Origin: Malurus cyaneus samueli | Taxonomy: Eukaryota; Chordata; Aves; Passeriformes; Maluridae | Direction: 5' to 3' | Assembly (NCBI GenBank): GCA_009741485.1 | Contig: CM019218.1 | Location: forward strand, 27,874,101 to 27,938,100 | Length of the DNA: 64,000 nt | Shown: one piece after another, positions 1 through 64,000 of the stretch | Layout of the letters: every line of letters begins with the position of its first letter | How positions within the stretch are numbered: position 1 is the first letter of the stretch | Made by a program: the position numbers and the translations under genes | Notes under the pieces: generated by a model | What the model was told of the DNA's origin: nothing | Databases searched by the model: none | The model's input: the letters and a program-made list of their open reading frames with translations, nothing else

Positions 1-2022
1 AAATGACTCAAGGGGCAGTTATAGATATTTGGCCTGATTTTAATAGGCGAAGGGAATGAGCTCCAGAGGTCAATAAACCCCTCCAAAATGATGAATGATT
101 GAGTACCTGTGATGATGATAGTGATTACCGGCGCAATTAAACAGTTTGATTAAATGAGCCATCATAACAATGATGTCTGCGGGAAATCAGCCCTCACGTA
201 TAAAGAAAGATAGTGTGGAGGGCTGACAAACGCCAGTGGGCATTCCTGCATGTTCCGCTAGCGCCGAGCCCTGCAGAGCAGGGCTGTATTTACAAATATG
301 AGGGGAATACGGAGAAAAGTCCCTCTCCTACTTTTAGCCAGAGTTGCACCGTGCTTAAAACCCGCCAGAAGCCGGAGAGCAGACACGGGCTTTTTTTCCT
401 AGAGGATCTCCTCCAAGATTAAAGCTAGTCCTAAGAGCAACCGAATTGCTGTGACTGACTTTCACGGGACTGTAAAGAGAGGTGAGTAGAAGAGCCCTTA
501 GTATGTAGATCTCTTTCGAGCAGTGGTTAAGTCAATTCATTTCACAGGGAAGAAGCCAGTCTTCTTGTGGAGTATTTTATACTCTGTCGTATAAATCGGT
601 AACGTAATTCAAGATATTCATGGTAATGAATGCTTGGCTAATCCTTTGGGTGCGCGGAGACCTACAGAGCAGTAGGTTATGCAAATCCTTTCCTACTTTT
701 ACAGCTGTAGTTTTCCAACAGATTTTTTTGTAAGAGATCTAGTCATCGGCAAATGTTATTTGGGTTTTTTTTCCTTCTTTCTTCCACCTCCCTCCACCCC
801 ACCACCCAAACTTTCTGTAAAGTCGACCTGCAGAGACAACCTGTGTAGCCCGTTAGCAATTTGTGCTAATTTGTTTCCCTCTCTTGAATCCGAGTTACTT
901 TCTGTACAGTCAAGCGACTGTAATAGTGGTTTTTGTTCAAGAGTCCATAGTCATATGCATCCTAGTATGAATGTGGAGATATAAACTCCTCTGGGAGGAT
1001 ATATAGGTATCGCCGTTGTCTTGTATTAATGGGCTCTGTGAATAAACTGAGCTAGGAGTAGAGCTGCGCTGGGTATTGACTGACTATAAACCCCAGACTA
1101 TTGACATTCTGAATTTGAACGGTTTCTTCTTTCTTGGGTCGTTGGATCTGTGGATAAAAATACCCAAACAATAAGAATAAGACTGCGGTGATATAAGGAT
1201 GAGGCAATAGGTGTCCCAACACTCTTTCAGCACGCATACCTGCAGTGGCGCAAAAGGAAACCATGCAAAGGGAACCAGACCTCAGAGAGAAGGACAAGTG
1301 CTGAAAGAAAGTACCTTCAAGCATTTTTCACTTTAAAAAATCATGCAAGCAATGGGAGCAAAGAACTATAAGCTCTCCACTTTCCTTATCTGAGTATGTT
1401 AAAATTCAATTTTTAAAAAACGTTGGATCGCTGCAGTCCCAGTTGATGTATCACACATGGCATAGGAAGGGCAAGAATGGAGCGCAGAGGGTTAAGGTTT
1501 AGTGTTAGGTGGGAGGGAACATAAAAAATTACAGATGCAACTTCGAAAGGCAAGCAGCAGTGAACACTGCAAAAGTCTTTGGGCTGCTTTTTTTCAGTTT
1601 TTTGATTTTAGTCTTTTTTTTAGAAATTTTCTTAGTCAGAACGAGTTAGCAGAGACTTCTTTGAAAAGAGAATTGAGAAAATAAAAAAACCCGAAAATTA
1701 TTTTCGAAGCAAGAAAAGGATTTCTTCTATGTAAGCCAAGTCATCCAACTTCTTTTTTACAAGAAAACTGATGAATTTCTCTTACAGCTTGAGGTCTGAA
1801 GACATGCATGGAGCCTTAAAAACAGCTAGATTACTTTTGCACAGCCAGGTTATAAGGAAAGACCTCTTCTCTTGTGACACTGAAACTATTTTAAAAGATA
1901 AACACTTGTGTATCTCAGGAGACAAGGCTCTGGGTTTGAACTTCCTCGGCTAAAAAAAAAGTTTTGGAAAGCTACAAATATTTGAACCACGGTCCTACTA
2001 AGCTGGCTACAATCTTTGGGGC

Positions 2023-2024
<2 letters not shown>
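1..2024. other. Unique non-coding segment A, conserved-looking
   Basis: This is clean sequence with no recognisable gene. The first 250 bases are AT-rich, contain TAAT-core and ATGATGATG-type motifs, and keep scattered CpGs, which resembles a vertebrate conserved non-coding element. This is an impression from composition, not an alignment. The frames at 679-984 and 1052-1324 show no family motif and end at ordinary stops. The main evidence that the segment belongs to this locus is its degraded reverse-complement image at about 14835-17405. The segment stops where that image enters a CR1 element, so the contig probably broke at a repeat. Confidence 0.6.

Positions 2025-2053
<29 letters not shown>
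2025..2053. repeat. 29-base poly-G homopolymer at contig end
   Basis: There are twenty-nine consecutive G residues just before a short tail (2054-2067) and the N gap. Pure G runs of this length at a contig edge are typical of sequencing or gap-filling artefacts. A true G tract that stalled the polymerase is the alternative. The tail TGGCCAAGTTGCGG recurs, also preceded by a G run, at 13047-13069 as TGGCAAGTTGCGG. Confidence 0.9.
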
Positions 2054-2067
2054 TGGCCAAGTTGCGG

Positions 2068-2092
2068 NNNNNNNNNNNNNNNNNNNNNNNNN
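2068..2092. other. Assembly gap, 25 N
   Basis: Twenty-five undetermined bases separate segment A from the left arm of the inverted repeat. The gap lies exactly at the outer edge of that arm: its first base after the gap (2093) pairs with 35882, where the right arm runs seamlessly into unique sequence. A fixed-size gap of this kind normally marks unknown distance. From the image inside the spacer I infer that about 3.9 kb belongs here and that the sequence now following the gap is misplaced. Confidence 0.98.
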
Positions 2093-4800
2093 CAAGTGTG
2101 GCAGTGATCAGTGAACACATCAAAAAGTAATGAAATTAGAAGCCCAAATGAACATATTGTGAATGACTGAAAAGCGTTTGCCTAAGCTCTTATTAGTCAA
2201 TATTTTGAAGCAAAATGAAGCAAAATTACCTGATAAGATGTGGGGTTCCCAACTGGGAATAAGAGATCCAAGCCCAGAAAATGTAGCTGAATTCATCCAA
2301 GAGTTCATTTCAAATGAATAATCATCTCCATCATCTCTTCCATAAAAGAGGAAAATATTTCAAATGTTTATTTTTAGCTTGGCACATGAATAATAGAAAT
2401 GCAAGGATGTGAGTATTTAATTGTGAAGCAAATTCTTTAAAAAATCAGTAATATTTGTTAATAATTACATTATAGTAGAGCTTTTTTTTTTAGTAATGCC
2501 AGTACCATGCTTTTAAGTGACAAGTCTCAGCTGTTGTGAAGTCCAAGGTAAAGTCATGTGCCCTGAAACACCCAAGAAATAGTATTATCCACTATGACAC
2601 ATGCCTAGATATGTCTTATTGTGATCATAATATAGCCTAAAGGTAAGAATACAGAACAATCACTTGTGTGCTATTTTTTCAGTGCTGTTTATGTTTGTCT
2701 ACATCAAAGAAAAGCTTCTGCTAGAGCTATTTATATCGCTGATCAATAGAACTATTAGTGATGGTTTATAAATGCATGAGACAAGTTTTAAATTTAGCAT
2801 GTACTTTAAAAATTAAATCTATTAGTACGTTAACTTGATCATGTTTCATCACTGAAAAGCCAGTTCATCTTGAAAAATGCTTTTGAAGAAGCAGAATGTA
2901 CCACCATGACATGAGAGATACTTGAAGTGTCAAACAAAAGCTGTGGCCGTGAATCACCAAAGTATGAATTAAAGGACTGATGTTTTCTTGTACTGAGGGC
3001 TTACTGGAAGGGTAGTGATTGTCCACATTTACTATCAGTACAACCTAGAATGTTGAACATGTCACACCTGCAGATTTGGCAACCTGCAAAACCACTTTGC
3101 AGAATCCTGCCTTGTGCCCTTCACCCACATTCTCCTTTAGTCAATGGGACTTTAGGACACGGGTTTGGACTCGGTACTGAAGACTAGACTGTCAGCATAG
3201 AAAACACTGTTGACAGAGATTCTCAGCACTGAGGTGTTTTTCTATGAACTTCTGGTCCCTTTAGTAGGTGAGGTGTACAGGATGATTGGCAGCCCTTCTG
3301 GTCAGTGAGAATTAAAACTGGTGACACATGTGTCTGGTCTTTGAGAGCTATTCGCTGTACAGTCACACGGTGCAGGGCAATTTTCTTTCTAATGTACCAG
3401 CATTAAAGTCAGTGGTGATACAGCACAGATGAGTTTTGCTTTTTGAGTTCTTGGCTATCTGTGATGGGAAAACCATGACGACTAGAAGTATGTAAACAGA
3501 GTAAGACAGTTAGACATACACTTTAATCACAGGGCCTATTGTTTGGAATTAAGGCTAGTCTGCCCCTTAACTCCATTACCAAGGAGAATTTCCCATCTAA
3601 TTCACCCTAAATAAAAATTCCTAGATCCTTTTATACTGACATGGAGAGCACGGTGATGTCTGAGAGCCTAGATGTTATCCCTCTGCTTCCTTTTTATTCA
3701 CCTGTGGGGACCACTTTCTCCTGTGAGAACGGAATCTTCTCTGCAGTGTTGCTGTGAATCACGCTCCTCAACCTGACAAGACTCAAATGGAAGAATAAGA
3801 TTTTCAAAAGTATGGAACAAACAGAGGGGAAAAAAAATAGAGCAAAACAAATTATAGAATATTCACCTTTGTAAAATAGCATTAGCAGCTCTGTGTTCCC
3901 TAACTTACCTTATACCTCAGTTCCATTGCCTTCCATTAGTGAGGTAATTAATTTAGCAGGAGAGATGAAAGGAGCTAAAGAGATGACAGCAGACATGGGT
4001 GAGAAAGAAGTCAAATGTACATCTGTAATAGTGGGCAGCAGAAAAGTGTCTTCGACGTGCATTTTGTAAATGTTAACAGACTGTAAAGGACTGAATGCAG
4101 AGGAGTGTGAGATGTGGTGCCTTTTCTACTGATTCAACCACGGTTTTGTGCTGGTCATTTATAAAAGGAAGAACAAACTCCCACAACCCAAGGCAACCTG
4201 TCTAACCTTCTTGTGTAGCTTTGACTTACAGTGAAGGGTTAATCTGAAAACCCCTAAACTAAAATTCTTGCTACTTGTATGGAAAATACATATATAACTA
4301 AGGCTTTTTCAGAGAAATGTTGTACCCAAGAACTGTTTTGTGAGCTGGGAGTGCTGTACTGAACCTCTGGGGCAAATATTTGCATTGAATTGTTGAAAGA
4401 GTCTGAGATTGGCAACGCCACCCTGCCCTTGGCTAATGAGCCTTCCCCGAGAGAATATCAACTGCAATTACCTTTCAGGGAATAACAACATGCCAAAGAA
4501 CCATGGACCCTGCAGAGAAAAACGAAACACACATTCGTAGATAGAACCTGCTATGAATCAGCATTAATTATCCAATAGAGGGAATGGGGTTGCAATAAGT
4601 CTCAGTTCCCAACTCCCACCATAGATCACAGCAAATGTGAGCTACTTATAAAAAAAACATTTGCAAAGTTCAGCTTGTCCTAGCCTTGTCCTAGCCCCCC
4701 TCCTTTCCTCATAGGCATCTGCACCCTAGTTGTGCTTGGGGTCTGCTTTTCTGGGACAACTTTCCCGACCCACTGTTTGGAGGTGACTGGAAAGGCAATA
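2093..4800. other. Gene-free AT-rich part of left arm
   Basis: This is ordinary intergenic or intronic sequence, duplicated at 33185-35882. I see no coding frame, tRNA or clear transposon. The stretch around 3810-3860 carries a cluster of small differences from the other arm, including a six-base indel. The final 200 bases lead into the CpG-rich patch that follows. Confidence 0.6.
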
Positions 4801-4879
4801 AAAGAGGGCTGGTGGCAGTGAGTGAGGCTTCTGGACATCAGCTATACGGCGAGGCCGATGCAATGATTCATTCGAGGTT

Positions 4880-5335
4880 TCACAGGTGCCAGCGTGGCCG
4901 AGGGCACCAGGCCTGCATCAGAAGTGTTCAAGGAGGCCGGGCTACAGCGCGGCTTTGGCTGCAGAGCCGGGAACCCCTCCGCCTACGGCTGCTTGTCCCA
5001 GCAACACAAAGACGGGGCAGCCGTCCCGGGAGACGGGGTTTTGCTGCGCACATTCCTAAGAAGGAGACCGAGGGAGACGGCGGGAAAGCCGCATATTTTG
5101 GGTTGAGCGAGTGGGAAAACAGAAATTGCCAGCCCTGGAGAGATGCCCGGGGGCACGGGCGGAGCAGCGGGCCCACGCGCCCCGCCAGCCCCGCCGAGCC
5201 CGGCAGCGCCCGCCCTGCGCGGCCCGGGCCGCTCCCCGGGGAGACGGGAAACCCCGCCGCCAACTCTTCGGACGTGAAAACGGCGCGGAGAGGGGCCGGC
5301 TGCTTTGCTGAAACCGGGCACACGTATATTGAGTT
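4880..5335. promoter_or_regulatory. CpG-rich island (left arm copy)
   Basis: GC content rises sharply and CpG dinucleotides become frequent, with several GCCCG/CGGGC and GGCCGGG runs between 5150 and 5310. The reading frames here (up to 189 codons) overlap on both strands, as GC-rich DNA does by chance, and show no known domain. The island is flanked by AT-rich sequence on both sides. Such islands usually mark promoters or regulatory elements of developmental genes. The right-arm copy is at about 32650-33100. Confidence 0.6.
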
Positions 5336-5580
5336 TGTCAGGGATCATAAAATGCGAATTGATTATTCAAACGGCCATTGATTATGAAAGAATGCTTACT
5401 GCAGCAATGGGAAAGGTTAAAAGGAAATTGACCCTCTGCGTACGTGACATACAGTCATTAGGTAAATGAGATATTCATACGGGGTGTAATCAAGGTCATG
5501 CTAATTTTATTTGCGGTATTCGAGTCAAATCTCGAGCTTTGTTCGGGGATAGCAAATTGTCCTCAAAGGAAATGAACGGC
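5336..5580. promoter_or_regulatory. AT-rich constrained-looking block beside CpG island
   Basis: This short block is dense in homeodomain-type TAAT/ATTA cores and ATTCAT or TGATTA motifs, and keeps CpGs in an otherwise AT-rich context (for example TCGAGTC and CTCGAGC near 5521-5536). It is preserved in the other arm at about 32410-32650. Composition suggests a developmental enhancer or conserved non-coding element. I have no alignment, so this is inference. Confidence 0.35.
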
Positions 5581-5600
5581 CAGGTAGACCACAGGTGCCG

Positions 5601-5626
5601 AAAAAAAAAAAAAAAAAAAAAAAAAA
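5601..5626 (+). repeat. Poly-A tract (26 A)
   Basis: A pure run of 26 A is followed by an ACAAACCCC-type A-rich stretch. The matching run in the right arm is 21 T at 32364-32384. This length disagreement between otherwise near-identical arms is typical of homopolymer consensus error. Confidence 0.85.
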
Positions 5627-5679
5627 CAAACCCCAAAAAAACTAGGGAAGCAAATTCCCCCGAAGCTCCGTGTCCGTGG

Positions 5680-5840
5680 TGGGCGCAAACCCCAGGCCCA
5701 GCCCCAACCCTGGTGCGGCCGCGGGGGACGGGCCAGCGCCTGCGGAGCTGCGCGCAGGATCGGGGCTCCCCGCAGGGTCTTCTCACCCCGCTGCTCCCGG
5801 GTCCCCTCCGACCTGGGAAAGCTAGCAGTGCGAGCAATGT
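5680..5840. promoter_or_regulatory. Second small CpG-rich patch (left arm copy)
   Basis: This is a compact GC-rich segment with CGGCCGCGG-like and GCGCGCAGG-like runs, flanked by poly-A and AT-rich DNA. The corresponding segment is 32150-32320. No protein family is recognisable in any frame. It may be part of one larger regulatory island with 4880-5335, interrupted by the AT-rich block. Confidence 0.45.
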
Positions 5841-5899
5841 CAAAGATCCTCGCCTCTCCCAGACAGGATGAGAACGTGTAAAAAAATTAGATTTATTTA

Positions 5900-8880
5900 T
5901 GCACATATTTATCCCCTCTAATTATAGAAATTAATCCTCTTACTTATGACTAAAAGGTAACGTCTAAAGCGTCCCTTTGATGTTTAACAGCATCATTTGT
6001 GGCTAACATTCCAACTGATTAAGGAATAATTGTTGTTAAATGCTTTACAAGTGGATAGTGTTTAATTGAGAGGCATTCATAATTTTACGGCTTACCACAA
6101 AATGAAACGTAATTAAAAACGCAGAAACTTCCAACTGATTTTGTTCCAATTATGTTTATTGTTCAGACTAATTACTGCACAAGATGGGGTACTTTCCCCC
6201 ATGTCTAAATGGCACACGCTTCCCAAATATACCCTTGCAGGTTTTTCTTTTCCAGGTACAGGCTTGGGACGGCTTTCTGCAGCCGCCGTTCCCCCACCTC
6301 CCACCCCTCCCCATTGTAATTAAATGCTCCAGTCTTTTCTTCTCTCCCCCATGCAACACCTTGGGATGTGAGAAAGTGATGGCAGCTTTCTTCCCTCGGA
6401 GCTCGAAGTAATTGTAGAAGGGCTGATGAATTTCTTGAAGAAACACTTGCCACACACTGAGGAAACCATCGCCTAGCAGGATTTTACAAACCAAAGTAAA
6501 CAAAGCACCCCAGGGGCAATTTCCTCCTTTTGCGCAGCGTACTTCTCAATTTACCTCAGAAGGGATCACAAACACGCGAGGATTACAACAGAAATCATAT
6601 TTAGTTTGGGGAACATATTCTGGATGAGAAGGAGCATTGAAATTGAAAGCGTTCAAAGGAAGGGACAGTCATTAAAATACCTGCCAGGCGCGCTGCCATT
6701 CCCTTAACTAACCCTCCTTCTTTCGCGTGAACTAAGAAATCTCTTCAGCATCTATTTAAACATAGATATCCCTGGGGGAAGGGGGGGGGAACAAACGGAA
6801 AAGAAACCAACCCCTCAGGTCCATCTCACCAACACCTTTAAAACAACATCATCCTCGGAAAGGGGTGGGGAATAAAGTTATTTGCCTAATTTCACTGTTT
6901 GTTCTATTGAAGAGAGTTTATTGTGCAAGTGGATTTATTTATTTAATTTATTTAGTTATTGAGTTTCTCCATGCCTCAGCTGGGCTCTTGGAGAAAACTA
7001 GAGAGTTGCCTGAGATCCTGCTAATGAAAAATCAGTTCTCTCAGTTAAAGTGAATAATCTCATCAATCGGACCCTGATAAAATAGGGGCGGGGGCATCAA
7101 ATGTCCAATACTGCTTCCAATTTGCTTTTTTTCCTTTGGGCTCCAAACCGTTAGGAAATGCTTACACACATATTTATTGCTCCTTTTGTCTCCTTTCTAG
7201 CAGGATGCAAACCTCCGCGCGTGTGTGCATGGTTCGGGGGGTTGTTGCTCTCTTTGGGAGGGTTGCAGCACTCACAGGTGTGCTTTGGTTCGTCAGTGTA
7301 TCCCTGTACAGTTTCCCAATTCTACTGGAGGGTTTAATCTAGGTGTGAGAGTAGAAAAGTGTTTAAATTCTACTGGGAAAATAAGCGGGGCTGGGGGAGG
7401 GAGCGGGAGGGGGAGGAATTCCCTCTTATGGCGAGTCAGAAATAGCCCAAGCTTTCCAAACGGATGTTTAAATTGGACATAATGGAGCAATAGCTCCTTT
7501 TTTTTTTCTCTTTTTCTCTTTTTTATTTTTTCCCCTCTTCAGGTATGAGTCTTGAATCCTTTCATTAAACTGACACTGATTTCCAGAGACGGAGAAAAGG
7601 AGGGGTATCTGAGGTGGACATTTTATGTAAATGAGCAAATCCGAAATGTATTACAAATCCACTGTAATAAAACTGACAGTTTTGACAGTATTGACAACAT
7701 AAATATATGTTGGAACACAGCACTTTCAGACACTTAACCGATGAAGCAATAAAAAGATTCGACTACAATATTTCAAATAATCGACATTGATGTTTTGATA
7801 CATCATTTTTATACCTCGAATCGATCTATCACTCTATGACCGGTCAATTTTAAGTAAAAATCTGCTGCAATTATTTACGCTATTGCCAATGACGACCTAA
7901 TAACTGTTTTCAATTAATTACAGCAAAACTAAGCATTATGAGGACTAACCGGCCGCATATTCCATTGTATAGCATTTCTTGTATGGAGAGCAAACACATA
8001 TATGTATATTGCATTCTCTTTGTGGGATCAAAGAAAGACATACAAAGATGATCACAATCTTGGGCGGGGGGATACAGAGGGGGGGTGAGAATAAAAAAGC
8101 AAATCTTCTTTTCAGGGAACACACCGCCGGCTCTCACCGTGTACTTCCAGGAAACGCTATAATATTTTGTCAGCTCACTCTTTGCAATACCAAACCAGGC
8201 TCCTAAGATTTTTTTTTTTCCTTTTTCCTTTGGGCTGTGCACTGAAATTCCACTTTAAACAATGGGCCGAGCAGTTCTTGAAAAAGAAAGGAAATTCGTG
8301 CTTCGAGTGATTGCCTGTGTGTTGTGAGAGTCTCCGGATCATTTCAAAAGAGGTAGGAGTATATTGTTCTCTCCGGACCGAGAACTCCAGAGTAAAAATG
8401 AGAGCGCTCCTCTTCGGAGTTTTATAGGCAGCTGGAGAACAAAAGGGGATATTTTGAGTGAGCTAGAGCAGAGCTCTGAGCAGAGTTTGAAGCCTTTGCA
8501 GATTCTCTGATATCACACCAAAGCCATTTAGTTTGCCCTAACTGTCCTTTTGGTTACCGATGTCATTAACTTGGAAGATTGATTTTTTTTATGCTTCAGC
8601 TTCTTTGAACATTTTCAAACTAGATTTTAACTACCCGGTGCAAGCAGTGTTAGTGGGAAGCCCTGACAGGTTTGTAGTTGGTTTTGTCTTCTTTTTTTTT
8701 CTTCGTTTCTTTTTTTTTTGGTTGTTTTGTTTTTGTTTTTTTTTTTTCCCCTGTGTGTGATGGAAATACACATATCGGCTGTTTATGGTCTTCCACTTCC
8801 ATAAACATCCAGCCTAATAAATGAGAAAAACCCCCTCTTCTCTGACTTTAGAGCTTCACACCCACCCGCGTGACATAAAC
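5900..8880. other. Gene-free stretch of left arm with constrained-looking AT blocks
   Basis: No coding gene is recognisable. The stretch alternates AT-rich sequence with short G-rich or T-rich runs. AT blocks with retained CpGs lie near 5880-6120 and 7600-7960. A T-rich low-complexity run at 8680-8750 differs in length from its partner at 29250-29330. An ATTT-type simple repeat lies at 6931-6955. All of it is repeated in reverse at about 29120-32090. Confidence 0.55.
7600..7960. promoter_or_regulatory. Candidate conserved regulatory block with TGACA triplet
   Basis: This AT-rich block keeps unusual TCGA motifs, for example around 7758, 7784 and 7818-7824. It also contains three TGACA sites starting at 7674, 7683 and 7692, exactly nine bases apart; the first two are full TGACAG. 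TGACAG is the known core of TALE homeodomain proteins (MEIS/PREP/TGIF). The regular spacing is seen directly; regulation by TALE factors is inference. The other copy is at about 30030-30400. Confidence 0.35.
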
Positions 8881-8899
8881 CGGACAAACGCGAAGGGGG

Positions 8900-9322
8900 T
8901 CATCTCTACGCCCCTTCCCACCGGCGAGTTTCGCCCCACAGGGACGGGATGCGGAGGGAGCCACCATCGCGGCTCCCCGCGGGAGTAGCTGCGGCCCGCG
9001 GGGCGAGCTCCGTGCGCGGCTTCCGCGCCGGCGTCGGCCGGGCCCTGGTTTTGAGCCCCGCCAGTAGCGCTAGAGGGGCCGCCGATGGCCAGCTCGGCGC
9101 AGCGCGGGAGGCAGCGCGCACCGGGCATCCCGCTAGCGCCGGCTCGCAGCCCCGCGGCCCGGGCAAGCACCGCCACAAAGGGGGTCGGCGCGGGAGGACG
9201 ACCCCCGCATCGTTCTTGTTTCGTGTATGGGCTTGGGGTTTTTTTTTTTTTTTATTTTTCCCTCTTAAAAAACAAGAAGTGGGGAGAAGGGTGGAAGAAA
9301 GAGTTAAAAGCGAAGTTAACAG
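8900..9322 (+). promoter_or_regulatory. CpG island with possible first-exon splice donor (left arm copy)
   Basis: GC-rich, CpG-dense sequence runs from about 8900 to 9220, followed by a T-rich run. The sequence then reads AACAG|GTAAGTAAATG with the boundary after 9322, a near-perfect vertebrate 5' splice site. An island promoter with a non-coding first exon on the + strand of this arm would look like this. No TATA box or start codon in a convincing frame is visible. The same site lies on the - strand at 28695 in the right arm, which is probably its true genomic orientation. Confidence 0.35.
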
Positions 9323-9329
9323 GTAAGTA

Positions 9330-10460
9330 AATGAACCTCCTCCTAATCCAGCTCCCAAAGAGTCATACCGCAGTCGGAGGTCAAGAAAAGTTCACCGTGA
9401 TGGGCTACCATTGACTTTCAGGACCAGAAAGATTTTCGACAAATAATAATTTACATTACTGGAAATACGCGAAGTACACTCACTTCAGACGGGGGATGGG
9501 GGGGGGGACGGCGGGGGACGGTCCGTTCCTATTTTGGGGAGGATCTAAATGAACCCACTGATTTTGCAGAAAGCTAAAACGTGCATGATTTCACAGGGGC
9601 ACCCGAGATGGGACCTCGAAAGTCTTGCAGCTGCGGGAAGTCGGAGGCGAATCAAAGAGTGCTGAGACGAATAAAAAGTGACTGAAGTTGTAAAAAGCAA
9701 CCGTAAGGGCAAAGGAGAGCGTGGTAAAGAGCGAATTTGGGGGTAAGAATTTAAACTGTGGCATAAACCTGATTATAAAAAGGAAAACGTACTATTTAAA
9801 CTCCACACTTCACAAAACAAAAGTAAAATTCGCGTAAATTTCAGTACGGGGTCGTGGTGATGTCCCATGTCCACATTTTAACAGGCAGATTGCTTTCTTC
9901 ATTAATTATGACACATTGCCTGGAATGATAGTTGGAGATAAAAAGCCAGTTCGAATATGCTAAATTTTTCAGTGCATTCCACGATATCTTTACCCCATTT
10001 ATGAGGACTTTTGCCTTCAAATGCAAGCCTACGTGTTATCGAACACAATGGCATCATCCGAAATACTTGAACTCAGCACACAAACAAACAAACATTGAAT
10101 AAAGTTACAAACAAGATTAAGGTTCAAGTTATTTGTCCCTGTAGCAAGGCGTCAATTGTCCTAACAGATGTAGGAACGTTAAGAGGATTTAAACCATGCG
10201 AATTTAATAAACCAGATTAGCAATAGGTGCTTTCCACAAATGCTAAGAACCGAAAAGTAAATCTAGCCTAAATTACCCATCGGAGCAGAGCATCACCTAC
10301 AAGGAGAGCACAAAATTTCCTACAGTGTTCAACAGGATTTCGTGCAAGCATGGCTTGTTTCCCACTAAAAACTTTCTATTTGCATTAAATCTTGTGCTAG
10401 GAGCACACGCGCGTGCAAAACAGCAGTTTAACTTCTCCTTTGGGATTTATTCTTGAAATC
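9330..10460. other. Gene-free, well-preserved stretch of left arm
   Basis: This is AT-rich sequence with a short G-rich run near 9490-9530, whose length differs from its partner near 28495-28535. A 61-codon frame on the - strand at 9841-10026 is identical in the other arm, but has no recognisable motif and no splice or start context. I treat it as chance. Good preservation between arms says nothing about selection here, because the arms are probably the same locus. Confidence 0.5.
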
Positions 10461-10471
10461 TGAAATATTAC

Positions 10472-10497
10472 CTGTTGTGCCATCCGCTTTTGCAAGG
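10472..10497 (-). other. 26-nt microexon candidate (left arm copy)
   Basis: On the - strand a long polypyrimidine tract ends in TTTTCCACAG, followed by 26 bases and then GTAATATTT. The 26-base segment contains an ATG in good context (GCGGATGG) reading Met-Ala-Gln-Gln up to the donor. It could be a coding microexon, the start codon of a spliced mRNA, or a non-coding RNA exon. The right-arm copy at 27541-27566 is likely the genuine one. Confidence 0.3.
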
Positions 10498-10948
10498 CTG
10501 TGGAAAAGAGAGAGAGAGGAGGAGGGAGGAATGTAACGAGCAAGCAAGAGAGGCATGTCTCAAAGCCAGCAAAGGACTAAGATGCCACACTTCGGAAAGG
10601 CTGATTGAAAACAGACTCTTCTTAAGTTTTAAAGGGATTTTCTCTCTCGCTCCCTCCGAGAGCTAAGAAGGCCGATTTGGATTTGAAGGGAATAGGTTTC
10701 AGCATCCATAATTTGTTCTGTGCACTTGTAAAATGCGATTTGAAGAGGATCTTTAGCCCTCTGATTGTCTTTGCGATTGTTTTTCTTGAAACGGATCTTT
10801 TGCCCTTAATGAATCCCCACACAGGCTGGACAGCTCTGCTCGGACACTGAGGAGCGCTAACCCCAAACTGACCCCAATTTGACACCACAAGATAAATTTT
10901 ACCGCCTGTTAAAACCATTTCCAGCCTCGGCAAAAGGAGCTGGCGGTT

Positions 10949-12450
10949 GACTGAGATGCACTTCCATACCGGACACCTTTCATTTCTCTTGACTTTTGAG
11001 CCATCTATCAGGGAAAAAAAATAAAAATAAAAAAAAACCAAAACCAAACAAAAAAAACAAACAAAAAAAAAAAAAAAAAAACCAAAGAAAAAACCAAAAC
11101 CACAAAAACACCAACCCCAAAACAAACAATAATAAACAACCAGATCACACCACCCCCACCCCCACCCCCGATCGTATCTCACACTTTTCCTGAAAACAGC
11201 CTTCGCTGTGAAAGTGATGCAGGAGAAATGGAAATTAGTCATTTTAATTTTCCCTAATTACTATTTTTTAAATGAAATGTCACTAGTCGTGGGGGCTGGG
11301 AGTGGGGGTAAATAAATAAAAAATAACCTAAGTATGTGAAAGCCCCCACCCCTGCACGTACGTATCCTATTTTCCTCCGAGTTCCTAACAGCATCTTTGT
11401 TAGTAGATGAGTACATTCACTTAAGGGCGCTAAATTGAGATTCCTTTTTTTATATATGAGCTTACACCAACCTGCACGAGTGTTCGTCAGTTTATAATAA
11501 CACGTGGGTTCTACTGTAATATTATGCTTGTAGGAATCCATCGATAGGTCGATAAAGTGATCCTTTGAAGTTGGTTTATTTATTAACCAGCAGGCTTTTG
11601 CATTATCTTTCTGTGATATCAACAGAGGTGGTTTGGGAAAAAAATTTTGATTGACAAGAAAAAAATCCTTAGATTCATTTCTTTAAAAATGTTGCAGTTA
11701 AATTCCCGGCACGTACAGTGAAGAGAGTACACTTCAAATGGTGACTATACCATATAATTTTTCTTATCTTTTGATACTTTATTCTTCATTTTATTGTATT
11801 CAAATTAAGGATTTTATTTAAATTCCCCAGTTGTGTTCTCTATTGGCATCCGTCAGGATGTCTGCTCTTCATGATTGTAATAGAATCACAGCAGTGTGTG
11901 TCTTCCGGGTGAGGCGCACGCAGTTGGGAACAGGAGCCGAAACCGCAGCCCCCGTTGGGTTGAAGGTTAGGTTATGGTGTGAGGAGATGGGGAAATAATA
12001 AATGAGATTTAAACGGAACTTGAAAAGCCCCCCGCAGCCTATTGTGAATATCACTTCCTCGCGACATATAATATAAGTCTATTGTCTTTGAGTTGAACAT
12101 GTTTTTTATCAGGTTTTTTGACACTGTTGTGTTATAGCTCTATGTCTATATGACTATTTATGTTAGAATTTGGTAAATAAGAGAGAGATAAGATAAAAAC
12201 ACGTTTTCTTTAAGATTTACAAATCGTGAGGATTATTCTTCATTTCAGAGGTAAGGAAAAAAACAGAAATTCAGAGAACCAAATAACAATGCACAACGAG
12301 AGCCAACAATACACAAAAAAACCAAAAACTCGCCGAAAGCACTTTATTTTTCCGAGAAGGCCCACAAGAGCCTCCCAATTTGGATTGCCAAGTATCTCTT
12401 TCTTCTGTTAGTTGGCGGGGATAGCTGATGTTTGCGCTCCCACCAGTGCC
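10949..12450. other. Spacer start (C), mostly AT-rich, gene-free
   Basis: Homology between the arms stops at 10948/27090 and the sequence becomes unmatched. 11007-11170 is A-rich low complexity grading into an ACC/CCCCCA repeat. The rest is AT-rich without recognised genes or transposons. I infer that the reverse complement of this stretch directly precedes 27090 in the real chromosome and fills part of the 2068-2092 gap. Confidence 0.5.
11007..11170 (+). repeat. A-rich / CCCCCA low-complexity tract
   Basis: The tract has long runs of A interrupted by CC and CAAA units, then CACCCCCACCCCCACCCCC near 11150-11168. It lies just inside the left arm boundary. Such low-complexity DNA may have helped end the consensus-quality sequence. 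No matching tract exists next to the right arm boundary at 27090. Confidence 0.75.
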
Positions 12451-14520
12451 ACTGCGCGCAAGCGTTCTTTTGTAGGGTACAAGGTGAGGAATTTCAATGT
12501 GTTGGCTGCAGGGGGGAGGATGAACGTCTGTCTCGTTTGGTGACGGCCGGCGGTTTTGTTATGTTTTCTGGTTCCAGACATCGGGGGCCCTTCATTCCAA
12601 ATTCCCGGCGGTTCCTTTAGAGCGACCCACAAAGCAGTTCGCTCACAACTTAACTATTGCAAACATGGGGCCCAAGAGTTGGGTGTGATGGAAGTGGAGA
12701 AAAGAAAGAAAGATTCTTCTTTTCTCCTCTCTTTTGTCGACACTTGCAAAAACACTATTTTACTAACAGAGCAGGAATAAAGACACATTTGTTTTTCGGG
12801 GGTTATCTTCAGGAGTGGGTATGCTATAGCCGTCTCTGGTGCTGGACAAGCCAAGAGATGGTTGAAACCTTCCCCAGTCGACGGGCAAGAGGCTAAGAAC
12901 CAGAGAGGACAAGGTTTGGGAAGGCAACTTACACCATATTGCTCTGAAGGGCGCACCTGTATTTCCTTTCTTAGTTTCTAAATGGACGGACTTTTGGTGA
13001 ACGGCAGGTCTTTATTGGCTGGCAGCCGCCCCTGAAAGCGGGGTGGAGGGGGGGGGTGGCAAGTTGCGGGGAGGGAGGGAGGTGGAAGAAAGAAAGGAAA
13101 AAAATATTCCCCCACACAATAAACAATAATGACTAAGGGCTTGTCCCCCAAATGAACGTAGGATCCTCTTACTGAAGAAGGAAAATACATAGGGAGATTA
13201 TAGAAAAACCACCAGCTACATGGCAGCTGTATGAACAAGAGATTCTCTAATTAGAGGCCGAGAGAATGATGAGGAGTTTGGTGCCTCCGCAGAATAACAT
13301 AACATAGAGGGCCATGCGCTCATGCTTTTGCCATTCCCCTTTCCGAGCCATGCCTCACGTGGGCCGACGTTTCACACCATTTTAGCTGTGTTTTTATTAT
13401 TCCAGCGCCAAGCACCAGGAAGAACTACTTCAAATATAACCAATGATAAATACAATAAATGAAAATATACAAAAGGTTGTTATCTCACTTTTTTCCCCCC
13501 CGAACCACACATAATTGATTTACAACCAGACACACGCCCAGGCAGTCGAGCTTAGGGTAAAGGATCAAACATCGACCCGTTTTAAGGCCAATATGATTGA
13601 ATGACTTGTGCACTTATACTTCGCGGCCTCCCGCCCTGAAAAATGAGCCCATGTCACCAAAAACACTAATAGGACCAATAGCGTGCGATACCGATACAAG
13701 GGAGGGTGGCTAGCGATCCCCACTCAAAATATGTGGTGAGCTTGCTTTTACTTCGACTCCACCTCTGCCTCATATTAACAAATGGGAAGAAGTAAAAACC
13801 CGATAAGGAATATTGTCAGTCCCCACCAACAAAAGAACGGAAAATAATAAGCAAAAGGAGGTTAGACTTAAAATACCCAAGAAGAAAACAATGGGGGACA
13901 TAAAGGGAAATTCTTATTAAAAAAATCAATAAATAAGGACGCCAAGAAACGCATCACTCTGGAAGAACACCAAAACCCTAAGGGAAAAAAGGGCGGTCAA
14001 CATTATTTGTTTTTGTTTTCTTGCTTTTTTCTCACCAGGGTTGATTTATTGGAAACCAAGAAAGAAAATTTTCAGTTGGTTAATTGGATTGAAGCACAAA
14101 TTGGGTGTTTTTTATGTGTGAATAAGTCGGTAACAAGATCTGTCCACTTTTAGATCAGGTTGGCCTGTAATTGGTAAATCCACTTGGTTTTGTTTCGAAT
14201 GTGGCAAAGAGGTCTGGTGAAAAGAAAATGTTTCATTCCTATGCAGGCACTTGGAAAGGCTTTTCCCCCCTTTGTCCCTTGCCCCAAAATGGGGGGAGGG
14301 AGGAGCCCAAAGGGGGGGGGCCCTTTTTTAGGCGTTGTTGTGCTACAGGCAGCTGCACATTCACTTGTTATTGTATTCTGAGCAGGGCTAAAAAGACCTG
14401 GCTTTTTTTTCTTTTCTGGCAAAACTTTGGCCATTTTTTTTGTTCCCCCAATTGTGCTTGTCAAGGGGCCAGGGGGTTGAGGCAGCCCCGTCTGTCCTCT
14501 CAAAAGGAATCACTCTCCTC
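12450..14520. other. Noisy spacer sequence, gene-free
   Basis: Sequence quality visibly falls along this stretch, with more homopolymer runs and broken frames. No protein family is recognised. A purine-rich run at 13067-13098 resembles the reverse complement of 765-800, but this is low complexity and off-register with the main image, so I do not rely on it. The segment should correspond to unsequenced DNA in the gap after 2067. Confidence 0.45.
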
Positions 14521-14835
14521 TAAAGTCTTCTCCCAGGCAACAAGTGACAGAACAACCCCTTGAGACAAAGGAAGCTCCAAGCTGTGCCAGGGCAGGTTTA
14601 GGCTGGACATCAGGAAGAATTTCTTCAGAGAAAGGGTTGTTAAACATTGAAGAGAACTTTAGGGCCCCCCAGGAGTGGTCAGTCACCACCTGGAAGTGCT
14701 TCAAAAAATTGTGGGGGGCCCCAACTTAGGGCTATGGTTTGTTTTCCACCGTCACCAAAGTGGTGATCAGTCAGGTTGACTTGATGGTTTTCGGGGAGGT
14801 ATTTCCAAAAAACTTAAAGTATTTCTTTGTTTGGA
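14520..14835 (+). mobile_element. CR1 LINE 3' fragment, error-ridden
   Basis: Characteristic CR1 3'-end phrases appear in order on the + strand: TCTCCCAGGCAACAAGTGAC at 14529, then CAGGTTTAGGCTGGACATCA, AGGAAGAATTTCTTCAGAGA and AAAGGGTTGTTAAACATTG between about 14594 and 14650. The tail follows as a GGTGATCAGTCAGGTTGACT-like segment near 14761. The copy contains many inserted and missing bases relative to the family, consistent with an unpolished read rather than ancient decay. Its 3' end abuts the reversed image of segment A. In the inferred real order it lies antisense just after position 2024, where the contig broke. Confidence 0.85.
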
Positions 14836-17405
14836 TTTTCTGTAATACTTCTTTTCTCATTTTCCATGGGAGGAAAAAAAAGGGCACCCCCTCCCTTTTT
14901 TTTTCTTGCTTTTTTTGGGAACTCCTCCAGCACTTCAGCTAGCAAATTCTCAGATTTTCCTCACGATCATATCCTCTGAAGGGGCAGGCCTTCTCCATCC
15001 TTACAAAAGCTTGGCAGGGGCTTTAAGGACCCCCAATTTTTGACCCCCCTTTCTGAGCTGTAGCTAAGATGGGGCCCAAACTTTCTTCTTACAAGGGAAA
15101 CCCCAAGGGAATACCTTTTTTAAACCCCCATGGCAAACTTTTTCTATGAATGCAAACCCAAAAAAAACTATTTTAAACCCCCCCCACTGGAATTTTTTGA
15201 AAAAAAGGAAAATTTTTTTTTTTGGAGAAAAGAAGGGCCAAGGTATAAATTATTTATTTCCCCAGGAGTTTAAACTTTAAAGGTTTCCAAAACTAAAAAA
15301 AACCCTTTGGGTTTAAAAAGTTTCAATACTGGGCTAAAAATTTCCAGGGGTCCTTTTCTTGGTTCCTAATTAAAATTTTGAAAACATGCAAAAAAAAAAA
15401 AAGGGTTTTTTTTTTTTAAACAAACAAAAAAACCCCCCCAAACCCCCCCCCCCCCCCAAAATTTTTCCAATTCATTTAAAAAAACTTGGGGTAAAAAAAA
15501 AAGACAATTTAATAAAAAAAAAAACCAAAGTTAACTTAAAAAAAGAGGTATTCCAGTGGGAAGGATAATTTAAAATAATTTTAAAAATAAATTTTAAAAA
15601 AAAAAAAAAAACCCTGGGAAAGAAATGAGTTTTTTTTCTTAAAAATGGGTTAAAGGTTGAAAAAACTTTTAATGTTAAAGAGGGAAACCCCCCATTTTTT
15701 TTTCATTCCAAAAACCCCCCCAGGGCTTTGTGGGAAAAAAAAAATAAGGCCCCCATAAAAGGTTCCCACCCAGATTTGGAATTAATTTCAAAAAAAAAAA
15801 ACAGGTTGAATATTTTTCCTTTCCCTTTAAATTTTTTGTGAAATTTGGCAATTGGGTCCCAATTAACCAAAACTTTGAAATTTGCCAAAAACCTGGTTAA
15901 AAAGCCAGGGGCAAAAAAGAAAATTCCCCACTTTTTTTATTTGGGACACTTTTTTTAGTATTTAAAACAAAAAAATGAAATTAAAAAAAACTGGCTTTTT
16001 TTTCTGGACTTTTCCCAGGGGTAAATAAAAAAAAAAATTTTTCTTTCCCCCCATGTTGGGTAAAATTTTTTTAAAATTTGGGTTTTTTTTCCCCCAATTC
16101 TTTTTTTTTTCCCAAAATATTTTTTTTTACTTTTGGGGGCCCAATTCCCAATTTTGCGGGAGGGAAAAAAAAAAAACATTTTTTCTGGGGCAGAAGTCAA
16201 GGGGGTGGTTTTAAAACCTGGCCCAAATTGGGGCATTGGGAAACCAATTTTCTTAAAGTTTTTTTTTTTTTCAGGGATTTTCTCTTTATTTGGATTATTA
16301 CCAGTTATTAAAAAGTGAAGGTATTTTAACCATTTTAAACCCTTTGAAAAAAAAATCAGGGTTACCCTCTCTGCAATTTAAAAAACCTTAGGAAAAACTG
16401 TTTAACCCATGTTTTTTTTTTTTTTTCAACTTTTTTTTTTTTTTTTTCCCTTTTTTTTTCTTTTTTCGGGCAAAGTTTCTGTGTCCCAATTAAAAAAGTT
16501 GAGGGGAAAAAAAAAACGTTGGAGCGACAAGAACCTAAGACACAGAAAGAAAAAGTCAAGCATTTTCTAGTGAAAAAAAGGGAAGTGGGGGGGGGGGCCC
16601 CACTTAGGGGGAATAACATAGCGATATCATAAAATAGAACAAGTAGTTAGGGATTCCCCATGTTTTGGCCATTTAACCGCCAACGAACGGAAGAAAAACC
16701 TTCAAGTTATTTTTTAGGTAGGGAATAAAAAACATTTCTTGAAATGGCAAAACCATTTTGGGAAAAACCCATAATTTTTTTCCAATTTTTTTTTCCCACC
16801 CCATGTGATTTTTTTTCTGGGGTTTTCCACATTCTGCTTAAATCAGTGAGCGGGATTTTAAGCACGGTTGCAACATCATGACCTAAGAAGAAGTAGGGAG
16901 GTATGTTGTGATGTAAACTTTTTTAACTAACCCTTTCGTTTTAATTTTCCCTTGGCGAGTAATTGTAAATACAAGACCCTGCTCTGCAGGGGGGGCGCTC
17001 GGCTGCAACTTCTAGAATTAGGCGGAGGAAGGCGGAATGAGGAGAAATACCCACTGGGCAGATTAAATAATAAAACAGCGCTGCGGCACCACCAAATTGG
17101 ACTATGTGACTTTTTTATTAGTTCTTGTTGTTTTTACCCCGCACTAGCTATTTTTTCTCCAGGCGGAGGACCATTCATTGTTATGATTGGACTGGCTCAT
17201 TTAATCTTCACACTGTTTGAAATGCGCCAAAGGAATAAACACAATAAATCAATCATCAACAAAAGATACACTTAATCTATTTTTCTTATTCATTTTAATT
17301 AAGGAGGCAGGGGTTTATTGGCCTGATGGAATAGCATAACATATCCCTAAATCGCCATATTAAAAAAAATAAGACCAAAAATATCATAATAACTTGAGCC
17401 CATTA
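14835..17405 (-). repeat. Degraded reverse-complement image of segment A (1-2024)
   Basis: The match is collinear and strongest at the right end. 17340-17405 mirrors 1-50. 17175-17230, with CATTCATTGTTATGAT and GGCTCATTTAATC, mirrors about 100-170. 17308-17322 (GGCAGGGGTTTATTGGCCTG) mirrors about 68-88. 16963-17000 (TGTAAATACA, CCCTGCTCTGCAGGG) mirrors about 262-299. 16852-16880 (GGGATTTTAAGCACGGTTGCAA) mirrors about 340-365. Further left, 15325-15370, ending TCCTTTTCTTG, mirrors about 1710-1755, and 15020-15068 (CTTTAAGGAC, GAGCTGTAG) mirrors about 1785-1830. Many indels and expanded homopolymers separate the blocks. This is what a single unpolished long read of the opposite strand would look like. 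Confidence 0.88.
15040..16840. other. Homopolymer-inflated low-quality consensus
   Basis: Runs of 5 to 17 identical bases occur every few nucleotides for all four bases, with abrupt switches such as A-runs into C-runs. Real avian DNA does not look like this. The frames found here are lysine-, phenylalanine- or proline-rich artefacts. It is the worst part of the reversed image of segment A, corresponding roughly to positions 400-1800. Confidence 0.85.
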
Positions 17406-18849
17406 GAAATCAAATAAAAAAAAAGATTTTCATTAAAGTTAAAGACAAAAAGCCGAACAAAGGGGAGAGTGAAAAATAACACCCCAAAGGACTCTCTGCA
17501 CAAAGGAAGCGAGATCGTCAAATTCAAACCAAACACGAAAACCACACACAACCCAACCACCACCAACACACTCTCAAGTAGGGTATTGTTTGTGTTTTTT
17601 CGTTGTCCGTGGGTACTCTCCTCCCTCAACAGCAAAGTCCTATGCTCATGATGTGTCCAAAACAAACATCTCACAATAAAACCAGGGGGTACATAATCAT
17701 AGATAAATCCCACTATTAACGGGATAGTCTGTTTTAGATTTTATGTGCAGGGGACCGTGAAGCGGGAGGGGGGGGCGCTTGAGGGGGAGCGACTAAAACT
17801 GCAGCAATCGATTAGTTTTTGATCCTATTTGCGCACTCACATGCCACCTAAACTTCAAGCCATCCCCCATGATTGATTGATCAAACACGGGCCCTCAGCA
17901 TATCTCCCCCGTCACAATTTTTGAGTTGCTGCGTCTGAGCGGTTTATTATGGCATGGAATGTTGAGCTTCAGGGAAGCGGAAAGGAGGATGATGGGCGAG
18001 AGGAAGACAGCAACAACATCAAATTCTAAAGAGCAGCGTGGTGAGTTTAACCCATTGCAAGATAGATCTGTGTACGAAACCTGTGTGTTTGGCAAAGGTA
18101 TCAATTATGATACTCAAAGGTTTTGTTGTTGGGAGAGTGCAAATCATACTCCATATGTTTACTTAAATCCCCTTTCGCTTATAATTTTATTACTCCACTG
18201 TTATATTTATGCTTATCCACTACACGGTTAGGAAAGGCAAGTGGGAACCGAGACATAATTACTCCAGAATACATTACACAACAAAAGCCAGGACGGCAAG
18301 CGTCGATAAAAGGTGAAGATGATCCAAGCAACGACACAACACGTAAAATAAACAGAACAGCAAATCAACCGCCGGGGATGCGCGCTCGGAAAACGAGACA
18401 TTTGCTTATTAACAAGTGTTATTCCCAGAATTTTCTATTCATAACATTTCTTGGATACATCTCTCTGTACAAAAAAGACTACAGCTCAAATGACATTATA
18501 GTTCTTTAGGAGCTCCCCCCATTTACTATGGAGAGGACCTAGCAGAACCAATCGAACAAAAAAAACTAAAACAGATGGATTTTCCCTTTCTTCCTATCTT
18601 TCTCCCCCCAAAAAGCGACCCATACGGGCGCTGGGGCGTGCGTCGTCTCTCTTTCGCGGCCCCTCTGCTTCTCAAGATCATTCCAGAGGCGTGTCTCCTG
18701 ATAAGAACAATCGTATTTCATTTCTTATTATCGAGGGCGGTGGCGCCAACACGGTCTTTGTAATGATTTGGTTTTTCTCCAGGGCTTCTATTTTATCGCC
18801 CTGCCGAAAATTAATTTTTAGAAACCGCATCATATTTGATAAATAGCCT

Positions 18850-19880
18850 TCAAGGAAAGGAAGAAGAAGCACAGTTTGGGGGGCGTCGGGCAAGCAGCGT
18901 GTCGTCTGACTGAACGGCGGAGCGGCGGGAGGCGCCCTCTGGCGGCGGGAGCAGACCTCGCTGCCAGAGGAGAAAAGAGCACACTAATTGCAGAACAAGG
19001 CCCCCATCTCCCGCTTCTCTGTAGCTCTCCGTGCCCCGGGCTCGCGCACCCTTGAGGCGACAGTAACTCTGGTCCCGATTCATGGCACGTTGCGATCTTT
19101 TTTGTGATTCCAAAGAAGGGGCCGGGGGAAGAGGCACCCCGCGCGGGGCGCGCCAAGACAAGCCTTTTCCCGGGAGCCCCCACCAGCCCCGGCCAATACA
19201 AGGAAGATAATTTTTTTGTGTGTCTCCAACATAAATTTTCTTTAGTCGTCGATAGTCTTTCCCGACACCGAGAACCGTGTCCTGTGTTCTTGTCGGTGGA
19301 ACCGCAAACTTTCTTCCTCGCTCTCCCTGGCCGCCCAGAATTATCTCCCTGTTCTCTTCTTTCCCCTTCCTCTTTCGGTCGCACCCACACGCCACAATCT
19401 ACCTCGTGTTCCTTCCTCTTCTCGTTTGTCCTTCCCCTTTCCTCTCTGGCTGGCCGCGATCCCTCTCTCTTCCCTTCTTTCCTATCCCTCTTCTTCGCTC
19501 CTTTCTCCTACCGAGACCCCTCCCTCCCGTCCCTTGGCGGGCCTCTCGGCGTCGCGAACGAGCTACTAGCTCTTTCCACTGAGCAACGGGCTCTGTGGCT
19601 CTATACGACTCAGGGAGCAAGGGCTGCTGCGCGGCTCCCCCACCCCGCGCGCCGCGAGGGCAGCCCCGCCGACCGCGACTTACCTGCTTTATTCTTCCCC
19701 CGTCGCTAAGCCGGCGGGGGCTGAGGAGCGCCTTACCGAGCTTTGCCCCGCGCCCAAGGCGGCCCGCGCGGCCAAGACGAACGGCCGCGGCACGCTAACC
19801 CGCCGGCCGCCGCTCCCCGCCGCCGCATCCCGCCTCGCACCCCGCTCCACACGCCGCCGCCCCGCCAGTCCAGCGCTTGT
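18850..19880. promoter_or_regulatory. GC-rich island cluster within noisy spacer
   Basis: CpG-dense sequence occurs at about 18885-19185 and again at 19520-19875, separated by a pyrimidine-rich CCTCTTTC-type stretch at 19300-19510. Long frames on both strands (up to 201 codons) lack known domains and reflect GC bias. It is probably a CpG island promoter region in the underlying locus, read at low accuracy and in reverse orientation. Confidence 0.45.
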
Positions 19881-22789
19881 CATGTACTTTGGCTATTTGG
19901 TCCTCGACACTACTTTTATCACCTTTCTTCCGGGTTCCGTCACTTCATTCTCCCGCCGATCAGCGCCGCAAAACTGAGCCTCTTCTATAAGGCAGCCGGC
20001 AGCCAACCTGCCAGGACCGAAACGGTGACTTGTAAACACTCAACTACATCACACAGGAGAGCGAGGGAGAAAGAAGGGAGACAACCAAAAAAATAACCAT
20101 GCCGAAGGAAGAGAAAAAGAGAAAAAGGAGAAGAGAAGAGAAGAGGATTTGGGTGTATCGAGTCCGGCATTTAAACAAAAACTATTACAATTTATTACTA
20201 ATCGCCATTATCTTTTTAATAATCCCTTCATCGCAGCCGCGCGTTCAGCGGAGTGACGTGTTAAAAAAAGATATAATATAATACCAAAAAACCACAAATC
20301 CTATAACAACCTATAGATCGTATTCTCTCTAACTTAGGCAAATATCTCCGAGCACTGGAGGGGTTAGCATGAAAAGAACAGAAACCCACGGGTTAAAAAG
20401 ATTGCCTTCCTTGCTTCTATACATCATCTCAACCCTCAATTCATTCATACCTCTACGCAATTTACCTCGCGCTCTTGCCATCTCGACAGCATAGAAAAAG
20501 TGAAACAAAATATTCATGTAGTACACTGACTTGCGAGATCTCTGGTCTCTCACCAATAGTGGAGTTGGCTACGGAACCGAATAACGTAACCTTACAGTTA
20601 TGGTAGGCTGGGCTCTTGGGATCCAAGTTTTAAATTTTTTATTTGGTTTTTAATATATATTATATTTTTTTATTAAATATTTTTTGTTTTAATTAGAAAA
20701 CAACTTCGGTAAAAGCCCCACCAAGAAAAGAGAGGGGAAAAGAGAAAAGGGATGAAGAAGAAAAAGAGAAAGAGAAAGAGAAACGACACAAGGAAACATT
20801 AAAAAGATAGTAGAACACCACAAGAAACTCATACCAGATGGTTCCCTTGACTGTAATATGTTAAAATATATTGTTGTTTGTTATAATGTGTTTAGTGAAG
20901 TTATGGTATCTTCCTTTTTTTCACCCACAATATCATGCTGATGGTTATTTTATGCCCGATGTGAAGTCTATTTAATGTGTTGCCAAATAAAAGGGGAAGA
21001 AAAACCACGGCAAATCTTTTTCTTTGCACTCTAAAAATCAACAATTTCTATAAAGACATGGGAGGTGGCCGATATTAATAAATAAAAGTATGAGCGACCA
21101 CATCCTCTATTGGGAAGTGATAATTGGAAAGACGCGACTGTGGCGCAAAAAAAGGGATAGGATATATAAAAATCTTCCTAACCAACTTTCACCCTATAAT
21201 ATAAAAATAGTCCCTCTTCTTTTATATAGCAGGGGATTCCATAGTCCGATTTGCTCTCCTCTGATGTGCAAAAATGCATAAGATGCCTATTGGCGGCACA
21301 TATTAAAAAATAGCAGCAAAGAATGTAGGTTCACTGGCTGTTGTTTGGTGTGTGGCATGAGTGTACTACATGTGATGTGTGTGGTCTCTCATGCAATTGT
21401 TCACAACGCTTTTTTCTTCTCTAGCTTACCCCACAACTTCTCTCTCAAACAGTCGTAGGCAGCGGCATTCGGCTTCTGTCTTTCTAGCTTGCTTCCTGCT
21501 CGTCCGTTCACAGGCTGCTGCGCCTGCTGCTGCTGGCTTGCTCGGCTCTCAACGCTGCCTAAGACTAAGAAATACATATGATGTGTCTTGTTTTGTAATA
21601 TACGAATTCCCAGTATATTATATGTAAATACACATATACGCTGCTTTTTTTTTTATTTTTTTTTTTTTTTCTCCCCCTTCGCTACTTTGACAAGGACGAG
21701 GGGAATTGCTACTTAAATAAATGTTCTCTGTGTAACTTTCAGAATTTATTTCCCACCTTTTATCTACCCCCCCACCCTGCCCCACGATGACTACCCCTAC
21801 AACTTTGCCTCTCTCACTTCCCTGATGTTGAACATTTATATTATCTAAGCTTGACTTTTGATCCTTCAGCTCTCGGTTTGTTTTTTTTTCTTATGTCCTC
21901 TCTCTTTCGTAAGTGCATGGAGATAACGTGTCTCTAGTTTCTTCATTTCGTTTCCTTCTTTTTATCCTCTTCGTTTCGCTGTAGGGTTTCTCGTGCCCGT
22001 GCTGAAGAGGACCATCTTCCCCCACACACGCAGACAGGCATACACACTTTCCCCTTTTACCTCTCCTAGCACCCCCACTCCTCCCTCAGCACCTCCAGCC
22101 CCTGCTCTTGGTCTCAGTTGATTTCATTTTGAACATTTCTCTCTCTGTTGTGGCTGTTCTTGTTTTGTTTTGATTTTGCTCTCGTTTAGTTGAACTAGTT
22201 CCGGACTGTGGCTGTACTCCTCATTCCTGGATCTTTTGTTGATTGTGTTTGTGTTTTTCTTGGTTATACTTCTTATGTTCCCACCCTACTATATTCTTGT
22301 TTCTAACTTTCTTATTTCGATTCTTCTTCCCTCCGGGCCCGTTTGTTGAGCTTAAGATATCCGATTGTGTCCCCACTACGTGCGGGATGGGTACACAAGA
22401 GACGCTTAAGCACCAAGGTGGTGTCCGTAATTTCGTGTTAACCTGTAACGGAGAGAAAGAAACACTCCCCCTAGCGGCCCCTTCCGGAGATTGTCAATCC
22501 GATCCCCCCGCGCCTTTTGTCATTCTATCACTGCTTTCCCGATCCTCAACCCATGCCGCCAACCGCCGCTTGCCCCCACACCGACCTGGCGTGAGCAGGA
22601 GCGCCACTAAACTGGCGCTCGCGGCAAGCCCTTCTGACCGCAACCCCGAGAGATTGGTCGAGTGGAACCCTGGCTGCATGCATGGGTCTTCGGTCTTCAG
22701 TCAGACAGACGCTAGCGTGGAAAGCGGGGAAGACAAGGTATGCTGATTATCTCACATCGGGGTCAATTTTGTTGAACACGCCACTGCAC

Positions 22790-23180
22790 GTGTCACAACG
22801 CGTCCGCGCGCCTAGGGACCCGGCCTCAGCGCTCTATATATGTCCTGTGGGATCCGCGGAGGTGCCGGGGCGGGAGGGGGGCAAGTGGAGGCGGCCGGCC
22901 GGAGGGGTGTTCCTCGCGGCGAAGGCCGTCGCGGCCTTTCTGGCCCGCCTGAGACCCCGATGCGGTGAGTGGTTGCGGGGCCAGAGAGCCGAGGATCCGT
23001 GATGGGCATGCGTGCCTGGCAGAGCCGCGAGGTCTGTGCCATGCACACGCAGCCGCCCGCTCCGGAATTTAACTTCCCCACGGTAGACGGCTTGCGGCGC
23101 TGGGCTGGGAACCCAAAGACCATTCCCCCGGGACGCGAGTGCGGGGATCCCAGCCTAGGCTCTAGTTGAGGTGCAGCACC
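22790..23180. promoter_or_regulatory. GC-rich island within noisy spacer
   Basis: A compact CpG-rich segment has GGCCGGCCGGAGG-like and GTCGCGGCC runs around 22885-22940. It is bordered by AT- and T-rich sequence, with a T/G-rich tract at 23270-23390. No protein family is visible. It is likely another small CpG island of the underlying locus. Confidence 0.4.
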
Positions 23181-25239
23181 CACGGGAAACTGGGTGTGGA
23201 AACAGAGCTGCGTTTGGGGAAAACGCTGGAAGTGGCTTGGGTGATGATGGGGGTAGTATTGGCCTTGTCATTCTCATTTAGTCTTATGTTTTGGTTTGGT
23301 TTTTTTCTTCTTTTTTCTTTTTTTTTGGTGGTTTTTTTTTTCCTTTTAATTTTGAGTTCCCCAAGGGTTTTTTTATTTCTCTTTGGTAGTGGATGTTGAG
23401 AAAAGATTGGCCTCCTGTGTTAGTTGTTGAGAGGGTGGTTTTTCTTTTCTTTATTCCCGAGATGGGGTGGGTGTATTTTCATTCCTCGCTGCGTTTCTCC
23501 TCGGAAACGGCCAACAACAGCCTTAGGATTAGAGGAGGCGTGGCTCAGCTGCATTGGCTCTAGAGGGCAGAATTTAAGAAATGGAGAAGTGTTGTTCTGG
23601 AAAGTTCATCCTCTTCTCTACTTGATAGGATTGACCATCCTGCATTCCAAACTGTTGGTTAATTATTTAAGGGAGGCTTATTCTTACAGGTGCGCGAAGA
23701 AAGTGTTAGTCTTGAAAAAATAAAAAGAAGAGGATGATAACTACATACCTCCTCTCCGCAAAACAGCTGGTGTCTCCGCAGAGAGGACAGGACCACTATT
23801 AAGGAAATACTGGGAAATGGCAATGAGTTGCGGTAATTTTTTCGATATTTAAGAATGCGTACGGAGAAGACACTTATGTATGGGATAAAGAAGAACCACC
23901 AGTAAACTCTCAGGCAAAGACTATAGCAAAAAGCCAATGACTACAAGGGACTATATGACCGTTGCGAGGGAATGGGACACGTGAGTTACCCCCTTCAGTT
24001 TTTCTTTTGCTGTAGAAAAGAAGAATAGACTGAGAACTGAGAGTCCATTATAGAAGGAGGAGCTAAGTAGCATCTTTGATGACAGGAAGTGTGGACGAGC
24101 CGATTGTGATTACAAGAGAACCACCCAAACGATGGGGCAAAAAGGAGAGAAAAGCAAATGCGGAGAATAGCGTGATACTAACTATAGCCGTGCCACGATA
24201 ATAATGTTAAAGTTTTTTGGCTGCCCCCATTCTCTAGGGCAGCCAACTGAGCTATGTGGAGAGATAAATAGTTTCACGATGACCAGATGCTTCTCCTTCT
24301 GGTCCGGCACACCCTCCCCGGAACAAATCACCATGTACCTTTCGTATGCGAGGATCCCCCTGGGTTATTTATACAATTGGCTTGCTCCTCCCCCTCAAGC
24401 CCAAGGGGGAGGAAAAAACTTTTCCCCAACGAGCGGAGTTATTTGACTAGAAGAGCCCTCCCTATGAAAAAAGGCTCCAATATTAGGCGATAGTTATACA
24501 GTTCACGGTTGCAGTTTGCTAGGCGTGTGCGTCTCGGTTATGTAGGGTGCCTGATGCTGATTACGCTGGGCGAGAGGGTACTGGTGTATGGGATCTTGCT
24601 CATTGTTTTGCCCCAGTGGGAGACTCCATGGAAAAGAAGAATATGTTTAAGCAGGGGGCCCCTTGCCTTTTTTTTCTCCGCTAGATCCAGAAAAACGGTC
24701 CTGCCTTGGGTAGACATGCTCCCTACAAAGCCCTGCTTGGGAAGCTGCTGATGAGGGTGAGACACACCGCCTCTCCGCCGATGGATTAGAGGAGGTGCCA
24801 CTCTTCAATCGTCTTCAGTCCGTTGAGTTGCTCGGGAGGAAGCGGAACGTGTGGTTCCCCCGTGGGGCGGATCCCTTGCGAAATGTCAATATATATAAAT
24901 AAAAAAATACTCTCAGAAGCACAACAGGCAAATAAAATCGAACAAGGGCTAACTCACGAACCCAAACCATGAGGCGTTTATTAGATTTACCTATCCCCAT
25001 TGCTGGTTTTCCTTTCCCAGTGGCCTCTGCCCAGAGCATTACTGCGAGACTGCAGAGTGTGGCTGTGTCCGCGTGTCTGTGTCTGTGTGTCCGTGCATTT
25101 AAAAAAAAAATATAAGAAAAATAAGAAATTGAAATACTCGTATAGCTCTGATATACACCTCCTTCTCTCCACTCCTCGTCCTTCCCCCCACACCCCCCAA
25201 CCTCTCACCCGTTCTCGTCCTTAGGTGTTGCCAGCTGGC

Positions 25240-25480
25240 CCGGGTAGGCACGCCACGTTGTTCCCCCTCTTACTCTAGTGGGTACGTTGGTGAGGAAGTG
25301 CGCAGGCTGGGCGAACCGCACGCCCCGGGGGCGCGAGCCGGGCGTGGGCGGCGGGGACGTCTGCTGCCTCCGACTCCGTTCACGAGTGGGACATCGCCGT
25401 GCTTCTTGCGTAAACAGGGTCCGGCACAGGCGATCTCCCCCCGCCCCCGACCCTCACCTACAAGGCGTCCTGACCCGCGT
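25240..25480. promoter_or_regulatory. GC-rich island within noisy spacer
   Basis: CpG-rich sequence with GCCCCGGGGGCGCGAGCC-like content near 25322-25340 is followed by pyrimidine-rich DNA. The 249-codon frame starting at 25278 has no recognisable domain and lies in error-prone sequence, so it is not called as a gene. Confidence 0.35.
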
Positions 25481-26189
25481 ATCTTGCCGTGTCTTTTTGA
25501 GGTGGCTGGGGATCTTAGGGAGTCAGCCTTCCCTCCACTCTGCCTCCTGTTCTGTCCTCCCACTATTAATTCTTCCCTGCGGCCGCCGCGGTTCAAACTT
25601 TTGTGTGCGCTTGCTGGAGGCTTCCGAGGGGCTACCTACCCCCCTCCGCCTGCAGCCTACTCCACTCTGGACTCCAAGTCATTCTCTGGCCTCTCCCATC
25701 GCTGGTTTAAAGCGATTAAAAGGAAAAACTGGTAAGCCAGATAGGGCACGAGAATATGTTGGAAGAGGAAGAGGGAGAGGGAGGCAGGCAGGGGACCCAA
25801 AGGAGAAGGCTCCCGTGGCACCGGCGGCCGGCTCGGTGCCGGGCCGGCAGGAGCAGAGGAACAAAGAAGCTCCAAATGTCCCTAATATTTCCTGTGTTTA
25901 TCCTCAGTCGTTTTTCAGCGGACTTTTTTGGCCACCCCGTGTGTCCTGGTTTCTCCCCTTGTTTATTAAGGAATTTCCTCTAATCACCCTCCTTTGCTTG
26001 CGCGTGATAAGATTGCAGGGCAGCTAAAGATGAGCTTATTGTTGCATGCCGACAATTTTCATTCATATCTTCCGCCCACCTCTCGGCGCTCTGGAAAATA
26101 TATATCACGACTTTTTTTTCTTTCATTAACCAGAGTTTGTGACAATTTTTTTTCTCCCTACAGGCTCTCTTCCGTTCTCTCTCTTTCCT

Positions 26190-26460
26190 TACTCCACCTC
26201 CTCCTCTGCGCGCGGCTGGTCCCGACCCCCTGCAGGCCAGCTGTGTCTCGGGCAAGCGGCGCCTCCTGCCGTCGGCCTAGGAGGCCGGGGCCGGGGAGCC
26301 GTGCGGGAAACGGAAGGGGCCAGGGGTTGAGCAGACAGAAGCTCCGCCGCTTTCGTTGGCCAATCCGTGTGTTGTCGTAGACGCCGGCATGGAGCGGGCC
26401 GTGGCGCCTGGGGGCCGCATGTTCTGCCGCAAGTTGCCGGTCGAGAGGGCTTCAAAGAAG
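26190..26460. promoter_or_regulatory. GC-rich island within noisy spacer
   Basis: This is a short CpG-rich patch (GGCCGGGGCCGGGGAGCCG near 26283) with AT-rich DNA on the right and a CT-rich run on the left. It is the last GC patch before the junction with the right arm at 27090. No coding signal is recognised. Confidence 0.35.
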
Positions 26461-27540
26461 AGCTTCACCCGATAGAAAGCCAGTACAGAAGGACAAGGGT
26501 GCTCAGGCCAGCTTTCCAGTGCATTGCTAATAGTTCTGCCTCAAATTAAAAAGACACAACAGGAGCCAACCCACGCGCTTAAGATGAGAGACAAGAGGTA
26601 GAGCTGGCCCAACTATAAGAGAGAGCTGGAGATTTTTAATGTAATTCTTTTGCTAATGTGAACGATTTCAATATTCAAAGTGCCTAAATCCGCTTGTAAA
26701 GAAGATGACAAACTATTCAAACACACATTCACCCCAACACCCCCTCTTCCCCCCCCTCTCTCTGCGGGATGAGGGTTAAGGTTTTCTGGAGGGTGGGAGC
26801 GAATTAGTGTTGAACTTACTCAATGGGAGGCGGAGCCCAATCAAAGGAGAAGTGAGGGCCGTGTGATGGCATGAAAGATTAGGGAAAGAGGGAAGCCCAA
26901 AGGGAAGAGTTGGTTTTTTCTTCAAGATCGAAAAGACCATGACTGTTAGTTTAATATATAAACTCGTCCTAATGCAGCCTTCTTCTCGTGGGGAATAGGA
27001 AAATATGTTAAAAAAAAACTATCAAATGTTCGTTTAGTCCCTATAATAGTTGACTTCTTGACCAAATTAGAGATGTGGAGCGGTGACCGAACCGCCAGCT
27101 CCTTTTGCCGAGGCTGGAAATGGTTTTAACAGGCGGTAAAATTTCATCTTGTGGTGTCAAATTGGGGTCAGTTTGGGGTTAGCGCTCTCAGTGTCCGAGC
27201 AGGAGCTGTCCAGCTGTGTGGGGATTCATTAAGGGCAAAAGATCCGTTTCAAGAAAAACAATGCAAAGACAATCAGAGGGCTAAAGATCCTCTTCAAATC
27301 GCATTTTACAAGTGCACCAGAACAAATATGGATGCTGAAACCTATTCCCTTCAAACTCCCAAATCGGCTTCTTAGCTCTCGGAGGGAGCGAGAGAGAAAA
27401 TCCTTTAAAACTTAAGAAGAGTCTGTTTTCAATCAGCCTTTCCGAAGTGTGGCATCTTAGTCCTTTGCTGGCTTTGAGACATGCCTCTCTTGCTTGCTCG
27501 TTACATCTCTCCCTCCCTCTCTCTCTCTCTTTTTCCACAG

Positions 27541-27566
27541 CCTTGCAAAAGCGGATGGCACAACAG
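27541..27566 (+). other. 26-nt microexon candidate (right arm copy)
   Basis: A CT-rich tract of about 30 bases ends in TTTTTCCACAG at 27540, an excellent 3' splice site. Twenty-six bases follow, then GTAATATTT as a 5' splice site. The segment holds GCGGATGGCACAACAG, so a start codon in strong context gives Met-Ala-Gln-Gln before the donor. Without a reading frame from neighbouring exons I cannot say whether it is a coding microexon, a translation-start exon or part of a non-coding RNA. I do not recognise the gene. Confidence 0.35.
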
Positions 27567-27599
27567 GTAATATTTCAGATTTCAAGAATAAATCCCAAA

Positions 27600-28650
27600 G
27601 GAGAAGTTAAACTGCTGTTTTGCACGCGCGTGTGCTCCTAGCACAAGATTTAATGCAAATAGAAAGTTTTTAGTGGGAAACAAGCCATGCTTGCACGAAA
27701 TCCTGTTGAACACTGTAGGAAATTTTGTGCTCTCCTTGTAGGTGATGCTCTGCTCCGATGGGTAATTTAGGCTAGATTTACTTTTCGGTTCTTAGCATTT
27801 GTGGAAAGCACCTATTGCTAATCTGGTTTATTAAATTCGCATGGTTTAAATCCTCTTAACGTTCCTACATCTGTTAGGACAATTGACGCCTTGCTACAGG
27901 GACAAATAACTTGAACCTTAATCTTGTTTGTAACTTTATTCAATGTTTGTTTGTTTGTGTGCTGAGTTCAAGTATTTCGGATGATGCCATTGTGTTCGAT
28001 AACACGTAGGCTTGCATTTGAAGGCAAAAGTCCTCATAAATGGGGTAAAGATATCGTGGAATGCACTGAAAAATTTAGCATATTCGAACTGGCTTTTTAT
28101 CTCCAACTATCATTCCAGGCAATGTGTCATAATTAATGAAGAAAGCAATCTGCCTGTTAAAATGTGGACATGGGACATCACCACGACCCCGTACTGAAAT
28201 TTACGCGAATTTTACTTTTGTTTTGTGAAGTGTGGAGTTTAAATAGTACGTTTTCCTTTTTATAATCAGGTTTATGCCACAGTTTAAATTCTTACCCCCA
28301 AATTCGCTCTTTACCACGCTCTCCTTTGCCCTTACGGTTGCTTTTTACAACTTCAGTCACTTTTTATTCGTCTCAGCACTCTTTGATTCGCCTCCGACTT
28401 CCCGCAGCTGCAAGACTTTCGAGGTCCCATCTCGGGTGCCCCTGTGAAATCATGCACGTTTTAGCTTCTGCAAATCAGTGGGTTCATTTAGTCCTCCCCG
28501 CGACCTCCCCCCCGTCCCCCCCCCCATCCCCCGTCTGTTAGTAGTGTACTTCGCTTTTCAGTAATGTATTATTATTTGTCGAAAATCTTTCTGGTCCTGA
28601 AAGTCAATGGTAGCCCATCACGGTGAACTTTTCTTGACCTCGACTGCGGT
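27600..28650. other. Gene-free AT-rich part of right arm
   Basis: This is non-coding sequence matching 9370-10440 reversed. The 61-codon frame at 28012-28197 is identical to the left arm copy but resembles no family I know. A C-rich run near 28507-28533 is length-variable between arms. No transposon is recognised. Confidence 0.5.
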
Positions 28651-28694
28651 ATGACTCTTTGGGAGCTGGATTAGGAGGAGGTTCATTTACTTAC

Positions 28695-29110
28695 CTGTTA
28701 ACTTCGCTTTTAACTCTTTCTTCCACCCTTTCCCCACTTCTGTTTTTTAGAGGGAAAAAAAAAAAAAAAAAAAACCCAAGCGCATACACGAAACAAGAAC
28801 GATGCGGGGGTCGTCCTCCCGCGCCGACCCCCTTTGTGGCGGTGCTTGCCCGGGCCGCGGGGCTGCGAGCCGGCGCTAGCGGGATGCCCGGTGCGCGCTG
28901 CCTCCCGCGCTGCGCCGGCGGCCATCGGCGGCCCCTCTAGCGCTATCTGGCGGGGCTCAAAACCAGGGCCCGGCCCGCCGCCGGCGCGGAAGCCGCGCAC
29001 GAGCTCGCCCCGCGGGCCGCAGTACTCCCGCGGGACCGCGATGTGGCTCCCTCCGCATCCCGTCCCTGTGGGGCGAAACTCGCCGTGGGAAGGGGCGTAG
29101 AGATGACCCC
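28695..29110 (-). promoter_or_regulatory. CpG island with - strand splice donor (right arm copy)
   Basis: The CpG-dense part runs from about 28795 to 29105. Read on the - strand it leads through a T-rich (A-rich on +) run to ACAG|GTAAGTAAATG with the exon ending at 28695. This could be a non-coding first exon whose intron runs toward lower coordinates. The microexon candidate at 27541 is on the opposite strand, so the two would belong to divergent transcripts if both are real. The GC core differs from the left copy by several bases and short indels, as expected for hard-to-sequence GC DNA. Confidence 0.35.
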
Positions 29111-29119
29111 CTTCGCGTT

Positions 29120-32090
29120 TGTCCGGTTTATGTCACGCGGGTGGTGTGAAGCTCTAAAGTCAGAGAAGAGGGGGTTTTTCTCATTTATTAGGCTGGAATG
29201 TTTATGGAAGTGAAGACCATAACAGCCGATATGTGTATTTCCATCACACACCAGGGGAAAAAAAAAAAAACAAAAACAAAACAACCAAAAAAAAAAGAAA
29301 GAAGAAAAAAAAAGAAGACAAAACCAACTACAAACCTGTCAGGGCTTCCCACTAACACTGCTTGCACCGGGTAGTTAAAATCTAGTTTGAAAATGTTCAA
29401 AGAAGCCTGAAGCATGAAAAAAAAATAATCTTTCCATTATGACATGGTAACCAAAAGGACAGTTAGGGCAAACTAAATGGCTTTGGTGTGATATCAGAGA
29501 ATCTGCAAAGGCTTCAAACTCTGCTCAGAGCTCTGCTCTAGCTCACTCAAAATATCCCCTTTTGTTCTCCAGCTGCCTATAAAACTCCGAAGAGGAGCGC
29601 TCTCATTTTTACTCTGGAGTTCTCGGTCCGGAGAGAACAATATACTCCTACCTCTTTTGAAATGATCCGGAGACTCTCACAACACACAGGCAATCACTCG
29701 AAGCACGAATTTCCTTTCTTTTTCAAGAACTGCTCGGCCCATTGTTTAAAGTGGAATTCAGTGCACAGCCCAAAGAGAAAAAGAAAAAAAAAATCTTAGG
29801 AGCCTGGTTTGGTATTGCAAAGAGTGAGCTGACAAAATATTATAGCGTTTCCTGGAAGTACACGGTGAGAGCCGGCGGTGTGTTCCTGAAAAGAGATTGC
29901 TTTTTTATTCCACCCCCCCTCTCCCCCCGCCCAAGATTGTGATCATCTTTGTATGTCTTTCTTTGATCCCACAAAGAGAATGCAATATACATATATGTGT
30001 TTGCTCTCCATACAAGAAATGCTATACAATGGAATATGCGGCCGGTTAGTCCTCATAATGCTTAGTTTTGCTGTAATTAATTGAAAACAGTTATTAGGTC
30101 GTCATTGGCAATAGCGTAAATAATTGCAGCAGATTTTTACTTAAAATTGACCGGTCATAGAGTGATAGATCGATTCGAGGTATAAAAATGATGTATCAAA
30201 ACATCAATGTCGATTATTTGAAATATTGTAGTCGAATCTTTTTATTGCTTCATCGGTTAAGTGTCTGAAAGTGCTGTGTTCCAACATATATTTATGTTGT
30301 CAATACTGTCAAAACTGTCAGTTTTATTACAGTGGATTTGTAATACATTTCGGATTTGCTCATTTACATAAAATGTCCACCTCAGATACCCCTCCTTTTC
30401 TCCGTCTCTGGAAATCAGTGTCAGTTTAATGAAAGGATTCAAGACTCATACCTGAAGAGGGGGAAAAAATAAAAAGAGAAAAGAGAAAAAAAAAAGGAGC
30501 TATTGCTCCATTATGTCCAATTTAAACATCCGTTTGGAAAGCTTGGGCTATTTCTGACTCGCCATAAGAGGGAATTCCTCCCCCTCCCGCTCCCTCCCCC
30601 AGCCCCGCTTATTTTCCCAGTAGAATTTAAACACTTTTCTACTCTCACACCTAGATTAAACCCTCCAGTAGAATTGGGAAACTGTACAGGGATACACTGA
30701 CGAACCAAAGCACACCTGTGAGTGCTGCAACCCTCCCAAAGAGAGCAACAACCCCCCGAACCATGCACACACGCGCGGAGGTTTGCATCCTGCTAGAAAG
30801 GAGACAAAAGGAGCAATAAATATGTGTGTAAGCATTTCCTAACGGTTTGGAGCCCAAAGGAAAAAAAGCAAATTGGAAGCAGTATTGGACATTTGATGCC
30901 CCCGCCCCTATTTTATCAGGGTCCGATTGATGAGATTATTCACTTTAACTGAGAGAACTGATTTTTCATTAGCAGGATCTCAGGCAACTCTCTAGTTTTC
31001 TCCAAGAGCCCAGCTGAGGCATGGAGAAACTCAATAATAAATAAATAAATAAATAAATCCATTTGCACAATAAACTCTCTTCAATAGAACAAACAGTGAA
31101 ATTAGGCAAATAACTTTATTCCCCACCCCTTTCCGAGGATGATGTTGTTTTAAAGGTGTTGGTGAGATGGACCTGAGGGGTTGGTTTCTTTTCCGTTTGT
31201 TCCCCCCCCCTTCCCCCAGGGATATCTATGTTTAAATAGATGCTGAAGAGATTTCTTAGTTCACGCGAAAGAAGGAGGGTTAGTTAAGGGAATGGCAGCG
31301 CGCCTGGCAGGTATTTTAATGACTGTCCCTTCCTTTGAACGCTTTCAATTTCAATGCTCCTTCTCATCCAGAATATGTTCCCCAAACTAAATATGATTTC
31401 TGTTGTAATCCTCGCGTGTTTGTGATCCCTTCTGAGGTAAATTGAGAAGTACGCTGCGCAAAAGGAGGAAATTGCCCCTGGGGTGCTTTGTTTACTTTGG
31501 TTTGTAAAATCCTGCTAGGCGATGGTTTCCTCAGTGTGTGGCAAGTGTTTCTTCAAGAAATTCATCAGCCCTTCTACAATTACTTCGAGCTCCGAGGGAA
31601 GAAAGCTGCCATCACTTTCTCACATCCCAAGGTGTTGCATGGGGGAGAGAAGAAAAGACTGGAGCATTTAATTACAATGGGGAGGGGTGGGAGGTGGGGG
31701 AACGGCGGCTGCAGAAAGCCGTCCCAAGCCTGTACCTGGAAAAGAAAAACCTGCAAGGGTATATTTGGGAAGCGTGTGCCATTTAGACATGGGGGAAAGT
31801 ACCCCATCTTGTGCAGTAATTAGTCTGAACAATAAACATAATTGGAACAAAATCAGTTGGAAGTTTCTGCGTTTTTAATTACGTTTCATTTTGTGGTAAG
31901 CCGTAAAATTATGAATGCCTCTCAATTAAACACTATCCACTTGTAAAGCATTTAACAACAATTATTCCTTAATCAGTTGGAATGTTAGCCACAAATGATG
32001 CTGTTAAACATCAAAGGGACGCTTTAGACGTTACCTTTTAGTCATAAGTAAGAGGATTAATTTCTATAATTAGAGGGGATAAATATGTGC
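29120..32090. other. Gene-free part of right arm with constrained-looking blocks
   Basis: This matches 5900-8880 reversed. It contains the TGACA block (about 30030-30400), an AAAT simple repeat at 31033-31058, and A-rich runs at 29250-29330. The 111-codon frame at 31488-31823 is duplicated in the left arm, shows no known domain and overlaps other open frames. I do not call it a gene. Confidence 0.5.
31033..31058 (+). repeat. AAAT tetranucleotide repeat
   Basis: About six AAAT units with one interruption. The left-arm partner (6931-6955) is shorter and interrupted differently, so repeat length disagrees between the two copies. Confidence 0.8.
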
Positions 32091-32149
32091 ATAAATAAAT
32101 CTAATTTTTTTACACGTTCTCATCCTGTCTGGGAGAGGCGAGGATCTTT

Positions 32150-32320
32150 GACATTGCTCGCACTGCTAGCTTTCCCAGGTCGGAGGGGACCCGGGAGCAG
32201 CGGGGTGAGAAGACCCTGCGGGGAGCCCCGATCCTGCGCGCAGCTCCGCAGGCGCTGGCCCGTCCCCCGCGGCCGCACCAGGGTTGGGGCTGGGCCTGGG
32301 GTTTGCGCCCACCACGGACA
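32150..32320. promoter_or_regulatory. Small CpG-rich patch (right arm copy)
   Basis: Reverse complement of 5680-5840. It is CpG-dense, beside a 21-base T run (32364-32384). It may be a regulatory element or part of a composite island with 32650-33100. No coding family is recognised. Confidence 0.45.
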
Positions 32321-32649
32321 CGAGCTTCGGGGGAATTTGCTTCCCTAGTTTTTTTGGGGTTTGTTTTTTTTTTTTTTTTTTTTTCGGCACTGTGGTCTAC
32401 CTGGCCGTTCATTTCCTTTGAGGACAATTTGCTATCCCCGAACAAAGCTCGAGATTTGACTCGAATACCGCAAATAAAATTAGCATGACCTTGATTACAC
32501 CCCGTATGAATATCTCATTTACCTAATGACTGTATGTCACGTACGCAGAGGGTCAATTTCCTTTTAACCTTTCCCATTGCTGCAGTAAGCATTCTTTCAT
32601 AATCAATGGCCGTTTGAATAATCAATTCGCATTTTATGATCCCTGACAA

Positions 32650-33100
32650 ACTCAATATACGTGTGCCCGGTTTCAGCAAAGCAGCCGGCCCCTCTCCGCG
32701 CCGTTTTCACGTCCGAAGAGTTGGCGGCGGGGTTTCCCGTCTCCCCGGGGAGCGGCCCGGGCCGCGCAGGGCGGGCGCTGCCGGGCTCGGCGGGGCTGCG
32801 GGGGCGCGCTGGGCCCGCTGCTCCCGCCCGTGCCCCGGGCATCTCTCCAGGGCTGGCAATTTCTGTTTTCCCACTCGCTCAACCCAAAATATGCGGCTTT
32901 CCCGCCGTCTCCCTCGGTCTCCTTCTTAGGAATGTGCGCAGCAAAACCCCGTCTCCCGGGACGGCTGCCCCGTCTTTGTGTTGCTGGGACAAGCAGCCGT
33001 AGGCGGAGGGGTTCCCGGCTCTGCAGCCAAAGCCGCGCTGTAGCCCGGCCTCCTTGAACACTTCTGATGCAGGCCTGGTGCCCTCGGCCACGCTGGCACC
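32650..33100. promoter_or_regulatory. CpG-rich island (right arm copy)
   Basis: Reverse complement of 4880-5335. It is dense in CpG with GGGCCGCGCAGGGCGGGC-like sequence around 32760-32780. The core differs from the left copy by several insertions and deletions, so the overlapping frames change between copies. This argues further against a real coding sequence here. Confidence 0.55.
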
Positions 33101-33184
33101 TGTGAAACCTCGAATGAATCATTGCATCGGCCTCGCCGTATAGCTGATGTCCAGAAGCCTCACTCACTGCCACCAGCCCTCTTT

Positions 33185-35882
33185 TATTGCCTTTCCAGTC
33201 ACCTCCAAACAGTGGGTCGGGAAAGTTGTCCCAGAAAAGCAGACCCCAAGCACAACTAGGGTGCAGATGCCTATGAGGAAAGGAGGGGGGCTAGGACAAG
33301 GCTAGGACAAGCTGAACTTTGCAAATGTTTTTTTTATAAGTAGCTCACATTTGCTGTGATCTATGGTGGGAGTTGGGAACTGAGACTTATTGCAACCCCA
33401 TTCCCTCTATTGGATAATTAATGCTGATTCATAGCAGGTTCTATCTACGAATGTGTGTTTCGTTTTTCTCTGCAGGGTCCATGGTTCTTTGGCATGTTGT
33501 TATTCCCTGAAAGGTAATTGCAGTTGATATTCTCTCGGGGAAGGCTCATTAGCCAAGGGCAGGGTGGCGTTGCCAATCTCAGACTCTTTCAACAATTCAA
33601 TGCAAATATTTGCCCCAGAGGTTCAGTACAGCACTCCCAGCTCACAAAACAGTTCTTGGGTACAACATTTCTCTGAAAAAGCCTTAGATATATATGTATT
33701 TTCCATACAAGTAGCAAGAATTTTAGTTTAGGGGTTTTCAGATTAACCCTTCACTGTAAGTCAAAGCTACACAAGAAGGTTAGACAGGTTGCCTTGGGTT
33801 GTGGGAGTTTGTTCTTCCTTTTATAAATGACCAGCACAAAACCGTGGTTGAATCAGTAGAAAAGGCACCACATCTCACACTCCTCTGCATTCAGTCCTTT
33901 ACAGTCTGTTAACATTTACAAAATGCACGTCGAAGACACTTTTCTGCTGCCCACTATTACAGATGTACATTTGACTTCTTTCTCACCCATGTCTGCTGTC
34001 ATCTCTTTAGCTCCTTTCATCTCTCCTGCTAAATTAATTACCTCACTAATGGAAGGCAATGGAACTGAGGTATAAGGTAAGTTAGGGAACACAGAGCTGC
34101 TAATGCTATTTTACAAAGGTGAATATTCTATGTTTGCTCTATTTTTTTCCCCTCTGTTGCTCATAATTTTGAAAATCTTATTCTTCCATTTGAGTCTTGT
34201 CAGGTTGAGGAGCGTGATTCACAGCAACACTGCAGAGAAGATTCCGTTCTCACAGGAGAAAGTGGTCCCCACAGGTGAATAAAAAGGAAGCAGAGGGATA
34301 ACATCTAGGCTCTCAGACATCACCGTGCTCTCCATGTCAGTATAAAAGGATCTAGGAATTTTTATTTAGGGTGAATTAGATGGGAAATTCTCCTTGGTAA
34401 TGGAGTTAAGGGGCAGACTAGCCTTAATTCCAAACAATAGGCCCTGTGATTAAAGTGTATGTCTAACTGTCTTACTCTGTTTACATACTTCTAGTCGTCA
34501 TGGTTTTCCCATCACAGATAGCCAAGAACTCAAAAAGCAAAACTCATCTGTGCTGTATCACCACTGACTTTAATGCTGGTACATTAGAAAGAAAATTGCC
34601 CTGCACCGTGTGACTGTACAGCGAATAGCTCTCAAAGACCAGACACATGTGTCACCAGTTTTAATTCTCACTGACCAGAAGGGCTGCCAATCATCCTGTA
34701 CACCTCACCTACTAAAGGGACCAGAAGTTCATAGAAAAACACCTCAGTGCTGAGAATCTCTGTCAACAGTGTTTTCTATGCTGACAGTCTAGTCTTCAGT
34801 ACCGAGTCCAAACCCGTGTCCTAAAGTCCCATTGACTAAAGGAGAATGTGGGTGAAGGGCACAAGGCAGGATTCTGCAAAGTGGTTTTGCAGGTTGCCAA
34901 ATCTGCAGGTGTGACATGTTCAACATTCTAGGTCGTACTGATAGTAAATGTGGACAATCACTACCCTTCCAGTAAGCCCTCAGTACAAGAAAACATCAGT
35001 CCTTTAATTCATACTTTGGTGATTCACGGCCACAGCTTTTGTTTGACACTTCAAGTATCTCTCATGTCATGGTGGTACATTCTGCTTCTTCAAAAGCATT
35101 TTTCAAGATGAACTGGCTTTTCAGTGATGAAACATGATCAAGTTAACGTACTAATAGATTTAATTTTTAAAGTACATGCTAAATTTAAAACTTGTCTCAT
35201 GCATTTATAAACCATCACTAATAGTTCTATTGATCAGCGATATAAATAGCTCTAGCAGAAGCTTTTCTTTGATGTAGACAAACATAAACAGCACTGAAAA
35301 AATAGCACACAAGTGATTGTTCTGTATTCTTACCTTTAGGCTATATTATGATCACAATAAGACATATCTAGGCATGTGTCATAGTGGATAATACTATTTC
35401 TTGGGTGTTTCAGGGCACATGACTTTACCTTGGACTTCACAACAGCTGAGACTTGTCACTTAAAAGCATGGTACTGGCATTACTAAAAAAAAAAAAGCTC
35501 TACTAATATGTAATTATTAACAAATATACTGAGTTTTTTAAAGAATTGCTTCACATTAAATACTCACATCCTTGCATTTCTATTATTCATGTGCCAAGCT
35601 AAAAATAAACATTTGAAATATTTTCCTCTTTTATGGAAGAGATGATGGAGATGATTATTCATTTGAAATGAACTCTTGGATGAATTCAGCTACATTTTCT
35701 GGGCTTGGATCTCTTATTCCCAGTTGGGAACCCCACATCTTATCAGGTAATTTTGCTTCATTTTGCTTCAAAATATTGACTAATAAGAGCTTAGGCAAAC
35801 GCTTTTCAGTCATTCACAATATGTTCATTTGGGCTTCTAATTTCATTACTTTTGATGTGTCACTGATCACCTGCCACACTTG
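33185..35882. other. Gene-free AT-rich part of right arm
   Basis: Matches 2093-4800 reversed and continues smoothly into the unique flank. No gene or transposon is recognised. Differences from the left copy near 34125-34175 include substitutions and a short indel, more like allelic variation than pure homopolymer error. Confidence 0.55.
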
Positions 35883-36809
35883 CACTGTTTCCCAAAAGGT
35901 TATTTGAAATTATTTAGGAGACTAAATGAATAACAAATATGCCCAAGAAATAATCTGTCTGTGTGAGCTTTTGTTTTGTACAGGTATTCATTAGCAGCCT
36001 GATTCTGCTCCCCTTTCATTAGAAGAAGGATTTGGTCCATAAAGGAAACACATTAATCTTTGTTCAAAGAAAAATCCTGCTTGCTTTAATGTTCTCATAT
36101 ATTGGCACAAGCATGACCAAAACAAGAGCCATGTGAACCCTCTAGAGCTACTTTGCAACTAATGTTGCAGTACAAACCCAGGAACAGCCAGTTTTGCCAC
36201 TGGAGGTTGATTCCAGGTTTCAAACACTATGGAAAATAATCAGTTGCCTTTCTGCCCCCCTTCTCCTGGTTCAGATCACTTCCCCTGGCAAATGGCTTTT
36301 GATACCCAAGTAAGATCATATTTTTTGATCCAAAAGCAGGATTCTTTTTGCTGTTGTTTCCAGATTTGATTCATTGAAGAAGGTCCTGTCTGCAGCTCAT
36401 GTGCTCATGGTAACTGTTCCTGAAATAAAAATCTAACTAAGATTCTTAGTATTTGAGAGAGACATTGCTCTCATGACACAATCCTCCATAAATGGGAAAA
36501 GACATGCAAATATTTTGGCCCAGCTTTCCTCAGGCACCTAACAGTTTAACAGATTTTATTTTAGATTAACAAGCACAAAAAGAAGGGGATTTTGAACCCA
36601 CTGTACTGCAATTAGTATACTTGTTAGGTGGAGTTTTTCCTGAGAAGGGGTATATTATTGTACTGTATTTTTAAGCCGGGGATTTATTCTATTGGATTTA
36701 CCACAAAAATAAGTAAAATTAAATATTTTTTTTCCTCTGATAATGAAGTGTTATCAGGAGACACTTTTAACTCAGGTGGACTAACTAATTTTTGCTCAGA
36801 TCTGGATGT

Positions 36810-36851
36810 CCTGAAACACCAGGATGAGATCCTGAAACACCAGGATGAGAT
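36810..36851 (+). repeat. 21-bp perfect tandem duplication
   Basis: Two identical adjacent copies of CCTGAAACACCAGGATGAGA plus T. The perfect identity suggests a recent local duplication. No function is evident. Confidence 0.9.
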
Positions 36852-36994
36852 GGTTTAGTCTTTATATTTCCTTCTGAACAAAATACTAAATAAAGCCATT
36901 TCAATTCCAGTGAAACATATGCTAAATGATGTTGGTGTGAACATAAAGAAAAAACAGTCAGTAATACTTCATGGACCTCCTCATTTAAGCAGGA

Positions 36995-37060
36995 GAAGCT
37001 CTAGTGAAGTTAATGGAGTTTCAGTGATATAAGACCCTAGTAAGGTGAGAATTACACAAC
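36995..37060 (+). mobile_element. Possible ancient CR1/L3-like LINE relic
   Basis: The segment reads AGTGAAGTTAATGGAGTTTC, then TGATATAAGACCCTAGTAAG and GTGAGAATT. This recalls the AGT-GAAGTCAATGGAGTT phrase of old amniote CR1/L3-type 3' ends. The match is short and from memory of the family, so confidence is low. Confidence 0.3.
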
Positions 37061-39019
37061 TTGTGTTTAACTTGATGCTATTACTTTAAAAATAGAGTTT
37101 GCTTCACTAAATAACTGAAAATAAACACAAAACAAAGGGCAAATGAGACAAATTACAAGTAAGCATGCATGCAAAAAAGGTAAGTGCAAATTAGATTTGA
37201 ATATTCATGAGTCACAAATCATTGACAGTTTGAAATAATGCAAAACAGCTTTATAAATGAGGTTAAGGCAAGGGACATCAAAGAAAGGCATTGCTAAATC
37301 AATAGCAATTTGATTGTGCATATACTTGTAAATTGTGGTTACAGTTTTTGTGACATAGGAGAAAAATACCGCACATGAAGTGAAGAAGGGACACATAAAT
37401 ATTCTCTTTGAATGTGTTATTTTTTTGCAATTCAGCATTTACTTGGAGGCCTGATGTGTATAAAGTGACCAGATATAATTTTTTAATTTTTTCCCCCAGG
37501 AGAATGATAGTTCCCTTTGAGTATCCAATCTCCTGTGTTGTGTTGCTTAGCATGACAAAAAATTCAGTTGTTAACAATACCTGAATAGCAATACTGCAAA
37601 ACAGAATAAATACTCACTTCATTTGACTTCAGTAGATCACTTGCTAAAGAAAGTCCTGTCATCAAATCATAGCCAGTGGAGATTATCTACTTGTTTCAGA
37701 GAATTTAGCTCTCAAAAGTGGGAATCAGATGAGTTGAGGGTCTCGGAACAAATTGCTGGAGCACAGGGATTTAAAAGAATGATCACTTGGAGGATGGCCA
37801 GCCTGACCGTTTAACTCAGAGCTTCTTAATTTTTCTGGCTGTAAGCATCAATAAAGTATTGGGTCTCCTGTCTTATTTGTGAGTTCTGTGGATGTTTGAC
37901 GTTTAATGGTTTAAAATGTTGATGAGAACACAGAACCAAAAGGCAAAACTGTCAGAAATAATCTGCCCATTTAAAAATACTCCAGGGTGTTTGTTTTTCC
38001 TAGGAGTTTATATTTCGATTACTTAACACTCACGCTAATATACGAACCAATTCCCTTTCTTCAATGACTTTTACGTCCTGTGTGCCATCTTTATTCTCTG
38101 GCATGACAGATGAAGCTTCACCGGGTCAAGTGAAGCTAACTATATACATTTACCAATACTGATGGCAAAATCAAGCAGGGATATCCATTTGGAAATGGTA
38201 TAGGGTACTCTGGTTCTGTAAGAAGGAGCACATGACTTCTTGCAGTTCTGTCTTTAAAACCATCCATTCACATGAATGAAGCTGGCAATTAACTTATGTC
38301 AAAACATAGTAAAAGGAAAACCCCAGATGCTGAATAACTTAGGAAAAGGATAACTTTGTGTCCTGCCCAATCTCCTACATGAGCTTGTCAGAAGCTGATG
38401 TATCTCTCATGACATCACAATATCAAAAGATACCTGTATATGCCATGCTTGAATTTTAGAGAGCTTTGTGCAATAAATTCTTTAAATCAGTGTATTTCTC
38501 AGCATGAATAAACAACAGATAAGTTAGAAAAAGTAATTCAGAAATGAAAAAGACTGGATTGCTTTTTCAGGAACATTCCCTTCAACTTTCCCAATTTGTG
38601 CTGAGAGACATTAATCTTCCCTTGGGAAGAGTGAAACGGAAAAGTTACCTCTTGGGCTTAGCAGAGATCTTGAAATCAAGTCAGATTTCTTTCTGGCTCT
38701 CTCACTGGCCAGATTTATCACGGTTGAATTTTATGCATCCCTCCATATCTAAATTTCTTTCCTTTCTAAAAGAAAAGTCACCATAAATGGCTTTCTGGTT
38801 CTGTGAGATGAAATTAGTAAGAGAATGAGATCCTCTGATGTGAGCTACCAGTATATGTCCAATACCTTTGTCATCCCCGTTCAAAGGTCATTCTTTAGAT
38901 TACATGATATTACAGGTTTTGTTTGTCTATATATACCCTTGTGCTCTTTCAGTAAAGCACATCTTCATTTAAATGAGAAATTATGATCTCTTTACATTAG
39001 AAATTATTGTCAAAAACAA

Positions 39020-39034
39020 TGTGTGTGTGTGTGT
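39020..39034 (+). repeat. Short GT dinucleotide repeat
   Basis: Seven consecutive GT units, too short to be remarkable but a possible microsatellite. Confidence 0.8.
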
Positions 39035-39739
39035 CTAGAAGCAAAGGAGATAAATATCAAAACTCTTCTAACCTTTTCGGATCTACATTTCATGCATTAC
39101 CATGTAATATAAAAGTTGCTTAAGAAATATGGTTGTCCTGGATAGGGTCAGCTTTGACTAGATATTGCACTGCTTATGAAAATAAGTCAATGGTGTTACA
39201 GACCCTTCTTCAGTTCAGCAGAATACCAATAGCCTGTGTCAGGTGGAAGTTTCAAAGTGTTGGGTTATTTTTATTTTCTGGCAAACTCCTTTTTCCTGAA
39301 GCAAATGGAAAAAAAAAGTGAGTTGAAATAATCACAACCAGAGAACATGAGTCTCTACAGTACTCAGAAACTTGATTAAATTAATCAGGATTTTGACTTC
39401 CAATTCTTTCACAAATTTCTTTCTCTTCTTTTCTTATTGTGGAGTTTTCTATATCTTTCCAACAAACTGTCTCTACTGGTAATTTATAAACCTTAAAGTC
39501 TATTTTTGGCCTGTGACTAGGGATATAAACATTTTCACAACCTAGTATGTCATGCATGACCTGAAGCAGGCAATCCAGAGCAACTCAGACCATTTGAATG
39601 CCACATCACTGTTATGAATTATCAAATCAAATAAAGGGAGACTGGGCTCCCTGTAAAGTGATCTAGATTTGTAAACTTATATACATATCTTCCCAGGTTC
39701 AAGAGTGTAAAAATTTCTTTGAGAGCTTGCATTTTTTCA

Positions 39740-40190
39740 AAATCAGAGAATAAGGTGTGTTGGAAGGGACCTATCAGGATCAGAGTCCAACTCCTGGATC
39801 CCCAAGAATGACACCATGTGTCTGAGAGGATTGTCCAAACGCTTCTTGAATTCTGTCAGGGTCGTGCTTTGACCACTTCCCTTTGGAGTCTATTCCAGTG
39901 CCCAACCACCCTCTGGGTGAAGAATCTTCACTAAAAATCCAATCTAACCTCCCCTCGTACAGCTTTCTGCCATTCCCTTGCTGCCATTGGTGACCACAGA
40001 GAAGAGATCAGTGTCTGTCCAGCCTGTTCCCCTCATGAGGAAGTTGTAACTGCAGTGAGGTCTCCCCTCAGTCTCCTCTTCTCCAGGCTAAACAGATCAA
40101 GTGGCCTCAGCTGCTCATCATAGAGCTTCTCCTCAAGGCACTTCACCATCTTTGTTGCCCTCCTTTGGATACTCTGTAATATTTTTCTGC
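39740..40190 (-). mobile_element. CR1 LINE 3' fragment, antisense
   Basis: On the + strand the sequence is the reverse complement of an avian CR1 3' end. Phrases in order are TTGGAAGGGACC, CAGAGTCCAACTCC, TGTCCAAACGCTTCTTGAAT, CCAGTGCCCAACCACCCTCT, GGTGAAGAATCTTC, GAGGAAGTTGTAACTGCAGT, TCTCCCCTCAGTCTCCTCTT, CTCCAGGCTAAACAGA and TTTGTTGCCCTCCTTTGGAT. It is a 5'-truncated, untranslatable fragment of about 450 bases, the usual form of CR1 in bird genomes. The overlapping frame at 40101-40367 is not a gene. Confidence 0.95.
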
Positions 40191-43100
40191 ATCATCACCT
40201 TTGGCTGTCCGTCTCCTCATCGCATCTCCCCCACTTGTGCAGAAAAACCAAGAGAGCAGGTAACTCTCAATAATTACCAAATCTGCTGCAGTGGATTTCA
40301 AGTTCCCTGTGCAGTAGTCACCTTCAGCTGCATTTTGGGGAAAAATGTATTTCTATTGTATTTCTAGGCTTTTATTCCTGTCATTGACAGTGTACACCAG
40401 GTTTCTTTAAGGGTGAGGGATAAAGCTGTAATGATCTCCACTACTCTCCCATGGTAGGTTCCTCATAAGCAGGACACGGTTTATCCACCTTTGAATGATT
40501 CAATTGGGAGAGAACAAAAGTGTAAAAGTGGAACTCATGTCCAAATCTCTCTGGTTCCTGCCTTCCTGGCATTCCTTCTGAAAACTCTCAAAATTGTATT
40601 TGTGTGTGGTTGAATGAGATGGGAATAAGATGAGAAGACAGCCTAGCTAATTTTTATTCCTCTCTTAAGTCAGTCTGTGTAGGGATTTTTTTGTGGGTCT
40701 TTGATCACAATCCAGGAAGAAGAAGGGAGAAGACTAAAGTTCAAAACTGGCCAGCCCATCCTTGCAATGGATGGAAACGAATGCGCCAGTATAGAAATCT
40801 CATACCTGGGGAAAGGAAGAACTGCTAAGGTAAACAGGGGAGACATGGCTACAAACGGGAGGCACCAAACTCAGTGATCAGCTAGCAAATGAACAACCAG
40901 CACCTAAATTCTACAATGTAGCCTTGGCTGGTATACCAGTTGAGATGAGAAAAATTATGTAAGTTAACACAATGTGAATATTTGTGGATAATTTACTGTC
41001 AGCAGTGATCATGAGATCACAATGTATCCCTGAGGCACCAAGGGCCTGAAAATGCAGGTTTGCATGTAAATAAGTCCATAGTGATCTGACTGAAGACAAT
41101 GTTGATACAGGTAAAGTGTTCCTAGAACATTGCTTACATTTATAATCAACCATAACACAAGATATTTTCCCTTAAATATGCAATATATCCACAAGTTCTT
41201 CTTTGTTGATACAAGAAAACAGATCTACTTTTGGGGCATATGTGTTCTATAAGTTTTTCTTCCTAAATTTAATCCAAACTGCTAATGCTTCTGAAATAAA
41301 AAAAAAGTAATTACATAATACATTTTCTCTTTAGCGTAAGTCTAGTAATTGCCAAAAACTGCTTGTCAATACAATATTAGATCATGTGTGACCCAGATCT
41401 CACATGTGTCAACAAGTATACTTGTCTCCTTCTGTTATTTCAAATTACAGGAGAAAGACACATAATCCTCACTGATCAATTGGGAAAAAAATGCTTTACC
41501 TTTTGTTATTTCAATGCCATCTGTTAAAATTAACCAAATGCCAAACTTACTACATACATAGGGCACTAAAATGGCTTTTTAATTTAGCTTGCATATTTCA
41601 AGGAAAGCAATGCATTTCTATATACTCTGACTTCTTTACATGAATTATTATGTACTGCAAGTGACATCTACTGGAGAAAGCAGAGCTAAATGCCTACTCT
41701 ACAAACTTCTCTTTTTTTTTATTTTTTTATTTTTTCTGCTATTAAAAGGACCTTCCCTCCAGGAAATACAGCTGTTATTTTAAAGAAGCCTTGCACCTAT
41801 GTCCATTGAAATGCAGTTACAAATTGAAATGCAGTTACAAATGCAGTTACAAATCCCAGTGTAGTTAAAGCAAAACTGTCCTTTTCATGATACAGAAGGT
41901 ATAGGAGTATTTTTATTTTTTTTTTAATTTTTATTTGTTTTATTTTTTTTTTAATAGAGAAACTGTTAGTACCATGAATTTGCTGAGTTGACAATGGAAG
42001 ACTTTTTGAGAACAGCAGCTGTTTGATAACAGTGAGTAGTCATCCATGGTCCCATGAAATCATTCTGGATAGGTTATAAAAATATTCACCAAAAGAAATG
42101 TTAGCTACAGGTTGAAATTTGTAGCTTGCATGTTAACAGATGTTACAATTTAACAGAAATTTACTTGAAGACCTGACACAGAACCATGCTACTGTCAATA
42201 TTATTGACGTTCATACCTAGAAAGCTTGAAAGCCTGTGCATTGCATTATATTACATATGGTTGAAGCTAGCTATTTGACACAAATTTAATAAATACCTAC
42301 ACTTTGTTAAAATGATTGCAATCTGTACCTATCAACTGTTGTACAAGTTTAAGGCCTAAGAGCAGCATCTTTAAGAAACACCTCTTCTTTCAGCGAAATA
42401 TGATCAAATTCCCAGGAACACTGGGCACAATATGTAAGCTGTGAACTCAGAGTTTCAGTGCCACTCAAAGTTCCCAGGAGAGTGTTTATTTCTTAATACG
42501 AATTCCTGAATTCTTGCTTAAAAGCCAGTTCTAGACCTTGTTTAGTAGAAACACCAAAAAATTCAGACTGTTCTTACTTGATACCAACACAGTGAAGCCT
42601 AAACAACCATGCCAAACACTTTCAAAATTGCAATGGAAAATCACTTCTAAAATAACTAAAAATCTGGGAGAAATTTCCCTAGTGTAGACCAAACACTAGG
42701 GTTTAAATGAATATTCCCTACCAAACATGGAAATTAATTTCTGAGCCAGAGAAATCAGGTCAGAAAGTAAATCAATAGCTAACAGCCATTTAAAAATTTG
42801 TTTATCTAATACAGAGCTTAATTTATTTGAAATTTCTTTCATCAAATACACTTCCCTTTTATTTTATAAGGAAAATCTGATGGTTGTAGGTTAGGCTTTA
42901 AAGCAGTGAAAAGGGACATCCTTTCATGCAGCAGTCAAAGGAAGATACATTTGTCTGTTTAGAATAAGTGCAGGAGGAGAGATACCAATAATTGTTGAAA
43001 TGAGATTAAGTGGATAATCTGTATGTAATATGTCTGGGCCTGATTGTCCCCTCTAGCAGTAAAAACCTACAGAAGAGGCTAAAGGGATGATATTTCCCAA

Positions 43101-46100
43101 AGGATTTGCATGTAGAAAAGGCTCCTGAACTGCTCCAGTGCAGGTGAGTCCTACTCTTGTCTTACTCTCTGGCAGAATAAACTGGAGAAATGTCTCAGAC
43201 ATGCTGGATTCCAGAGTTCAAAACCATCTGTGTGGAGATAGATCACATGTGTTCACCTGAGCTCGAAGTTCTTGGCACCTCACTCCACCCTTTGGCAATA
43301 TTGCTACGTCCATATTCATTCTCAAGCTTCCCTGGCCCCTGGCTGTCTCCTGGGATTCAGGTTTTCCACAACAGATACGGATGAATCTGTGGAAGGTACA
43401 TCTCACATGTTGTCCCTTCCAAGAGATTACTCTCTACATTTTCTCTTTAGGACCCCTCGTGATTTCCAGAGTGCTCATACAGAACCCTGAGAAAGAAGAA
43501 TAATGCAAAAAAGTGATATGAAGAAAAATCATGATGCAAATATGTAGAGCCTTTCACCTTTATTCTTGGAAGCATATCAAGTTTTTTTGATTTGTGAATA
43601 CAGAACTGAGAGATTAAGGGAACGCTAATAACGACACTTTTTTAAGCATTAGTATTGCCTGTTAGAACTGGTATTCTCTGGACAGGCAATATAAAAAATT
43701 ATCATGCAATGGACCTCAAGGTTTGCCAGTGCCATGTAATTCACACTTTACAATATCCTGTCTTATCTAAGTTCGCGTTAGTGGGAATTGCCAGAAATTA
43801 ATTCCTGTTGTCTGCATGATTTGAGATTTTTCCCACCAAGCAGAGGCTGATCTCTTCAAATAGGTTTCCATTTCTGACCTAAACTAAGCTTTCCAAATAT
43901 TTAAAATTAAATTTCGATATCATCTTCTAAGCAGTGCTTGCCAAATGCCTTGCAAATGTCTAAAATAGACATATATTTTTAGAATTTGGAAGAGTAACAT
44001 ATTCTAAAAAATCAGCCCTACACGATAATCTAGCTTTTTGCTGTAATCAGGCTTCAATCATTTTTGTTCAACAATTTCATTTTTCTTATTTTCTTTAACA
44101 ATTGCATAATGTAGCAGTTGCAGAAGTGAAAATGTAAATTGCCCATTGGAGAATTAGTTCTGATCAGATTCTCCTTTGATGTTTTGGTGCTTTTATATTA
44201 GTGTAAGGGGAGTGTAAAAGTGTAAAAAAAAAGGGAAGTGGATAATAAGAGTGGAAACAGTACTGGAGTTCCCATTTGGACATTAAACACCTGTACAGAA
44301 AGTTTGCAATGCACAGTTGTTAGCCAACAGAAAGGAGAATGTGATCAGCAAAGCATTTGAGGAATGAATCATGAGAACAACTCCTTCATGATGACAACGA
44401 GAAATAATTTTTATTGGTGAAAAAAAAGAAAAGATTCTCTAGGCCTACTCATACATATTGTTTGACCACAGAAAACAAGCCAAAGCCTCCTGACTACACT
44501 TTTGGTAAATGACTATATGGCACTTGATTATGTGTGTCTTGACTTCTGGTGTGAGGAACATGAAGATTATTTCCTGTGGTTTTGCTTGAGACATGTGGGA
44601 GCAAGATTTCATCTTTCATAAGCTGCCAACCTGATTTCACAGAGTCTTGGAAAGCATGTCCTCTGGGGAGGAGTATCCACAACCAAGTTGATGTTCTGGA
44701 TTGCTCTTTGCTTCCTGACCTTTAGATTAGCAAAGCATGCTAGCAGGTATTTGTAAGATTATACATGTCCATCCATCTGTCTAGTGTCTCTGCTTCTAAG
44801 GTGGTTGCTGTGCATCCTTCACTTTACCTCAGGGGCTCAACATCTTTTCTGTCTCACATGGCCTTCCTTTCAAAAGGTCTAGGAAAAAAAAAAATCTGAA
44901 TTAGTAGATGAAAATGTTCCTAAGTAGAGCTGTCCTGAAATCTTGTGAATATCCATTTTGATAATCCAACACCTAGAGAAGTTTATTGTTGCAATGTAAC
45001 TTGCAAATGTAACTGCATTGCTGTATAACAGCTAATGTGCTATGTCCTTGAGATTCATCTTCTTGTGCTGGTGAGATCAATTGACCAAAGATTCTAAACC
45101 ATTTCTAGCCTTCCAGCTTTAACCTTGCAAGATGTGGTATGCAAGTAAGTATTCAAAGTTCATCTGCTTACCCAGAAGCTTTTTTAGAAAAAGTCCTGAA
45201 GCTCTTTAATCTGCACCTTTGGACTGAAAATTTCCCAAGCACATGCTTTTTCTTGGATCTTGTGATATTTTCAGTTCTAGTTTCAGTGAAAAGTACTGTA
45301 AACACAGCCTTTCTCATGATGTTCAGCACTCTCATACTTCTAACATAGGAGAGACCATATTCTCAGGTGAAAAAGAGGTGCAACCTTATCTTTAATGTAT
45401 CTCTGTCCCTTTTAGTTTCTCAAAAAAGCTCTGAGGAGTAGGCTGTGACAAAATAGGATCCTGGTGGATCCAACATGAGTGATCAAACAAGTGCACAGAT
45501 CCTCAGGATACTCTTACAGGGAAACTTCAATCTCTTCCACAGAGAAGTGTCAATGTCTTATAATGGACAATATTGAATAAGTCCATCAGAAGACTGAGAT
45601 ATTCTGTGACTGTACTACTGTATTATCATAACAAAAATAAAATATTGAGATTAAAAAGCATATAAATAACATTTTCATATACTTTAATTTGGTTATATAA
45701 ATAAACATATTTTAAACAAAGAAAAAGCTTTTAGATGCATCAGTTCTTAACAGGGTTTTTAAGAAAAAACAGGCCAATTATATCTTTGAGATGTGTGTGT
45801 CTGATAGATGGAATCATCTGTCACGAATCTCTCCTCTTACATTTCATGTTGCTGTATATCGTTAATGAAATAGGAGGGAACTTGCTTATATAGAAGGACT
45901 TCAGTTTCCAGTATATAACTAAGCTTGTTTACAGATTACTTCATATTTTTGCAAGACGGTGTCACAGTCCAGAGACTCAGAAATTAAAAGATGAATTTTT
46001 AAAAAATTAAAACATATAAATAATGACAAATTTACATTATTTTCAGATTTCTAACATGCCAAACCCAGGAACTTGTCAAATATTCCTCATTCTACAAAAA

Positions 46101-46420
46101 GGCCTGTTCCTAAAAGCCTTATTTCAGGTTGTGTAAAGAGAAAAAAGTTCCATAAAATAAAAGGAGACTTCATAAACTGGAAATATGATCAAGTGATTAA
46201 GCTGTAGACTCTGAAAAGTTCATATTTGCTATCCCAGAAATTCTGTAAGTAGCATAAAGATAGTATTTTTACAGGTGATCGCTGTGTTTGTCATTAGTTG
46301 AATGCTCTCACTGCATTGTTTTTGTCTTGACTTCTGTAATAGCTTTCATAAGTGTCAGTGTATATATTAGAAGCTCTGAACATGGCTAGCCCTCTTCTTT
46401 TGAGAAGAAATAAATACAAG
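40191..46420. other. Unique AT-rich DNA, gene-free
   Basis: No coding gene, tRNA or further clear transposon is recognised over this 6.2 kb. There is a short tandem array at 41805-41852 and T-rich runs at 41710-41740 and 41910-41955. Likely intergenic or intronic. Confidence 0.6.
41805..41852 (+). repeat. 18-bp tandem repeat, 2.7 copies
   Basis: The unit ATTGAAATGCAGTTACAA occurs twice in tandem (41805-41822, 41823-41840), followed by a partial copy beginning ATGCAGTTACAA. No function is suggested. Confidence 0.85.
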
Positions 46421-46535
46421 CTGGGAGCCAGGAGTTCTGGATCTGCCACTCACCTACTTTGTGGCCCAAAACTCGCCGTGCCCCTTTCCTCTCTCAGTTC
46501 TCTAATCTGTGGAGAGGGAATTATAATATTTTTCA
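46421..46535 (+). mobile_element. MIR-like SINE relic
   Basis: The order of phrases follows MIR/core-SINE: GGGAGCCAGGAGTTCTGGAT, CTGCCACTCACCTACTTTGT, a CC-rich middle, CTCAGTTCTCTAATCTGTGG, then a GAATTATAATATT segment corresponding to the usual AATAATA stretch. Divergence is high, as expected for a very old amniote SINE. Confidence 0.65.
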
Positions 46536-49500
46536 TGTAAGATGCAATAAAAACAATTAATGAGTCACTATGGAAAAGCTTGTGAAGACATGAATAATTT
46601 GTGTATTTTATGTAAGGTTCAGATGGCAGTATTATAAATTAAGCAGGGGTCCACACATGGAGTGGAAAAGACTAAAGGAAATACAAAACAGGATCCTCAT
46701 TCCAGTCAATACACAAAGTGGTGCAATAATTTTGTAAAAGAAGTGTATGCACATGCAATTAAAATGTATGGCATAATGCATGAAAATGAGGCAACACAAC
46801 TTCGCTTGGCAAGTTTCCTTCCTGCATTTCCTATCTTGCAAGGCACTTTCAAATACCAGACTCTGCACGTCATTTTTTATATTAGTCTACCAAGAACTGG
46901 ACAACTATAACAGGACAAGAAAACTTGGAGCCAGAAATCAAATGTGAACGTACCTATCCATTTTTGTAATAAACCAGCCCAAGACATTTTTATGGTCAGA
47001 TCCTCAAGTGCTGTGAAACGGTAAAACTGTGCTGAATTCAGTGGAGCTGTATTCAATTTACCCTGGCTCAGGACACGGCCTCTAATCCTTTAACAAGATT
47101 TTAATGTTAGCCATGTGATTTCTATCTTAAAATCCCTACAGACAAGGCTTGGATTGAGCAGGGGTACTGTGGGGAAGAAACCTGAAAAGTTTTTCTTACT
47201 TGTTTTTAAAAATTATTTTTCATTTTTATCCTTGACCATCATGCTGTTCTTCAGAAACTCAATATTCATTTGGAAATAAAAAAGAAAATGTACTGTTGCT
47301 GAAAACTCCTTGAAGCCGTGAAATGAAAGCTAATCCATTTAGCATCTGGGCTGCACTCTTCAATCTGAAGAAGCTCCGGAAGTTTTTATTTCTGCAGAGT
47401 GATTAATTAACTGAAGCACCTAGTAACAAAACCATCATGATAATTAAACTGTCAGTCTTGGGTTTGGTGGTTTCAGATGCTCACCTGCTGTGCTTGGTCA
47501 AGGATTGCATCTGAAGATGCCAGCAGAAACACCAAACCGGATAAATCCAACAGTGGCAGCCAGCCCTTCCATTTATCCAGGTCAAGCCTTACCATCTTGA
47601 ACCGGAAAAATACTAACAAAGCAAAAGCATACCCACCTTCTTATCAGACTTTCAAATATATAAAGGAATCTGAAATTTAGACATTTTAAAAGAAGCACAA
47701 CAAAACACAAGCTATTTCAAGACTGGAACTAGTGAAAAAGATCAACTAGGTATAATAGTCCAATGCCCTTCATGGAAAGCTGCTCTTCTGTAAAAGCCTT
47801 TGAGGTTTTATCAAATCTCCTTTGAAGCACATGTAGATATGCATTAACTACCTCTGGGGTAAATTTTCTCTTCATCTCATTGTCCTTGTTACTTACATTT
47901 TGTTTTAAATTTTATATACACATTTCTCTCCCCTTTCAAGTTATTGTTCCTTAACATGCCATTTCCAACCTCAGTTAATCATCTTTCCTTCTTTTTGGAC
48001 TACTGCCATTTAAATGTTTACAGACTGTTATCATAACTTATTTTCCTTAAGCTCTAGCCATGAAGTACCCTTAGCCTCACACAAAATAGATCACACTTTG
48101 TAATACTTGTTGCTGTCATCATTTCCCGGAGTGTCTCTAAGACACGTGCTGTGCATACTGAACATAATAGCAGACAAATTTATTTACAAGAAGGTAATGT
48201 AAAACAGAAAATTTCTGAAGGATATTCTGAATAGTTTGACTTCTCCAAGTAGCACAGAATTTGGATAATGATAAGAAGTAGAACACCTCATCAACCATTA
48301 CTAATAAGCTAATTAAAATCTTAATTCATATCTGTTTGTTTTCATGAATAGGTCTGCTACTTGTGCAACATTGTTAGATTGAAACCTCATGTCCAATATG
48401 TTATCTCTCACCCCAAATCTTTTCCACATTACTCTTCTTCCTGGAGAATGGTCCTTTGAATTTATGCCAGGCAGTATTTTCTTCCATGTATATAATTTTG
48501 CATTTGCCCACATTAAATTGTGTTCACTTTAATGCTTTCTAGGATCCTCTGATGTTTACTATTTCCAGTCTCTCTTATTTTGGTATCATCTCTAAATATA
48601 TTCACTGCACAATTTCCTTTCTCTTTAAGATCAGTAGAGATACTTTATTTTAATGTCCTGATTTTTAAAGATGCTGAGCACCTGTCTCTCCTGCAAGCTC
48701 TGTTTGTGCCTGTGTATAGAACTGAGTAAGCAAAATTATTTTTTTCAGCTTCATGCCAGAAAAAGGTTGGAAAGATATTCCTTCTGTATCAACTTAAACC
48801 TAAATTAATATTTATTTTCTTTCTAAAATGTAAACTGAAAAACATTAATTTTGGATCAACCAAAAGGTTCCTATTAATCTGAGGAAAAACATTTTATTTC
48901 ATTTCCCTTTAAAGAAAAGTTATTTCCCTCAAAACTTAAAAATAGATACATTTTGAAGTGATACAGGATATTGAAAAAAGATCAACGATTTATTCTTTAT
49001 AAAGGGTTAAATGGAATATTCTTTTTCATTTTAGTGCTTAAGCAGGTGTCATAAACTTGACATAAATTCTTAATTTCTTTTCTTTATTTTAATCTACCAA
49101 AAACTAGGGATGATACAACGTGATTTCAGAAAACTGAGTGATAAAACAATCAATTCAAGAATGGAGTGCTAAAATAATTAGTGTAGGAGTCTCCACTTCC
49201 AGATGCTCTTCCGTGAGGTAGGTCGCTTACATGGCTCAGCTGGAAGCTTCTCTCCTTCCAGGCTGGGCGCCCAAATCCCTGCTTTGGTCAGGTTTCTCTT
49301 CCCAGTCCTTGCTTGACACTGACTTCAAAATGCTTTTAGCTTTTTAATTTTTTCTCTGGAAAAACAGAATTGAAACAACTCTAGCAAGCTTCATTTGCTG
49401 TCGAAAATTTGGACTCTACTCCAGTGCTGTTACGGTTGGAATACAGAATTTTCCCATTGCACCACTGATCCCAGGGATACTGTGCCTCAGGACAGGTAGA

Positions 49501-52065
49501 ATTTTCTGCACCCACTACCCATGGGTGCACCCATTACATTAGCTGTCTAATTGCTGGTGTAGCGGGAAAGTTTTTGGAACTGTCATCTTTGGACCAATAC
49601 CCAGCAAAGTGGGAATCCCATGCCACGTTTAAACTAGAAAGAATAAAATTTTTATCTCAATGCAGTTCATCGACACAAAAAAATAGGTTGAAGAGAACAA
49701 TTTTCTCCTAACTTTTTTAACATAGGTGTTCCTTTTGATTGCCATAAGATAATAAATTAAAAATGGACTTAAATTTTGATCCACAGAATATACTACTTGC
49801 TGTCTGATTAAAATCCATGAAACAGCTCTCAGTTTAGCAGAAAAAGAGAATAATCAAGACTCTCTGGCAGAAAAATTTAACCTCACTTGAACCAACCTAC
49901 CAATCACAATTGATAGGTCATTTGTGTAAAGAAATTTTGGACGATGGTTGCATGGTAGAATATTCAGTTTAAGCACTATCCCCACTCTCATATCTACAAT
50001 TAAAACATTATGCCCTTAACTTCCATGACAAGATGGGTTTTCAAAAACCTCTCATGGGAATCAAAACAGTAATTACGTGTTTATCAGGCTCGAGAAGTAT
50101 GAGCTCTCATTTTTATATAGAGCTCATTAAAATAGATTTGGAAGATAAATGCAAATATATGAAGAGGTGGGAAGAATCCCTGGGTAGAAAGATTTCATTC
50201 AAAGAGTGGTCTGTAATTTGGCACAGAGCAACTTCTCCTTCCATAACTATTATTAAAAGAGAGTCATGTTTCTCACCTCTCCACGCACTACAATAATACA
50301 CACAATTTTTTCCGAGTCTGGCAATAGGATGAAGAGAGGAATAAAAGATTTGCTCCTGCATTTGGTAAGCATGGCCTTATAACCCAGCTGGTGACCCTGT
50401 GTCAACATTAAATTCTGAAGTTGTGGAACTATCGGAGTTAGAATGCCTCATTTACTCTCTGTTGAATTAGGGAAACATTCAGTGAAAGACTATCTGTCAT
50501 AGTAAATATTTTGAGTCCATTTCACTGACTAGATCTTCTGTCCTAGGTTATGATGCATGGCTGTTAGAGGATGGTACGGGTAAGCCACAAGTGTGAGATA
50601 CCAGGGTTCATCTGCATCCATGCAGACAACTTGGCCCCTTGTTTAATGGATATATTGCCCATTGCCTGATGTTGGAACAGGACTATATTTGGTTGTATAT
50701 TTTCTAGTGTTCTGTTCAGCGTGGTTTTAAATCTCTTGTGCACTGAGGCCACCTTTTTCTTTACCTCTAAAAGATATTTTTACTTCTACTAATAGGTCTT
50801 GCTATTGAGAAGTCATAGCTTGTAAATAATTAAGGAGCCTTAAATATGGTCACAATTTGATTTCTGAAATCTATGAATGGGTTTCAAAGTTCAAAAAGCT
50901 CATTATTTGGCCATTTGCTCTATCTTGAACAATCCTAAATTATAATCCTCAGTTGTATGAGGTTACTAATATACAAGAACTATTCCTACTGATGTCAATG
51001 GCAAAATTACTTCTGTTTTAACAGAAAGTTTTTTAGATTTCGAGGCCAGAAGACATGACAATCAGCAAAAGTGCCACCTAACTTTTACGTTATGCTCATA
51101 ATTTCTGTTTAAGATACTCTGCATTTGGGAAAAGCCCCATTTTGTTTTGAAGATTGCAAATAACAAGTATCCACCATTTCCTGACAGATAGTACCACAAC
51201 TTAATAAACATAACTTTTAAAGTATATTTCTAATTGAATTTTGTATTTCAACATCCTCAAACTACTCAAACTACTTTTTGTGTTGCACTATTTTCTATTA
51301 TTAGGGATATCTTCTTCATGTTGTTCCTTGAAGACTATAATCTAATAATCTGTTATATTTTATCTTCATTAAGAAAACAGATTGATTTTTATCCTGACTA
51401 CAACAGATGCAGGTATATTTAACAATCAAACCTATAATACTATCACCAAACAAGATGAAGATGGAGTGTTTTCCACACAACCACATTCCTTTATATTATG
51501 TTATCACCTTCAATCCTTTGCTGGTTACATCATATTATTACCACTACTTAATTCAGGATTCATGTCAGCAGTGTAGGCTAGAGCCACGCAGACTTTTCTT
51601 TTTAAGATGTTGGCACAATATTATTTTTTTTTAAGGTCTATGAAATGCCAACAATATTATCTTGTGGAGTTTCTTAGACAACGTCTTAGACAATGTCCCC
51701 TCTATTGTTACTAATGGATTTATTTCTCTTTTCTGTGAAATGCAAAAATATTATCTTTCCAGAAAACAAATAGTTGTTGAATGCTTCTTTCTCTTCTACA
51801 GACTGATAATTTTACATTTGTTGCATAGTAGACATCTGTCATCACTAAGTACCCTTGTTTCTTGTATACTACAAAACCAACAGTAATATTTTTATGAACA
51901 CCATAGGACATAGAGTTTTTAGATATTACAGTTATTTGCTGTATATTCTGAATTTTTCTGTTGTTACTGATTTTTACTCACTATAATCAATGTCTCATTT
52001 CCCCTCTGTATATAATATTTAAAGATCTTTTGACTCCTGATTGATACAGTTTTCAGTTTTGAAAC
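46536..52065. other. Unique AT-rich DNA, gene-free
   Basis: No gene recognised. A likely ancient LINE relic lies near 46990-47095. The small frames present have no motifs. Confidence 0.6.
46990..47095 (+). mobile_element. Ancient CR1/L3-like LINE 3' relic
   Basis: The segment reads TCAGATCCTCAAGTGCTGTG, then TGAATTCAGTGGAGCTGTAT, TCAATTTACCCTGGCTCAGG and ACACGGCC. The combination of CAGATCCTCA, TTCAGTGGAGCT, AATTTAC-CC-GCT and GGA-ACGGCC matches an old LINE 3' end widespread in birds, crocodilians and turtles. The family assignment is approximate. Confidence 0.5.
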
Positions 52066-52140
52066 CAACTTTCCTTCCCTCCTTCCTGCCTTCCTTCCTG
52101 CCTGCCTGCCTTCCTTCCTTCCTATCTGCCTGCCTGCCTT
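52066..52140 (+). repeat. CCTT / CCTGC imperfect microsatellite
   Basis: Interspersed CCTT and CTGC units run over about 75 bases. The apparent Lys-Glu-Gly-Arg repeat frame on the - strand is a translation of this repeat, not a protein gene. Confidence 0.95.
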
Positions 52141-55100
52141 GGTTTTTCTTTTTCTTTTTTGGTAGTCTATAAATTGTTTTCAAACAGGTCCCAATTATCA
52201 CGTATATCTATTTTTAAACAATCTATTCTTCTCAAATCTGTCCAAAGCTGGATTTAACTGTACATTTGTGTATATCTCCTACCCCAGGGGTCAGCCACTC
52301 TCTGTGAGTGATAAATGGAGAGGTTTAGAATGTCCCCCAGCAGGGTTGGTCCCCAGCCATGAGCAATGAGCTGTGAGATCTGGAGAAAGGTAGTGTTTCC
52401 TAGTTCTTACTTCCTACTGAGTTCTGAAACTGGCAGGAGCTGGGAGTCCTAACTCAGAGACAAGACAAGGTGGAAAGAAAAATACAACCTGATATATCAC
52501 TCCAGAAAGATGTCTGGCTGTTTTATTACAGAATGGGCCTGTAGTTTGTTTGCACATAAATAGGAAGTTATACTGCGCCCACTAATACCTTGATAACTGT
52601 TGGTAAATCCTTCTTTATCCATAAAATCAAAGTTACTTCTAGAACTTACTTGAAGTTTTTAAAATACTTCAATTAAAATGCTGTCCAGAGTTTTTGGAGA
52701 CTCCAAGGATCTTTCAGTGGGTAAATTTTCCTGTACATAACTCCTGATTAGCATACCCACAAAGCAATTTTTCTACCTAGCCATTGCAGATAGATTTTTG
52801 AAGAGCTATTTATCCTCTTCCTGAATTCCATCTGGTAGCCTGCTGCTAACTTCTGCATCATTACTTCATCTCAAGATTTATCATTTAATACGTTGACCAA
52901 TAAACATTGCAAGTATTTTTTTTTTTTACTCTGTCAAAAATTTTGGACCAAATAATGCTGTCATTCGTGTACCCTATCCATTACTTTTCCTGACATTTTC
53001 TTCTCTTTCCTAACAGTTTATAGCCTGTGATTTTAGCCAGCATTTCAGTGATATGAATCATTCCAATGGATGTGGTATTAATCATATATAATTGCTCTCT
53101 ATAAATTAGTGTATCTATCACATTTTGTTTATTACTCAGACTAGCATTGGCAATTAGGCAACTAAATATTTTAAATTTTTTTTATGTCTCTTGGTGCCTT
53201 AATTATTTACACACATTCTGTTTTGAATGAAAGTTGCATGTCTGAGCATATACACTGTGTTCTAGCCGTGGGCAACATCACTTTAGATGCAAACCTAAAG
53301 CTTTCCCAGCTACTTCAGCTGTTTTGTCACCACATGGAAGATCCTGAGTGTGTGTGTCTGTGTGCTGTCTATTGGACAGGCTTCCATAATTACTCAGCTG
53401 GTTTTTAGCATGTTATTTTTAGAAGTTGGGTTAAATGTTATAACATCATTAAAGAATTTTCATTAATTTAAGAGTTTGGAGTTTTCTCCCCTTATCAAGA
53501 ACAAGTGATGCAGGCATTGTGAAAGTGCTATTGCGTTCCATTGGTCAGCACACAATTTTTTAAGTAATTTAAATTTCCATACAAACAACACAGCACTAAT
53601 TAAGATTTTGGATGTGAGATAGTGAAAAGGAAAAACAGAAATTTAATACCAAAAGGCAACAATGGACTTGGCTCTTGACAGGTTGAGAGAGATACTTTGA
53701 GTTTTAGTATATTACAAGAACAGCACAAATATGCTGAAACATGCTCAAACATAACTATAGATGAGCATACAGAGCTTTTTAGCTTCCAGGCTGCCAGCAT
53801 TCTCAGTAGTTGGCTCCATCTTAACACAGCTTTACATTGTTAAAGCTTTCCAAGTTTATAAATATCTTGGAATCCATGATGTCCTGCCAATTTCCTTCAT
53901 TTTTATTCTAGACATCAGTGGTTTCTGGCATAAAATTTGGTGTATGAACTGAGGATCTGTCTACACATATGTAGGTATCCATACTCTCATACCCTCTACC
54001 CTTATACATGCCAGTCATATACACTAAGGCTGAGCCAGCCAATTCTCCTGAAAGAGTGGGGAATTGCATTTGTTTTGCATCTTGGATGTAATTTGTTAGG
54101 ATTACCTGGACTCATCTATAAACAGGTGGTTAGTAAACTTCTATTTACAGTTACCTATATCTGTGGATTCTGGTCCTTCAACATCCTTAATATAAATGCA
54201 TTTTCTCATTTTATAGAACTTTATATCCATGTAATTTTTTCCCTGCTTCTAGTTCTCACGAGCACTGCTCAGGTAAAGACATAGCAGATCCCCACCTCTT
54301 TGCCAAACCAAGGATTATCCTCATACCAGCAGTTGGACAACCAGAGGAATATAACAATATTCTTGTTCATTTCTGGAGGTGATATTCATCTGAGTATGAT
54401 TTAGCATGAAAATATTTACTACTCTGAGGTCATGGGAAAGCAGCGGGGGTCACTGACACCTTACTGGACCAATCTCTTTGTTGAGCCTAGACCAAACACT
54501 TGCAGAAGCTGTACTATGAAAATGAGGATGCAAATCCAATGTTCAGAGACTTATCTTCATGTCCTGGGTTGTCTCTATTCGGTGGTAGGTACTTGACCAA
54601 AGTTTTTCAATGCACTATGAAGAGCTTAAAATACAAGTCACCTGCTCTCTACCCAGCAGCATGACATGCAGAAAAAGAGATATGATAATACTGAAGAGGA
54701 ATTCCAGGAACAGACTGCACCCATCTCAGTGCAGGCTTATTCACATCCTCATAAAGCTGGATGTTTTAGAAGATATCTGAGAACACGTAGTTGAGTGAAC
54801 TCACACAGACAGCCACTTGCTACATCTGTAATCATCTAATTTTAAAAGGAAGGTGTTTTCCGTGTTATAATTACAAAAGGTGTTTAAAAGTTGAGCATGT
54901 TCAGCTTCGGGCAGAGGTTATGCTATTCATTTCTAAAAATAGCTTGTTATCTCCTCCTTAGGTATCATAAATTAACATTACAAAGTGGCCATCAAGCATA
55001 GGAAAAGGTGACAAAGCCAAATACTGCGTATTTCAGAAGACAATTTTTGCTGTGTTTAATACTCACAGGATGGCAGGTTTAGCAGGTAAAGGATACAGAA

Positions 55101-58100
55101 CTTTGAGAGAGGAATAATTTTTGCTCCAGTGCTACCAAATGCTTGCCAGCAGTTTAAAATTCTCCTGAATATTAACTGTGGAGCCTCTGCTGAAGTCCGC
55201 AGATATTGCAGTCCACTGCTCATCTTCCCTGCTCTGTCACTCCACTGAAATCCTGTGTGGCATTGATAACTTCAATTTTGTGCTACTAAATGGTCACTGT
55301 CTAGTTCAGCACTTACTGAGTTCCTCCTCTCTGTGATCGTAGACAGGATGCTTTTCAGGCATCCAAACAGGTCTGTGTCATCAGCTGGTTGACAAGTTAG
55401 ACCTTCACTTCATTCATGGATACACTCCTTCATCCCTTCATCATGCATGCTTGCTGATACAGGCTTATTTTATTCTGTTTTTCATTCTACTCTCAATAAT
55501 TTCTTAATATTTTGGCAAATTTAAAAAAAGAAGAAGAAGAAGGAGAAGCTAGGCCATAAAAGTTTGTATATTGGAAAGAGCAGGTTTGTTTGGACTTCTT
55601 TTTAAAAATGAAAAAAACATTTCAAAAAGAAAAAAAAAACCTTTAAAAAAACCTTAATTTTACTTCAAGATACCAAACCCCATTTTTTCACTTTTTTTTC
55701 CCTTTATTCCTCTTTTCTTGCATTTGTAGGTGCATGTTCAAGCAGCCATGAGGGTGAAACTTGGCAGAGACCTTTACAGCAAAGATGTCATGATTACAAA
55801 AAGTACTAGGAAAGTAGCAGTACTAGAGGTATCTCTCTAGGCTGAAGAAGTAGATGGCATAAAATAAGGGCTGATGAAAATATTCACTAGGCAGATACAA
55901 ATTTAAGAAAGAGATCTGGGCTCCATTTGGATGGAAGAACACATTGAGATCTAACATCTTTTAATTTCTAATCTGCTTGAGCTATTTTATTGTTCTGCAT
56001 CAATTTAAAAAAAAATCCTTTCCTTTCCTTTGTAATAATAGCTTTTCAAATGAAAAGATGTGCATAAATGAGGAAAATAAGTTTATTTTAAAGTGCAAAT
56101 CTCTGAATACCCAGCTCCCTAAATACAAAGCTCATCGATAGGTAGTATTGACATTGGGATGCACTAGTATAAAATTGCTTTCAACCGCTCCTCTTCACAA
56201 AAGCACACTGCGAAAAGAAAAGCTTGCAATTACTAGAAACTTAAAATGCATATGGCAAAAAGAAATTAAACAAACAAGCAACAAAAAAAAGCACAGCATT
56301 CAAATGTAATTAATTAAGCATGACGTATCTTTCCCATCTATTACTCATCATCATCAACCTGTGTTGACAGGATGTGGGCAAAGACAGCAGCCAACCTATC
56401 CTTTGCTTGCCTTGAGCGTCTGCCACAGCGGATGCAAGGTGATGACAGGATACATTCAGGTTGCCACTGTTGGGCTGGCAGACCCACTGTCCTGGATCAA
56501 CCCCATGACTGATTAGCCACCATTACCCTACAGTGTGCTCTGTAGCAAGTCCCGATCATGCATAAAGCTTTTGTCACTTTGGAAATGAGTAGATAATTCA
56601 GATGGCATTGTATTCCCATGCCTTTTCCAGGTGGTATTAAAGCTCACACTGTAAGTCCTAAAATGCTGTAAAATTCTTCATCTTGTTTGTCTGTCTAGTG
56701 AGCCAAACCTAAAATGAGTGAAGTCAATGAGACCACTTCATTGAGTGGGAGAGGTGATGGTTCATTTCCTAAGAGACAACTCCTCATATTTTCTAGAGAA
56801 AAAAAATCAAACCAAACCAAACCAACCAACCTACAAACTAACCCCCCAAAACATTATAATTCTTGTTTGCACATTGGTACTATAAAAACAGTGGTCTTCA
56901 TGGGTGTTTGCTTGATCTGTAATATTTTAGGCATATATCAATAACCCCAAGTAAATAACATGGTTGATCTAAATCTGCAGGGTCTGATGAAGTAGATGAT
57001 ATAGAATGTACTTATATTTCAACAATAGCATTTCACTCTTTTTTTCCGGTATATTTTAAAATTATGAATGTGTTTCTCCATTTGGAGTAATGATTTCATT
57101 AGTCTTATTCAATTGTTGCAATTTGGTATCAGCATAAATATAATAAACTTGTCATCAGGTGTTTTAACATCTGTTTTAAAATTTACATTCTATATAATAT
57201 TATTTCATGTATGCATATAAAAGAATAGTTCTTATTATTGTCAGGTTGTTACAATGTTCAGACAGGGATTACTGTGTTTGATGAAAGAGTAAAAACAATT
57301 GGATGTCTAATTCTTCATTAGTCTTTTCCTTTCTGTAATGAGCAAAGGTGTAAATATTAACACCTCTGATTTTCAAGCATTAGTTTAACATATCATCCAT
57401 AAATTCAATTTCATAAAGGCAACCTACTTCAAAATTAAACTGTTTCACCCTTAGTGAGTAATTTGACTTGAATCTTTGATTTAGTCATATTTTGGTGCAT
57501 AAGATTTCTGTTTCTGAAATATACTCAACCATAGCCTTTTTGATTTTGTTGTGCTAATTTATAATATTTGAAATGGCATTTTCCAAATTATTCAAAGATA
57601 ATGGATTAATTTCTGTTATTATTTGTTTGTATAATTTTCTCTTTATAAATTATTTGTTGCAGCCTTTGTATTGTTTTTCTGCTTGTAATTGACAGCTTTA
57701 TAATACCTAAGGGCATATTTGAGGTCTCTTTCTCTTTTCAAACACTCTTCCCTATCCATAGCAATGGCTGTTTTTTCTTTGTTTCTTTGCTGTGTGTGGA
57801 AAGCAGATCAGAGGGTGCTACTGAATGTGGTAGAATATTACATTCTGTTGCAACTAGCAGTTTACTTAAGCTATGTAACTAAGTGCCCTGTAAAAGCAAA
57901 ATGTAATTGCCCTGGCAAATCTGATGTTTTCATAAATCATGAGCAAAACTTTTAAGGTTGTGAAAACCTAAAATATTTGTATCCACTTTTTAATTGTTGA
58001 TGTGCTGATGTCAAGCCACCATGCAGTGTATTTTTAGTAGCTCTCTCCATGACTAGTTATGTGTAGAAATAAGAAGTAAGGGGTATCACTCCTGGCAGAA

Positions 58101-60094
58101 CTGGAGTGAATTAGAAATTCTTTTTTTGAGACATTTTAAAATATGCACTTTTTTAACCACCTTTAAATCTACCTCTTGCTATATTTTGCAAGTGTAGGGA
58201 TTTAATGCATGATGCCTACATATGTGTACATAATATTCTCTACCTTTTGTCTTTAATATTCCTTCATTTTTAATTATTAAAGATAAGTATTTGAATTATA
58301 AATATTCTAGTTATACAGGAATAGGCAAAGCAGGCACATACCCTCAGGCAAAATTCTTCCATTATCCATAATCCTTCTGCCTCCTGCCTCCATTTCTCTA
58401 CCTCCTATCTTTATGTCGTCTCAAAAAACACAGAGGCATTCTTTTAAACTAACCTTCTCCTCCCCACTTAAACCATAGAAATCCCTTCTCAATATGTATA
58501 GGAGCCTATTCCTTGAAGTGGGATGTCATACTTGTCCTAAATATAATAAAGTGCTATCTTCAAGGCATTTCTGCATCCAAAACACTCCCCAGAAACCTGC
58601 CTAGTCCTCCCATCTAACCAGCCTGAATGTCACAAATCATAGCACAGAAGCTGCTTTATAGTGAATCATTAACATTGTCAGGAATGAGTTGGCAAGGAAA
58701 AAAAAGCTTTCCATTAGAGAACTGAGGAAGAATATACAAATGACAGCATTGTCATTTCTCTAACATTGTTTTATAAAGTGCACAACTGATTAGGAAGAGA
58801 TTATTATAGAATATATATGCTGTGTATGCATACATGACAATTTTGTTTTCATCCCGTACTGTTTATAAGTATGTATGGATGTGCTTTATATTCGATGTCT
58901 TACTTTAGGTTTTTGAATTATGTGAGTAACAGTTTCATTATATTCACAGATTCTATACACTTAACAAATACATCTGGAAACTAAGAGGTACACAAATGCA
59001 AGATAGGTGTGGAAGATGTTTCTAATCTACATAAAGATTAATAAAGACATTCCTAACTCCTGCTAGAAGATATCTGAAAAGGTCCTTTAGAATAATATCA
59101 CCTCAGTATAAAGAGACTGTTATCTGATTACAGCTTGGAAGTGTGTGATTGTAATGTAGATGCTTTCTTGTCAATTTTTCTGTTTGGCACAGCTTGAATG
59201 GGATAATATGCACTTATAACATGTAATACAATTAGTTCTCTTTTGAGCATCAAATATTGTAAAGAAAGTCATTTTGATCAATACATGTGATGCTTTTTAT
59301 ATAAAAACCTAATATATTTGTGTTGAAAAGTGTGAGGATATACAGTATATGCCTAAAAAAAGGAAGATTGATTTTCAAAGAGCAAGTTAATTTGCTTTGA
59401 CAACAGCCGTAGCTTTCTTTAAATAGTTGTAAATAGTAATAAAAAGTATGTAAAGCAGAAAGTACTTAAAATTTCTCAAGCATTTATGAAAATAATTTTA
59501 GAGTGGTTTTGTTTGTCTTAGATGGTCATTTGCATGGTTAGGTCATGCTTACTACCCTGCTTCAATATAAACCTGGAGTATTTAAGCCATTTCAGCTGAG
59601 TTTTGAATTTATCCTCACGCCACTGAGCTCAGGATCTGCCTGTATGCTGCATAGTAATTGCTAGCCAAAACTAACAATTCCCTAAACTTTCAGTCTCCTA
59701 CTGATACTTAGGTGTGGTGTGAGTGACAGCATTACGCAGGCAGAGGGAATCTATTTTTTTTCTCCTCTCAAATAGGTTGATTGTGCAAGAGCTCCTTCAG
59801 ACAGAACAATTTGCATGGTATCCATCAACACACAAACTACTTCCTTCACATGGAAACTGACAGGAATATACAGGCTCCAAAGTACTGGGAACAACTTGGT
59901 ATCTAAGACATGGCAGCCTAATCATGCTAATAGTCACATGATGTTACCTCTGTAATCACAACAGCTTCTCCCAAAACACATTTGGGGAGCTGGGTGAAAA
60001 GGACACTGTTCTTTTTAACTCTCTTCTGGCACAATGGAAATGATTTTAAAGAACGGTAAGATATGAATGTTAACAGTAATTGTAATAAAAAGAA
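52141..60094. other. Unique AT-rich DNA, gene-free
   Basis: Eight kilobases without a recognised gene. A GAA repeat lies at 55521-55549 and an A/CCAAAC-rich patch at 56798-56855. Between 57000 and 59500 the sequence is markedly AT-rich and free of obvious repeats, which can reflect constraint but is not proof. Frames such as 53937-54284 (115 codons) have no recognisable domain. Confidence 0.6.
55521..55549 (+). repeat. GAA trinucleotide repeat
   Basis: An A-run followed by about five GAA units and a GGA variant. Simple repeat with no associated gene. Confidence 0.85.
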
Positions 60095-60156
60095 TAACAC
60101 CTAATAAAAATAATAACACCTAATAAAAATTATAACACCTAATAAAAATAATAACA
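60095..60156 (+). repeat. 19-bp tandem repeat, about three copies
   Basis: The unit TAACACCTAATAAAAATAA begins at 60095, 60114 and 60133 with one mismatch, and a fourth copy starts at 60152 before diverging. It is AT-rich minisatellite-like DNA. Confidence 0.92.
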
Positions 60157-63100
60157 GAGTGAGTCTTTTGCTTTGAATATTATTCACCTCTTCCTCTAGG
60201 GAATCTTGGGAGATCTTTGCATAAAGGCTTTTCCTGTGACTAGTCCACTATGAGTACTGTTTAAGGTCCTGTTTAAGAATTAAACCTTACAGACAACCCA
60301 TGTGAGGTAGCTATCTTCTGCTTGTTTCTTGTATGAAGCCTTCATCTTTTTTCACAGAAGATGAAAATTCTACAGCCAGAGCCAGCAAATACAGGCCTTT
60401 TACCTGGCAATGAGACTTTAAATAGAAATATACTAGAAAAGGAGACAGGACAAGGTCCCAAAATCCATCAATTCTCTAAGACAGTTAAAGAGGCACAATG
60501 AATAATTCTAACTTCAGCAGACAGTAAGATTTCCCTTGCAATGAAATGCTATGTGCTTGATCAAGGAAAACAAAGAGGAGAAAAAAATGAAATCAGTGTG
60601 ATTTACTGACTATTTATAGATAATTCTACCTGATAGGTAAAAAATGCATGCAAGTATGTTTTTATATAGGCACATAATTAGGTATAAATTATCTAATTAC
60701 TGATAAAATAAAAAAATGAAATAACTCTCGCATTAATTAGAGAAAATATAAATTTTTGTGGGTAACATGACATTGCTAATATGTTACTGGTTTTTGTGTG
60801 TGCTCAGAAGAAAGCATAAAACAACATTTCCCTTGAGGAAAGCAGGGTAGTTTGTTTCATTTCTTTTTTTGTTTTTTTTCCTTTGAGAATGGTCCTGAGT
60901 ACAAGGTGAACTTTGTCCAAAGGCTGTGCAGATACACGGTGAATTCAACCAGGTTATCAGGAATACAGGCAAGCTGAATATTAGAGCTCACTTTGTGGTT
61001 GATTTGTACTGGTTTTCATTTTGTTGACCAGAACACATTATCAGTAGCAGCTCCCTAAGCCTTCAAAATAAATTCTGATGGAAATAACAGTCAAGGAAGT
61101 GTGATGCAACTACACCCCTCAATAATTTGGCATAAATGAAAAATGCAAGACTGAGACTTGGGATTTCATTGACAAATGTAAAATAACTCCCAGCCCCCAC
61201 ATAACACAGGGAAAGAATAACTGTCTATGCTCACATCTTCATGCTTGCACATTTATGTCCCTTTCTTAATATAGTACCTTTAGCGATGAAGGGGGACATA
61301 GTAAAAATAAATAATGTGTGTCAGTAGAAAGAAGGAAAAGATTTTTAAACACATGGCTCAAGAATACTCTAGGAAAGTATATCCAATAATTAGTATCAGA
61401 CAAACTCTGGCTGACATGTAAGAGCCACCAGAGCAAGGAGGTAAGAGACAAAGAACAAAAAGAGAATGATGTCCAACAGCCTGACTTCTGTCTGTGCTGC
61501 CTGTTTATACAACTAATCCAATAGAACCCAAGCACATGAGATGGCCTTTAGTGAGGCACCTTGTAGTGAGATTGGAGCATTTCTCTGCACATCAGTTACC
61601 AGTGCTGGAAGGTCTGAACAAAGCTGAATTGGAGACTGACTCACAAGTGGATTTAGAATTCAAAGGCAGGGAGAAATGCTGGGTGGAGATGTAGACTCGA
61701 ACAGAGGAGACTGGTATGGGCAGGGACCAGGAGGGACAGGGAAAGGAACAAAGATGCATCTGTTCCCCTCCCTATCTGTTACATTCTCTCTTTTTAAAAT
61801 GCAAATTCTTTAGTGAAGCAGAGGCTATTCCTGCCTGTGCTCTTGTGCCTAGCACAGTATTATATGCAATATAGCTTAACCAGACAGCAGATGCAGCTCA
61901 TACTTTGTCAAAGAACTATTTATGATGCAGTTACAGATTTTGTTAGGAAAGCTTTCAATAAATCATTTTACTCTCATATGCCGAATTCTACTATTTTAAA
62001 AAGTGAAAATATTTGGTTTAATAAGATAATATTAATTACAGTAGTCATAGATTTTTAATTAATTCATTTTGATTTTTTCTTGTTTTAAGCGAGTGTTATA
62101 ATTTTGGAATTTTCCATTAGAAAAATTCCATTTATCTTCAGAAAACCTGTCTTTGAAACAATTCTTTCTAAAATGCCTAGCTGATTTTTTAAATACCTTA
62201 ATGCCTTCATGCATAGGCTGACAGGTGATAGAAGTATTCTTTATTTGGTCTTATTCATTGGGACTTTATGGGAAGATGATATAGGAGATGCCATCCAAAC
62301 CCATATCATACCACCCATTTACCAGTTAAAGGTTATCTGCCACATGGAAAAGTAATCTGGACTCAATCACAGTGTATTTTGAGTACTGTGAGCTGTGTAA
62401 TAAATAGAAATTCTTGCTCACGGAAACAAAGGAAAAATACCTCTCTATTTTACATGACAAGAAAGGGAGACTCCTACCATGCCCCTTATCTCCCTAAGGG
62501 TGAGGCTGACCTAAAACATCACCAGAATATTTTTGCTAGGAAGTTGCCAACTTATTGTCAGAGAGAATTAGTAAGAAGAAATATGAGCCTTTGCCACTAA
62601 GAATAAAAGGCTGATAGAAAAACTGGATAAAAGAAAAGAAACCAGCAAAAAGCACAAGAACATTTGATTGTTTCTTTTAGTTACTGTTTTCTTTCTTTAT
62701 CTAAGAGAATTGATTCCTGCTCAGTTACTTTTCTGAAATTTGGTAGTTCTGCTTTTTAAAGTCTGCTACCATTTCATTCTAATTTCATTTTAGGTGAGTT
62801 TCCATCATTTGAGTTCCACTTTCTGTTTCAAATTTAAATTATTGTCATAATATAAACCCCCTCTTCCAGTAAGGCAGAACTTAATATCCTACGTGCAAGC
62901 TTTAACCCTATTTAATCACTTAAATAAGTATCATGACTTAAAAAAAATATGGATATGAAGGCTGAGCTCTCTGAAATCATACAGAGATGTAAAGTGCTTA
63001 ATGATTTTGTCAAAGTAAACATGAGGATAGTAAGTATTGTAATGCACAAAAATAAACAAGTAAATTTCTAGCAATGTATAATGAATATATAGGAACCAAT

Positions 63101-63929
63101 GATCAGTTCATTATAACTTTGTACTCACCTCTTCTCTCTATCCTCTATTGGCATGTCATTTCCAGTCATGCCATCATGTTAGTCTCTGCTGTCCATTTGT
63201 TGTACTTTCAAGTAAAAGCTCTTGTATTAAGCCAAGTTAGGTTTTCCATAGAAAATGTCAGGATTCTCTGAGAGTTGTAAAAGTGCATTTGAACTTCTAG
63301 TTCCTAGTGAAATATGGCGTATTTGTGTAGATATCACTAATTGCATCATTAGTATTCTGATTAGTATCATTCACACTAAAAAATGAACAATAGATGGGCA
63401 GAAGAATTTAGGAGTATGTACTTTTCTTTGATCCCAGGGTGAACATGTCAGAAAAAAGCAATTTTTTGCCTCCCCAAATAGGAGACAATCACTGGCTGCT
63501 ATATCTTCCATTTTTTTCCCTCCATAGGAACTGTGAAGCAGAGAAGAGAAGGCCAGAGAATCTGACCCGTGGCATGTTGCTGTCTCAGTCAGATATGATA
63601 CCCATGTCTGGTCCCTTCATTACCTCATTCCTCCTACATCAAGAAGAAGCCAATGTAAATTGCTAAACGAAGAAAGCTATGCAGTCTTTCAAGTTATACA
63701 AAACCCCTTGCATCAGCCATTCAACCACCAGCATATATTCTTGTGTCAAACAAAGCATTTTGATGAATCTCCTACCAAATTTAAAATGTAACAAAGATTA
63801 GTGAAGTCCAGAAAGTTGCCTTTTGCAGAGGTTCCTTTTTTAGTCTTACTCTGGTTGCTTTATTATTTGCAAAAGGAATCTCATCTCAGATGCAGCATCT
63901 GTTTTCCAGTAAAGTCCTGCTTTTTACCC
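60157..63929. other. Unique AT-rich DNA, gene-free
   Basis: No coding gene is recognised. Short open frames (for example 61266-61535 on the - strand and 61813-62058) have no family motif or splice context. Likely intergenic or intronic. Confidence 0.6.
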
Positions 63930-64000
63930 AATTTTCCAGCTGGATTGACTGAGGCAAAAGGAGGTCAAGTGACTTGCCAAGGTCAGATGGCAATCCAGTG
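63930..64000 (-). mobile_element. MIR-like SINE relic, cut by window end
   Basis: The + strand reads TGACTGAGGCAAAAGGAGGT, then CAAGTGACTTGCCAAGGTCA and GATGGCAATCCAGTG. This is the reverse complement of the conserved MIR core (GACCTTGGGCAAGTCACTT and CCTCAGTTTC). The element continues past the window. Confidence 0.7.

Follow-up and report, generated by a model that had tools for sequence, protein, structure and literature searches.

A probable gap fill placed backwards beside an N gap in the Malurus cyaneus samueli assembly

We analysed a window of 64,000 nucleotides (positions 27874101-27938100 of contig C70) and searched the genome to which it belongs (1.067 Gb in 1295 contigs). Judging from the sequence, the block at 2093-27089 is most probably (a rough probability of 0.86) an artefact of gap filling during assembly rather than a biological palindrome. 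We propose that the sequence spanning a gap was put in backwards and left untrimmed between the N gap and the right contig, and this is why both flanks of the gap would occur twice in the assembly.

Layout of the block

The window contains a single N run, which has 25 N (2068-2092) and adjoins the block, as at an overfilled gap; PBJelly leaves 25 N at overfilled gaps. Both flanks of this gap are duplicated within the block, the right one at 2093-10948 and the left one at 16850-27088. When the block is read on the minus strand, the alignments give the following order: the left flank from -6343 to about 365 (negative positions lie to the left of the window), a piece derived from another scaffold, C29, an image that includes at least 684-807, then 1302-2067 in reverse, a brief stretch with no assigned source, and finally 27090 to 35882. 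A sequence bridging the gap would have its parts in this order. We also painted the block in 165 chunks, taking the highest score of 825 shuffles as the threshold: 61 chunks were assigned to the left flank in reverse, 59 to the right flank in reverse and 15 to C29 in forward orientation. The remaining 30 fell below the threshold; 20 of them lie within 10943-14092, and nine of the other 10 have their best hit at the expected place.

Table 1. Features of the block and its surroundings (positions in the window)
Feature	Positions	Strand	Remarks
Right part of the left contig	1..807	+	Reverse images: 4-365 at 16850-17412, 684-807 at 13054-13244
Terminal piece of the left contig	808..2067	+	Putatively inverted in the scaffold; contains a 29-G run; abuts the N gap; image firm only for 1302-2067
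25-N gap	2068..2092	.	N run in the window
Extra copy of the right-contig end	2093..10948	-	Matches 35882-27090 reversed and complemented; differs mostly by indels
Noisy stretch containing an A-rich low-complexity run	10949..11651	.	Perhaps DNA missing at the gap
Noisy forward image of 1302-2067	11652..13069 (start approximate)	+	Image turns round at 13054-13069
Noisy reverse image of 807-684	13054..13244	-	From alignment against shuffles
Ambiguous stretch	13245..14031	.	Either about 684-387 in reverse or C29:23666122-23666329 in forward orientation
Swollen copy from another scaffold, C29:23666323-23668241	14032..16839	+	Includes a CR1-like fragment near 14526-14710
Noisy reverse image of left-flank DNA from 365 to about -6343	16850..27088	-	Source mostly outside the window
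Left end of the right contig	27090..35882	+	Source of the copy at 2093-10948

Images of the two flanks and their error profiles

The copy of the right-contig end is the strongest internal repeat of the window, with 98.4% identity over 8.9 kb, and BLAST places the end of the copy and the start of the original at the same base, 27090. An inverted copy this long and nearly identical could be taken for one young arm of a real inverted duplication or palindrome whose other arm has strongly decayed, and BLAST settings do count 39 mismatches among its differences. However, even these settings give more gap openings (71) than mismatches, as does another BLAST run (74 against 32), and in a gap-tolerant alignment the 103 difference sites comprise 59 homopolymer indels, 36 other indels and only 8 substitutions or complex changes, although these 95 pure indel sites come from an alignment where gaps are cheap. 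Thus, under neither scoring do the arms differ mainly by substitutions, as those of a genuine palindrome should; in addition, the remaining images differ from their sources almost solely by insertions, and the shared boundary at 27090 also speaks against a palindrome, which we consider very improbable. The differences in the right-contig copy are clustered, with four of the 18 500-bp bins empty and others holding up to 18.

The source of the left-flank image starts within the window and mostly lies beyond it. In a gapped alignment of 1-2067 with the reverse complement of 14500-17600, one chain rises above shuffles: it pairs 9-365 with 17404-16850 (325 matches, 29 mismatches and 203 gap columns) and scores 97, compared with 36-53 for 20 shuffles and 23-71.5 for 3.1-kb pieces of the remaining window on both strands. 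When the scoring tolerates insertions, the pairing of 4-365 with 17412-16850 exceeds 60 shuffles by 22 standard deviations. The sequence-only reading had described a mirror of the window's first 1900 bases within 14835-17405; this holds for 16850-17405, but the chain stops at 365, and roughly three quarters of the mirror described is absent. A mirror of 366-1900 in 14950-16850 scores at shuffle level. With homopolymers collapsed, the portion past 400 stays within the range of 10 shuffles at all three settings. In three scorings, 366-2067 against the reverse complement of 14043-16849 reaches 86.2, 21.1 and 19.5, not above the range of 40 shuffles per scoring (means 113.9, 22.5 and 16.4; maximum 21.5 in the third), and a repeat of this test gave 68.0 against a shuffle mean of 87.1. 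Genome searches with 1-2000 and 300-2030 returned only self-matches; other noisy copies may exist, since these searches also missed the noisy image of 1-365.

In the other direction the mirror, which had been thought to be bounded at 17405, continues to 27088, matching DNA to the left of the window down to about -6343. A genome search with 17400-20400 found reverse matches at two places on C70 upstream of the window, and aligning 40 kb of upstream sequence to the block gave collinear reversed blocks out to -6141, with longer alignments beginning at -6371 and -6343. The reversed collinear chain thus covers some 6.7 kb of the left flank, from -6371 to 365, and the whole alignment, whose tail past 365 is poor, scores 3492. 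Five shuffles score 1109-1149 and another 11-kb upstream flank 1459, and neither the unreversed (1228) nor the merely reversed (1200) left flank matches equally well. Formally, the two long alignments reach 2042 and 2036, but we do not count the portion past about 365 as mirror, because identity drops there from 0.95 to 0.74-0.89 and the separate tests of this portion fail.

The upstream stretch from -5999 to 0 has a CpG observed/expected ratio of 0.77-1.15 in four of its six 1-kb bins (0.42 and 0.64 in the others) and a GC content of up to 65%. This CpG-rich stretch is promoter-like, and is a possible reason for the gap.

Natural divergence consists mostly of substitutions. In the left-flank images, insertions amount to 0.50-1.2 per template base, deletions to 0.005-0.02 and mismatches to 0.02-0.07; when the C29 image is included, the ranges are 0.24-1.2, 0.005-0.05 and 0.016-0.07, respectively, the insertion-tolerant alignments somewhat overstating insertions and matches alike. 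Hence the left-flank and C29 images are dominated by insertions and the right-contig image by indels, as in overfilled gaps. One left-flank image segment contains a perfect stretch of 75 bases. This error profile points to sequencing or consensus noise rather than evolution. Insertions pooled from several raw reads, followed by patchy polishing, would yield such a profile, and the fill may accordingly be a poor consensus of a few raw reads that was afterwards polished in those patches where reads could map. Origin from a single read is unlikely, as the insertion rate is far above that of an ordinary raw read.

A piece derived from another scaffold

The stretch 14032-16839 matches 1.9 kb of a different scaffold, C29, in forward orientation, with a score of 854, where 10 shuffles reach 26.3 at most. 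In a genome search with 14043-16900, the C29 locus was hit at 494 bits (E 6e-137; query 43-1056) and again at query 1263-1352. A repeat at query 484-668 takes 38 of the 41 matches listed for the 40 candidates that were scored out of 1246, and C29 is the sole long match among these 40. This repeat, which we take to be CR1-like, lies at about 14526-14710 inside the C29 copy, and is unrelated to the break of the left segment that the CR1 element had been said to mark.

Homopolymer extensions make up 0.82 of the inserted bases in the C29 copy, compared with 0.18-0.29 in the left-flank images, so the swollen homopolymers attributed to the mirror are real but sit mainly in this copy, whose homopolymer extension is the swelling noticed earlier. 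With its different error profile, the C29 piece is not accounted for by one spanning read. On one side its junction is ambiguous: for 13245-14031, each of the two sources, reverse 684-387 (approximately) and forward C29:23666122-23666329, outscores 195 or more of 200 shuffles in three of the four scorings, but in the strictest scoring they are reached by 11 and 66 of 200 shuffles, and neither wins. A single N stands at C29:23666098 (L020 position 4099), directly before the locus copied here, and possibly marks another join, in C29.

The piece might instead be a real 1.9-kb transposed duplication at about 365-387 in the sequenced bird that is missing from the left contig. The image carries left-flank sequence on both sides of it, some 20 bases apart in one reading, and the uniqueness of the long C29 match among the 40 candidates scored out of 1246 would fit as well. 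Nevertheless, the contrast in homopolymer extension with the flanking images suggests a separate source, and together with the ambiguous junction makes a real duplication unlikely. Equally unlikely is the fuller version, in which the fill preserves a real 1.9-2.1-kb copy of the C29 locus at about 365-387 beside the CpG-rich region, along with a few hundred bases from the gap and the true order, in which 808-2067 is inverted.

The gist of the sequence-only reading, that a reversed, unpolished copy of neighbouring DNA fills the spacer, thus survives in that the block is noisy, mostly reversed and of neighbouring source. However, 14032-16839 comes forward from C29, the left segment is imaged forward at about 11652-13069, and the mirrored DNA has most of its source beyond the window; that reading sensed the artefact correctly and placed it wrongly.

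The turn near 13060 and the orientation of the probable fill

Around the turn near 13060, single painting chunks are weak when taken alone. The forward image of 1302-2067 at 11652-13069 scores 100.5, and 983-2067 lies 9.5 standard deviations out; the reverse image of 807-684, which begins at 13054, scores 50.1, where the best of 40 shuffles reaches 32.0. The 29-G run lies within 2010-2067, before the N gap, and the short tail after it recurs forward at about 13052-13069. A forward image of 807-1302 within 10949-11652 gave z = 0.0, and 808-1301 tested alone showed no support for an image; since 808-1301 is without a firm image, it is uncertain how far to the left the inverted piece extends.

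We also scored a joint model with the order 1-372, the C29 piece reversed, 373-807 and the reverse of 808-2067. In a first scoring, the model with 808-2067 inverted reached 1756, against 1570 uninverted and 1425 without 373-807, while 40 control pieces replacing 808-2067 averaged 1585 and reached at most 1619. A second scoring gave 1374 inverted, 1218 uninverted and 1136 without 373-807, with controls at a mean of 1217 and a maximum of 1239. From these alignments, up to 1.26 kb within 808-2067 standing back to front beside the gap is the likeliest cause of the fill's orientation. A piece within 808-2067 would have been scaffolded back to front, and a long-read gap filler would have taken its orientation from this piece; 13070-27089 would then be the outward extension to be expected from 2067 in its present placement. 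A contig in the wrong orientation next to the gap is a likely cause because the orientation of the bridge matches, running from the forward image of the piece into the reverse of its true left neighbour.

The turn at 13054-13069, where the image passes from forward 2067 to reverse 807, is also what a hairpin long read (fold-back or missed adapter) joined to the right contig might leave, as is the perfect 37-base reverse complement of part of the C29 piece (L020 6016-6052) at 16543-16579, beside the forward copy of the same place. But a hairpin read would repeat the same DNA across the turn, where we find forward 1302-2067 followed by reverse 807-684, as an inverted small contig predicts; moreover, the block ends at 35882 of the right contig and -6343 of the left flank, which are not mirror images of each other. 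We therefore regard a hairpin as quite improbable, if less so than a palindrome, and prefer the backwards gap fill.

Passages of earlier reports describe related errors: long reads on misjoined contigs cause spurious expansion of assemblies (PMC9635638), overfilled gaps, with a gap defined by 25 or more N, are suspected signs of inversions and other faults of assembly (PMC3504050), and one bird assembly had 236 PBJelly-overfilled gaps (PMC7757076). As in the PBJelly-type overfilled or misfilled gaps of these accounts, which they link with inversions and misjoins (PMC3504050, PMC9635638), error-rich, putatively long-read sequence stands here at an N gap and would produce a false duplication; unlike in them, the entire gap-spanning sequence seems to have gone in backwards and without trimming, and part of it derives from another scaffold. 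The inserted sequence is also well below consensus accuracy, like the low-identity gap closures described in passages on the DENTIST benchmark (PMC8848313), although the mean identities there (about 81.5-97.3%) concern simulated reads and other tools, and the figure here is 0.5-1.2 insertions per base in the left-flank images.

For users of the assembly, the block would amount to a 25-kb false insertion, comprising an almost perfect inverted repeat of 8.9 kb, a spurious copy of the C29 locus and a duplicated CpG-rich region, which could mislead calls of segmental duplications, palindromes and translocations. The one biological feature we see in it is a possibly real, though unlikely, C29 insertion in the sequenced bird. 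As a small example on which methods for finding backwards gap fills could be tried, the block has practical value for curation, and it suggests the true order of the scaffold, namely 808-2067 inverted and then 27090.
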